From: Panorpa germanica
Taxonomy: Eukaryota; Arthropoda; Insecta; Mecoptera; Panorpidae
Assembly: GCA_963678705.1 (NCBI GenBank)
Contig: OY783205.1
Location: 7,068,001-7,132,000 of the forward strand
Length of the DNA stretch: 64,000 nt
Reading direction: 5' to 3'
In this document: positions 1 to 64,000 of the stretch, in pieces
Position numbering within the stretch: the stretch's first letter is position 1
Layout of the letters: every line of letters starts with the position of its first letter
Notes under the pieces: generated by a model
Database searches by the model: none
What the model was told of the DNA's origin: nothing
What the model saw: the letters and a program-made list of their open reading frames with translations, nothing else
Position numbers and translations under genes: made by a program

Positions 1-3000
1 GTTCTTGCAAGGAACCTAATTAAATATTAATAACCAAACAAACCACCAACAGAATATGTATAAAGTATCAGTATATCATAAAAACATATACAATAGAACC
101 AATGTAAAATATTTTTGTATATGATATCATAACAAAAATATATCTTTTTAATCTTTTCTTTTTATGTTGTGAGAGTGGAAATCAAAAACTATTAATGTAT
201 GTATATTAATTATACAGCTACTTGAATTACGCATTGTGCGAATAATAACTAGGATGAAGCTTAGGAACTGTTATTTTTAAATCACTACCTTTAAATGAAT
301 AAAATTGAATTTAGAGTACACTCTCTCTCTCAATTATATGGCTGTTAACTTAAAATAGAAGAGTGTTAGAATCTACAGCCTAATTCCTTGACTAAACAGA
401 GAACAGCCTTTATCTTTGCCGAAACTTTAAACCATACCTAACTAAAAGCAATTCATTAAGTTTTTTTAGATGTTGCATTGAGACTACTGGAAGCTCAGCT
501 GAGTTTAAAAATTGAAAAATGTGACTTGTTGGAGAACGTCTTCAATAGTCACATAAACATCACAAATTAATCTTCGTATTATGGTGCATTCATATTATTT
601 AATTTTTTTCAATTATATATTTAACGTTTATTGTTTATTAGTTATTATTTTATTACCTACTTGATTTAATAAAGTAGTATTTGATACTTGCAAAATACTT
701 CAAAGGAGTTCTATTGGTGCAATATCTAAAGTAAGACTTTACACACATTGGCGCAGTACTGAAAGAATAGAGCAAGAGCCCGTGAAGGCCACAGCAAGCA
801 AGTACACTACATCACCTAAGAAAAATTGACTACTATAAACCTTGAGTCGCGTTGGCTTTGGCATATAATTGGTGCAAAAATCGTTTAAATCGACCATAAC
901 AATTTTTTTTTTTTTTTTAAAGTTAAGATTTGTAGCGACAGGAGTGAAAAGACTGTGAGATTGAGTGATTTTTTTAAATGCTAATAATTTTTAAAATATT
1001 CAACTTAGATTTTTTTAAATATTTTTCTGATAACTGTTATGACTTGGCCTATGACCCACTACCGGCTTGACGTCGATTTACAGGACACCCTGTATATATG
1101 ATAGAGGATTCGATTTCTGCATTTTGATAGAGAACTGCAAAGGGCGTTTTTACAGATATGGATAACGATTCCGGTTAATAACGCCTTTTTGGTTAGGAGT
1201 TGCAAGTTCAATACAGTGATAAAATATTTAAAAAAAATTGATAATACTATTCATTAATAAGGTCGATATAAATAAGACATAAATCATGAAAAAAGAAACA
1301 ATATGACGAAGTTAAGTAATATATGCCGATCTGCTTTTTAAAATATATTCTTGAATAATATCGCACAGTGGGCTGACACAACTACTCAGGGAACCATTCT
1401 GATCAAGTCTGGTTCTGAACAATGGGTTACCTTCATTTCAGAATGTTTAAGTTTTTTTTTATTTAAACTGAAATATATAGCACACTATAAAAATTAAATA
1501 AAATTAATAATAATTTTTTAATATTCGAATCTCAGTGAACTTCTGAAGGAAAAGAAAAGAAACAATGCCAATGCATGTTCTTGATACAGTATATTTAAAA
1601 TTACAATTTTGTGGCAAAAGCAACGGCACTTACAGAGTAAACAACCAAGGACACATGAACAGCTGCATAAGTTTACTAGGTATGTAATATTTCAGAGTAG
1701 CATTGAACTCAACCTTGATGACCTTATACTAGACTGATACTCAATTGCAAGTCAAACTTTTAGCCACCAACAAAAAATTTACAAATATAACGAATAAAAT
1801 TATTAATTTTTACTTTAAAGTAAGAGTTTTATTAGTGCCTCATGTTTAAGTCGCACTAGTTAGTACGTTAAAAGTACAACACATTTAGTTCACTCATGTC
1901 TAAATAATGTCAACTTATGAATGAAAATATATAAATGTTGGATGTCGCATGTTTAAGTCGCACCAGTGTGAACGATACATTAAGCTAAAAAGATAATATT
2001 GTCAACACGAAAAGTAATTACTTACAAAAAATTATTTTAAATAATTTAATTAATAAATAGATAAAAATTAATATAATTTTTTTTACAAGATACTCTTGTG
2101 GATTACAATGTAATTTATCGCAACATTTTAAAGAAATTTCTTTTTAACTTAATAATGTATTGTTCAAATGATATTAGAGATGACACAGTGCGTTGTTTTT
2201 GGATTACTCGATTTGGTTATTTACTAATTGATTATGCAGGTTCGTAATGATAAATTTATAGCCAGCGGTGTACTTTTTTACATGATTGCATGATAAATTC
2301 AATAACTCATAGTCAGTAAGTTACAGGTTGGTGACAGAGCTCAGTAACGTAACTTAGTAAACGGGTGATAAAAAAAGGGGCTCCATCTTTTGTTTAAACA
2401 GAAATTTTAATATAAAAAACTGCTTGAAAAAAACAAACAAATCGCAACGAACAGAAATATCGTCATTTTGCTGTGTTAAGTATCAGGACATCATGATCGT
2501 GCGTTAGATTGTTTGTACTACGATAAAAAATTTATAATGTGTAAGAGCAGTTCATGATTTCTTGTTCATTTGCACGGCGATTTACGGAGCAAGTGTTGAC
2601 GCGAATACGACGGTCAAGTATTTAATTAAAATCCGAGAAAAACGGAGAACAACTACTACGATCATTATAAATGATAATCCATCCAATGATTTTAATTTTG
2701 CTGCATAGAAGGTTTACGTCCGCATCTAAAATAGTAAGCCGCGACGAGTAATACGTATGACGTCATAGAAGAAGTTACAAAATAAGTACCCGAGAGTTTA
2801 ACGATCTACAAATAAGTATGTTACGTGATTTTATTAGTTAAGTCTATTGTTATAATGAATTTTATAATCTTAATATATAATTAAAAATGTATAGTTTATT
2901 GATATTTTATACTGGTAAATTGAAAAGAATAACTTAATTATATATTTTAATTTTAGTTCAATATAATATTTAAAAACGGTGGAAATTTCGAGATTACGAT

Positions 3001-3189
3001 AGTAAGATTAGCTTTTTTAAAACCATAAATTATTCACTTGTCCATTGTTTGTAATTGTTAGGTTAATTTGTTCTGTATTCTTTTATTACTGCAAGATTAT
3101 GAAGGTTTAGTTGCCGGTTCAAGCCATCACTCTTAATACAGCTCGCAAGCCATCAGCAGCGAAAATAAAAGTAATTAATTAATAAATAA
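1..3189. other. AT-rich DNA without recognisable genes
   Basis: No open frame with recognisable domain content was found on either strand. The stretch has homopolymer runs and many stops. One short segment (1,039-1,095) recurs at 41,118-41,175 and is listed separately. Around 1,365-1,440 a plus-strand frame is open for about 30 codons, but it matches no family I know. Confidence 0.5.
1039..1095 (+). repeat. Short dispersed repeat ending in GACACCCTGTATA
   Basis: The segment runs from ATGACTTGGCC through CCGGCTTGACGTCGATTT to GGACACCCTGTATA. A near-identical copy lies at 41,118-41,175. The CCCTGTATA end resembles transposon ends common in arthropods, so this is probably a transposon terminus. 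The rest of the element was not delimited. Confidence 0.55.
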
Positions 3190-3445
3190 GGAGTAATACA
3201 CATGCCAAATTTTAACTTTCAATCTTTCACGAATTAAAAGTTATAGAGCAAAAAGTAAAAAATTTTTTTTTAGTTTTTCCAAAATTACGGATTTCCTGGA
3301 AGTTCAAGGGAAAATGAGAACAATTATACAATTTTCAATAAAAAGCGTGGAGCCGTTTTCGAGCCACCGTACGAATCATGCAAGCATATAAACATATAAA
3401 TAAACAAACATATAAACTTTCACTTGGAACATTATAATATAGGAT
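3190..3445 (-). repeat. Fragment of Helitron-like repeat family (5' part)
   Basis: Read on the minus strand this segment resembles the 5' two-thirds of the units at 19,446-20,945. It starts with a TCCTATATTATAA-type end, followed by a block with CGAAAACGGCTCCA, then AATTTTGGAAAAACT and CTTTTAATTCGTGAAAGA. TC plus a TA-rich start fits a Helitron 5' end. The 3' end (hairpin plus CTAG) is missing. Confidence 0.5.
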
Positions 3446-3849
3446 AAGAGCCGAAAGAATTTATCAAATTTATATTTAAATAGGTTAAGTTACTTACTCT
3501 GAGAATAATTTTAAAAAGTTTATTTTATATGTCGTGGTTTAATAGGTGAATAAAATGAACTTTTTGAAATATTTTTCTTTATTTATAATTATACGTTTTG
3601 CAGCTTGCGTGCTGCGCCTATTGCGACTGTGGTAACTTTAAAACTATTTTATAGCAATTTTTAAAACTAATAAACGCTTGTTTACTCAATAAATAATGCC
3701 AGGAAAAACAAGACGTCGTGATATAAAAATAAGTGTGTATTAGTCAAAAAACAAAAACATAGAAGAACACTAAATGAACATCATCACCTTACTAAGTAAA
3801 GGGTGTCCAGTGGAAATTTTTCGATTTTGAAGTTAAAAAAAAAATAAAT

Positions 3850-4380
3850 TAATAAGTTTTAAATTTAACTATTTCTGATAACGCTTTGATAACTTCGGAA
3901 AAATGAAGTTTTATTGCAAATATTGTACTGACCCTACTAGACCATCTAGTTGGATTTAGATTTTTAGAGTGGTGTCCGATTCGCCAGTGAATTTTGACAA
4001 CAGATCCCAATGTTTGGTGCTATTTCCGAACAAATTATACAAATATTGCAACGTTGCGAAAAAAATCTGTAATTCGATACAAGTGCTAGCTGCATAAATT
4101 TACCACCAAACTTAAATTATGAGTGGAGCAATGTATGTACTCCGCGTTAGGTTGGATATCTTTAATCTGTTTTTGTACATCATTATACACACCGCTCATC
4201 ACACTGGCTCCATCATAACCTTTGACCCACACATTTTTTTAAATCAATATTTTTGTCGATAAAAAATGTAGTCACCTAGTTGACTACATCTGCTGCACCA
4301 TGTTTGAATGATGCATAAACACCTAGAAACGTTTCTTTTACTTCTATATCAACTATTACTGCATACCTCACATTAGAATT
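3850..4380 (-). pseudogene. hAT-type transposase relic (ZMYM/TTF-type zinc-finger family)
   Basis: The minus strand reads in pieces as the catalytic region of a hAT transposase. About 45 codons at 4,105-4,245 are open and contain KGYDGASVMSGVYNDVQ and later YIHCSTHNLSLVV. This is the GYDGA.VMSG.....Q......A.Y.HC..H.LNL block of the family. Upstream coding (about 4,250-4,380) gives RYAVIVDIEVKETFLGVY in another frame, and downstream coding (about 3,850-3,930) gives STIFAIKLHFSEVIKAL. Several frameshifts and stops separate the pieces, so it is dead. Its N-terminal zinc finger and C-terminal dimerisation domain were not found. The CAGTGGCGTAGC sequence at 4,390, next to its coding-upstream end, may be part of the same or another transposon. 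Confidence 0.7.
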
Positions 4381-4389
4381 AAATACCTA

Positions 4390-4455
4390 CAGTGGCGTAG
4401 CTGGGTAACCAAAGGCCCCGGTGCAAAAAGAAACTGGGGCCCTAACTAAACTGTT
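4390..4455. repeat. Possible DNA-transposon terminus (CAGTGGCGTAGC...)
   Basis: The sequence CAGTGGCGTAGCTGGGTAAC followed by AAAGGCCCCGGTGCAA resembles a transposon end widespread in arthropod genomes. It abuts the hAT relic. No inverted partner was located, so the assignment is tentative. Confidence 0.3.
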
Positions 4456-5259
4456 TAGATTTTATCAAGTCAGATAACACCTTAAAGGTACAGAACTACT
4501 ACTTTATCATCAGCTCTTTATCGTGCCAACAGCAAATAAGCTTGCCATATTTGTAACCGAAATTTAGGCATAATTAGGCATTTAGGCAACGAGAGTAATT
4601 TGAGGAATTTGCTACCTAACGAAATTATAGTTACACACCGTTTAGTATAGGCACCATATCCGACTCGACCCTAAATGTTGCTGATTTTTTAAGTTTATAT
4701 TTATAATGCCTTGTACAGATAAGTGCGACATAAACATGCGACATAAAACATTTATATATTTTCATACAAAAATAGACATAAATAGGTATTTTTATGAAAC
4801 AAATATGTTTCAAAGCCCTGTCGGTCTTTATCAAATAGACGTGAGTTGTTTTTAGAAAATAAATAAATATTTAAAAATGGAGTTTAAATGGACAAATGAA
4901 ATTAGTGTAAATTTGATTGAAAATTATAGACAATATGTCTATAATTAAGTCTTTGGAATGCCAAAGATATGAAATAAGAAAACCGCGAAAGTAAACACGA
5001 CGCTTGGAGAAATATTTGTAAAGGAATACAAAATAAAAATTAAGTTAGTAAAAAAATTCTAAACCTACAAGCGCAGTTTTTTATAGAGCGTAGGAAATAC
5101 ATGTTTACATGTACAACAGGAAGAATTCAGAAAATTTTAAAAAGTATTTTACATTTTCCAAATAGGAAATAGGTTTGTAAAAGTTTTCAAATGAAATATA
5201 AAATGTTATATTCTTAAAAGGTATTTAAATACAAAAATACCCAACTATACTAAATAATA

Positions 5260-5600
5260 GTAAATTAAACAACAAGAGTAATCCCTATCCCCATAATAAA
5301 ATCTCAACTAAATCAATTGAAATGTTCCAACGTTAAATTAATGTGGATACTCTGGCACACAGGAATTCCTGAGAACGAACTTGCGGATGAAACAGCTAAG
5401 CAAACGTCGAATGAAGGTCCGCAATAATTATTTTATAAAAGTTCTGTTTCCATAAGCGCTGTTCTCAATTACTATGCCTAATATAAACAAGATCTGTCAA
5501 CCTGTTTATTTATAGCATCTGGATGAATCGGTTCAGAATCAGGTCCATTTCCTGTAATAGCTAAATTACCAGCTAAAAAGTTTATCTCGATTTAAGTGAT
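5260..5600 (+). pseudogene. RNase H domain relic of a non-LTR retrotransposon
   Basis: In shifting frames the plus strand encodes MWILWHTGIPENELADETAK (about 5,340-5,400), the W.P.H.GI.GNE.AD.LAK motif that carries the last catalytic Asp of retrotransposon RNase H. Downstream pieces (SAVLNYY, then IGSESGPFPVIAKL) fit the region after that domain. Stops and frameshifts are frequent. It may come from an I-clade or Jockey-clade element, and no RT is preserved beside it. Confidence 0.55.
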
Positions 5601-8164
5601 GATTGTGTGAATAATGAAATTTAAGAAAAAATTAATCTTTACAATGTTTGTTTTCTTATCAAAATCTAGTTTTTATTTTAAATTTTAGCTGAAATTATTC
5701 AAAAAAACTTTATTTAAAATCTTCGTTACTTTTACCGTTTCAAGTAACAGGGTAACATATCTAATACATGACATGTAAACAATATTTTGTAAGTTTCAAC
5801 CGCCATGTAATAGTCATGGTGTTCTGATACTACTCACAACTGAAAAACGATGCGGTTTTCTTGATTTAGATTAGATAACGACAATGGGTCTGCTTTGTAC
5901 AACAGCTCAAGGAGCATTTGTTTGTGGCATTTACATTTAGCTACTACAGAAACACTAAAAAGAAGAAAGAAGAAAAGAAAGTACTTAAATATCTTAAAAT
6001 ATCACTGAAATTCGCGTATTTTTTTGATTCACTTCGCTGTCACCGCTATACTTAGATACTTGATCTTCAGATTGATATGTACAATTTATTTGACTGACAC
6101 CGCAAATGAGTCTAACTACACAGTTACGTGTATTTAAGGTATATCAAAGATAAGAAATATTATCTGTTGCTTAAACAATATTATCTAATATAAGTATAAC
6201 ATCCTGTAATACTTATCTTACTGCTTTTTAAAAATTAATCTACCTTCTTGGGTATTAACATAATCAAAAAACTTCTTCAGAATACCTTTTTAATGATTTT
6301 ATTAATGTATAAACAAAATTTTGGTAATAAGGTACAATCAACTTTCACGAATTAAATGACAGCATTGTAAATATATAGAAGTCTGATGATTACTAACGAA
6401 AGGATGAACGTAACTTTTCGTAATTAAATCTGATCAAAAACTGTCTTCATTCATCAATGTCTCAGAACCGTATAAATTCATTGGCGATAATGGCGATTGA
6501 AAATGAATTGAATATATTGGAAAAAGTATTTCAAGATATTCAATACGATTTTGTATTTAAAAAAAAAAAAAAGTACCTTACAAAAAGATTTAATAAAAAA
6601 TACGTATATTTTCATTTCATTTGTTTCAAATTTTTAACCTTGGTAACATAGGAAGAAAACGGCATATTTATAAAAAAAATAACGTTGTAGTATATTTTAT
6701 TCTTTTTTTTTTAATATTTATTTTTGAGTGCTTTAACTATTGATAGTTATTTGCACTTTAAACCAATATCTAGATCCTGCTCCTTGTTTAAATTACAAAT
6801 TATGATATTACGAGTAATTTCGAAAATATATTTATTTAGCCTTTTTTTATTAAATATTCATGTTTATCTGTCGATATCTTACGATTTATCAAGATAATTT
6901 ACGATTGTTGCCGATGATGGATTCAGTGATTCCCGTGATGAAAATTAGGTTAGAACTGAGGCGGGACGATCTATATTTGTACAAGATACCTTTTAGAAAC
7001 ACTATCTAACAAAGTTTATTTATTTGGATCACCGTTTATAGTTGACAAAATGTAAGCGCTATATAAACCTTGTTATTTTTTACATCTTTAGATATTCTTT
7101 TTTCGTTATGTTTACGTATAAAAGTTCCGTTTTTTTGTTACATATTAAAACATTGGACGGAAAGAACACAACGGCAAACGTTTGTGTATAACCAAGAAAG
7201 CATGAATACCTCAACATTAATATGCGGGAACCCGCACGCTTCAACTTAATCACGGATCGTGATGTTATGATGCCTTGATACTCGGAAGTTGATGATGACG
7301 CATTTATTAAATTCCAGGGAGGCTAATCAAAATTGTTTGTGCCTGTTGCAAAGCGAAGGCTGTTTTGTACATATATGTATTTTAAATTTAACAAACTAAT
7401 TTGCAATTTAAATTATGAACAGATGTACAATATTACCATTGTTTTTTATTTCTCTATCAAAATAAAATATGTTTTCAACATTCAAAATTTATGAGATATT
7501 TGACTTAATTAATTTTCTTTAAATTTTTAATAAACACCAGGAATTTGTTACATTTATGAGTAAAAACAGAAGCAAATGGTTGGAATGTGCCGATATTCAA
7601 ATTTTAATTTTTAGAAATAGTTATTTTGAACTAAGTAGTTCGAATTCTCCATTGCAATTGAATACTATAAAGCAGTTTCTTTATATGCGTTTAATTATGT
7701 GCATAATTAAATTAGTATCTTTATTTTCAGATTTTTATGTATACGGGATACATAAATGAAAATTTATATATACGAGGGGCGGCCATTTTCCCCATATTAA
7801 CCCATTAAATAACGGCGCTGCTACAGAAGAATTGTGTATATCGAGAAGCCTTCTCTTTCTAATGCAGTCTCTCTCGCTTCTGTAAACAAATCAGTAGTGC
7901 CGTACCCTTTGTTCACACCTCGGAAAAATGTTACGTGTAATTGTTGGTAAAGTGTAATTTATGACGCAGCTATAGCATACTGTGCCGGCACTGCAGCTCC
8001 ATCCGTCACGCCTCTACAGGCAAAATAATGATTTAACTAACAACAGAATAATAAATATTCTGTTAATAGCACTCAACAAGGATACACTGCAAGACACTTA
8101 ACAATAAGTTATTAAACTTTCCTACAGTTCTATTGAGTTATCGAAACACTGCGGATGTTTTTTT
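5601..8164. other. AT-rich DNA without recognisable genes
   Basis: Short open frames exist (for example about 65 codons from 6,457 and from 7,556), but their composition is low-complexity Lys/Phe/Ile with no motif, so I treat them as chance. The GC content rises at about 7,775-8,020 without a recognisable product. Confidence 0.45.
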
Positions 8165-9183
8165 TTTCTCCGTTCTTCAAACTTTAAATAAATAATTTAA
8201 TAAGTTCCCTTTTTTACCTCTTTTTTCCATTCTTTACATTCTTTATCCCACCATTTGTTTTCTCCCGTTCTATCAGATATTCTCCACCTTTTACCTTGGG
8301 TTGCTTCCTTCATCCTCTCTACACTTTCATTCTTTCTACCTTCTGTCCTCCTCCCAGCGTTGTCACCACGTAGTCGATTACTGTATCCCCTCTGCTTCCC
8401 ACATAGGTATATTCTCCTTCTTCATCTCCTTCCTTGTTCCCATTTAGTACTAGCCATCCTTGTTCTTCTAGCATATCCATTAGTTCTTTTCCCTCGGCGC
8501 TTATTGTTTTGTCTTTCGTTATTCTTTTCTTTTTTCTATTCCCCCATATTTCGACCACCTCTCCCAACTCCCCAATTCTCGCGTTGAAATCCCCTCCAAT
8601 TAATAGGTTTTCCTGTTTCTCATCCTTAATTATTTCTTTTATTTCTTTCATTATTTCTTTTATATTACCTTTACTGTATATTGTTACAATTTCCCATGTC
8701 TCTTCTTCCAGTTTTATCGTCCTCCTTATTGCTGTTTCTCTTCTGTCTGGTACCTCTTCCTCTTTTAGCTCCCTACGTACACCCATTATAATTCCACCTC
8801 TTGCTCTCCCTTTCTTATGCTCCCTAACAGCACCTTGGCACACCCATCTGTAGTTTTTCGGTAGTATGTCTTCCCATTCTTCCCATTCTTTGCTTTCCAG
8901 TCATGTTTCCACCATCCCAATCACATCCCAACCTTGATGTATCTTCCTTCTCTTTTTCCAACCTCCTCATAAGATCTTCCCTTTCCTTGCGCGATTCTTC
9001 GATGAATGTCTTGAATTCTTCTTCCATCTTTTTTAATCTCTCCCTCATTTCCTTCATTTCTTCTTGCATTTCTTTTTCTGTTTGTATCATCCTTTTGATT
9101 TTTTCCTCTGTTCCGTCCTCCTTCTTCTCATCCTGCTCCCTCTTCGTCTTCATTCCCTTCCGGCATTTTTTTTTTCTCACCAC
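8165..9183 (-). pseudogene. R1/LOA-like non-LTR retrotransposon, 5' part (coiled coil plus endonuclease)
   Basis: From 9,183 leftward the frame starts with a Lys/Glu-rich coiled coil (MKEMRERLKKMEEEFKTF) and enters the apurinic-type endonuclease. A frameshift near 8,830 moves the reading to the next frame (8,843-8,319). That frame contains the catalytic IGGDFNARIGELG motif and later GDTVIDYVVT, the conserved Asp region near the endonuclease end. Coding can be followed to about 8,165 (NKWWDKECKEWKKEV, the linker before RT). The RT and 3' end are absent here, but a same-type 3' part lies in the opposite orientation at 11,205-12,895. The element's usual role is target-primed retrotransposition. 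This copy is broken. Confidence 0.75.
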
Positions 9184-9244
9184 GTCACCTATTGTTATTT
9201 GTTCAATTCTTTTTTTTTGTTATTTTATGTAAATAACTTCTTAT

Positions 9245-9785
9245 GAAACTTGTTTGGGCGATTGTGGTGCCCGGGTATTTCACCGTAAATAGTCAGCAAG
9301 TCTTCGAAGTTCGTGAACTCAATATAAATTTAAACGTATATTTATTTCATAGAAAATTACACATTGGGATCGTAAATCCCAACAGAATTACACAATTAAA
9401 CACTTATCCTAATAATTAATAATAATGAATGTATATAAATGTATGTGAATGTCTTAATGTATATATTTTAATATTAAACTGTAATGTTATTTTAATACTT
9501 GTTGTCTCGTCAAGAGCTGGTTCAAAAAGGGGTGATTTTAGTATAATACATTTAACACTTAAAATAGAAAAAGGTGGGGATGCACCCATAATACAATTTG
9601 CGGACATATTGAACGGAAATAGGTAATACAATTATTGGTAACAAGACAAGTAAGTCTGGATTTACACATCACACATCAAAATGTACAGGCGGCACTCACT
9701 AATGTGCATTTACACTTTTGCCTTAAAAACATGTAAAATTAAGTTATATTATAATTGTATTTTGATGCATGATTTTGTCCATACT
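9245..9785 (-). repeat. Putative 3' LTR of the BEL/Pao element
   Basis: On the minus strand the BEL/Pao coding frame ends just past a purine tract AAGGGGGGGAGTATGG (9,779-9,795), which has the form of a polypurine tract. The non-coding DNA beyond it, down to about 9,245, is therefore the expected position of the 3' LTR. No second LTR copy was found in the window, so the ends are approximate. Confidence 0.4.
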
Positions 9786-10875
9786 CCCCCCCTTGATAAA
9801 TTGGGTTTATCAAAATGAATTCACTGGTAAAAAGGGCTGAACGTCTGACAGCACGTTTGATCTCTCCTGGTTGAGTTTTCAAGGTGGCGACTCTCGGAGT
9901 GTTGTCGTTGCCTGCAGTGAGATATGTTATGCGTCCCATTATCCATTGAGTAGGAGGTATATTATCTTCTTGTACTATTACAAGTGATCTGATTTCTAGA
10001 TCCAGGGTGCTTGATGTGTTCCATTTTGCGCGCTGTTGACAGAAGTGGATATAGTCTGTATACCATCGTTGTATCTGCTGGAATATTCTTATGTTGTTGA
10101 GGTTCACTGGCGCTCCTGGAGTAGGAATAGCACTGCTGATTTGTCGACCTATGATTAAGTGCCCGGGAGTAAAAGGAATAAGGTCATCTGGATTGGGTGA
10201 CATGGGGTACATTGCTTGGGAGTTCAATATTGCTTTATTCTGAGTTAATTTATAGAAAATATTATTAGTTCCGCTGAAATGTATTGATTGAACATTGAAC
10301 TCTGTAACTAAGTTTCTTTTGTAGCAAAGACAATTAAAAAGGTATATATAATATTTAATGATAGAACCGTCATATTTACTTTTTATTAGTATGGGCCCTG
10401 CGCAGTCAACTCCAGTAGTTGTAAATGGATAGTTGAGTTTGACTTTTAATATGCGGTAAATTGCATTGCATTTATTGGTTATAATAATTTTTTCCTTAGA
10501 CATGTCTGGTAAATTGAAATTATGTATAGGCCAGTGATTTGACGGTTGCTTTAGCCAGGATGGACCTGACCACCATAATTGGTTGTTTAAAAGAAAGTCT
10601 AATATGATACTTTGTGATATAAAATTTGCCTGGTGTGAGTCTATAGGAATACAACGCCATTGATAATTGTCTGTCATGTCTGAATGAATGTCTGTAATAC
10701 GGTTAGCAATAAAAAGTTTTAAGTTATGAAGAGACAGTTTAATCCATGATAGCATAATTGTGGAAACTGCCCATAAAATAATTATTTTTAATTTAACTGG
10801 AAAGAAGTTTATTGCTTTTTTGACCATTCTTACAATGATTAAGGCGGTACATAACTCTAACAATGGTGTGGTCAA
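9739..10875 (-). pseudogene. BEL/Pao polyprotein fragment: RNase H-like to integrase C-terminus
   Basis: A 378-codon open frame. Residues about 1-130 are the post-RT RNase H-like region: PLLELCTALIIVRMVKKA, LWAVSTIMLSWIK and NQLWWSGPSWLKQ match the usual LELCGA..L, W.DS..VL.W and LWW.GP.WL. Residues about 150-190 begin an integrase (YPFTTTGVDCAGPILIKS), but most of its DDE core is missing. Residues about 225-360 carry PDDLIPFTPGHLIIGR and the C-terminal domain with VIVQEDNIPPTQWIMGRI. The frame is open despite the internal integrase deletion. Several family residues are changed (for example the RNase H Asp in LWAVST), so it is not expected to be active. The stop lies inside the putative LTR. 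Confidence 0.8.
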
Positions 10876-10900
10876 AGTTTTTAATGGCGCGGTCTTCGAT

Positions 10901-11180
10901 TTACAATGTATAAAGAGTATTTGAGTATTGAACCAAAGATTTTGTTAATGATAGACAATAATTTTTGAAATCCCGTGGCATCTCATCATCCCAGTTTAAT
11001 TTTAATAAGCATAGCGTCTGTCTAATGATTTTAAATGAATTAATACAAGGTGAAAAAGAGCATGGCGGGTCCAAAATATTTGTAACGAACGACGGTATGG
11101 TTCGCTTTGTACGTTTCACGGGTTGTTTAATAAGAATAAATTTATATTGGAATAATAAAATAAATAATAAATAATAAATA
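10901..11180 (-). pseudogene. BEL/Pao polyprotein fragment: end of reverse transcriptase
   Basis: The minus-strand frame contains ILDPPCSFSPCINSFKII followed by LCLLKLNWDDEMP. This corresponds to the family-typical D.LGLL.P......K...Q.LW.L.LDWDE.LP connector after the RT palm. It precedes the RNase H-like fragment in the right order, offset by one frameshift near 10,890. Nothing of the protease, gag or catalytic RT was found upstream, because an R1-like segment begins at about 11,205. The BEL element is therefore 5'-truncated. Confidence 0.7.
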
Positions 11181-11204
11181 TATAAAAAGGGAAATAGGCA
11201 TGAA

Positions 11205-12895
11205 GCCAAAAATTACAGGGGTATCACACTACTGAATACAGGGTACAGGATTTATGCAGGGATTGTGAGAGAAAGACTGGAAGAAGAGGTAAAAGTAAAA
11301 GAAATACTTCCCGAGACACAAGCAGGCTTTAGAAAGGGACGAGGGACTTTAGACAATATATACGCATTGAACCATGTAGTTGAAAAAGAGCTAAGGGAAA
11401 AAGGAGGACAGATATATGCAATGTTCATCGGCCTTAAAGCGGCGTTTGACATGGTCAACAGACAGAAATTGTGGAAGTACATGAGAAAGAAAAAAATAGA
11501 TGATGACATAATGGAATGTATTGAAGAAATTTACGAAGAAACAAGAATGAGAATAAGAGTTGGGGGTGAAGAATCAGAAGAATTCTGAACAGACAAGGGG
11601 TTGAGGCAAGGTTGTCCTCTGAGCCTCATTTTATTTGCGATATATACAGCATACTTGGAGGGGGTAATGGAAAGAGGACAAGATGGGGGGGTGCTAATAG
11701 GAAGACACTTCAAGATATGGACTTTAGTATACGCTGACGATATAGTCCTGTTGGCAAAAAGGGAAGGACAGCTACAGGAGATGGCACATAGGCTAGGAGA
11801 TATATAAACAGGAAAGGACTACAGTTAAATGTGTAAGAAACAAAAAAAATACATAAAATGTGGAAATACAAAAGAGAAGTCATTGAGAAAGTAGAAGAAT
11901 TTAGATATCTGGGCTACACTTTTAAAAAGAACAATGGAGAAGAGGCTCAGATAAGGGAGGTAGCAAAGAAGGCAGAGCAAGCAATGCGACGGGTATGGGG
12001 ACTAGGGGAAAAGGTATTTGGGGGGGACATACAAAAGAGAATATGGATATTTGATAGACTGATAGCCAGTATGATGTTGTATGGAGCTGAGGTTTGGGGG
12101 TGGAAGGAACAAGAAAAGTTGGAAAGAATACAGGTGAGATATAGTAAATGGGTGCTAGGGCTGGACAGGTGCACGCCAGGATACATGGTGATGGAGGAGC
12201 TAAAAAGGGATAAGATACGAATTAAAACAGGGGAAAGAGCAGTAAAATACGAGGAGAAATTGAACGGAGCGAAAAGCAAAATTTTAAAGAAAATAAGAGA
12301 GGATAGCATAAAGAATGGGGGGGAGGAGGTCCAAAAAAGAGAAAGGAGTACTTTGAAAGGAATGGAATGGCGATCGAGGAGGCAGAGAGGAGAAGAGAAG
12401 GTGGCGCAAGAGTGGAAGAGGAGCTAAGGAGAAGGGATAAGGAGATACAACAGCAGGAGTGAATGTGAAAAATAGAAAAAAGTAACTACAATAAAAGATA
12501 TAAAAGGTTATGGGAAAACAATGTGCCTCAGTACCTTATAGAAAAAGACATAAAACACATAAGAAGAACAGCAAGGTTTAGATTGGAAAATGAGGAAAAA
12601 GATACTGGGAAAAGAGTAAGGAAAGAAAGTGTAGAATGTGCGGAGCGGAGGACGAAACACTGGAGCACATTAAGTTTAAGTGTAAGGAAAAAGTAGCGAG
12701 CGAAAGGAATATCGGCCAGCTATTAAAGGGAGGCAGTGAAGGAAAGAGGTGGATGGCGGAAATAGTAAGAAGGAAAGAAAAAACAGGAGAATAAATAAGC
12801 TGGTGGAGAATAATGTAAATTTAATTGTAATTTGAAGTATGTATTAAGAATGTAGATTGTAAAGCCGAAAGGCGAACAATAAACAATAAATAATA
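11205..12895 (+). pseudogene. R1/LOA-like non-LTR retrotransposon, 3' part (RT to 3' UTR)
   Basis: The coding pieces are in order: NYRGITLLNTGYRIYAGIV and ETQAGFRKGRGTLDNIYAL (RT motifs 2-3), then AMFIGLKAAFDMVN at the first Asp position (usual form F.D..AAFD). An in-frame TGA follows at 11,586. Next come LRQGCPLSLILFAIY and VYADDIVLLAKR, so the YADD catalytic box is intact (about 11,729). A stop at 11,805 is followed by the thumb and C-terminal region (11,858-12,427), then a CCHC-like finger (KCRMCGA.... type) near 12,630. The 3' UTR holds TTGTAAAGCCGAAAGGCG and ends in A-rich TAA-type repeats at about 12,890. The protein would make the cDNA strand during target-primed insertion, but multiple stops make this copy dead. 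Confidence 0.85.
12857..12880 (+). promoter_or_regulatory. Conserved 3'-UTR stem-loop of the R1/LOA-like family
   Basis: TTGTAAAGCCGAAAGGCGAA contains GCC-GAAA-GGC, a short stem with a GNRA tetraloop. The same motif lies close to the 3' end of the copies at 22,256-22,275 (+) and about 42,102-42,122 (-), and in variant form (GCC-AAAA-GGC) at 14,691-14,712 (-). A conserved 3' structure is often what the encoded RT recognises. That role is inferred here. Confidence 0.5.
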
Positions 12896-12959
12896 AAAAA
12901 AAAATAAAAAATAATTTTTTAACAGCTATTGTTCGTTATATTATAATGAAAAATATATT

Positions 12960-14520
12960 ATTAAAGAAAACAATTAAAAAGAAAATAAACAAAAGAAGAG
13001 GAAAATATCAGAAGTAAGTCCAATCAAAGAAAACTGTACTGAAAGCACTTACTCTGTACCAACTTTCTATAAGTTTGAGTTACTTTCAAGAGTAGGAGAA
13101 ACATTCAGTGAAGAAGTAATAGAGGATCAATTATCAATTCAACCAAGACAGCCTAAGCCGCAACCTATCTTTGTTACTGCAGTCCAAGCAATAGCAGAAC
13201 TAAAATTATTGCTACTGACCACGACTAGCAATGAAGAAACATATGTAATCACCACAATGAGATCAGGGGATGTTGTGAAAGTTATGCTAAGCGACATTAA
13301 AACTTAATAATCAGGAAAAATTTCTTGAGCTAATTGTAAGTCATTATACTCGTAGGTATAAACTAACACGAAAGATCGTATCAGGTAGTAGTAAGGGGAC
13401 TACAATCATCCGAGGATAAAACTATTATGAAAAGCGAAATCGAAGCAAAAGGACAAGTTGTAAGAAGCATAACATAACAAGTGGCATAAAGAATCAAATT
13501 AACGACCACCGTTATTTTTCATAAACCTTGAACCAAACGCTAGTTAACATGGGATTACGACCTACAGATGTTTTATGTTACATTCTCATAAATTATGCAT
13601 TCTAAAACTCTTAAGTCAAAACCATAACCTACATTTATTTTATCTTTCATTCCTTTAAAAACTCACTTATAAATTGCATTTAATAATTACCTAAAATATC
13701 AAATAACAAGAGTTCTTTTATGTTCAGTAAATAAATAGAACCAACATCTTACAAAAATCATAAATTATACATTTAAAAACTGTAAGTCAGAACCGTGACC
13801 CTTGTAATCTATGTAGTAAATCCCACGCTGATTCTAAGAACCACTTGACACTTGACTAAGGGTCCTACCTTTAGGTTAATATACAATTAGTATAAATACA
13901 GTTCTTAGAGATAGTTTAAGTTAGTCTGTAAAAATGCAAGCATCAATCGAGATCGCTTAAACTTATACTTGCTCAAAGAATCTCTATAGAAACACCACAA
14001 TCGCTGTACGTGTTTCTTTGATTCAGTAATGGTCAATTTCTATCGCAGATTATTGACATTACCATAATTTAAATTTAAAATAACAAAAATATAAATTGCA
14101 AAAGAAAGAAAACAAAAATAAATAAAATATATAATAAAATATAAATAAATAAACTTAAATGATTGTTTTATTTACGTCGACTACGACATATGAATTAATA
14201 AGTAAATTAACTACCAAATATAAATTTGTTAATTACTTTCGGCTCCCAGAAAGTATACGTTAACTCGCTAACAACAAAGATATAATAAATTAACAAAGAT
14301 ATACAAAGTTAAATATAAAAACCGTACAGTAGTTACGTTTGCCCAAATAGCCGGAGGAAATAGACCAGGACAGCCAACGGAAACAAATAGCAATAAAGAC
14401 AACTTTAACCAACCAGATATGATGTGAACGTTGCAACAGGTATTTCACAGAATAGAAAATATGTTTGAGCGAACAATGGACAAGGTAATGGATCCAATGA
14501 TTGATCTTCACTTATTCTAT
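12960..14520 (+). pseudogene. Jockey-type ORF1 (gag) relic
   Basis: At 13,010-13,310 the plus strand is open for about 95 codons, including QPKPQPIFVTAVQAIAELK and YVITTMRSGDVVKVMLSD. This matches the PPIFV.GV.....L..LL / Y..K......VKI pattern of Jockey ORF1 before its zinc knuckles. Pieces to about 13,560 (IKSEIEAKGQVVRSI, later INLEPN in a shifted frame) fit the following ORF1 domain. At 14,325-14,520, VTFAQIAGGNRPGQPTETNS and an amphipathic tail fit the ORF1 C-terminus. The expected CCHC knuckles are missing from the unrecognised DNA between them. The protein normally binds the element RNA. This copy has many stops. Confidence 0.6.
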
Positions 14521-14679
14521 CTCCCTTTACTTTTTACATTTCAATTACATTAATATATAATTATATAAGAAAAAATAAATGATACAACTTATTATAACTC
14601 ATTTTATCTAATATCCTTTTAAATTTCTTCCGCCATGAAATTATCCCAAGTCCCAGATATTGTGGTATTAATTAATTAC

Positions 14680-15290
14680 TTGTGTTTATGCCTTTTGGCT
14701 TTACAAGTTCTATTATAAAATTGCATGTTATATATCTAGCGCCGGTTGCTGTACTCATAGTTATCGTTTTTAGAAATTTCAATAAATCGTTCTACTGGCC
14801 TTGAAGCCTGGCCTTAAATAACTATTACGATAACTATGAGTACAGCAACAAGTCCTTAAACTGTCTCCTCTGTCCCTCGCTGTCCTTTCATAGTTCTTCT
14901 TTTCTTTCCTTTTAGGGAGTGTCCTCCTTGTTCTTCTCCTTTTTATTTCTACCTTCTACATTCTTTCTGCATTCTTCACTTTCAACAGTCTTTCTGTACT
15001 CACTCCTTTATCAACCCTCTCACTATATCCACTCCAAATGTGCTCCAACCTCTTCTCTTCCTTTCCACACATCCTGCTTCTTCCCAATTTCTCTTTCTTT
15101 GTTATCTAATCTAAATCTGGTTAACATTTTAGTTTCATTACTTCCTTGTTTTTCTAGTTACTCCAGAATCCTCCAGTTATTTCTTACATTGTACTTTGCT
15201 TCAACTATCTTCATCATCAATCTCTCATTATTACCTGCACCTCTATTCTGTCCTCCCTTAAACGATATATATATATGTTCCTCATTAAAC
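14680..15290 (-). pseudogene. R1/LOA-like retrotransposon 3' end, divergent subfamily
   Basis: On the minus strand, coding pieces at about 15,290-14,890 include RFRLDNKEREIGKKQD followed by a region like the C-terminal finger of this family, with its Cys pattern degraded. Further on, the 3' UTR holds TTGTAAAGCCAAAAGGC (14,712-14,691), a variant of the family stem-loop. It is 5'-truncated and full of stops. A 21-bp inverted repeat lies inside its 3' non-coding part. Confidence 0.55.
14746..14848. repeat. Perfect 21-bp inverted repeat with 61-nt loop
   Basis: TTGCTGTACTCATAGTTATCG (14,746-14,766) is exactly complementary to 14,828-14,848. The structure could be a short inverted-repeat transposon remnant or a structured part of the surrounding retrotransposon 3' UTR. 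No target-site duplication was seen. Confidence 0.6.
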
Positions 15291-15335
15291 ACAACTGTTT
15301 TTTCTTTAAATGGCACAAATTTGTATTTTCTCTAG

Positions 15336-15573
15336 CAGCACTGACAAAGAAACCTCCATGCTGACTACAGTGGTATCCCGCCTAGAAAAATACCTGTCGA
15401 ATAAACTGAAAGTCGACCCGAACCTGGGTCTGGACTTCGGCTCTGGGGATTGCAACAATGATTCTGATTGGAACATCGACGATGACGTTAGCACCAGCAA
15501 AGAGGAGGGGGACGCTCATGACGTCAACAACGAGCAGATGAAGTTGCTCGCAGAAGAATTACTGCTGCTATGT
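15336..15573 (+). CDS. Candidate host-gene exon, unknown acidic protein
   Basis: The block is unlike its surroundings: higher GC, balanced codon use and no transposon similarity. It follows a good 3' splice site (TTTGTATTTTCTCTAG, ending 15,335). It encodes about 78 residues: a helix-like start (TTVVSRLEKYLSNKLKV), a Gly/Asp/Asn-rich acidic middle (GLDFGSGDCNNDSDWNIDDD, then SKEEGD) and a Leu-rich helix (MKLLAEELLLLC). A GT at 15,574 (TGT|GTAGAT) would end the exon in phase 0, matching the next exon at 15,718. The frame also stays open to 15,624 if not spliced there. I do not recognise the protein. The isolated position implies that the other exons lie outside the window or were missed. Confidence 0.5.
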
Positions 15574-15586
15574 GTAGATCTGCAAA

Positions 15587-15615
15587 TCTCCCCCGCGCTT
15601 AGGCTGCGGGGGAGA
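15587..15615. repeat. GC-rich 10-bp perfect stem
   Basis: TCTCCCCCGC (15,587-15,596) and GCGGGGGAGA (15,606-15,615) pair perfectly over a 9-nt loop. This is striking in AT-rich DNA and lies just past the proposed donor at 15,574. It could affect splice-site choice. That role is inferred only. Confidence 0.6.
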
Positions 15616-15717
15616 CAATTGTTGTAATGCTATTGCAGAGATTTAAATAATTGAAAATAATTTAACTTAAATAGAGGTTTATTGTAACACAGTTATGTTT
15701 TATGTTTGTATTTTCAG

Positions 15718-15826
15718 GAATTGAACATTGTGGCTAGTGATTCCAACACTGATTTGCTGTTCCAACACACGCAGGCAACGGTTTTGTCCGCCTGGCAAAG
15801 TGATACGCAGGAACACACCGAACAAT
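15718..15826 (+). CDS. Candidate second host-gene exon, unknown protein
   Basis: The exon begins after TTATGTTTGTATTTTCAG, a strong 3' splice site, and ends before GTGAGAAG. It encodes 36 residues beginning ELNIVASDSNTDLLFQHTQA and ending TVLSAWQSDTQEHTEQ, then leaves one base for the next exon. It joins the preceding exon in phase 0. Composition and spacing look like an ordinary conserved gene, not a transposon. The inferred 144-nt intron (15,574-15,717) is of normal insect size. The product is not recognised. Confidence 0.5.
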
Positions 15827-16744
15827 GTGAGAAGTGCATTCATTATAATATTCTTATTTATATATTTAAGTCAGTTAGAAAATACGTCATAAGAAAAATA
15901 TTTATTTTTTAATTATTACTTTCGTCAGTATTCTCATGAATTATTCTTATTTACTGCTAAGTTTTTGTAGCATGCCAAGTTACAGTTTTTCACTGAAAAG
16001 AATAATTATTGTAAATGCGAATGCATTTACATCACTCAATTTCATCAACAGAATGTAGCGCAATATGGTCTAATGTATAATGTTACTTATTAAAATGCGC
16101 CACCTCGTAATACCCTTTGAAACAGAAAGCTACATATTCTTTAACATCAATTTCTAGCTTGCACTCTTATCCTTTTGATAGTGTTGGTAACGCACAGTAG
16201 AAGATTTAATAAAGGTCTGGATTAAGGCAAAAGTCAGAAAAGAACAAAAGAAAACAATATTTACTTGATACTTTTTCAATACTTACGTTATACAATTACG
16301 TATCAAATGACTGAAGGTGCAATGCTATTTCAAAACAACATATGCAAAATAGCAGCTAATTTCGTATTCAAATAACCTTTAAACATAATGGTTGTCAAAC
16401 AGTATTTAAAATAATAAGGTTTTTATCTTCGTACGATTTATCAAAGCAAAGTGGAAGAGTACAACTATTTAACCAACTATTAGAAGTTGCTAACAACTGG
16501 AAGCAGTTCAGATGTTTGAAAGATTTACTCCAACACTGGCTATCGCTTGAAGAAATAGAATATCATAAGTTTATGAATAACTAAAAACTATCTTAATGGG
16601 CTTGTGTCCTCATTTTTTGTGGTCGATTTTTCAATTGTTGATTGAAATTGATGTTAATAAGTGTTTATTGGCGTTTCTATTTTATTAAATCGTTTCTATT
16701 TTATTAAATAGCAAATATTAAATAATATTTGAGGATGGTGTTGA
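15827..16744. other. No gene recognised
   Basis: AT-rich sequence that would be intronic or flanking to the candidate exons. No splice-flanked open block was found. It runs up to the Gypsy LTR. Confidence 0.4.
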
Positions 16745-17590
16745 CATCGGAAAATGACGATTGATATAATGAATATTAATGTGGGTCTAACACACCTTAG
16801 TGAGTGTTAGTTAGATTTCCAGCTGTGGTTTTATAGCAGTTTGATGTTATATAAATGGTTGGCTGAGCTGAGCCCCCATTACCAATATAGTTTATTAAGG
16901 ATTAGTTAACATGTAATTCCTTAATTAATTGTACTTCATTTAATTATTTTACAAAAAACAATTACATTACATTAATAAGTCAAAACAAAAGTTCACAATG
17001 ATATTAACACTTAGTTAAATAACAATTCATAAGTTTGAAAACTTTCTAACAACGCTTGCATATCACAACGAAATGCGTAGTTTCAATAGTACATAGTTTT
17101 ACAATCACAATGGTTTGCAATGATATAACAACTAGTTATTAACACTACATTTGTTTGCAAAACTCTAACCATTTACGTCGACAAGAATAACAAATATTAC
17201 AGCTAATAATATAGTTAAACTGGATTACAATTCACAATGATTTTAACAACTAGTTAAAATAACATATTCCTGAATGAAAAAGGACGCCATACAACTCTGT
17301 GTATATATACAAGTATCTACAAGTATCAGTCATTTGCCGCGCAAAATATGTACTGTCAGCATACAACGGTTAGCGAACGGCTTGGTGAACTATTCTGTTC
17401 TGTTCGGTGAGTCCGTGTGCTTAAAACAATGAGAGCGAACGCATTAGCGTATTCCACAATCATTACAAAGCAGTGTTTGTAACATTCAAACATAACTTAA
17501 TATTAGCAAAGTTCTTAACCTATTCTTACAGAGTTCTTAGTATTATTATTTCTTAAACTAATTATATTTATTCTTAAATTATTTCTCACA
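16745..17590 (-). mobile_element. Gypsy LTR (copy A) with primer-binding site and short leader
   Basis: Read on the minus strand, the LTR starts TGTGAGAAATAATTT (17,590) and ends near 16,879. A primer-binding-like site TGGGGGCTCAGCTCAGCC follows (16,878-16,861), then a leader with CACTAAGGTGTGTTAGACCC. The same order of LTR, TGGGGGCTC and leader occurs at 53,791-54,660, so the two belong to one family. TGGGGGCTC is the start of the tRNA-Pro-type binding site used by some retroelements. The coding region is absent. Confidence 0.65.
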
Positions 17591-18068
17591 TTAATTTATT
17601 TTAAATGTTTTGTAATTTTATTAGCTAGGTACAATTTATAATCATAATAAAATATAATAATTTGTTGCTAAAAATGAAGTTCTATTAGTCGTATATAAAT
17701 AATCGTTTTGCCTGTGAGACACCCACGTCTCTACTTAAAGGGTAAAAAAAACCATCCAGTTTTAAACAATATCTCTAATTAAACAAAGATTAACAATGGA
17801 TAAAAGCATTTAGATTTTGAAAATTAACAAAACGAGAGTGAAAATGTAACAGATAATAAATAAAATATGTTATCTGTCTGTTTAAAAATGAAATAACTTA
17901 AAAACGTGTGATCTTAATTTACTATTGTTAGTTTAAGATATTATGAATATAATTGTTATTTAAGGATTTTATGCACACTATTGTTAGTTTTTTTTTTTTT
18001 TAAATATAGTTTCTCGGGCTTCGTAGGCACGTAGCCTTTTATCGTCCCTAATACTATTCTGTCTCTTC

Positions 18069-18992
18069 TTATATATTATATCCAGATAACAAGGATGATC
18101 TATTCATGGCTACTGCAGTTATAAATCTCGGTTTCTCAATCAAAAAAGCGGTGTTAACAGGAAGCGTCTGCGAAGTCTGTAGCACCGCCCTTTGGAGACC
18201 ATTTCTTGCCATTGATGTATTTTTACATTGCCACAGAATGTGGTCAGGGTCTGCCTCTTCTTCACCACATTCGCATTTAGAGTTTGGAATGATTTTGTTT
18301 CTTGCTAGATGTTTTGGAGCTCCAGTATGATTCATTCTTAGTCTTGAGGTCATTGTAATTAATCTTCTTGTCCATTTTAGTTTGGCAAACCATGGTTTAC
18401 GTCTCAGTATTGGTTGTATTGAATAAAATTCTCTACCTTTATCAGAATTATCCCACTTGTCTTGCCAATTTATCATTTCATTTTTTTCCAATTCTGCTTT
18501 CATGTCTGATTTTATAAAAAATGAAATATATTTATCACAGGAAGAAGCTACCTTGGCCATTGGATCAGCTTTTTCATTTCCCTTAATTCCCTTATGTGAC
18601 GGTATCCAAATTAGTTTAATATTTCGGCCCTTATCTATTTCCCTATTTATTTTTTCTTTGACATAATAAATTTTGTTGTCTAATTTTGTATTGATTCCCT
18701 TTCTGCTTAACGACTGTATGACTGATAACGAGTCGGATAATATTAAAGTGTTGTCTCTGTCATCAGTAATGATTTGATCCACAGCTAGATCTATGGCACA
18801 TAACTCAGCTGTATATATGGATGCTTGATTATGCAGCTTGTAAATTCTGCTATTGTTAATATCTACTACTGCTGCACCCACTCCATCTGCTTCTTTTGAG
18901 TTGTCAGTATATAATTTTGTATAATTCCTGAATTGTTGATCTAATTTTTGTTGTAAGTCTATAGTTATTAGCTCAGGTAATATGTTACTCAT
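18069..18992 (-). pseudogene. I-clade ORF2 C-terminus with RNase H domain
   Basis: A 307-codon open frame. Residues about 25-150 form the RNase H: YTDNSKEADGVGAAVV (first Asp), IYTAELCAIDLAVDQI (Glu), LILSDSLSVIQSL (second Asp) and LIWIPSHKGIKGNEKAD (His and last Asp). All four acidic catalytic positions are present, although the usual YTDGSK reads YTDNSK. After it come ITMTSRLRMNHTGAPKHLAR and a CEC....DHILWQC finger-like motif typical of the ORF2 tail. RNase H removes the RNA template during cDNA synthesis. The frame is intact, but the upstream RT is not. Confidence 0.8.
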
Positions 18993-19115
18993 ATTTAGCT
19001 CCTTGCCAATAGTTATATTTGCAGGAGTTCCTCTACCTGAGTAATAATAATCTAATTCGAAAATTGGTATTTCTACTGGGGTTCCTCTTTCTGTCCATTT
19101 CCTTTCTTCATTTTT

Positions 19116-19445
19116 TCAAATTGCATTAAGCTCATGACTTCTTGAACCTGTTCTTGATAATTCGTTAAGTTCGTCCCTTATTATTGTGTTATTTGTCATT
19201 AAAGCGCTTGCCATAAAGTAAGACGTTTTCTTTATCCATCTTTCTTTTAATGGTGGCATACAAGCCTCTGCTAGTAATGAAAGGGTATGAGTTGTACAGA
19301 TAGCTCCTAATACTATTCTTAAAGCTTTATATTGCAATTTTTCAAGTGATTCTATTGTATTCTTTTTACACATTATTAGTACCTCTGCACCATACTCCAA
19401 ATGAGGGCGGACTAATCCTATATTATAATGTTCCAACTGTTTGAA
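19116..19445 (-). pseudogene. I-clade ORF2, region after the RT thumb
   Basis: The minus-strand frame begins RFKQLEHYNIGLVRPHLEYG, then KNTIESLEKLQYKALRIVLG and LPLLAEACMPPL-like sequence. This is the R..L.YG......LE..Q..ALR...G segment that follows the RT in I and Jockey elements. It connects to the RNase H frame through a frameshift near 19,110. At its N-terminal side it abuts the Helitron-like insertion at 19,446. The RT core (fingers-palm junction through YADD) that should precede it is absent. Confidence 0.7.
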
Positions 19446-20190
19446 TCTATTCTTATATGTTTATATGTTTGGTACTGAATTTTGTATGGCAGCGCGAAAA
19501 CGGCTCCATCAATGTTTTTGAAAATTTCCTATTTCGTAGAGAAAAAAATTCTAAGACTTTTGGCGTCCCCGGATTTTTCCCTGAATTTCCTGGAGACCCG
19601 TAATTTTGGAAAAACTGGAAACACTTTTTTGCTGTATTACTTTTAATTCGTAAAAGATAGAAAGTTGAAATTTTGCATGTGTATTAAGGTATTCAATGCT
19701 GATATTTCTCAAAAATTATAAATTCAAAAATTGAAAAAGGGGGGGTTTAAGAAATTCGGGGGCCCAGTATGGAACTTTGAAGAAAGTTCAAATTCTGGAT
19801 TCTAGAATAATTAAGTAAATTATTAATAAAAAAAAATTCAAAATTTCAAAATTTTATTTGGGGGCACGGGGGCAGTATTTGCCGAGAGTAAAAATTGTGC
19901 TAGAAAGTTGAAATTTTTTATATAGGCTAACTATAGTACCTAATTTACGAATCGAAAAAAAAAATCCCAAATTTTGAAAAAAAGTTGGTCAAATAACGCA
20001 TAAATTGAAAATATTTTTTATTTTGATAAAAGAAATATATTTTTTTAGTCAATTTATATTTGTGCGCAAATTTAATTATTATTTCAATTTAAAAATAGAA
20101 TTAAATATGAAATGTAATTACGAATTATGTTATTGGATTCAAATCATACACGACAATAGGACGTTGCATTGCGACGGGGGTAAACTCTAG
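19446..20190 (+). mobile_element. Helitron-like non-autonomous unit, copy 1
   Basis: The unit starts TCTATTCTTATATG after an A and ends CTAG at 20,187-20,190. Near the 3' end CGTTGCATTGCGACG can form a short hairpin about 15 bp before CTAG. A TC start, a 3' hairpin and a CTAG end are Helitron hallmarks. No coding capacity was seen. The next copy starts three bases later. Confidence 0.65.
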
Positions 20191-20193
20191 GGA

Positions 20194-20945
20194 TCTTATA
20201 TTCTTATATGTTTGGTAGTAAATTATGTATGGCAGCGCAAAAACGGTTCCGTCAATATTTTTGAAAATTGCCTATTTCGTAGAGATAAAAATTCTAAGAT
20301 TTTGGCGTCCCCGGATTTTTCACTGAATTTCCTGGAAACTCGTAATTTTGGCAAAACTTGAAAAAAAGTGAGCCATTTTTGCTGTATTACTTTTAATTCG
20401 TAAAAGATAAAAAGTTGAAATTTTGCATGTGTATTAAGGTATTCAATGCTGATATATCTTAAAAATTAGATATTCAAAAATTGAAAAAGGGGAGGTTGAA
20501 GAAATTCGGGGGCCCGGTAGGGAACGTTAAAGCAAGTTTATATTCTGGATTTTAAAATAATTAAGTATATTATTAATAAAAAAAAATTCAAAATTTTAAA
20601 ATTTTATTTGGGGGCACGGGGGCGGTATTTTCCGAGTGTAAAAATTGTGCTAGAAAGTTGAAATTTTGTATATAGGCTAACCTTGGTAACTTATTTACTA
20701 ATCGAAAAAAAAATCCCAAATTTTGAGAAAAAAGTTGGTCAAATAACGAATAAATTGAAAATATTTTTTATTTTGGTAAAAAAATGTATTTTTTTAGTCA
20801 GTAAAAACTTATTTGTTTTTATATGTAAAATTTATATAGAACGAGTTAATAAATATTTCAATTTAAAAATAGAATTTAAATTTTTCCATCAAACTCAAAC
20901 CATACACAAAAGACAGACGTCGCTTGCGACGGGGGTAAAAGCTAG
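20194..20945 (+). mobile_element. Helitron-like non-autonomous unit, copy 2 (tandem)
   Basis: TCTTATATTCTTATATG starts the unit after an A, and CTAG at 20,942-20,945 ends it before a T, as expected for insertion between A and T. The 3' hairpin is perfect: CGTCGC-TT-GCGACG. It is closely similar to copy 1 along its length, with small indels. Host ORF2 resumes immediately afterward (read on the minus strand). Confidence 0.7.
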
Positions 20946-20949
20946 TTAC

Positions 20950-22083
20950 ATATAATTGATTTAATAAAAAATTGATGTTTACATTATCGAAAGCTGCTTT
21001 AATATCTACAAAACAGGCCATTGATACGTTGCCTTTGTTTTTTCCTGCTTCAATTCTAGCTGATAATGCATCTATGCCATCCCTGGTACTTCTACCTCTT
21101 CTACAGCCTAAAATTTGCTTTGGTATTAACGACTTAGAATCTAACCAATGTTCTAATCTCGTTTTCAATATTTTCTCAAAGACTTTTCTGCAGCAATTAA
21201 TGAGAGTTATAGGTCTATATGAGGTTGGTTGATTTACTGGCTTATCTATTTTTAATATTGGAACAATCTGAGTATTTTTCCAGGACTCAGGAATTAGTTC
21301 TTCTTCCAAAATTGTGTTGTATATGTTTAATAATAACTTTTTAGCGATTGATGGGAGATGGCCTATCATTTCATAAAATATTCCATCTGGACCGGGCGTG
21401 GTTGTTTTCGTCATTATAAGGTGAGATTGTAGCTCCCACATTTCTACTTCTTTAATCATCATTTTACTAGAGTCGTCTTGAGTGACTCCATATAGTACGC
21501 TTTCTTGCTCAGGTACCCAGGGCGGTGCTATTACTTGTGAAAGTTCACATAACAAGTCCTCACTGTTAGGTGAATTTCTTTTCGTGCATTTTCCTGAACC
21601 TCTCATCTTATTAATTTTTCCCCATAATTGTTTAGTAGTTAAATTATGGTTTAACTCTTCGGTAAGGTTTCTCCAAGCTTGTCTTTTCTTGAACTTTAGT
21701 AAGTTGGTCGTTTCAGATTCTACTTTTTTTAAAGCTACTTTATTTGTTTCAGAACTATTTCGGTCGTATCTTCTGTAAGCTCTTTTTCTGTTTTGCACAG
21801 CCTCTTTGCATTCATCATCCCACCAAGGATTTGGCGAATATTTTGAGATTTTATTGTTTGCAATATTTTTCCCCCACTTTTTAGCTGCAGACTCAATTGA
21901 GTCAATGAGGTAATTATACTTTTTTTCCAGCGTAGTATTATACTGAATTTGGTTTGCCAATAAGTCTGCTTCTATTTGGTTAAAGAAATTGTCCCAGTCG
22001 ATTGAATTTGGTACAATGTTTAATTTAAATCTTTCCTTGCCTCTGCTTGATTGACCAATTTGTGCCCCATTCATAAGTATAAT
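20950..22083 (-). pseudogene. I-clade ORF2: endonuclease end to first half of RT
   Basis: The frame runs leftward from MNGAQIGQSSRGKERF through NPWWDDECKEAVQNRKRAYR, the usual WW...C......R....R linker. It then shows RT motifs: TTTPGPDGIFYEMIGHLP, ESWKNTQIVPILKIDKP, TSYRPITLINCCRKVFEKIL, LGCRRGRSTRDGIDALSA and MACFVDIKAAFDNVNI. The last holds the first catalytic Asp. Coding ends at about 20,950, where the Helitron-like unit begins, so the second half of the RT including the YADD box is missing. Removing the R1-like insertion at 22,084 joins this frame to SDHAIIL at the end of the endonuclease. Confidence 0.8.
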
Positions 22084-22294
22084 AAAGCACTTTTTAGAAG
22101 TACTAAAAGTCTAGAATAATTTTTTTAGTTCTAATAAATAAATAAAGTTTAGTTTTAAGTAAATAATTAGTTTTAAATAAAATTAATAAAATTTAGTTTT
22201 AAGGTTGAATTGTTAAGATAGGAATGAAATGTATTAAGAAATAGAATACGGTAGATTGTAAAGCCGAAAGGCACACACAATTAATAATAAATAA
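22084..22294 (+). mobile_element. 5'-truncated R1/LOA-like insertion inside the I element
   Basis: The 211-bp insert ends with GTAGATTGTAAAGCCGAAAGGC followed by TAATAATAAATAAATA. This is the family 3' UTR, also present at 12,857 and 42,110. It is bounded by an 11-bp duplication ATAAGTATAAT (22,073-22,083 and 22,295-22,305). Excising it with one repeat restores a continuous ORF2 reading across the site, which confirms the boundaries. Confidence 0.85.
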
Positions 22295-22305
22295 ATAAGT
22301 ATAAT

Positions 22306-22939
22306 GGCGTGATCAGAAACTAGTTGATCCTCCATTACGTTCCATGAAAGTTGGCTACCAAGAGATGGGGTTGCTTATGATAAATCAATTGCCGACGCTG
22401 CTCCTGAATGGATGTTGATTCGAGTAGGAAAACCATCATTAAGGAACATCATGTTGTTATTGTCCATCACCTGACATATAATTTTACCCCTTGGACAGTC
22501 ATATGTGTTTCCCCAAGCAATGGCTTTAGCATTCCAGTCACCTAGAATTAGCCTTGGTTCTGGAATAGATCTTAATATTGCATTCAATATTCCTGTAGTA
22601 ATAGATGCTGTAGCTGGGGCATAAAGAGATACAACATTATTATGCTCATTACCCCATTTAATTTTTGCTCCTATAATTTCAATATCCCCTGAGAGGAATT
22701 AAAATTTTGTCAATAAAAATGTTGTGGTTTATTACTAGAGCAACGCCTCCACCGTTGTTATTTCTATCTGCTCTTACTAGTTCCATATTTCTCCATTTGA
22801 TTTTAAAGGACGGATCAAGCCAGGTTTCCGAGAGCGCGATTATTTCAATATTATTTTTAAAAACCAGTTGTTTAAGATTTATCAATTTGGATTTTAAACT
22901 GCGGCAGTTCCATTGCATTATACAAGTATTTTTATACAT
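22306..22939 (-). pseudogene. I-clade ORF2 endonuclease domain
   Basis: The domain starts at 22,939 with NTCIMQWNCRSLKSKLINLK, the typical Q.N..S...K...L opening. IIALSETWLDPSFKIK (catalytic Glu) and RADRNNNGGGVALVI follow. After a frameshift near 22,680, the frame at 22,587-22,375 has PRLILGDWNAKAIAWGN (the GD.NA motif) and ends ASAIDLS. The last part, SDHAIIL, lies at about 22,320-22,306, abutting the R1-like insertion. The catalytic residues are visible, but frameshifts prevent translation. Such endonucleases nick target DNA to start reverse transcription. Confidence 0.75.
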
Positions 22940-22970
22940 TATTTATTATGTTTGTTAACTAATATTTGTA

Positions 22971-24261
22971 TTAGAACATTTCAATATTCTGATTATCTGG
23001 GGGTGGAATAGTATGGTTATTTACAATTTTTGGGTTCAAATTATTAGTAATAGTTTCTGCTTCTAAAACTACTTCGTCAGTATCAATATTTTGGTTTATC
23101 TCCTCTGATTCTCTGATCTCTTCTGAATTCTCAATAATATTTTTGTCTAAATCAGTTTTCTTAACGAACTCTGATTTCTTAATTATCTCTGGTTTCTTCA
23201 CTTTATCGGTTTTATTTACGGGAATTGGCTTAGAGCGTTCGTTTTCCTTTGCCTTATGTGTATTGTCAGGTTTCCACGTCCTTTTCTTTACTTCTCGGGG
23301 GGGATCTGCGTGGTTCTGAAATTTTCAAAACTCTACGGATTTTCCTTTCCGGTTCACCGCTTATAATACAGTCTGTAATTTTCTTTTTATTTATACTTTC
23401 TTCCAAAGAAGGGAACTCAAAAAGGTTTAATGTAAATACCTCTTTCCCACGATCAATTTTAATTTTTTCTATATAGGTAGTTTTAGCTTTAGCTTCGTTT
23501 TTATTTTTCAATTCTAAGTATTTGCTGCAGGATCTATCGTCAGCTTTATGGTCATTTTTACAGTTGCGACAAAATAACTTCTCTTTCTTGCAACTTAAAG
23601 AGCTGTGATCTTCACTACAAAATTGGCAATATTCAGCACTTCTGCAGAAATTAGTGGAGTGGCCAAATTTCCAGCACCGACGACACTGTCTAATTCTCTG
23701 TATATACGCCGAAACTGGGTAAAGGATACTCTGGAAGGCTATATATTCCGGGATTTTATCCCCGCTAAAGGATATTAGGCACTTCCAAGTAGGAGTCTTT
23801 TTGCCTTCTTCAATTCTATTAAATCTAATAAAATCGGTAATTTTTGGTGCCAACTGTCTACTATTTTTATTAAAGCCTACTGCGTCATGTAGGAATACGT
23901 CCAGATTATCGGGGTGTAAGTCGATTAGTCCCTGCACTTCTACCAAATTCTTCGGAATTATGCTCTTGTATTTAGCTAGAACTATGGCGTCTTCTATGAT
24001 TTTATTAGCCAGAAATGGGCTATTGGTCTCCACCTCAATTTTTCTTTGGCTGACAGCAATAATGTTAATGTCCTTGTAATTTGACCGCAAATATTGTGCA
24101 ATAAAGGCAGGGTTTGTATTATAAGTAATTGGTATTAGAATTACCAAGCACTCTCCTGAATAACTATGTGGATAATAGCTGGTTCTTTTCCTTTTTGCTT
24201 CAAAGAGGTCTTTCTCATGAGACCTGTCATTCATAATTATAACCTCACTTTCACTTAACAC
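22971..24261 (-). pseudogene. I-clade ORF1 (gag-like) with three zinc knuckles
   Basis: The main frame (24,261-23,266, 331 codons) has an N-terminal RNA-recognition-like part (CLVILIPITYN, YKDINIIAVSQRKIEVE) and then three knuckles at residues about 190-245: CRRCWKFGHSTNFC, CQFCSEDHSSLSC and CRNCKNDHKADDRSC. A Lys/Glu-rich tail follows. The frame breaks near 23,260 and continues in another frame to 22,971 as an acidic tail (EIRESEEINQNIDTDEVVLE). The protein normally packages element RNA. All knuckle Cys/His residues are present. The start at 24,261 is the first Met, and about 185 bp of 5' UTR remain upstream. Confidence 0.8.
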
Positions 24262-24461
24262 AAATAAAAAAAAAATTTATTATCTATTACTTTGTTTTTA
24301 CACTTTATTTTTAAACTCCTTTTCCAATTGTATTTATTAAATAAATAATTTATATTTAGTATAATAAATTTAATAAATTGAAAATAATTTCAGGAGCAAA
24401 ATTTATTACAACATAAATACGCGATAGCTTTTTGTTTTTTTTTTGCACTATTGTTAGTTTA

Positions 24462-25204
24462 AGATATCTTTAGTTATTCATATTATTGCGTAAGTAACAA
24501 AGACTGAGGTCTAGCACTACGCTAGAACGTGTCTGTTTGTACTCCTACTACAAGAGATGGTTATCTACCAGCAATCGTACCAATATGCTAATATGCAATC
24601 CCGCCAAATTAAACTCGTGTTCCAACAGGAAAAGACGCTCCTTGTGACATTACTGTATGTGTAATATAAGCTCAATTATAATATTTTAAACTTAGAAAAA
24701 CTACATTAGAGAAAGATGTATATTTGGTCAACATGCACTTTTAGCCTGCGGCATGTAAATAAATAAGTGCTACTTTAGAGCATAGAGTAGAAAAATAGTA
24801 GTATATAATCCACTATTTCTTGCAAGATTTTGTGTCATTTCTATTACAATATGTTTTTAAATTTTAACTTTTCATATTCCATACTCTAAGAACCTAATGC
24901 CATATATGAGCTTCTTTCCTTAAATAATATTTAGAAAATAAAAACACAAACAGGGCAATGATTTTTAAATAAATTTTATTTAAAAATCAACTGTTACATT
25001 ATCAATTTAAAATTTAGAGACATACAAAAACATATCCGAAAATTGAACCAAAAATAATTACGAAAATGCTTAAAACTTAACAATTGCAATCTCCCTGGTA
25101 TTACGTAGAATTTGGAGTATGACATCTGTCAGAAACTGAAACAAAAATATTATTATTAGAACAAGCAAACAAAAACATAAATATTTATGTTTAAATTTAT
25201 TCCT
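24462..25204. other. No gene recognised
   Basis: Flanking DNA to the right of the I element. It starts with ACTATTGTTAGTTTAAGATAT, which also occurs at about 17,922 left of the element, so the target region already contained a short duplication. Confidence 0.4.
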
Positions 25205-25740
25205 ATATTCTAAATATGTTTGGTACTGAATTTTGTATGGTAGTTCGAAAACTACTAAATAAATGTTTTTGAAAATTGCCTATTTCGTAGAGAATAAAAT
25301 TATAAGAGATTTTTCCTTGAATTTCTTGGAGACCTGTAATTTTGGAAAAGCTGGAGAAAAAATAAACTATTTTTTTGCTGTATAACTTTTTATTCATAAA
25401 AGATAGAAAGGTGAAATTTTGCATGTGTATTACGCTATTTAATGCAAACATATTTCAAAATTTAGAAATTCAAAATTTTATGAAAGGGGCGCCGAGAAAA
25501 TTAGGGAGCTCGGTAGGAAACTTTGGAGAAAGCTCAAATTTTATATTGTGTAAGAATTGAATATCATATTAAAAAAAAAAATCCAAATTCAAAAATTTTA
25601 ATTGGGGGCACGGAGAAAGTTGAATATATGTATGTGGGCTAACTTTGCTATCTAATTTAAAAAAAAAAGTTGGTCAAATAACGAATAAATTAAAAATATT
25701 ATATTTTTTGTTGAAAAAAAAAATAATTTTATATATATAA
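25205..25740 (+). repeat. Diverged copy of the Helitron-like repeat family
   Basis: It shares AATATGTTTGGTACTGAA, GCCTATTTCGTAGAGA and GGGGGCACGG blocks with the units at 19,446-20,945, in the same order. The 3' hairpin and CTAG are not preserved, and internal indels shorten it. Confidence 0.7.
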
Positions 25741-28700
25741 AATTAATTGATATCAAGTTCAATGCAGCGAATAAAATCTACCCAAAATAAAATTATATCC
25801 AGAAAAGTTAGTGGCTGCTCATTCAGCATGAGGTTGTTGGGCACTAAACATGAAAAGGGGCTCGTTGTCTCAATTGTATTCAGGTACATTTTAATTTCCT
25901 GGAGTCGTTTAAGCTTCATGGAATTCATTAATTATTCACCTAATGGCACACGTATTATAAATGCGCTCTGTATGAACTACAGTCATCTTCGCATTTGTGA
26001 GTTTGGAATTTTATGCAAAACTACCCACATAAGTTGGACCACACAGTTCTGAGGAGGTGAACGCAGCAGGAAGAAAGCCCGTCGAGAAGCAGGGAATGAT
26101 AAAACACGAGCCATTGTAGAATGTAGGTTAATTTAGATGAGATAATTTAGATAATTTAATTGAGATGCCACTAGATTTATAATTGTTAGAGTTATAATTA
26201 AATTTACCTTAATTGAAATAAAGAAGTCCTAACGCAGCCGATAGGACGATCAGGTTGTTCAGGCGAAGAGCTGGGGCCCCTGCAAACAAATTGTGTTTTC
26301 GTTATTAAGAAGACCAAATATGTCAAAAATTGGGTTGTAAACCATATTTGAATTTCTATAAAACTGTGCTACATATTGATAAAGATATATTTTGTAAATA
26401 TACACAATAATTTAATAGATATTTTCAACGGAAACAGTCATTCTTATCACAATGGTAATATTTGTATGTTAATAACTAATACATGAAAAGTCGTATCTGA
26501 CGTCATTATTCTGTCTACTTATTACCGAAAGTGCGAAAGAGACAGTATACTTATTATACAAGGGCTGTTCGGAAGTAACCTCAGCCTGCCTATAAATAAA
26601 AGACCAGCACATATTTTCCAACATAGCCGCCATTTAAATTCTAGTACTTGTTATAGCGTTTCTTCTAATTGCTAATCCTTCTGCATAAAACTAGATCATA
26701 TGCACGGTATCTGGGACCACGGTATCATAGTTTTCGCACAAAGTTTTCTGTAGCCGTTCTGCCACAGTTTCGTTCAAAATAATTCAATCTGTGGATACGA
26801 TTCTTTAAACATATCAAATTTTCATAAAGTGAAATGGCGCGATTAATTTTAAAATGATCAGGCTCATACTCGTACGCTTTGTATTTAATCAAAGAGTAAT
26901 TGAACCAAGTTTTATTAAAATCCTAAATAAAATTAATTTGCATTGATATTTGCATGTTTCAGTAAAAATTTAAAATATCCAAACATAAAAAGTGGTTCAC
27001 AACCCAATTGTGGTTTCGATGGTATTAGCAGGATAATACCTGCTGTGGGATACGCTGATTTGAGTGTAACCAAAGTCAAAGACAAAGACAAATTGTTATT
27101 AGTTTGTAAATAACTGTTAAATATAAATAATATCGTAGATGGTGTCTACGCTTCAATGACGTTGACAGAAGAACAACTTACATGCTGAGTGTAAGAAATG
27201 AAATGATTATAACATTTTGAGAAAACATAACCATTGTTTGTATTTCTTAAAGCGGTACATACCACCTGATGACGTCATAGTAATGGTATTGGTTGGAACA
27301 AACAATTTGTAAATTAATGTGATAGAAAATTAGAAGTTCTATTGTCAGAATCAAACAAATAAAGACACAAATTCTATCAGAAGAACTGTTATATTAACTA
27401 ATGTTTCGAATTAAAATAAGTTCTGCTTTGTGGAGCCGCGTAAATTGCTCTATTGCTACATAACTTACATCCTTTTTGGTAAAATAAGACGGCAATGTCA
27501 TTTCAACGAATCATTTTACGTCAATAAATTAGGGCCCCAATAAATTGTGGACTAATGTCTTATTTCGGTTAAGACATTTGAACTATGGACCATTCCATAG
27601 AATTAATTTTAATCATTTAAATTGGAAACTTTCAATACTCACCATCTGTTGAAAATTAAAACTTAGAATGAATGATACAAAGTTGCTTTGCTGCACTTCA
27701 ACAATTCCACGCTAGGCGGCAGTGAATGGCTCTGAGCGCTACACGTGATAAAGGCTCTTCTGGTTTTGTAGGCAGTGGTCGAATGGTTTGGACAAGTTTT
27801 CATAAAGATACAATTACTAGAACGAGCATTCCATAAATGGAAATTTGACCAAGTGTTGTATTTTGGATTTCGCTTGCTTAACATGGAATTACCCGACTCT
27901 AGATGTTTGGCATCCACAACACAGAGTAGGAAAGAAGAACGTACAAGCTGAAGGAGTAATAAGGGTAACAAGTTAACCTAGTAACAGTAACTGGTACAAG
28001 TGATACTAGTAAGTGCTGAAAATTTACGCCGAGTATAAAGCCAAACAGGCTATTATTAGTTTATACCTGGTATAAATTTATCTGTCGTTCCATGTCATTC
28101 TATCCATTCGATGGATTGGAATGAGGGAACAAAGTTGGTTAACATCTCTCGCGTGGCATATGCTGTGACAAGGAGAGTGCTATTGGTACGAGGTTTTCTT
28201 ATTCTTTAATGGAGATTTATATTAATAAATGGATAACTATTCAAGTTGAACTTCGATATAAACTTACGGTTTGTCTCTCCTTCACCCTTTTCTATAAAAT
28301 AAAATAAAAATTCTTTATTAAAACATTCCGAAAATGCTATTCGTGCAAATAAGAAAATGGTGGTACGAAGAGTTTCAGAGGATAAAGGATAACTCTTAGC
28401 TTATTCTAACTTAAATATCCTGCTTTTAAGAATGGGAGCATATTAGAGTGACCCTTATTTACTCTTGGTGAAGATTTTCTTTGCGATTTTTCCAGTTTAG
28501 TGTGAATACATGAAAAAATATTCCGTGTAAAATTTCAGGTCAATCGGATAACGGCAAAGTGTGCCCTAAGAGCGTTGAAAATCGAATACAGAAAAGTGCT
28601 ATACAAACTTGTTGATCTGTTAAAAATGCATATACGCTTGTCATCTATCACTATTTGTGGAATAGCAAAAAGCTGTAGAGACAAACTACTGAGCTGATAG

Positions 28701-30179
28701 TCAAGATGAGTAGGATATTTAAGGAACGATTGAAAAGAGAATCATCACTGTCTCTCATCACAAACATTTCGCCGTGATTCCACAATTTACAGCTTATTAC
28801 TGCATTATCCATTTGAAATCTCTATGCACTATGTACTCCGTTCCAGTCAGATTCTTCGACAATGTAAGGCTTGTTAAATATAAGTTATATTTAAGCTGAT
28901 GTCAGACGGTTCACTTTTTGTTTATTTCTACCTCTCATTCGATATGAACCGGTCCAGCGATGTGGGACACGTTCATTCGTCTTTATGTGTATCTTTAACG
29001 AGTTTTGTTTAAAGTGTATTCTATTTTATGTAAAATTATGTAAATGTGTGAATTATTCAATCCTTATAAATAATTCCAAAAGGCGCGGCGGATTCTTTTC
29101 GTTCATTAGATGATGTTCTTACATTAAGGCCCCGTCGTCCAGGCAAGCTACTTTGTGCTGCAGTGCAGATCGAAGTAGAGTATCAACATGCATAAAATGT
29201 TTATATGTTTGACAAATAAAATACAGAAATATTCAGACATTTGCGAGTAAATCGTTTGAATGAAATATGTCCAATAACATATAGATGTAATATGGTTTGT
29301 ATTTATATTTTGGTCGGATTATATTATTTCATATAAGACTAATGTTTATTTAAAAGTTGCATTAAATTAACACGTTTTCTAACATTTTTAAATAAAAATA
29401 TATTGGTAGATAGTAAATGTCTGACAAAATTTAACGCATTATTTAGATATTGCCAAAGGAAATAATTTATTATCATCGGTACTAAAATAAACGTGATTTG
29501 AAATAAGACCGACAGTGGTGGAGTAGATGAGGGGCTTAATAATATGTTGTGTTATACGTCTTAAAAGAGTGTTGTAACTTTAGGAAAAAGTAGCTATTGA
29601 CTATAGAAACAAATATAAATTAAACAGGATTACTTACTCGCTGCAAAATACCAAGACAATGAGAAATCAAAAAGGAACAGGCAATAATTAAATTAGCAAT
29701 TAGCTTTCATTTGTATTGGTTTCAAGTTATTTTCCTTAAGATATATTTAAGAATAGTTTCCATGCAAGGAATTAGATCCACGAAGTTATGTAGAAAGACT
29801 CCAGGATTTAGCTATGAGGCTATGAAACTAGCACAATCAGAGAAAACACTAATTTGCTGTGAGTTTGTTTGATTTGGACTTATTTGACTACTTACGCACT
29901 GTGGTACAAATGGATATGTTACGTATCTGATATGTAAATAAGTCACGTGATGGAGGAAAGGAACGTCTGTTGCATGCAACTTCTAATATGATATATTTTG
30001 TTATCAGCTTTGTTATCAAGTAACAAATCAGGCCAACTTTAATTATTATTATCTATTATTTAATTATTGTTCATGTATGTATACTTATACTAATTTATCT
30101 TAATGCATGCTTCAAGGTTTTACATTCTTCCATATAATTATTAATTACAGTTCATGATTTCTAAATTAAACTTAAAAAC
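25741..30179. other. Long stretch without recognised genes (mariner scrap at 26,559)
   Basis: Besides the mariner-like scrap described separately, I see no domain on either strand. A possible LTR-like end lies at about 26,110-26,280 (AATAAAGAAGTCCTAACGC, then GC-richer DNA), but no partner was found. An open frame of about 100 codons at 27,663-27,971 (-) has no motif. Confidence 0.4.
26559..26840 (-). pseudogene. Mariner-type transposon relic, C-terminal end
   Basis: The plus strand starts ACAAGGGCTGTTCGGAAGTA, typical of mariner terminal inverted repeats. Read on the minus strand, adjacent pieces in shifting frames resemble the transposase C-terminus (KRYNKY, then NLNGGYVGKYV, compare .RYDKC.N..G.YVEK). 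The other terminal repeat was not found. Heavily degraded. Confidence 0.4.
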
Positions 30180-30670
30180 TATTTATATCTCTTCTTTTTC
30201 TCCTCGTGTCACTTTCTCTGTCCTCTGCTTCTCTACTTCACCATTCTAACCTACATGTTTCTCTCCCTTCTTCCATTCTCGCTTCCGCCACTCACCCCCT
30301 TCGTTGCATCCCCTCATTAATTCCGCTATCTTCTTTTCTCTCTTTATTTTGTTCTCACATGATTCTTTAATGTGCCACAACGTTTTCATTCCAGCACATT
30401 TTGTATATCCTTTCTTCTCTATTTTCCATTCTCCCCTACTCTACAATTATCCTTCTCTTTGCACTTCTGCCACTATTCCATTCCTCTTATAGTCCTTCTC
30501 TTCCTTCTTTTCGTCTCCCCCATTCCACACTCTTTCCTAATCTGTTTGTGTATCTTCATTAAGATCTCACATTCTGCCTTACTTATTTCTTTTTCGAATC
30601 TTCCTGCTCTTCTCGTTCCTTCAATTCTTATTTTGTCTCTTTTCACTTCTTCCATTACCATATACATACA
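30180..30670 (-). pseudogene. R1/LOA-like ORF2 C-terminal fragment
   Basis: The open part (30,667-30,473) reads MYMVMEEVKRDKIRIEGTRR and continues FEKEISKAECEILMKI. This is the same region as MVMEELKRDKIRIKTGE in the copies at 12,185 and 42,985. Beyond a frameshift, LWHIKESCE and a degraded finger follow. It is from a diverged subfamily. The 3' end is not clear. Confidence 0.65.
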
Positions 30671-30689
30671 TTACATATACAACATAACC

Positions 30690-30960
30690 AATGCAGTGCA
30701 TTAACATGAATGCGAATCGGTGCACAGGATATGAGACATGGCAGAAGAGACGCTGCAGCAATACGAAGAGAGTGGATGAAGAAAGTAGAAAGCAGAATGG
30801 GGAAATGTTACGAGGAAAAGAAAAGAACAGAAAGAAGAAAAGAAGTAGAACTTTTGAATTTATTTTAATTTTATAAATGATTATGTAAATTAATTTGGTA
30901 GTAGAACTTATTAATAATAATATATTGTAACGCCAATAATAAAATACATACAAGTTAGCT
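30690..30960 (+). pseudogene. R1/LOA-like ORF2 extreme C-terminus and 3' UTR
   Basis: In one plus frame (about 30,745-30,875) the sequence reads IRREWMKKVESRMGKCYEEK and ends VELLNLF, like the C-terminal tail of the family. A short 3' UTR follows with AATATATTGTAACGCC and an AATAATAAAATA end. It points away from the minus-strand fragment immediately to the left. Confidence 0.45.
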
Positions 30961-33130
30961 TTTCTGTTACTGTCACTTACTTCCAATCATTATTGTATTG
31001 TATAGGTATAGCTTCAATTTTTAAACAGAACATGAACAGTGAGTTTCACACCAAGGATACGTGTTACCTGAACAAACTAAACTATAAATAATTATTAAAA
31101 ATAAACATAGTAAACAGTAAAGTAATAACAGACGAGTAATAGAGTCCAGTAAGTATACTACGTAAATGATTAGTTCAGTTATGTAATACTTACGATCTGT
31201 TTTGTACATTGTTGTGTTAAATTTGTGCACTCTTAATTAAACAAAGATTCCTGCAGATTGGTTTGAAACTTACTTCCTGCATTTTGAACAAACAATTCAG
31301 AGTTTAGTCTGAGGACATAGTATGAAATCATGGATTTAACAACGTTAGACGTATTTCTTTAAAACGATCCCTACACGTTGATATGCCTGCAAGGATAACT
31401 GAAACATTATATCCAGGTTTAATTTAAAAAATGGAGAAACTTATGTCTAGAGAAAATTATAATATTGTCATGCATTAGTTTTAAAATATATAACAAGAAT
31501 CTGTTTTACTGCACGTGTTATAAAAAGAATGTCAGTTCCTGTTGATACATCGCCCCCACTTCCCCCCCAAGACACTGCAGAAACAAGTGCATAAATTAAT
31601 AAAGGCTTTGTTTAAATCGTTTAAATGGCAGCCACCAATAGATGATGATGATACAAGATGGTGTTTTCATAACGTGTAGATTTTCAGCCCATGTTTATAA
31701 CCGGTAGGACCCTTTAAGGAAGTAGGACTTCGAGTAATAGTATTACTGTTAGTATCATTATCTTTAAAGTTTGTTATTTTGTGTCTGCAGTGTCTTTGTT
31801 GTTGTCTGTCCTAGATTTACGGGTACAGTTGACGAAACCAAGAATATCAGTAAGTAAACGAATACACACCATCTGTTGCAGCAATGGAAAGTCGTTCGAT
31901 GGCAAAACGTAATTTGTAAAAATAAACAAGGTATGATTAGAACGCACTCCTGTAAGATAGCGCCTCTCAGAGGAAGTAAGAGAAGCTGATGCATTTGAGG
32001 CCCCGCAAAATCAAAGTAACCAGTTCAATTTATTGAGTTGAAGGTTTCTACGCGAGAGTTCTAGCCACCTTTCCAGTTCTCTCTAAGAGGCACTGCTCAA
32101 TCATTATTTAAATGATTAACAATTATCAGATTTATTTGATTTAAATAAAATAAGATTAAACTTGCCTATGCCTAAATACAAAACGACGTTAGAATGAAAA
32201 ACGTTAAATAAAGTGAAAACACACACACACAAACAAACGAACTGTAACGTCGTGTCAGTGTCTAGTTGAAGTTGTCATACTCACAAACTACGCACAACGA
32301 TGGAAATTATTTTATCGCTTTGTTTTTGTGAGAGATTTAATTTGTCGCACATTGAGCAAGTGAAATTTAAAATCCTAAATATTTCCATTTCATTTTCTGT
32401 GCCAACCCGTGGATCACTCTATCAATAACCCTAAAACAATGTGGACAAGAATCGTACAAGATTGGAACAGATTGAAACAAATCGTTGAAGATTCGTATAA
32501 GAGTCGTTAAAGATATAGATAAGTTGTGTGTAGAGAATCTTTATTCAAATCTAAGTGATTGCATTAACTTCTTCAGGGCTGACACTTATTTAGTGTAAGG
32601 AAATTGATTAAATGTTTTTTTAATAAGCCACTAATTTTGACAAAATCCATTTCTTTCAGAAATGTGTTCTATTAGGATAAATACACAGTACAGATAAATC
32701 TCATAAAACAAGATGATTGGTACGGAAAATTGGCAGGTTGAATAGGTGGCAACACTAAGCCAGAAAACATTTGCAGTAACTAATTCGTCAATAATATATG
32801 TTGGGATTTGGTCTGCAGAGTTGAATAAAAGGGACATTTTAACAAGTATATATTTAATAATACTAATTAGCAAAAAATTAGCATTGATTTAAAATAACGA
32901 TTGACATTCAACAGTGCTTACAATGTTGTCCACATTTCTAGAACCCATTAAGGTATATAAACTTATCGTACGAATACATAATTTAAAAGGATTTTTAACG
33001 CTCTACAACTATTATTTAAATATTTTTTAATAAAATAAAGGTCTTTTTAAATTTTTTTTTTAAATATAACTTCATAATTGCGAATTTGTTTTTGTTGACG
33101 GACATATACCTTTTTGAAATTTGAATTTCT
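30961..33130. other. No gene recognised
   Basis: AT-rich, with a short (CA)n run at about 32,219. Several short open frames occur without motifs. Two minus-strand spots (31,193 and 31,273) show CAG-N3-GTAAGT, discussed among the rejected items. Confidence 0.4.
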
Positions 33131-33137
33131 GTTTTAG

Positions 33138-33238
33138 GAAACCGATCGGATTACATCATTTACTTACAAAGGAAACTTCATAATTGTGACAAGGAGCACG
33201 ATGTGGAACCGAAAGAAGGAACAGAAGGTGCCATCTGA
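33138..33238 (+). CDS. Candidate terminal exon, unknown protein
   Basis: After a good 3' splice site (TTTGAATTTCTGTTTTAG) one frame is open for 32 codons to TGA. It starts NRSDYIIYLQRKLHNCDK, continues EHDVEPKEGTEGAI, and the stop is followed at once by AATAAA. Composition is protein-like and not low complexity. The minus strand of the same DNA also looks like an exon (33,168-33,234: 3' site TTTATTTCAG, donor GTAAGT, hydrophobic HLLFLLSV), so the coding strand is uncertain. I do not recognise either product. Confidence 0.25.
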
Positions 33239-34076
33239 AATAAACTACTGCTGCTTTTAGTCAAACATTATTTTATTCCAGTCTTACAAAGCGAAAAATA
33301 TAGAAGGTAAAATTTCTAAAAACAAAAAGAAAATGGAAAATAGTGACCAGTGGCCATTAATAAACCGAGCGACAGACAAAACTGTGAGTTAACCTGACGA
33401 ACTGAGACTGTTTTTGATTTTTAATGTTGTACAGGGGTAATAAGTACGTACGTGTTTATTTTAGACACCAAATAAAAATTGCGAAAAAGCAAAATTGAGT
33501 TTATTTGATACACCCCATAGGCACGACATTTTCTTGTCTTTTTTTTAAAAAAAATTTAAATTTTCAATTTAAATGTAAAAATTTTAGCTAAATAATCTAT
33601 AATACAAACATTAATAACATTAAATTCAATGAAACTGCATTTTCCTTTACGCTAATACATTTTTTCTTCAACGAAAAGGCCCCACTTGACTTATGGGGCC
33701 GTTCGCATCCCAAATGTACTGGATTCATGCCGATCGTTTTTAAATTATTACAAAATATTGACACTTAAAATAATTAACATATATAATCGGTATTTCATTG
33801 ACATATCAATGTTGACATATCTCTGTAACACGACTTAATACTAAGACCATATTTTATAAAACTCAATTAAATTAGTTAACCTAAAAAATGGATTTCTCAA
33901 TTCTAGTTCACTGAACACCGATACCTAACGAAAATTGAAATTGAGCGAATGATAAAATAATTACTAATTTGAAATTATTATCTATGAAAACTAGATTATT
34001 TACCACCTATTTTAGCAACCGTTTTGTGAAACATTAAAATTACGTTACAAGTGAATATCGGTGTAGTATTGTCCGA

Positions 34077-34181
34077 ATGATGATGGAAGCAATCAAACAA
34101 AGTAGACTGAAGCATTGCACTGAAGTACGCTGCATTAAACGATTGGGTTACATACTGGAGGAAAGCGAAATGGGGACAAAG
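34077..34181 (+). CDS. Candidate coding exon, unknown protein
   Basis: Three consecutive ATGs open a frame: MMMEAIKQSRLKHCTEVRC, continuing IKRLGYILEESEMGTK. It meets a good donor (AAAG|GTAAGA) at 34,181, and unspliced it stops ten codons later. Amino-acid content is balanced, unlike the surrounding AT-driven frames. No transposon family or host family was recognised. No certain partner exon was found. Confidence 0.25.
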
Positions 34182-34879
34182 GTAAGAAGAGTAATACCAC
34201 GTGACCGTTGAGGTGCATCAATCATTTGAAATAAGAGGACGAAGTGTTTGACTTCGTTTTACTTTGAATCGGTTCTTCTAAGGTGATACGTTCTAAGATG
34301 AACGAAAGTGCTAAATTAAGAAGCATGTTGGATACAACTATTTTGAATATTACGTGAGGTTAGTGAACTTAGATACTTTCTCATGCACAGTACACGTAAC
34401 AACTACTAACAGTTATCCGTTGTGTACCTAAACCAATGAACTTAACATTAAACAAGATGTCAGACATTGCACAAGAACGTATATGTACACTTATCAAGAT
34501 AGAATTGCAAAGCAAACAAACAGTTCGACGACAAGTAACAACCCCAGGCACTGTGATAACATGGCAATAACTTTCTAACGTTCCAAGGATATAGCAGTGC
34601 GTAATTCCATTAGGCCATAATGTAGATAGTAAAGCTACAGTAAATTCAACCTTTTATAATTCAAAAAAGTAATCAAAAAGTTGAATTTAAAATTTAAAAG
34701 GTTTAATTTGAACTGCCAAGACTGTTTGTATGTAGTAAATAGTAAGCTGCAGGTGGTATGTTGTATGCCACGAATTTACTTGGGGATACAACTTTGTGCA
34801 TGTGCCAGTTATTTTGTTAACACTGGCGAATATATTCGTATTTGATTGGTGACTTTATTTCGCTCCTAACTCTAATTAT

Positions 34880-37480
34880 TAAAAACTAGGTTTAGTAAAC
34901 TTACAGTTTGCTGTTCTACTTTCTGTGCAGGTTTAAAATATTGATACAAACATGAAAGTAAAACAAATGAAAAGCAATTAAATAAATGTTCTCTAAAACT
35001 AAAGCTATCATCAGATGATTAGCCAATAAATATAAAATATCTGCCAATAAAGTTAAGGTTCACTTTACAACACATTTAAATATAAGTTATATTTAACTTT
35101 GGGATGTGTTGGGTAAAAGAGATGGCCCTCCTTATACCTAATTAACTTTGCTCGTAATACTAATTAGGAAAAATTAGGTTTAGTCAACTTACTTTTTGCA
35201 GCTGTGCGTCCTTAGAAGTTATGAAATATTGATATAAACATGAAAGTAAAACAGATAAAACGCAATTAGATAAATGTTCTACAAAACTAAAACTATCATT
35301 AAATGCTCACTAAATAAATATAAAATTAGATTTACTTTTAGGTTTAATACTAATTAGTAAAAATTAGGTTTAATAAACTTACTAGTTGTGGGACCTGGGT
35401 ACGTTAAAACAGATAAAAAGCAAATTAATAATGTTCTTCGAAACTGAATCTATCAAATGTTAACCAGATAAATATAAAACTAGATTTACTTTTAGGTTTA
35501 ATACTAATATGTAAAAATTAGGTTTAGCAAACTTACTAGTTGTGGAACCTGCGTACGTTAAAACAGATAAAAAGCAAATTATTGATATTCTACAAAACTG
35601 AAACTATCATTAAATGCTCATTAAATAAATATAAAATTAGATTTACTTTTAGGTTTAATACTACTTAGTAAAAATTAGGTTTAGTAAACTTACTAGTTGT
35701 AAGACCTGCGTACGTTAAAACAGATAAAAAGCAAATTAATGATTTTCTACGAAACTGAAACTATCAATAAATGCTCACTAAATAAATATAAAACTAGATT
35801 TACTTTTAGGTTTAATACTAATTAGTAAAAATTAGGTTTAATAACCTTACTAGTTGTGGGACCTGCGTACGTTAAAACAGATAAAAAGCAAATTAATGTT
35901 TTTCTACGAAACTATCATTAAATGCTCACCAAATAAATATAAAATTAGATTTACTTTTAGGTTTAATACTAATTAATAAAAATTAGGTTTAATAAACTTA
36001 CTAGTTGTGGGACCTGCGTACGTTAAAACAGATAAAAAACAAATTAATGATATTCTACGAAACTGAATCTATCAAATGCTCACCAAATAAATATAAAATT
36101 AGATTTACTTCTAGGTTTAATACTAATTAATAAAAATTAGGTTTAATAAACTTACTAGTTGTGGGACCTGCGTACGTTAAAACAGATAAAAAGCAAATTA
36201 ATGATTTTCTACGAAACTATCATTAAATGCTCACCAAATAAATATAAAATTAGATTTACTTTTAGGTTTAATACTAATTAGTAGAAATTAGGTTTAGTAA
36301 ACTTACTAGTTGTGTCATCTGCGTACGTTTAGAATATTGATGCAAACATGAAAGGAAAACAAATTAGAATCAAGCAGATGAATGTTCTGCAAAAGCAAAG
36401 CCATGTTTAAATGATTAGCCAGTAAATATAAAATTATCTGCCAATAAGGTCAGGTTTACTATTCAATACATTTAAATATAACATCACAGTTATATTTAAT
36501 TTGGGAATTGTTGGGTAGAAGGGATGACCCACCCTATTCTACAATATTTACTTTGCTTGTCATATTAATAATTTAAAATTAGGTTTAGTAAACTTACTGT
36601 TTTCCGCTGTACTTTCTGCGCAGATTTAGAATATTGATAAAAGCATGAATGTAGAACAAATAAAAAGCAAATAAACAAATATTCTGTAAACCTGAAGCTA
36701 TCATCAAATGACTAGCCAATAAATATAAAATTATTTGCCAATAAAGTTAAAGTTTGCTTTCAATCACATTTAAATATAAGTTATATTTAAGTTTGGGATA
36801 AGTTGGGTGAAAGAGATGGCCTACCTTGTATCTAATTAACTTTACTCGTAATACTAATGAGGAAAAATAAGGTATAGTGAACTTACTTTTCGCAGCTGTG
36901 CGACCTGAGCAGTTATGAAATATTGATACAAGTATGAAAGTAAAACAGAGAAAAAACAAATAAATGAATGTTCTGCGAAACTGAAGATGTTATTAAATGG
37001 TTAGCAAATAAATATAAAATTAGATTTACTTTTAGGTTTAATACTAACTAGTAAAAATTAGGTTTAGTAAACTTGCTAGTTGTGTGACCTGCGTTTTGAC
37101 ATTGATAAAAAAAATTTAAAAAAAACAAATTAGAATCAATCAGATGAATGTTCTACAACACAAAAGCCATGATTCAATGAATAGCCAGTAAATATAAAAA
37201 TATCTGTCAATAAGGTATAAGGTTTACTTTCCAACACATTTAAATATAATATCAAAGTTATATTTAACTTTGGGAATTGTTGGTAGAAGGGATGACCCAC
37301 CCTATACATTATTTATTTTGCTTGTCATAATAATTATTAAAAATTAGGTTTAGTAAACTTACTTTTTCCACCTGGCCAACCAGTGTAGATTTAGAATATT
37401 GATATAAGATAAAAGTAAAACATAAAAATCAATAAGATGAATGTTCTACGAAACCTCTGCTAAGTAGCCATTAATATAAA
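34880..37480 (-). repeat. 13-unit tandem array carrying splice-flanked microexon-like blocks
   Basis: Units are about 155 bp (inner) or 190-290 bp (outer). On the minus strand each has ...AG | block | GTAAGT. Blocks: 34,905-34,922, 35,193-35,210, 35,383-35,394, 35,537-35,548, 35,694-35,705, 35,851-35,862, 36,002-36,013, 36,156-36,167, 36,307-36,318, 36,598-36,615, 36,887-36,904, 37,077-37,088 and 37,363-37,371 (or to 37,380 without AG). Lengths are 18, 18, seven of 12, then 18, 18, 12 and 9. Donors are GTAAGT except GTAAGG (35,851) and GCAAGT (37,077). In phase 0 and in coordinate order the blocks read KVEQQT, DAQLQK, VPQL, VPQL, VLQL, VPQL, VPQL, VPQL, MTQL, KVQRKT, VAQLRK, VTQL, VEK. Spacing and sequence show a higher-order order A-B-C(x6)-D-A-B-D-A. 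The array is certain. Its being exonic is inferred. Confidence 0.9.
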
Positions 37481-37549
37481 ACCGCCGTATTAGAAAACTA
37501 GCGACTGACTAGCTATTGTATTTTCCAACACTTCCAAGCAGAAGTAATT

Positions 37550-38740
37550 ACCCGATTTTGATAGTACTATATAAAAAAAAAAATATAATATACAAATAGC
37601 AAATTTTTATGATTATGATTAGTATATAATCCCATTTTTTTACTTTGGCGACATTAAGCAGCAATACACTGATTTCTCTGCACATTTTAATGGTGGATAT
37701 TTCCTTGATAATTCGGATTTTAAGTATGAGGGGATGAATTTTTTTTTTCGCATAGGAGCCTGGTGTTTTGCCATGATATTCGTCTTCCATTGTGAGGAGC
37801 ACACATTTACACTCTTCAAAACATTTTTTAGAGGAGTGGCTTCTTCGGCGGCTTCTCTTATAACTTTATTTAAGAGATTTACTTGATTCAGGCCCTCTTC
37901 TGATTTGAGCGAGATGTTGCAATTAAGCTTAATATTTAAGTTTTGGAATAAACTACAGTCTGTCTACTTGTTGGATGCTGTTAAGAGGGGTACTTTATAC
38001 ATTGCATAACTAATATGTGACAATGACTGGTGAGTGGTCAGATGAGAGATGCAGACTTGACTCAGCTTTGAGGTTATTAGGGGAAACTCCTTTTACTACG
38101 CAAAAGTCGATTAGATCAGGGATTTTAACCATATTCGTGGGCCAGTACGTCGGTTCACCACTAGAAAAGATAGTAAAACTAAGTGTTTTGACGCATTTGT
38201 ATAGTTCATTTCCCTTATGATTTGTAAGTCTTGATCCTCGTGGGCTTAGTACGTTGTAGTATGAGTAGAATTGTTCTGACTTTATGTTGTGTTTCGGTGG
38301 ACAGTATACTGCGGAGACAGTTAGATGTCTGTTCAGTTCCTTTATAACAATGCTTGTTGCTTGCAGGAAGTCTTTGCTATATTCATTAGTTTTATGATGT
38401 TGAATGAAAGTCTCAATGATATGATGGCTGTTCTTCCATGCGCTTTATTGTCCGGATGTTTTGTGTCACATGTTCTGTAGTTTGGAATTTTCATGTAGCT
38501 TTTAGTGGTAAAGTGCGTTTCAGAAAGAAGCATAATGCCAATGTTTTGGTTTAGGAGGAAGGAATTTACTTCATGGTTGTGTTTCCCGAGATCATTGGCG
38601 TTCCAGAGTACGATTCTCAGGCACGTGAAGAGATTGGCATATGTGATATTAAAGTTGCGATTAGATTGAGCATTGTACTCATTTGTTCCACAAAACTTTT
38701 TATTTGAAAAAGCACAAAACCCTACTATTCCTGAAGACAT
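37550..38740 (-). pseudogene. Jockey ORF2 relic: endonuclease and linker to RT
   Basis: From 38,740 leftward: LRIVLWNANDLGKHNHEVNS (domain opening, with the N that binds metal) and IGIMLLSETHFTTKSYMKIP (catalytic Glu). In the following frames come LTVSAVYCPPKHNIKSEQ, IDFCVVKGVSPNNLKAESS and HLSSDHSPVI, which holds the catalytic SDH. The linker (NISLKSEEGLNQVNLLNKVI, later PSYLKSELSRK) reaches about 37,620. The GD.NAKH motif is degraded or lost between the frames. The RT is missing: the DNA further left is the microexon-like array. Frameshifts are frequent. Confidence 0.75.
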
Positions 38741-38799
38741 TACTCATTTTTTGAAACATCAACGAGATTACAGCACGAAAACAAGAACTGCAAGAATCC

Positions 38800-40140
38800 G
38801 CCATTAAAGTACATATTAGTAAACGAAACTGATTTAAAACCAATTCAAGCGTCACTGTAGTAGGGTATATCTGCTACAGAAAAGGAGGAGGGACCGCCAT
38901 TCTAATTAGAATAGGGACCTATCATTACCTCTAATGAAAGGCTATAGGATTCGTATGCTAAATTCGATCTTCAGCTGTACTAGCTAAATGATGAAATACA
39001 AGCAAGAAACAAACTGCAAAGTATCGAGAATATGTAACTGGTTCCTTAGAATCTGGAACTAATAACCGTTTAGGAATCCAACACCACCTATCAGGAACTC
39101 TCGCAGCATATCATTGATCTGATTTCTAAGAAATATAACATCCCACTAAATCTATAACTAAACATAATACAAAGCATTATAAAAGAACATATAGAAAAAT
39201 ACCAAAGCGACAAATAGAAATGAAAAACTAAAGAACAAACTACTGAGGACAACTGTTCACCAAATGATCTACACCTGCAGATGGCTGCAAAAGTTTTCGT
39301 AAACCAACTCCTTAAATTTTTCTCTCCAAATCCATTGGCAGCAGATTATTAGGAAGAAAATGATATAATTGACGAAGAAGTCTCCAACCTGCTAGCTACC
39401 ATAAGTCAAATTAATCTTCATTACGTAATTTATCGGACAAGTCACTACCTAGAAAAATGGAAAACCTTTAAAGTTATTATGATTGCTAAGCCACAAAATG
39501 GCCAAACTAATTCAGAAAATTGTCGACCAACCAGGCCAGTGAGGGACGCCCAAGTGAAGAAAACCATATATGACATTCTCAATTTGGAACAAGACACTAC
39601 TAACAGATTGATTGACTGGAGCAATGTTCTCAGACCTAGAAAAAGCTTTCGATAAGGTCTGACACACAGGAATCATATACTAACTAAGCGAAACAAGACT
39701 ACCAGACATATGTATGCACAATCGTATCTTAAAGACAGGAAATTCATAAAAAGGACCATTTTTGAACTGCGTGAAATCAGATATAAGAATCAATAATAGA
39801 ACCTCTAGAACCTATTTAATATTTAAGTCAACGACCTACCAAAAGTAAAAGTGGCAGAAATGACATAATACGCCCTAATCAGAATTCTCAACCTATGCTA
39901 GACCATGTGCTGAAGAACAGCAGAAACATGTACAATCAAACTGGAAGGTCAAAAGCTGAAAAGCAGTGCTAAAGGAATAGGGCAATAATCATCTACCTCA
40001 TAAAGCTCACCACAAACTTCTTCGACCCATCAACATTCTTGACGAAGACACTGCATAGACCAAAACGCTGAAAAAGTAACACTCCGTCAGAGGAAGACGC
40101 CAACGGCAGCAGTGAAAAAACATTTTTAAATTTTATAATT
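38800..40140 (+). pseudogene. Jockey ORF2 relic, endonuclease start to RT, heavily mutated
   Basis: Opposite in orientation to the neighbouring Jockey relic. Plus-strand pieces in order: GYICYRKGGGTAILIRIGTY (endonuclease, 38,870), then after a deletion YLEKWKTFKVIMIAKPQNGQ (39,450, RT motif 1), a region of NLEQDTTNRLIDW, KKLSIRSDTQES at the FDKVWH position, SYLKDRKFI and NDLPKVKVAEM (39,840). The YADD box is not readable. The many stops show age. It starts about 60 bp from the start of the minus-strand copy, so the two are head to head. Confidence 0.6.
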
Positions 40141-41100
40141 GCTTAGGACGAGTAAGAGTGCTTTAATCGAAACTTCCAGCTAGCATAGGCAATAAACGAC
40201 TATCTCTCAATAAACGCCAGTGCTCCGAAAATCCAGGGGTCTCATGCACATATAAAAGTACAGCGCATAAACAATAGCAGTAGAAACCTAGAGACACACT
40301 GTCACACTGTTAAAATCTATTTTGTGATGAAATTTTACACAAATTGGTGTATTACGCTAACAATGTACGGCCGCGATGATATCTCATAAGAACTCACCCA
40401 GAATTTTAAATTCGAATCAAAGGGTGAGGGAATATTACAAGTTATGTAAAGTGAGCACATTTCTTGGAGACGATAAGAACTTAAATGTGCGTATGTGTAT
40501 TTGCTTACATACATATTACATATATTTAAGAGTTTGCGTAACAAACGTTGGTATTTACTTTACATTTTATTTTTTTTAAGGTTACAATATAAACATATTG
40601 TATTATTATCATCGTTATTATTTTATTAAATAAATGTATTAAACAAATTATGTGATTCTTTATCATCCTGACAAGAAACTAAGATATTGCATAGTGCAAT
40701 ATTAATTGAATTGACATTTGACCTAAATTAAATAAGAGTACCTTGTTTCCACATCAGATTAGCGGATTGAGTATTGTTTTTTGCATATAAGAGAAATGAC
40801 AAAGGCAAGGAGAGATAGCTGCCGAGTCCCATCTGTCTCCTTCTAAACGAAAAGCTGCTGCTAGTTTGGCTGATTACCGGTGAGGTAGGGGCAAGCAGAC
40901 GCTATAGTTAAACTAAAAATCACAGTACTCGGCTAAAAAAAAACACAGAGCACACTCGGCAGCTCTTTGCCTTTATCGCAGTATACACCCTCTTGTCTAC
41001 TCTATTCTTATACCTCTATGACAGCAACATAGACCTCACATAACATGTTAGCCATCAGTTTATACAAATGATAGAAATAAAAAACAGGCTTTGTGTTTGC
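40141..41100. repeat. No gene; contains an imperfect inverted repeat at 40,802-40,973
   Basis: AAGGCAAGGAGAGATAGCTG (starting 40,802) is mirrored by CAGCTCTTTGCCTT ending 40,973, with GCCGAGT/ACTCGGC next to it. The total of about 170 bp resembles a small foldback element. The rest of the stretch shows no domain. Confidence 0.4.
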
Positions 41101-41117
41101 TATAAAATTTTTGCAAT

Positions 41118-41175
41118 ATGACTTGGTTTATGACCCACTTCCGGCTTGACGTCGATTTCTCGGACACCTTGTATA
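41118..41175 (+). repeat. Second copy of the short dispersed repeat at 1,039
   Basis: The same order of ATGACTTGG, ATGACCCACTTCCGGCTTGA and GACACCTTGTATA as in the first copy. Probably a transposon end. Confidence 0.55.
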
Positions 41176-41629
41176 ATCATTTCTTTAAGCCTTCAAACTG
41201 GCATTAACTTTTAAAAGATATATTCATTAACTAAACCCTTTGTCCAAAGCACGTTCAAATAATGTTTATATTAGATCTAGATAGATTAGTATTGAACAAG
41301 GACATTTTAAAACTATATAAACCTATGAAAATAGCGAGTCTGGGCAGTCTGTCAGTCAGTCGCCTTTGATGCACGAGACATGAAGTTACTAAAGAAATAT
41401 TAACTGTAAGTTGTCAATTATCCAGTAAAGTAAAGAAATGTATTAAATAGTTTAATGTTCAATAAAGAATAATAAGTGTTAATGTATACATTGTTTTATT
41501 TTGTTAGTGATAATTAAAGTGACAAGTTCGTGTAGCAAATGGCAACAGCTACAGAGTACAAAAAGTAAGTAAAAAAGTAAACATAATAAGTACATATATA
41601 TAATATTATTAGATGAATGAGCAAGTCCT

Positions 41630-42065
41630 GAAAGTATATAAAACATCCACAATAAGCTCGGTCATCCAGACTCAAGGTGACAGTTCACCATAATGATAAC
41701 AACTTGCTGCGACATAGCATAGCTGAGGAATTCTAGGACGGAATTCAGACACTTCTAGGAATAGTTCAAATGCAATGGACCACTGTTTGGGACCTCTAAG
41801 AGAGATGGATTACGCATAACACTTGTGACTTAATAAGATTGTGGACCTGATGAAGAGGTATCAGGAATGGATGACAACGACACGTGTGGGTCTAGGCTTC
41901 TGGATTCGTCTCGGATATAAACACTTTTACTAATGGCTTCTGACAGCGACGGTTGATTTGACTACATTTATAATACTACATATTTTATTCGGATTGATTA
42001 TTAATAAATATATTCTTGTTGAATTGATTGTAATGTTTTAATTAAACAACCCTAACATATCAGAA
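41630..42065 (+). repeat. Putative LTR with adjacent primer-binding-like site
   Basis: A TATA-like AAGTATATAAAACATC (about 41,633) is followed by a possible start region, an AATAAATATATT signal (about 42,002), and an end ATTAAACAACCCTAACA. Then ATATCAGAAGTGGGATAATA starts at 42,057, the type of sequence that follows LTRs as a binding site. The other LTR was not identified. The downstream gag/pol relics at 43,740-45,185 may belong to it. Confidence 0.35.
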
Positions 42066-42079
42066 GTGGGATAATACAT

Positions 42080-43051
42080 TATTATTAATTGTTTATTGTT
42101 CGCCTTTCGGCTTTACAATCTACATTCTTAAATACATTTCATATACTTCAACTTACAATTAAATTTTACATTATTCTAAACCTTTTTATTTCCAAAAGTA
42201 CTTTCTGCTTCTTCTTCTCTTGACCCTCTTCATTCATTTTCCCTAGTCTTCCTTCTGTACTGGTCTATTCCCTAGTCTATTTTTCTGGGCTGAAGTTTAA
42301 CTGTTTCCTCGCTACTTCTTTCTTTCTCCTGCTTCCTGTTCCTTGTGTTACCCAGCCACCAGCTTATTTATTCTCCTGTTTTTCCTTTCCTTCTTACTAT
42401 TTCCGCCATCCACCTCTTTCCTTCACTGCCTCCCTTTAATAGCTGGCCAATATTCCTTTCGCTCGCTACTTTTTCCTTACACTCAAACTTAATGTGCTCC
42501 AGTGTTTCGTCCTCCGCTCCACACATTCTACACTTTCTTTCCTCACTCTTTTCCCAGTATCTGTTTCCTTTTTCCTCATTTCCCAATCTAAACCTTGCTG
42601 TTCTTCTTATGTATTTTATGTCTTTTTCTATAAGGTACTGAGGTACATTATTTTCCCATAACCTCTTATATCTTTTATTGTAGTTACTTTTTTCTATTTT
42701 TCCCATTCTCTCCTGCTGTTGTGTCTCCTTATCCCTTCTCCTTAGCTCCTCTTCCACACTTGCGCCACCTTCTCTTCTCCTCTCTGCCTCCTTGATCGCC
42801 ATTCCATTCCTTTCAAAGTACTCCTTTCTCTTTTTTGGACCTCCTCCTCCCCCATTCTTTATGTTGTCCTCTCCTATTTTCTTTAAAATTTTGCTTTTTG
42901 CTCTGTTCAATTTCTCCTCGTATTTTACTGCTCTTTCCCCTGTTTTAATTCGTATCTTATCTCTTTTTAGCTCCTCCATCACCATGTATCCTGGCGTGCA
43001 CCTGTCCAGCCCTAGTACCCATTTCATATATCTCACCTGTATTCTTTATAT
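42080..43051 (-). mobile_element. 5'-truncated R1/LOA-like retrotransposon with 14-bp target duplication
   Basis: The target duplication GTGGGATAATACAT is at 42,066-42,079 and 43,052-43,065. From 43,036 leftward there are 222 open codons: MVMEELKRDKIRIKTGERAV, a charged region, YKRLWENNVPQYLIEKDIKY, FRLGNEEKGN and the finger KCRMCGAEDETLEHIKFEC, then KGGSEGKRWMAEIVRRKGK. The finger (CX2C....H....C) is intact. The 3' UTR with TTGTAAAGCCGAAAGGCGAA lies at about 42,122-42,102 and the A/T-rich tail at 42,080-42,100. Being open and bounded by a perfect duplication, this is one of the younger insertions here. Confidence 0.9.
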
Positions 43052-43739
43052 GTGGGATAATACATATTATCCCACATATTATCTTATTTTCTAGACCACG
43101 CGCAAAGTGCAAAAATAGTGAAATATAAAAAAAAGTATTTTTTCTTTGTTTGTCTGGTAACAAGGGCGTGACAAATATATAATTTGTGTGTGAGCAGCGG
43201 CATGGCTAATTCACTGACATGGTTATAAATACATGTGGATAATAAAGTGAATTTTTGAGTAAAAAATCTTATTTTTGTGTTCATTAAGTATGCAGAGTAA
43301 TACGTATTGTGCATGAGATAATGAGTAATGTGAGCGGTGAAAGCGTTGTAAAGCTTTAATTGGAGTGACATTGTTGGAGGGGAATAATAAGGACAATGTT
43401 AAGTTGAGGTTAATAAGTAAAACCTGTAAAAGTTGATATCAGTATTTGATAGCGGAGAGATAATTATTGTTGGAGAGAACTTCACGGATGATTACTTAAT
43501 GATATTAAAATGTGATGAATAGTTTGAGGATATGTGATAATAGAAATTAAAAGGAAATTGGTGTAAACATTAAGGTGTGATGAAAAAGTTAGAGAGCAAG
43601 TGATAGTACAATTTACGCATTTGAGTATGGTGAAAAGTTTAAGAACAAGTTAGGTGCAGTTTAAGAGAACATTACCATAGAACAAATTATGTAGAGACGC
43701 TTGTTTATATAAGATATCTTGTGAACGACACCTTGCAGA

Positions 43740-44000
43740 CTAGCACATGAATAAGTTAGAAAGGCTTAAGCGGTTAAAATTCGATATGAGTGAGGAGTGT
43801 ATGGCTGAGTATTTAGAGAGATGTCAGATCGGCGAGAGGGTCAACAGCGAATTGTACGTGTACAAGAGTTCACATGGTCGTCTGCCGTCACGACACAATT
43901 TAAAGAATAATCGACGTGATGGAAAAGATCGGAAAGTTTGTGACAACTATGGAGATACGTCATATTTTATAGTAGAGCGCCCCAATACCTTTACATAAAC
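43740..44000 (+). pseudogene. Gypsy-type gag fragment with decayed zinc knuckle
   Basis: The 83-codon frame has a helical start (LERLKRLKFDMSEECMAEYL) and a basic stretch (NLKNNRRDGKDRK), then KVCDNYGDTSYFIVERPN. The last resembles a knuckle C..CG...H....C.N in which the second Cys, the His and the last Cys are now Tyr, Tyr and Arg. Position just upstream of Gypsy pol supports a gag origin. The start is arbitrary. Confidence 0.45.
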
Positions 44001-44329
44001 TATTAAGTTAAATGCGTTAAGTTATTAAGGGAATGTAAATAAATTGTGTTGCTCTTATGCTGAGTAATATAGGAAAAACCCAGGCTGCAAAATTATAAAA
44101 TTAAATGTATAACAGATGAACCGGTAATACGTAGAACGTAGTAGGCTACTTGTAGTTAAGCGGTAAATAAGGTGATAACGCTGCAAGATAATAATATTAA
44201 AAGATATTTACATTCATCTGATGCAAGTACCGTGTGTGAATAGACTTTGGCAGATTAAATGCAATAATAATAAAATAGGGAATAATAATAATGATTTTAT
44301 ATAATAACAATAAATTGGGAAATAAAATA

Positions 44330-45185
44330 TATTTTACGGAGCTGGATCTAGCTTTAGGAGTACCAGTGAATGAATTTTGAGCATGCCAATGAGAATTTCC
44401 ATTGCGCTAGTGTTTTTCAAAGACTTGTAAATAGACTTGAATAAGATTTGTCTTAGTGCTATGAAAAGATATAATAGCTTTTCTATACATCGATGACATT
44501 ATAGGTGTACTTCCGTCTAAATCAGTTGCTGAATGTTTTGAGCGGTTAAGGCAAGTGTTACGAGAAAATAAATCAACATCAGATTAATAATTCTTTCGTT
44601 CATTTTTAAAACGAAAATTGACTATCTGGGACGTGAAATTAGTGCTGAGAGAGTGCGACCGAGAAAAAGGAAGATTGAAGGAGCGCAAAAATGTTAAAGC
44701 CAAAAACTGTAAAAGGTGTAAAACAATTCTTAGGACTTACTGGTTATTTTCGTAAATTTGTGTATAAATAATAAACTGGCAACTGACAAAGAAATCATCA
44801 GTTGAGGACAGGCGCAACAAGAAGAATTTGATACGTTAAAAACAGTATTGACTACGAGAGTATATATTGAGTATATTTGATCTTACACAAAACAGAACTA
44901 CATACAGACGCTAGATCATTAGGGTTATGAGTTATGTTACTTCAATTAATAGAAAAGGAGAAGAAACTAGTTGCATATTTAGCAAGCAAGCAGCAGTGGA
45001 TCATCGTCATTGTTGATTCTTACGAATAGAGCAGTGAACAGTGTATTTACTAGAGTTGAAATTTAAGTTTGTAACTAACGCTTGTAAGAGACAGGCTGGA
45101 ACACCTTGAGGACTACATTTACAAAGAAGAGTTTATTACCGAGAATAGGGCCGTGGTGGCCGGAGATTCAAGATTTTGATTTTGA
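44330..45185 (+). pseudogene. Gypsy pol relic: RT and RNase H
   Basis: The YIDD catalytic box is intact in LYIDDIIGVLPSKSVAECF (about 44,485), followed by ERLRQVLREN. Next, across frames, come DYLGREISAERVRPRKRKIE and LKPKTVKGVKQFLGLTGYF with FRKF, the standard RT-connection sequence. RNase H pieces follow (QQEEFDTLKTVLTTRV, then a stop-ridden stretch), ending with WWPEIQDFDFEI, the ARW.L.LQ.YDFEI position. Integrase is absent: the pol sequence ends near 45,185, where TA repeats and then an LTR follow. Confidence 0.75.
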
Positions 45186-45243
45186 GATTGATTTGGTTGG
45201 TTATATCAGGTTATATATATATATAGATATATATATATATATA

Positions 45244-46010
45244 TGTGGGGTTATTTTTAATTAGGTGTAATTTTAAGTTAGATTATATTTAGTTTTAAGT
45301 AATAGTAAGATAACTGTAAACCTAGGTGTAAATCTTTGCTGAGACAAGCAAGTGAACGCAGGGGCAGAACGCCAAAGCGAACTGATCAGGACGCCGTTCA
45401 CTAGCTAGCTGTAAAGATGACGACATCAGGGCGTTAGCTAAAACATACGTACGAGGTGCCGTGTGCAAAAAGCAGTCTGAAGCAAAATGGCGATTGAACA
45501 ATGCTAGTTGCATTTAGTTGTTATTTTTGTGTGTTAGAATATAATGATGGTTATACGTGTACAGAGTTTTATAATGCAAATGGCGATAGAAATGTATAAA
45601 GAGTATATATGGTCGTTATTGAGTGTTTTATAATTAAGTTAACTTTATTACGGTGTAATAGTTGTTATTTTGATCATTGTTTTTGTTAGAGTTAGGCAGC
45701 GATATTAATATTTTAGTACTAAGGTGTATTATTATTGAAATTATTGTGCTGATAACTATAGACAATTACAACTGCGTAGTGTGTACTGAGACGTAAAAAC
45801 ATTGTGAAAAGACATTTTATTCTAGTTGTATTTTGTTGTGAATATAATTAAGATTGATTAACTTTATTTAGATATAAGTTTATGACTTTGATAAGTGATT
45901 AAACAAACTATTAATAACCAAATTAAGTGTTTACTCATTTTAAAAGAAACTATATTGTTGTATTGTACATCAACCTTAGGCTGATGTTAATTGTAACTTA
46001 TAATTGTGGG
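45244..46010 (+). repeat. Gypsy LTR (copy B)
   Basis: Starts TGTGGGGTTATTTTTAA directly after a TA run and ends near AAAGAAACTATATTGTTGTA (about 45,945), followed by a short stretch and another TA run at 46,022. It aligns with the reverse complement of copy C through blocks such as GTTAGAGTTA(G/T)GCAGC and AAGAAACTATATTGTT. A possible start region follows GAGACAAGCAAGTGAACGCA. Confidence 0.65.
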
Positions 46011-46018
46011 AAAATACC

Positions 46019-46021
<3 letters not shown>

Positions 46022-46071
<50 letters not shown>
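46022..46071. repeat. (TA)n microsatellite, 50 bp
   Basis: Uninterrupted TA repeats between LTR copy B and the array of binding-site-like repeats. Confidence 0.95.
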
Positions 46072-46074
<3 letters not shown>

Positions 46075-46258
46075 GACTTTTTATCTACATTAGTAGTTCT
46101 GAATCTAATACCATCCTGGTTTAGACTCCACTTTGCAGGTTACTATCTACAACCACCTGTTGAGATCCTAATTTGTAGTATAGAACTATTCAATCCCATA
46201 TGAGCCTCCAATTTGTAGGTAATTTCTACAACTATCCGTTGAGACGATCAATTTGCAG
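46075..46258 (-). repeat. Tandem array of primer-binding-site-like units, copy 2
   Basis: Read on the minus strand: CTGCAAATTGATCGTCTCAA, CTACAAATTGGAGGCTCATA, a unit with AATTAGGATCTCAACAGG, and CTGCAAAGTGGAGTCTAAAC, at about 40-bp spacing. It repeats the array at 46,633-46,804 and lies after the truncated gag, so it may be the end of a second LTR. Confidence 0.7.
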
Positions 46259-46400
46259 TTCTATTCTGTTCACCGACTCGGCTATTATACGAGTTCATTC
46301 TTGATAATAATTCAGCACGATTCCCACGCTGACTAAGTCCAACGAAGCTAAGTCCCTGTCGTAATTCTGCCAATGACAAATTGTTTAATTCTTCTGTCAT
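46259..46400 (-). pseudogene. Gypsy gag N-terminus with SAP-like domain
   Basis: MTEELNNLSLAELRQGLSFV followed by GLSQRGNRAELLSRMNSY matches the SAP pattern (L....LR..L...GL...G.KAELI.RL). SAP-like domains occur at the N-terminus of gag in some insect Gypsy elements and bind DNA. The frame stops after about 47 residues where the second repeat array begins, so the rest of gag is deleted. The start Met fits its place about 210 bp past the primer-binding site. Confidence 0.55.
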
Positions 46401-46612
46401 TGTTATAATTTTCACTACTAACAGATTGAAGTGCAATTACTTTAATGAGCAAACTGTACACTATGTTTTCCTCTTGATTCCGCTGGTCAACTGTTCTGGT
46501 TCTAAGGCTAAGAATAATCTTAACTGAGTATACTATATTCCTTAATTCCGGTTCGAGCGTTCTGGTTCTAAGGTTAAGTATATTTTTGACTAAATATACT
46601 TGGTTTTGCCTT

Positions 46613-47711
46613 ATCCCGGTTGAGAGCCCCCATTTGTAGTTTTTGAATCTAACACCATCCCGGTTCAGACTCCAATTTGCAGGTTAGAATCTACAACCAC
46701 CTGTTGAGATCCTAATTTGTGATTCAGAACTATTCAATCCCATATGAGCCTCCAATTTGTAGGTTACTTTCCACAACTATCCGTTGAGACGATCAATTTG
46801 CAGTATAACATAACAATATAGTTTCTTTTATACGAGCAAACACATGATTTGAATATTGATAGTTCATTTAATATTTACACAAAATTATACAATTACATCT
46901 GAATAAAGCGAATTAATCGTAATTAAATTCACTAAGAAAATAACACTTGATTAAAATACAATACTTAGATTTACAGTTCTTTCAATGTTTTGCATGTTAC
47001 CACGTAATACGCAATTCCGATTGTTCATAGTTATCAAACACAATGATTTTATAATGATAATACAACCTAGTATTTAACATTACATTTGCTGCATAACTCT
47101 AACATATGTTACAACTAATAACAATGTTCACAATTATTAAATTATATTAACACCCGTTAATAATATTTAAACTAACAAAATAACAACATCGCACAACCTA
47201 TGTACATCTATTGTCGCTATTTTTAGAATCAACTCTCGAATGTTCTATACTTTACGATAATCACATATTATAACTAATAACAATGATTACTGTTTTTCAA
47301 TCTAGTCCATTACTACACGATAATCAAATATTATAACTAATAACATTGATCACTGTTTTAAATGATATTAACACCCGTTAATATTACTTAAATTCACTAA
47401 AATAACGACACTATACAAACTTATGTATTCTCATCGCCATTTTTCTAACAACTTCACTGCAACTGTTGCTTGTACCAACATGTGCCCGTAATGACTCGTC
47501 AGCATACACTAGAGCGAGTGTCTGTGTTTGAGAGTTTCGGGGTTCACACACCTCATCAGATGTTATGGCAAGCATCTGGTGTCGAGAGTACATTATAATA
47601 TTACCCTAATATTATTCAAGTTCTTAACCTAATTTACAGGTTACTTTATATTTCTATTTCTTAAAACTAATTATATTTACACTTAAAACTAATCTTAAAA
47701 AATAATCCCAC
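46613..47711 (-). mobile_element. Gypsy LTR (copy C), primer-binding site and unit array
   Basis: On the minus strand the LTR starts TGTGGGATTATTTTTTAAG at 47,711. AAAGAAACTATATTGTTATG lies near 46,820, then five units of about 40 bp (46,804-46,633). The last ends in TGGGGGCTCTCAACCGGGAT (46,632-46,613), a tRNA-Pro-type primer-binding site. Internal direct repeats are visible: ATTGTTATTAGTTATAATAT occurs at least twice within the LTR. Gag with a SAP-like start follows. Confidence 0.65.
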
Positions 47712-47732
47712 ATATATATATATATATATATA

Positions 47733-47772
<40 letters not shown>
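47712..47772. repeat. (TA)n microsatellite at the left edge of the palindrome
   Basis: TA repeats with one AAAA interruption separate LTR copy C from the Helitron CTAG end. Confidence 0.95.
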
Positions 47773-47773
<1 letters not shown>

Positions 47774-48056
47774 TAGCTGACCCGGCGAACTTCGTACCGC
47801 CTAACAGTCAATGAATATCGTGTTACCTTTTAGGCTTTGATGAACGTAATACAATGATACAAAATAATATTTATTAATATAGATAGAAACATAAAAGTAT
47901 TTTATTATGATGAATGATAATGAAAACATACAGAATGAGAATAAAAATTAAAAAAATAATAATAATTAAGTAATTCAAACTCATGTCAGAAAAAAATGAT
48001 TGAAAACTATGTTGTGCAGATTGGAATACACTCGGATTAATTCATTAATGGGATTT

Positions 48057-49022
48057 TCATTCAAGCACCTTGTGGTAAACGACATTCTTTGTTTTTTGGT
48101 CAGGCGCAAGAACAAATAAAGCGGATGGTTTGCTGACACGTGAGCATGCCACGTACAATTGACCATGAGAAAAACATGCATTTTCTAGATTGAGGCCACA
48201 AATAGTCAAGGATTGGCCCTGTGATTTGTTGATCGTCATGGCGAAGGCAAGACGAATCGGGAATTGAATTCGTTTAAACTCAAATGGCATATCCGTTGGG
48301 ATCATCGGAATCCTTGGAATAAGAACTTCCTCATCTTTAAATTTTCCTTTAAGTATCGACGCGTGAATCACATTGCTCATCAGTTTTTTTTATCACAAAC
48401 CGCGTTCCATTGCACAGTTTTGGTTGGTTTAAATTTCTAAGCATGATGACTACCGAGCCAACCTTAAGTTTTAAATTGTACGGTGGTAAACCAGGCACAT
48501 CCAAGGAGTTTAAAAATTCACTTGGATAATTAGTGGCTTCTTCTTCGTTTGTTACACAGTCGATAGATTTGAATGAATACAGAGTACCTACGATTTGATT
48601 TTGAATTATAAAATTGAGGTCATCTACATCTTTATTTTTAGCGGCCAAAATTGCTCGCTCACTTAACCATTTAGTATTTTTGTGGTTAGCAATGATATCC
48701 GGGAATACTTTGTTGATAAGCTCGTCTTTTGATGATACAAAATTGCAAACATTTGGAGGAAATAAAATCAAACCGCTCGATTTGTCAACAGGAACACAGC
48801 CATTACCGATAGTCAGCAATTGCTTCGATAAATCATCAGCAGATAGATCGTTCAACAATGCAACTCTCATATTTACAGACAGTTGAAGTTTCTTTACATA
48901 TCGCCACAGATTTGATGCTTTGAGGCAAGCGTTTATTTCGTCGGCAGCAGTAGATCTTGGAATGACTGGTAGTGTTTGTCGGAAATCGCCAGATAATAAA
49001 ATCATTGCACCACCAAAACATC
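48057..49022 (-). pseudogene. Helitron helicase C-terminal part, left arm
   Basis: Mirror of the right-arm block at 52,529-53,494. PIF1-type motifs are AMILLSGDFRQTLPVIPRST, the NMR-containing LQLSVNMRVALLND, VGSVVIMLRNLNQPKLCNGT, LAFAMTINKSQGQSL and GQLYVACSRVSKP. Walker A and the Rep domain are missing. A frameshift in the A-run near 48,390 separates the last 107 codons. Such helicases unwind DNA during rolling-circle transposition, but this copy cannot make a complete one. Confidence 0.85.
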
Positions 49023-49032
49023 TCGAGACATT

Positions 49033-50104
49033 GTTGTTGGAGCATTAAATGTGCGTTCATGTGTTCCAGCTGGTCTTTTATCTGCTCTGATCACAACTTT
49101 ATAGTCATCACTTGGCATGCGCTCTAAAGCAGTCTTGAACAGCCTGACCAATGCATGATGTTCATGAAGCATTTGCTACAGATCTTGGAGAATTGCTCTC
49201 TTCGTAGCTGTGTTGATCCCTTGGCGCCGGTAAAGTTGTTCTTCCATATTGCCCATGAAGTATATTTGCAAGAATTTATGCTGTGCATCTTCTATAGGTT
49301 GCAATGATCCAATGCGATGGCAAATCTGGCCTTGAATCTGTAAAGTCAAAGCCATAGTTATAGTTAGATTTACAAACACTTTTTTTACAAACACTTTTTT
49401 TTTCAAATAATAACATGCCAAATACAGAAATCTAACAAACTACATTCCAGATTTTTTTTACAATCATAGAAAATATAGTTTTTAACGTAAATTACCTTAA
49501 ATGTCGGATTATATGCGTGTTCATCGATAATTTCCGCCCCAAATGAAGTCATTTGGAAACAGACATTGTATTTTTGAGTGTTCGCTAGAAAATGTCGTGA
49601 TTCTAGTGTTTCGCCATAAAGCAGGGAGCACAATGGCTCTGGTGGCGGGACCAATGATGGCAATTTCACTTTACCACTAAGGCAGCACAAACCAGGCGTT
49701 TCACCAGGAAACCTCAATGCTCCACAATGCTGGCAAACAACGTCCATTGGACCAATGCAAACTAAACGATGCAAGCTGTAGTCGATGGTGCAATCATATA
49801 GAAACGCTGCTCGATTCAAATCAATACTTGAACCATTTCTTCTTGCACTTCGAAGATTATTCCTCTGTTCATCTGTACGATAAGCTCGACGATTTCTCGT
49901 TTCTAACCTAGCCGTTTCACGGGCTACCTCTCTTTGCTCTTGTGTTTGAGAAGCACGAATTAAGGCCCTTCTTTGCTCCATACTAACGCGGTGCTCTTCT
50001 CGTGCAATTTCTCGTTCTTCATCAGATAAATGACTCGCGATATTCCGTTGCCTAATTGCATTACGGCTCCGCTGTGAAAGATTAGATCTTCTAGGACGCG
50101 GCAT
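49033..50104 (-). pseudogene. Helitron N-terminal coding region, left arm
   Basis: Mirror of 51,447-52,518. Exon 1 is 50,104-49,496 and starts MPRPRRSNLSQRSRNAIRQR. A GTAATT...ACAG intron follows, then exon 2 begins at 49,337 (IQGQICHRIGSLQPIEDAQH). An in-frame TAG at 49,178-49,176 is shared with the other arm. Coding similarity continues past it to NAPT, where Rep and the first half of the helicase are deleted. Confidence 0.8.
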
Positions 50105-50741
50105 AGTTATTAATATTAATACTGAATGTGCACTCGCATAAAACCACAAAAAACCACTTTCGAGACATAGACAATAGCTCAAAGAGTATATAAGCACTAC
50201 ATATGAATAGCTTATCAAGAAAAATTATAGTTATAGATAACCTATAAAAAGACATTTACTCTTTTGTTAACCTGTACAATAAATCTTAGGTATTATTTTC
50301 TGAAATTAAAAATTAAATAATTAATAAATAATCTACACAAATTAATGTTTAAAACAAACAAATATAACAGTACCTGAACTTTCGAGACATTTTACAAAAA
50401 ATAAATTTCTGAACGCACAAATGAATAGTTGTTACAACATGTTGTCATGACAACAAATGTTTGACATGAAATAAACAAATCAGCATTTATTGAAATGACT
50501 AAGTATCGAGTTTTCATTGTCGAGTTTTTTAAATTTCGAATTTTCATTGTTTTTAAGATGTATTATGCTATTGTAAGTGTTGTAACAAACCCGTCTTTGT
50601 TTTATATATTTTCATTGTTTTTAAGATGTATTATGCTATTCGGGGCGAAGACAAATCCAACGAATCAATAACCATGAATATTGGTTCAGCAGATCTCGAG
50701 TTATAAGTGTTGCAACAAACCCGTCTTTCTTTTATATATTA

Positions 50742-50744
<3 letters not shown>

Positions 50745-50806
<62 letters not shown>
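50745..50806. repeat. (TA)n core at the centre of the palindrome, 62 bp
   Basis: A pure alternating TA tract lies between the two Helitron 5' ends. Its own symmetry makes it a likely cruciform site. Confidence 0.97.
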
Positions 50807-50809
<3 letters not shown>

Positions 50810-51446
50810 TAATATATAAAAGAAAGACGGGTTTGTTGCAACACTTATAACTCGAGATCTGCTGAACCAATATTCATGGTTATTGATTCGTTGGATTTGT
50901 CTTCGCCCCGAATAGCATAATACATCTTAAAAACAATGAAAATATATAAAACAAAGACGGGTTTGTTACAACACTTACAATAGCATAATACATCTTAAAA
51001 ACAATGAAAATTCGAAATTTAAAAAACTCGACAATGAAAACTCGATACTTAGTCATTTCAATAAATGCTGATTTGTTTATTTCATGTCAAACATTTGTTG
51101 TCATGACAACATGTTGTAACAACTATTCATTTGTGCGTTCAGAAATTTATTTTTTGTAAAATGTCTCGAAAGTTCAGGTACTGTTATATTTGTTTGTTTT
51201 AAACATTAATTTGTGTAGATTATTTATTAATTATTTAATTTTTAATTTCAGAAAATAATACCTAAGATTTATTGTACAGGTTAACAAAAGAGTAAATGTC
51301 TTTTTATAGGTTATCTATAACTATAATTTTTCTTGATAAGCTATTCATATGTAGTGCTTATATACTCTTTGAGCTATTGTCTATGTCTCGAAAGTGGTTT
51401 TTTGTGGTTTTATGCGAGTGCACATTCAGTATTAATATTAATAACT

Positions 51447-52518
51447 ATGCCGCGTCCTAGAAGATCTAATCTTTCACAGCGGAGCCGTAATGCAATTAGG
51501 CAACGGAATATCGCGAGTCATTTATCTGATGAAGAACGAGAAATTGCACGAGAAGAGCACCGCGTTAGTATGGAGCAAAGAAGGGCCTTAATTCGTGCTT
51601 CTCAAACACAAGAGCAAAGAGAGGTAGCCCGTGAAACGGCTAGGTTAGAAACGAGAAATCGTCGAGCTTATCGTACAGATGAACAGAGGAATAATCTTCG
51701 AAGTGCAAGAAGAAATGGTTCAAGTATTGATTTGAATCGAGCAGCGTTTCTATATGATTGCACCATCGACTACAGCTTGCATCGTTTAGTTTGCATTGGT
51801 CCAATGGACGTTGTTTGCCAGCATTGTGGAGCATTGAGGTTTCCTGGTGAAACGCCTGGTTTGTGCTGCCTTAGTGGTAAAGTGAAATTGCCATCATTGG
51901 TCCCGCCACCAGAGCCATTGTGCTCCCTGCTTTATGGCGAAACACTAGAATCACGACATTTTCTAGCGAACACTCAAAAATACAATGTCTGTTTCCAAAT
52001 GACTTCATTTGGGGCGGAAATTATCGATGAACACGCATATAATCCGACATTTAAGGTAATTTACGTTAAAAACTATATTTTCTATGATTGTAAAAAAAAT
52101 CTGGAATGTAGTTTGTTAGATTTCTGTATTTGGCATGTTATTATTTGAAAAAAAAAGTGTTTGTAAAAAAAGTGTTTGTAAATCTAACTATAACTATGGC
52201 TTTGACTTTACAGATTCAAGGCCAGATTTGCCATCGCATTGGATCATTGCAACCTATAGAAGATGCACAGCATAAATTCTTGCAAATATACTTCATGGGC
52301 AATATGGAAGAACAACTTTACCGGCGCCAAGGGATCAACACAGCTACGAAGAGAGCAATTCTCCAAGATCTGTAGCAAATGCTTCATGAACATCATGCAT
52401 TGGTCAGGCTGTTCAAGACTGCTTTAGAGCGCATGCCAAGTGATGACTATAAAGTTGTGATCAGAGCAGATAAAAGACCAGCTGGAACACATGAACGCAC
52501 ATTTAATGCTCCAACAAC
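51447..52518 (+). pseudogene. Helitron N-terminal coding region, right arm (two exons)
   Basis: Start at MPRPRRSNLSQRSRNAIRQR (51,447). The frame is open upstream to 51,333, but Helitron proteins usually start in such a basic segment. Exon 1 has a long Arg/Glu helix (SDEEREIAREEHRVSMEQRR) and a CX2C...C finger (VVCQHCGALRF then CCLSG). A 158-bp intron (GTAATT at 52,056, TTTACAG ending 52,213) keeps phase 0. Exon 2 runs IQGQICHRIGSLQPIEDAQH and QIYFMGNMEEQLYRRQ to a TAG at 52,373-52,375, after which family sequence resumes in frame (VRLFKTALERMPSDDYKVVI) to ERTFNAPT. The HUH Rep domain that should follow is deleted. Confidence 0.8.
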
Positions 52519-52528
52519 AATGTCTCGA

Positions 52529-53494
52529 GATGTTTTGGTGGTGCAATGATTTTATTATCTGGCGATTTCCGACAAACACTACCAGTCATTCCAAGATCTA
52601 CTGCTGCCGACGAAATAAACGCTTGCCTCAAAGCATCAAATCTGTGGCGATATGTAAAGAAACTTCAACTGTCTGTAAATATGAGAGTTGCATTGTTGAA
52701 CGATCTATCTGCTGATGATTTATCGAAGCAATTGCTGACTATCGGTAATGGCTGTGTTCCTGTTGACAAATCGAGCGGTTTGATTTTATTTCCTCCAAAT
52801 GTTTGCAATTTTGTATCATCAAAAGACGAGCTTATCAACAAAGTATTCCCGGATATCATTGCTAACCACAAAAATACTAAATGGTTAAGTGAGCGAGCAA
52901 TTTTGGCCGCTAAAAATAAAGATGTAGATGACCTCAATTTTATAATTCAAAATCAAATCGTAGGTACTCTGTATTCATTCAAATCTATCGACTGTGTAAC
53001 AAACGAAGAAGAAGCCACTAATTATCCAAGTGAATTTTTAAACTCCTTGGATGTGCCTGGTTTACCACCGTACAATTTAAAACTTAAGGTTGGCTCGGTA
53101 GTCATCATGCTTAGAAATTTAAACCAACCAAAACTGTGCAATGGAACGCGGTTTGTGATAAAAAAAACTGATGAGCAATGTGATTCACGCGTCGATACTT
53201 AAAGGAAAATTTAAAGATGAGGAAGTTCTTATTCCAAGGATTCCGATGATCCCAACGGATATGCCATTTGAGTTTAAACGAATTCAATTCCCGATTCGTC
53301 TTGCCTTCGCCATGACGATCAACAAATCACAGGGCCAATCCTTGACTATTTGTGGCCTCAATCTAGAAAATGCATGTTTTTCTCATGGTCAATTGTACGT
53401 GGCATGCTCACGTGTCAGCAAACCATCCGCTTTATTTGTTCTTGCGCCTGACCAAAAAACAAAGAATGTCGTTTACCACAAGGTGCTTGAATGA
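52529..53494 (+). pseudogene. Helitron helicase C-terminal part, right arm
   Basis: PIF1-family motifs II-VI are present: LLSGDFRQTLPVIPRS, VNMRVALLNDLSADDLSKQL, SERAILAAKNKDVDDLN, LKVGSVVIMLRNLNQPKLCN, IRLAFAMTINKSQGQSL and HGQLYVACSRVSKP. Motif I (Walker A) is lost with the internal deletion joined at about 52,520. A run of seven A at 53,159-53,165 shifts the frame before NVIHASILKGKFKDEEVLIP. The end (PDQKTKNVVYHKVLE) is normal for the family. The arm is therefore non-autonomous and would need a helper Helitron. Confidence 0.88.
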
Positions 53495-53790
53495 AAATCC
53501 CATTAATGAATTAATCCGAGTGTATTCCAATCTGCACAACATAGTTTTCAATCATTTTTTTCTGACATGAGTTTGAATTACTTAATTATTATTATTTTTT
53601 TAATTTTTATTCTCATTCTGTATGTTTTCATTATCATTCATCATAATAAAATACTTTTATGTTTCTATCTATATTAATAAATATTATTTTGTATCATTGT
53701 ATTACGTTCATCAAAGCCTAAAAGGTAACACGATATTCATTGACTGTTAGGCGGTACGAAGTTCGCCGGGTCAGCTAGTATATATATATA

Positions 53791-54654
53791 TGGGAATTAA
53801 TTAAGGATTAGATATAATAATTTTGTAAGAAATAATAATTATAAAGAACTCTATAAAATAGGTTAGGAACTTTGCTAATATTAAGTTATATTTAAATGTT
53901 ACTAGAGCTGTTTTGAAACGACTTGTAGACCCTCTAAGGCGTTCATTTGACAGTTCGCTTACAGAGCAGTTCACAACACGTTCGCTAGCTAGCGTATGCA
54001 TTACGTTATGCATTACGCATTATTATTATTTTATTATTTACGCATTATTATGCATTACGTTACGATACGTTAGCGCGGAAGATGATTGTAAAATGGCTGA
54101 TACTTAGACATACACAGTTTGTATGGAGTCATTGGTAAAATTCGGGAAATGTTGTATTAACTAGTTGTTAATAGCATTGAGAATTATAATCAGTTTGTAA
54201 TATTTGTTATTGTCTCGGCGTAAATAGTGTAGTTTGTGCATAAAATTATAGTGTTAAATGCTAGGTTGTTTTTATCATTATAAAACGTTGTGAATGAAAA
54301 CTATGTACTATTTATACTACGCATTACTTTGAGATATGCAATCATTGAAAGGTCTTCAAACCTAAGCATTGCATATAATCAAGTGATATTATTTTGTGAA
54401 CTCTTTTTATTTTTTTTTAACATTTTTGTAATATATTTGTCTTTCTTTGAGAAATAATTAAATGAACTACTATTAAACAAAAGTTACGTGATAACTTTTC
54501 TTTAATAAACTATATTGTAAATGGGGGCTCAACTCAGGATTTATATTAATAACATCAAAACTGCTAAAAACTACAGCTGGTAATCTAGCTAACACTCACT
54601 AAGGTGTAAGATAGACCCACTTGGTGACAACCGGGATAGGAATAAATCTCGACC

Positions 54655-54656
<2 letters not shown>
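53791..54656 (+). mobile_element. Gypsy LTR (copy D), primer-binding site and leader
   Basis: The LTR begins at about 53,791 (TGGGAATTAATTAAG, just after TA repeats) and ends near 54,521 with TAAACTATATTGTAAA. TGGGGGCTCAACTCAGGAT (54,522-54,540) is the tRNA-Pro-type site. The leader has AACACTCACTAAGGTGTAAG, shared with copy A. It lacks the array of units seen in copy C. A TA run follows at 54,658. Confidence 0.7.

Positions 54657-54657
<1 letters not shown>

Positions 54658-54708
<51 letters not shown>
54658..54708. repeat. (TA)n microsatellite, about 50 bp
   Basis: TA repeats between the Gypsy leader and a sequence starting ACAGGGTGTCCCAATATTCAA. Confidence 0.95.
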
Positions 54709-54711
<3 letters not shown>

Positions 54712-55450
54712 GGTGTCCCAATATTCAACGATAAGCGGGTACCAGAGGGTGGTCCTGCTCATGACTACACAAGAAAAGAAGAAAAAAAAAAAAATTTCTT
54801 TCGAAAATTGAATCACCTTTAGATGTTTTTAACTGCCATGACCATAGTTTGGAATTTTGTAGATAATGTGTAGACACAGATAGCCACACGGAGAATATAT
54901 AACTAGCTTAGGACAACCATCCACGCCGTTTGTTTTGACGGGCTCGAAGTTCAATTTCGAGGCTGAAAGTCCATCGATAGAAACGATATTGCCGCCATCA
55001 TCCGACACGAGAAGGGGATTCACAATATAACGAATCGTATAGTAATTTGTCTGGATCAGAAACTTTTTCAATTAAATCAATAAGATTCAATAATACGTAT
55101 CGATGGAAGCCTTAAGGAGTGTCTCAGTATGGCGTCGTATTCAGGCGACAGCGAATTCGGACGTTAAATCGCCAGCCTCAACTCAACGACGAGAGCTCTC
55201 AAAGGAAGTTACAGACCAAAAGTACTGTGTTCTTTAGATGTGTTGAGTCACAATACATACTAACCAAAATGTCTAAACGTGTGTACAGTATAAATGTACA
55301 CATAACGAGTACGATACGATGTAATACGATATGGTCTAATAGTGGTGTTTCGGGCGGGATCGTGTTTTTTGAGGTTTATGCTGTTATTACGGACAATAGG
55401 TCGTGATGTATATTGGTTTATGTTCTCGCGGTTATTTTATAATTAGTTTG
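54709..55450. repeat. Possible transposon starting ACAGGGTGTCCCA
   Basis: ACAGGGTGTCCCAATATTCA is a common arthropod transposon-end sequence. The region to about 55,450 is richer in GC than its surroundings, with open stretches on both strands (for example about 95 codons from 55,119). No domain was recognised and the opposite end was not found. Confidence 0.35.
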
Positions 55451-55529
55451 AAGATTGATTATTTTCTTGAAGTATGATATTTAGAGTCAATCCGATGAAT
55501 AGTTTGACATATCCTACTAATGCAGAACC

Positions 55530-55805
55530 ACATCAAGAGATGTGCGCAAATGGTGAAAACCCTTACTGCATGATTCTTACAAGCAAGATTATCGCCCTTT
55601 ACTTCCAATTGTTGTAGATGCCATAAAAGCAATTTATGAAGATTTGAGTAATGATAATTTACGCTCTAGGTGTATCGGTGGATTGAAAACAATAATGAAA
55701 CCTAGTGTGGAAAATGAGCCCAAAAACAGTGACTAGTAGCAGTATTATTGTAGACATTGCTGCATATGTTGTTGCTTGTATATTTAATGAAGGCCAGTTC
55801 ATTAT
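55530..55805 (+). pseudogene. DDE transposase relic of an arthropod family (NNES-type)
   Basis: Pieces in order: HQEMCANGENPYC, HDSYKQDYRPLLPIVVDAIK, AIYEDLSNDNLRSRCIGG and VWKMSPKTVTSSSIIVDIAA, ending VACIFNEGQF. This follows the pattern C..G...WC...., I.P.Y..L....L..RC..G.TQN.NES...W...PK found in a family of uncharacterised arthropod transposases. The TQNNNES motif is lost in a frameshift near 55,690. I cannot assign the superfamily with confidence. Confidence 0.5.
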
Positions 55806-56629
55806 TACATATTGTGAATACGCATTACACATTATTACACTTGAGATTAATTGTGGACCCAATTCTCACTGATACACAGAAAAACTAGATTCTGAGCGTG
55901 TAAAGGAGACTGACACGAAAGACGGAAAACTACACCTTTTTGAAAAATTGTTTAAACAATTGGCTATAAACATCTGAATGCTTGACTTTTCAGTAAAAAA
56001 ATTGCTAAATGCTATTCGGATTCAACCGATCAAAATACATAAAAAAAAGTTTAACTTGAACTATCGAAATTTAAGTTCGATTTCGATTTGGGTTCGAGTT
56101 CGAAATTTAAATAAATTTTTTAAATTTTAAAACGCGTTTTCCTAGAAACTATGTTTTTTAATTCGATGACCACTATAATTAAAGAACCACTTGATGGATT
56201 TTGATGAAATTATTACAGCGAAATAAAGATAAAACATGATATAAAAACTCTTTGTAATCAGTTTTATAAAATGAATTTAATTAATATAAAACAAAAATTA
56301 CTAAAAATACTTTTTTTTTCATACCTCAAAGTGCATCTCACCCTTTAATGCTAATAGGAACTTTGTTTTTTTTTCGATAAATAACAAGCATTTCAAGACT
56401 AGAATGGATTTAAATAAAGGTTCATCATTGTATAAGTATATTGTCATTTTTATTTATTTGTATTTAATTTCTATGTACTTTTCCCCGGGTGATCTGATGA
56501 TATTAAGTTTATTTGGTCAGGTATCTGGCCCCGTTAGGGGATGAATCCATGTCGTTACGCCCTTCACTGAATATTCCTTAACCTAGTGGCCTACTTCAGG
56601 CGTCGGTTTTCCCGCGACTTTTAATTCTA
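55806..56629. other. No gene recognised
   Basis: AT-rich up to about 56,480. A GC-richer piece at 56,480-56,620 (ATCTGGCCCCGTTAGGGGAT) has no readable domain. Confidence 0.4.
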
Positions 56630-59000
56630 CTTTAAGTTAAATATTTTTTATTTAGAACAATTTGTTGTTGACCTACCTGTGGTGCTGACTGTGAACATTC
56701 GCATATATTAATAGTAACGCAAAGCAAACAAATAAATGAATTGGGATGTAGAGAAGTAATGATTAAATATTACGAGTATAATCTTGTTCCTACAGAGTTG
56801 AATTCTTTTATAATTAAAAACAGAACAATCAGCATGCTATTGAGAACCGGCCTTACGCAGATACGAATAACTTTTCTTTACTTTTTTTGTGGGCAAAAGT
56901 TTACACCAATATCTGATGATTGATGATCTTCCAAATTTTCTTTACTTTCCACACTCGTTTTCCCGGTATCATTGGTCGTTACTGCATTTTCCCCATAGTG
57001 ACGTACACTTGCTCAGTTCCAACAGATACTCAACGAATTAAATTGACATTTTGACAGTCGTTTGAAAGATTACACCACTTGAAGACACAGAAATTTGACG
57101 TCTGACTCATTCAATACTTATTTGCTGTCTATGAAATGATCTCAGTGACTCGCAGTATTGTCTGGGCAGCATTCTAATTCATTTCTATCTAGTCCTTTTT
57201 TACCAAACTATTATGATGCATCAAGGAACACGGTAAGACACGCATTTCTCGTCAAGAACTTTTCTTTAGCAATAGTAATACGATGTACTTGACTTCATTG
57301 GTTGAATCTTTATCTCCAAATCCAAGTTAGTGTTGTGGAATTAAGTTGCTATAGCTCTATCGCTAACACTGTTTGATTCTGTCTTTACTCTGATATTTCT
57401 TTAAAAAATTTACGGTAATGAAATCATAGTCCTATGACTTTTTTCTTCTCAGTTTTGTTTGAATTTTATTTATCAGCTTTTCATAAATTTCCTTTAATGT
57501 TTTGTCAGTATTAAAGATTTTCATTTGCCTGACTTGCCCAGCATTAAACTTATCCTAGAATATGTTTAGATTGCATTTTCGGTCTTTCATTATTTGAGTT
57601 GTTTTTCAGAGTATCTAGTCTGAATTATTTACTTTCGTTTAATTTAAGGAGTAAAACTAAACACTAATTACTAATTTTCCTGCTTTGTCATTTATTTGCC
57701 ATTTTACAATAAAATATAATAAATTCGCCTTTTGAAGATTTCCTCGCCAATTCCCTCTATTCTCTGGTATGTAGTCTAAAGACAGGTTAATTTTGAAAGT
57801 ATTTTTTGCAAAATCAGATTTTCTTTTTTGATCTAGTGTAAAATTGTAACAAGGAGGATACAATATTTTTTATTCTGACGTTTCTGAACAGATAAAATGC
57901 AAGCAAATTTCAAAAAGAGATGTACACTTAAAAAGAGCCACAGCAAACTTTCAACTGGACCTCGTGATGGATATTGCTGATATAAACAATTCTATCCCTT
58001 TTCAGCAAACGTATATACCATATAACGGTTTACATAAGATTGCTATCTCTCTCCTTACAATTACACATATTTTGGCTCGACTCCATTCTTCAATGTTCGG
58101 ATTAAGTTGAATATTTTTTATTTAGAACAATTTATTGTTGACCTACCTGTGCTGCCGTCTGTGTACATTCGCATATATTAATAGTAACGCAAAGCAAACA
58201 AAGAAATGAATTGGGATGTAGAGATGTAATGATTGAACATTACGAGTATTGTCTTGTTGGTACAGAGTTGAATTATTTTCTAATTAAAAGCAGAACAGTC
58301 AGCATGTTATTGAGAACCGATGCAACTAGAAATTTAAGATTTTTGTGCGGGCAAAAGTATTAGAACTTATAAAAAATGCTATATATAAGTAAATATAAAA
58401 AAATAATATAAAAAACGGCAAAAGCAATCTAATGGTTTTTTTTTAACACATTGCTATTTATATTTAAAACAAATCAAAGAGTGAAACATTAACGGGCCAC
58501 ACGAACAATTCAATCGGGGTCGCATTGGGCCCCCATTTCAAATAAAAACGGATCCAAAAAATAGGATTTGTCAAACTCTGCAAAATAGGCTTCAGCTTTC
58601 GCGATGTGGCGGCAACTTGTATCCCAATTCTATGAATTTCAATGCGGCAATGAGAAATAAAGGTCATAGAAGTGTTCCCAACAACTGAGCGTGATACTGC
58701 TTTTTTGCAAAATCAGATTTTATTTTTAATCTAATGTAAAATTGTAACAAGGAGGCTACAATATTTTTTATTCTGACTTTTCTGAATAGATAAAATGAAA
58801 GCAAATTTCAAAAGAGACGTACTCTTAAAAAGGGCCACAGCAAAATTGCAACTGGACCTCGTGATGGATATTGCTGATATAAATAATACTATCCTTCTTC
58901 AGCAAACGTATATACCATATAAAGGTTTACATAAGATTGCTATCTCTCTCCTTACCAGAACACATATTTTGGCTCGAGTACATTCGTCAATGTTCGCATT
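56630..59000 (+). repeat. Duplicated unknown segment (blocks A-B-A-B)
   Basis: Block A (about 220 bp) lies at 56,630-56,850 and 58,103-58,323 and shares TTTTTTATTTAGAACAATTT and ATTAATAGTAACGCAAAGCA. Block B (about 300 bp) lies at 57,797-58,100 and 58,700-59,000 and shares GTAAAATTGTAACAAGGAGG and GGACCTCGTGATGGATATTG. A faint third A lies at 59,590-59,660. In the second B a frame of 100 codons is open (58,795-59,097, MKANFKRDVLLKRATAKLQL), but the first B is broken in the same frame. Family unknown. Confidence 0.7.
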
Positions 59001-59099
59001 ACGTCGTGTCTGGTTGTTAAGGCTCAGGACATATTATCATTTGAAGACATTTCATTTGAAATCAGCAAAGTCTAAGCGAACAACAGTTTGTAGTTGAAC

Positions 59100-60594
59100 T
59101 TCGAAAGTTTGAAATTAACGTGAAGTCGATTAGAGTTAACTGGCTATTTATTGAGAATACAACTGTCCAAACATTTTAACAGTTCATGAACTTCCTTTCC
59201 TTTTAAAACGTTAATCAACATTACAAATGCAAATTTTCAAAGACTAAAATAATGATGTTAACTTACTATCGTTTGCGTCACCTTCTATACACATTTTGGT
59301 GTATTGGTAAAAGGAAATATTAATGGAGTTAATTTTTAACTTTTCTTAGAAACAACATGTCGTTAGTACTGATAACAAAAATATTACAATAAGATCAAGA
59401 TCAAGACTAAAGCAATTAAATGAGTTTAGCACCTAATTAACTACCACAAAATTAGTGCAAGCTGTTTATCATTCTAATCCGAAGTAGGAAGTATTATTAG
59501 TTATTTATTATTTACTTAGCAAAAAAGTTTTGTAATCAGCGGTTTAGTTTAAGTGATATTTCCTAAGGGATTATTCAGTGGTAACTTACCTTCGGGATTA
59601 TCTGTGTACATTATTCAGATAAATTGATAGTTACGCAAAACAAACAAATAAATTAATGTTATTGACGATATCGCACGTAAGATGGCAAATAGAAACACAA
59701 TAGTTTATTTTTATCTTTATTTTTATTAGTTCGAATGTTTGTCAGAACTAAATTTCTTTTAAGTACACGACAGAACAACACTGGCTTGTTAAAATTGTTA
59801 AAAGCAAAGTCAAAGTTAGTTTCTATTATTTAAGACGCAGGATTTCGGTTTTTGTAAATTGCAGTTGCCAATTCAACATCATAGAAACGCTACTTGTCAG
59901 AACCGCATCTTACCCACTGAACAACAATTTAAAAAAGTTATTGTAGTAACTATTATAACTATTATAACTATATATAATGGGGCTGATACGCATGCTAGTA
60001 GCTAGCACGAAGTCATGCTATTCTCGAGAAAACCCTATCTGCTAACATTTGTATACAGCACGTGTTATTTGGTGTCTGCTTTATTTACAAAATGTTGATA
60101 AAATAGCAAGCTCTATTCCATCGATGCTACTTGTGGTATTGAATGTGGAATTGAACTTCCTACTAGCATGCCTGAACGTAAATAGCATGCGTCATTAAAG
60201 CAAATGTAAATCTATGCTATTTGTGGTGCATCAAACCATGCTGTTTAAATAGCATGAGAGCTCTGTCACACTTGAATCGGTAGTTGCGCATTGTTGTGCC
60301 GTATTAATAACCCTTATCATGAGATGAAGGCGACATAGCGAAATAATCCTCAGTTCGCACATGTAGATGTAGATCAGTGTGGCTTTTTATATGGGTATTT
60401 ATGTTTTCGAACATCCAACGTACGCATAACGCTATTGAACAACGTTCGCAAGGAAAATGTGCTAGCTTAGTACAAGCCAGAATTCGCTTGTTTGTTTTCT
60501 GTTTTAGTTTTCCAACACCAAAACTTCAACACATGTCCTGCTACACAAATACCATTACACTTAAATTATAGGAAATCTCCTTGATAGAAATATA
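59100..60594. other. No gene recognised; cluster of ATGCTA/TAGCAT words at 59,990-60,260
   Basis: Apart from the word cluster I see no coding domain. The stretch ends at the TA target duplication of the mariner element. Confidence 0.4.
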
Positions 60595-61304
60595 CGAGGC
60601 ATGTTTTTTAGATAAGTACCGTTTTGCGTTTCCGCCTTTGCAGCGCTACGGTCGGCGTTCCGCGCATGCGCGCTGGTTACCTACATCTCTTGTCTACGCA
60701 CTGACGCCATTACAGTCTGATTCTTCATTGTATACGTTGTTTACTGAGTGTTTAAGATGCCTCCGACAATCGTGAGTCCCGCCGATTGTGAAGTACGGGC
60801 TGTTATACGATTTCTTAGTGCTAAAGGCGTAAAACCGATCGATATTCATCGTGAGATCTGTGAAGTTTACGGACAAAACAATGTGAGTGATGGAATGGTA
60901 AGGAAATGGGTGAGAGCATTTAAATATGGCCGCACAAATGTGCATGATGAACAACGGAGTGGGCGTCCTTCGGTCTTTAATGAAGATTTTGTGCAGAAAG
61001 TGGAAGAAAAGGTGAGAGAAAACAGACGCTTTACAATTTCATCAATGTGCGACTGGTTTCCTCAATATTCTCGTAGTGTTTTGTATCGCATTGTGACCGA
61101 GAACTTGAACTACCGGCGGCAGAATTTTATGAGGAGGGTATTCAAAAACTGGTGCCACGTTATGACAAGTGCCTCAATATTCACGGAAATTATGTAGAAA
61201 AGTAGATTAAGGTACAGGCTTTCATGTAAAAATAAAATTATTGCGATATCTTTGCACGTTTTTTTTTAATTCCAAAACGGTACTTACTTAAAAAACACGC
61301 CTCG
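60595..61304 (+). mobile_element. Internally deleted mariner element with intact terminal repeats
   Basis: CGAGGCATGTTTTTTAGATA at 60,595 is mirrored by CGAGGCGTGTTTTTTAAGTA read inward from 61,304. The repeats extend over about 30 bp to TACCGTTTTG. TA flanks both ends (60,593-60,594 and 61,305-61,306). The 710-bp length is about half that of a full mariner, and the catalytic part is deleted. Confidence 0.85.
60757..61205 (+). pseudogene. Mariner transposase, N-terminal DNA-binding part fused to C-terminus
   Basis: The frame from MPPTIVSPADCEVRAVIRFL has the two helix-turn-helix units: IRFLSAKGVKPIDIHREI with DGMVRKWVRAFKYGRTNVHD, then EEKVRENRRFTISSMCDWF with SVLYRIVTENLNYRR. The DEQRSGRPS linker is typical. 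At about 61,120 the frame changes and the last 27 residues are the normal end (FYEEGIQKLVPRYDKCLNIH then GNYVEK, stop 61,203-61,205). All three catalytic Asp positions are gone, so no transposition activity is expected, but the DNA-binding part is open (about 120 residues). The Met at 60,748 is an alternative start. Confidence 0.85.
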
Positions 61305-61317
61305 TAGATTATTATCA

Positions 61318-61402
61318 GGACTGTGGAGTCGGAGTCGGAAGCAATTTCTGGTTAATGAGTCGAAGTCGGACTTGGCAAAATTGTACCGACTCCGGCTTGA
61401 AC
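61318..61402. repeat. GGAGTCGGAGTCGG-type dispersed repeat
   Basis: GGAGTCGGAGTCGGAAGCAA and AATTGTACCGACTCCGGCTT form a loose inverted arrangement. Such GAGTCG/CGACTC repeats are widespread in arthropod genomes. Confidence 0.5.
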
Positions 61403-64000
61403 TACGTACAGTGAAAATATTACATTTCTATTACTTTACTAAAATATTTAAATATTATTAATAATAATTATCAAAAAGAGGGGGTATAAGGATGCTTCAA
61501 GGGAAGATTATTCCTTTTCAATTTATTAGAGTTTTGCCCCTGTAATTATCCCGGTCCTTTAAATGATTGTTTAAATTGTTTGTACCTTCAATAACATTGA
61601 GGCTATTTTAAAAAATCTCTTGAAATGGTAATAGTTAACTTTATCAGCACATATAATATACGTTTGTAAAATTTATGATATGGTTCAGAGCCCATATTAA
61701 AGTGTTCCTTATAAAAAAAATGGACAATTGCATGTAGTTCCCTTCAAAATGGCGACCACAACCGATCTTTACCAAATTTATATTGGACTATAGCAGATTT
61801 ACACTGTATTGAACGGAATCTAAGATACATTTGTACTGGATACAATAGAAGCAGTCGGATTAGAACGCTTAGAAGTTTACATTCTCAAGGCCACAATGTC
61901 CAGTGTACGAGTGCAATACCACCAGAGTTTGGCCTCTCTTTGTGAGAGTGTTGCGTTCCAAAAGTAACAAGCATGGTGTGACCATTGGGATTTGTTTAAT
62001 CATGCGATAAATAATGTCTAGAAGATCAAATCAGATCTCAACGTAATGCGTCATTTAGACCAGTGCGACTTTAACATTCAACATTCGTATAATTTTCAAA
62101 CACAACTTGAGTTCAACTTTTATCGTCCACATTAATGCAACATTTATAAAAATATCTGCTGATCTTTGAAACTCGAGGACGCAATCGAGTATTTCATTAT
62201 TATCTGCATTACAGACTGCGCGTGGGTAAACGCAAAATCCTTTGTAGACTAGAACGCACTACACTCACTGTTTGCGTTTGCATTATTGTCCATGGTGCAA
62301 CTGAGGCCATGGACCCAAGATGGTCGCGCTGGTCTGGATGGCCCATTACATTCGACATTCGACATGTAACATCAGCCACGCTGACCATTTAGATTTGCTG
62401 CATTAATTGTCATTTGATTGCCGTGTTTTTCTTAAGGTCTCAGGAATTTCATTATGGAGTCCGACACTGCATCAACGTTTCATTTCCCATTCTGAAAATC
62501 TTCTTAGGTTGCCTAATATTTTTAGATGATAGATTATGAAACTATGAGCTTTATGGCAAATATACATAAGGTTTAATTTATAATTTATATGTGCGATTTT
62601 ATATAAGATCAATTTCAATTGCAAATCGGAATAATCCTCATTTTATGACAACTGAAATATTTGGAATTTTGAATCTTTTGATCAAGATGCAAATGTAGTA
62701 ATGTTGTTAAAATTACTCTAATGGTTCTGTACATAATACGATTAATAATAAAATGTTCTCACCTCCTGTTCGTGAAATAACCGTTGTAAATAGAGAGATC
62801 TGATTTTGTGTGAACTGACTTATTTACTACGAGTACATTGATGCCATTTTATGCTTTTATGACGGCTATGCTGCACATAAATATCAATATTAAAGATCAA
62901 ATGAGTATTGATCAGACGCAGATACTAGTGAGGTGTGACAATAATCACACGATATTTTATCATTTCTGTGTTTTTTAAATTTTCGGACAATTTTTTATGC
63001 TAATTGTAAGTCGGAAGTTGTTCTTTAACTATTCGATAAGATATCCATTAATTGACGTAAAGTGTGCATTTGGAGGTTAGGTTTTAAAATGAAATGTAAA
63101 GAAAACAATAATAAACAACAAATAAATGATTTATTCCAATGTACTTACAAGCTGCTCAGCCATAGTAATGTTTTAGCAAAGAATTCAACCAATGGAAAAC
63201 AGAAATTTGTTAAGCGCCGTTAAATTGCAAGCATTAAAAAGTCCAGAAAATAGTCCAGAATGCAACGCGAACAATTGATTAATGTTAGAAATTAAATCCA
63301 TCACATTAAGTACTCACAGCCTTTAAATATTTGTACATTTTTTACTTGAATAAAATCTGCAAAACTGAAACCTTGAAATTAATCGGCTTGTTTATGGGAG
63401 TTTTCAAGTATTTCAATTTCTAATTGGTATCTACAAATGGACTTGTGTTCCAGGCGTATGTCTACCTCTATAAATCTCTACTGTATACTCGTAAATTGGA
63501 TTACTTAAACCTCAAATGTCCAATTAATTTTTAATGACTCCTTCTATGTTAGGAGATAGTAACAATTAAAAAAGTGATTATTTCCCTTTAATTATTAAAG
63601 GGATTTAAGGTTGTAGAACATTCCATGACATGTAACGTTACATTCGGTATGTTGCTATCTCTTTTATTCATCAGAGCGTAAAAGAGATAGCATATTCAAA
63701 ACAGAACTCTTATACAAACCACAACACTGACCTATCCCACTACATATTACGTCATAAATATGGCCGACATTTGTAGCTCTAGAACAAAAATTCGAAATTT
63801 TATATTTACAATATACATTTATTAACATCAAGTACAATCAACAATTCAAAAATTGACCCCTAAGAAATGAGGACACAAGTCCATTCGTGCAAGTTAATCA
63901 GATCTCATACATAGGCAAATAATCACTAAAAGAAGTTGAAAATAGATAAATATTTGAAACTGAAAGAATTAAAAGCAAGTCACAAGTCAGTCCACAAACA
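61403..64000. other. No gene recognised; perfect 14-bp hairpin at 63,653-63,692
   Basis: No domain on either strand. TGCTATCTCTTTTA (63,653-63,666) pairs with TAAAAGAGATAGCA (63,679-63,692) over a 12-nt loop. It may be a transposon scrap or a structured RNA. Confidence 0.45.

Follow-up and report, generated by a model that had tools for sequence, protein, structure and literature searches.

The window analysed here, a stretch of 64,000 nucleotides, probably carries on its minus strand a microexon-rich coding gene, whose symmetric phase-1 exons of 9-24 nt occur in tandem-duplicated clusters and would encode a disordered, Thr/Ser-rich chain. The gene, presumably that of an arthropod and probably of an insect, is predicted to span at least the interval from 59.6 to 28.3 kb and to consist largely of such symmetric microexons separated by phase-1 introns. 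With every block beginning at codon position 2, a block could be added or skipped without a change of frame. Two clusters, namely 13 units at 34.9-37.4 kb and three homologous 12-nt units with one 18-nt block at 56.7-59.6 kb, would have arisen by tandem duplication of exon plus intron. Once spliced and translated, the blocks are expected to yield a hydrophilic, disordered, Thr/Ser-rich chain with elements such as S-PTT, RTAAK, STAEN, NPE, GST and STT. Given this composition, copy number and splicing choice, with alternative use of the blocks, would set the length of a linker or stalk and its density of O-glycosylation or phosphorylation. Frame-preserving microexons of a gene encoded right to left had been proposed in the first-pass annotation, and this is likely to be correct, as unrelated blocks outside the array keep the same length rule and register.

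If this explanation is right, the locus would make it possible to study how a repeat protein may grow by copying exon-intron modules instead of coding repeats. Exons of at most 12 nt strain exon definition and are often missed by annotation pipelines, and many tandem 12- and 18-nt cassettes would allow asking how such exons are recognised. It would also bear on the frequency with which genes rich in microexons evolved in lineages other than schistosomes and aphids.

The 13-unit tandem array

On the minus strand, 34905..37371 contains 13 tandem units, each composed of an AG, a block and a donor. Block length is 9 nt in one unit, 12 nt in eight and 18 nt in four, and the donor is GTAAGT in 11 units, GTAAGG in one and GCAAGT in one; all units described in the first-pass annotation were recovered, with the same donor counts. 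The acceptor is CAG in 12 units and AAG in the remaining one, and 7/13 acceptors have an acceptor score below 0. An AG, a length divisible by three and a GT or GC donor are kept in 13/13 units, which bears out within the array the earlier statement that all block lengths are multiples of three. In minus-strand order, with the first intron base in brackets, the blocks occupy 37371-37363 (37362; the 9-nt unit), 37088-37077 (37076), 36904-36887 (36886), 36615-36598 (36597), 36318-36307 (36306), 36167-36156 (36155), 36013-36002 (36001), 35862-35851 (35850), 35705-35694 (35693), 35548-35537 (35536), 35394-35383 (35382), 35210-35193 (35192) and 34922-34905 (34904), with implied introns of 139-279 nt.

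Alignment distinguishes three types of block, an 18-nt K-type, an 18-nt V-type and a 12-nt C-type, the last differing from the V-type by 6 nt in length. The 9-nt unit aligns as one of the K-type 18-nt units, with CTG in place of the outer CAG and an inner AG lying 9 nt in, and hence its block is 9 nt long only if the inner AG is used. Its earlier description as a 9-nt block therefore applies to the inner AG, while by descent it is an 18-nt unit with the outer acceptor lost. Two length differences are visible in the array, both divisible by three. Self-comparison revealed nested duplications, with 34873-35426 matching 36566-37116 at 85%, 36178-36670 matching 36941-37432 at 83%, larger duplicated segments at 83-91% and neighbouring C units at about 90%. 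Introns of the 18-nt type contain a short near-palindrome (TTAAATATAAC ... GTTATATTTAA region) at 36770-36791 and 35076-35096 on the minus strand, and a 22-base stretch of it recurs at 28874-28895. A search for Dscam-like docking, in which one unit was compared with 26.0-34.8 and 37.5-45.0 kb, gave no complementary stretch of at least 12 nt, and for this unit complementary matches were fewer than same-sense matches.

Microexon candidates outside the array

The pattern extends beyond the coordinates given for the array, with further minus-strand candidates at 56.7-59.6 and 27.2-32.3 kb. The upstream cluster comprises a 12-nt candidate ATAATCCCGAAG at 59590..59601 (donor GTAAGT; acceptor flank like that of 58158), an 18-nt candidate AAGGTGACGCAAACGATA at 59267..59284 (donor GTAAGT; found by eye and missed by the GTAAGT and hydrophilic-exon scans), a 12-nt candidate ACGGCAGCACAG at 58147..58158 (donor GTAGGT) and its 12-nt tandem homologue TCAGCACCACAG at 56677..56688 (donor GTAGGT). 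These four blocks were first spotted by eye on reading 55.8-64 kb and were tested afterwards. Between 58158 and 56688, 3/12 positions differ in the block, 1/25 in the acceptor flank and 1/16 in the donor flank. The acceptor flanks of 59601 and 58158 are identical at 47/57 positions (score 60, the best of 500 shuffles reaching 12), and despite this similarity the two blocks differ at 8/12 positions. On the other side of the array, the GTAAGT scan brought up a 24-nt candidate AAAAGGGTGAAGGAGAGACAAACC at 28268..28291 on the minus strand, with a GTAAGT donor and an acceptor score of 4.5.

GTAAGT occurs 32 times on the minus strand and 18 times on the plus strand. When a polypyrimidine-type AG at most 60 nt before it is required, the minus strand yields 24 candidates, among them 9 rows from the array and some in transposon frames, and 20 of the 24 are divisible by three, as against 3 of 11 on the plus strand. 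With a GTRAGT donor and an acceptor score of at least 0, cut-offs chosen once the pattern was known, candidates of 3-30 nt outside the array comprise 8 divisible by three (5 of them 3-nt sites) versus 1 not on the minus strand, and 1 of each on the plus strand. A broader exon scan (18 minus rows, 8 plus rows) gave no convincing larger exon. The two clusters lie about 19 kb apart, several transposon remnants being found between them, and their common strand, lengths and register suggest that both belong to one gene.

Divergence of blocks, introns and splice flanks

Divergence was counted in eight chosen unit pairs, with 25 nt taken as the acceptor flank and the first 16 intron bases as the donor flank. 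Mismatches amount to 24/114 in blocks, 145/1108 in the outer intron, 30/200 in the acceptor flank, of which 17 come from the pair 37076/36306 compared ungapped across an indel, and 8/128 in the donor flank. The safe statement is that donor flanks are the slowest-diverging part and that nothing points to blocks changing more slowly than introns. For block versus intron, p=0.023 over the 8 pairs, p=0.42 without unit 37362 and p=0.0007 when 59601/58158 is added to all 8 pairs, and for donor versus intron, p=0.023 over the 8 pairs and 0.094 without unit 37362; the array alone without this unit gives p=0.49 for blocks and p=0.24 for donors, all these values being optimistic because the pairs share ancestry with their neighbours. 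Faster divergence of blocks than of introns is thus partly supported, leaning largely on two comparisons, those with units 37362 and 59601. Of the earlier contrast between variable blocks and constant donors, the slowness of the donor flanks stands, and the faster-than-intron part depends largely on units 37362 and 59601. The distant 18-nt pair singled out earlier (donors 34904 and 36597) differs at 5/18 block, 4/25 acceptor-flank and 0/16 donor-flank positions, close to what had been claimed. Constancy of block length as against intron gaps was dropped as evidence, the blocks having been compared ungapped and paired by type.

Codon register and predicted peptide

When the 18 blocks are joined in order, phase 0, read from the first base, is open with no stop, and phase 1, in which the first base is codon position 2, is open except for one TAA at the junction 34922/28291. 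The remaining register is full of stops, with one in 8/8 of the 12-nt array blocks. The junction TAA means that something lies between these blocks, that one block is skipped or that the register is wrong; the one-codon candidate CGA at 29640 would abolish it, as would most codons, GAA not being among them.

Register was tested on seven blocks, namely 59601, 59284, 58158, 56688, one V-type, one K-type and the 24-mer. Base use by position modulo 3 gave a chi-square of 27.4, a value reached by 2/20,000 within-block shuffles, by 18/20,000 without the two array blocks and by 5/20,000 with 58158 dropped. On rotating the blocks against each other, 0.0009 of 20,000 draws were as good, which is about the floor of this test (3/2,187). 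The seven blocks have one register in common, and 8/9 of their T's fall on one position modulo 3. In phase 1, purines occupy the first codon position in 29/31 cases and pyrimidines the third in 16/31, and T is found at the second in 1/38; in phase 0 the third base is a pyrimidine in 3/38 and never T, and the first is a purine in 26/38. Judged by this base use, phase 1 is probably the register used, ahead of phase 0. Purines in first position and the near absence of T in second position would give a hydrophilic chain, and the phase-1 peptide reads NPE-E-GDAND-N-GST-V-STT ... S-PTT-S-PTT ... RTAAK-K-SRTAN, KGEGETN. Most likely, then, the phase-1 blocks encode a hydrophilic Thr/Ser/Asn/Gly-rich chain with S-PTT repeats. 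The peptides quoted in the first-pass annotation (VPQL, KVEQQT and others) take the first base of a block as codon position 1 and are probably in the wrong register. The hydrophilic-exon scan gave 14 minus rows (8 being the array) and 1 plus row in phase 1, 6 and 0 in phase 0, and 12 and 1 in phase 2, and its preference for the minus strand in every register supports the strand and is of no help on the register.

One-codon sites

Nine tentative 3-nt exon candidates with an AG-NNN-donor pattern lie on the minus strand within 27182..32287: TTT at 32287, GAA at 31276, ATC at 31196, TGC at 29898, CGA at 29640, CTT at 27947 (donor GTACGT), ATG at 27645, GAT at 27471 and CAT at 27184. GGG at 30298 was omitted, since it sits in what looks like a LINE remnant, and also left out were GTG before GTATGT at 27262 and, outside this region, 59916, 63151 and 63320. 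Outside the array, 7 minus-strand matches to AG-NNN-GTAAGT (6 at 27.2-31.3 kb and 1 at 63.1 kb) compare with one on the plus strand, with 0.52 expected and a maximum of 3 among 60 Markov-3 sequences. For AG-NNN-GTRAGT with the preceding 11 bases free of any further AG, the counts are 10 minus and 1 plus (expected 0.73, maximum 3), and with an acceptor score of at least 0 added, 5 minus and 0 plus (expected 0.15, maximum 1); the 3-nt class and the thresholds were picked after seeing the data. The five best-scoring sites (32287, 29898, 29640, 27645 and 27184) all fall inside 5.1 kb. Mutual comparison of 12 one-codon sites gave only 13- and 21-nt matches, apart from overlap of neighbouring flanks, and comparison with the array gave short matches of 11-39 nt. 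The sites at 27.2-32.3 kb may be exons, decoy splice sites or stepping stones, and any assignment is tentative.

Genomic setting and gene ends

The window is AT-rich, with a GC content of about 32%, and a tRNA search and an Rfam search of it returned no match. Reading frames of transposon type are many and include LINE, BEL/Pao, mariner and helicase frames of Helitron type, some of these names being our own reading of the Pfam families. Among 10 ORFs searched with Pfam, 7 matched transposon-type families (one under the curated cut-off) and 3 had no match. One LINE frame had 7 protein matches, the two with a printed name being ants at 43 and 45% identity, and for a second LINE-type, gag-like ORF none of 2,414 protein candidates was scored. 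The transposons thus suggest an arthropod, probably an insect, as the source. The stretch between the two clusters, 37543..54000 (no strand assigned), contains at least several transposon remnants, such as LINE pieces and Helitron-like frames. Helitron-type frames form an inverted pair there, 49406-50224 (minus) and 51327-52145 (plus), with 48060-49044 (minus) and 52507-53491 (plus); their translations look identical, they lie about 1.1 kb apart at the centre, and they represent a palindromic insertion or an assembly artefact. On the plus strand, an open frame without Pfam match at 15310-15624, with an acceptor candidate at 15718, resembles an exon from a conventional gene running opposite to the microexons.

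No secure first or last coding exon was found within the window, and the 5' end may lie beyond it. As a tentative last coding exon, a 72-nt stretch at 26208..26279 on the minus strand was noticed by eye (50% GC, acceptor score -2.3, hence under the acceptor cut-off of the last-exon scan, which gave 28 rows). In phase 1 it would encode a short hydrophobic tail ending ...LRLNNLIVLSAALGLLYFN stop; a possible donor GTAAAT lies one base past the stop, it is open in one other register too, and it could possibly be an internal 72-nt exon instead. A speculative first coding exon ATGGACAATAATGCAAACGCAAACA (MDNNANAN) at 62269..62293 on the minus strand, with donor GTGAGT, ends after codon position 1 and fits the register and composition; it has no signal peptide, and measured from the nearest upstream AG it is 32 nt, which is not divisible by three. 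Scans of the window for a signal-peptide first exon gave three weak candidates in one and eight rows, some of them the same sites, in another, none convincing; the best, 44798, sits in a region of apparent transposon remnants. A protein search with the joined 83-residue peptide returned 6 word-sharing candidates and none at E<=10, a weak null, because exons of this kind frequently escape annotation and the way the blocks were joined was a guess. Two DNA patterns had no exact match in two collections, which is likewise weak because these hold bacterial, archaeal and viral sequence.

Alternative explanations

The array might be a decayed or never-functional tandem repeat, intronic or intergenic, in which AG and GT are kept by recent ancestry only, and several observations would suit this: the units are related by duplication at 83-91% between larger segments, one lacks its outer acceptor, one has a GC donor and one GTAAGG, the window is rich in transposons, and the array without unit 37362 lacks a significant rate contrast. 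Such a repeat is nevertheless distinctly unlikely, as donor flanks diverge less than the outer intron over the 8 pairs (p=0.023), and the pattern recurs outside the array in blocks of separate origin that agree with it in strand and register. It is more improbable still that the blocks are spliced but non-coding, as microexons of an untranslated leader or a lncRNA duplicated in a satellite-like array. The failure of the joined peptide to find a homologue and of the window to offer a secure first or last coding exon would agree with this, whereas 18/18 listed blocks are divisible by three, the five outside the array having been picked partly for this, and unrelated blocks have a codon register in common.

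The same gene might instead be read in phase 0, with VPQL/VTQL, KVEQQT and KRVKERQT, and its chain would then be rich in Gln, Leu, Val and Lys instead of Thr and Ser. Besides being open through all 18 joined blocks, this register lets KRVKERQT align with KVEQQT and KVQRKT if two additional residues are allowed, and makes the 72-nt stretch at 26279 begin with GPQL; it is nonetheless unlikely, since so few third-base pyrimidines and no T would be odd for an AT-rich genome, and its first base is less often a purine than that of phase 1. Within the preferred explanation, the phase-1 microexon gene, the one-codon sites allow two versions. It is quite conceivable that they are decoy or stepping-stone splice sites in a long intron, with the 9-24-nt blocks as the real exons, a variant compatible with that explanation: the one-codon bases show no common register by eye, and GAA at 31276 would produce TGA after a T-ending block in the phase-1 register. 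Against it, AG and GT directly adjoin in a stepping-stone site of the usual description, whereas at these sites three bases separate them, so that one codon would be retained in the message. It is rather doubtful that a single gene consists almost wholly of 3-24-nt exons, up to nine of them one-codon, and encodes a Thr/Ser stalk with a repeat number variable both in the genome and by splicing, the duplication of microexon modules then being the exon-level counterpart of a tandem-repeat mucin.

Comparison with known microexon systems

The exons of Dscam are of ordinary size and mutually exclusive. Dscam has a tandem alternative exon array (PMC1397879) and is similar to the locus described here in having exons tandemly duplicated inside one gene; in the flanks of the one unit compared here there is no complementary stretch of at least 12 nt. 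One-codon exons are known in insects from homothorax micro-exon 8 and troponin T (PMC7392893, PMC8042270), where the cited passages describe one 3-bp exon per gene, in contrast to the run of candidates within 5 kb found here. Among the open-access matches listed, none described an arthropod gene with 12- and 18-nt coding exons arrayed in tandem.

Schistosome MEGs have short symmetric exons, given as up to 36 bp (PMC8293314) or as 3 or 6 to 81 bp (PMC10526429), their lengths for the most part divisible by three and long introns separating them (PMC8293314, PMC10526429). Their products are reported to be disordered and fast-evolving (PMC10399815, PMC4350168), they have an N-terminal signal peptide (PMC10526429), and they are said to be limited to schistosomes (PMC8293314). 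The present locus resembles them in that 18/18 listed blocks are 9-24 nt long and divisible by three, if these are indeed exons and make up most of the coding sequence, and differs in its arthropod-looking genome, in that no signal peptide was found and in what would be one gene with a 13-unit tandem array. Aphid bicycle genes have numerous tiny internal exons, nearly all of which begin at codon position 2, and megacycle has more than 100 microexons and a repeating protein structure; many of these genes show CYC motifs and N-terminal signal sequences, some homologues having no clear motifs (PMC9168663). Expression in salivary glands is a further trait of bicycle genes. A start at codon position 2 is also the register favoured here by base use. 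Unlike in bicycle genes, the 18 phase-1 block translations contain no C or Y, in what is only the readable part of the protein, the blocks are 3-24 nt long and no signal sequence occurs in that part. In the readable part, no homologue, signal peptide or CYC motif was found that would place the locus in either of the two families named in the first-pass annotation. By analogy of exon size, symmetry and starting position, schistosome MEGs and aphid bicycle genes would still be the nearest known kinds.
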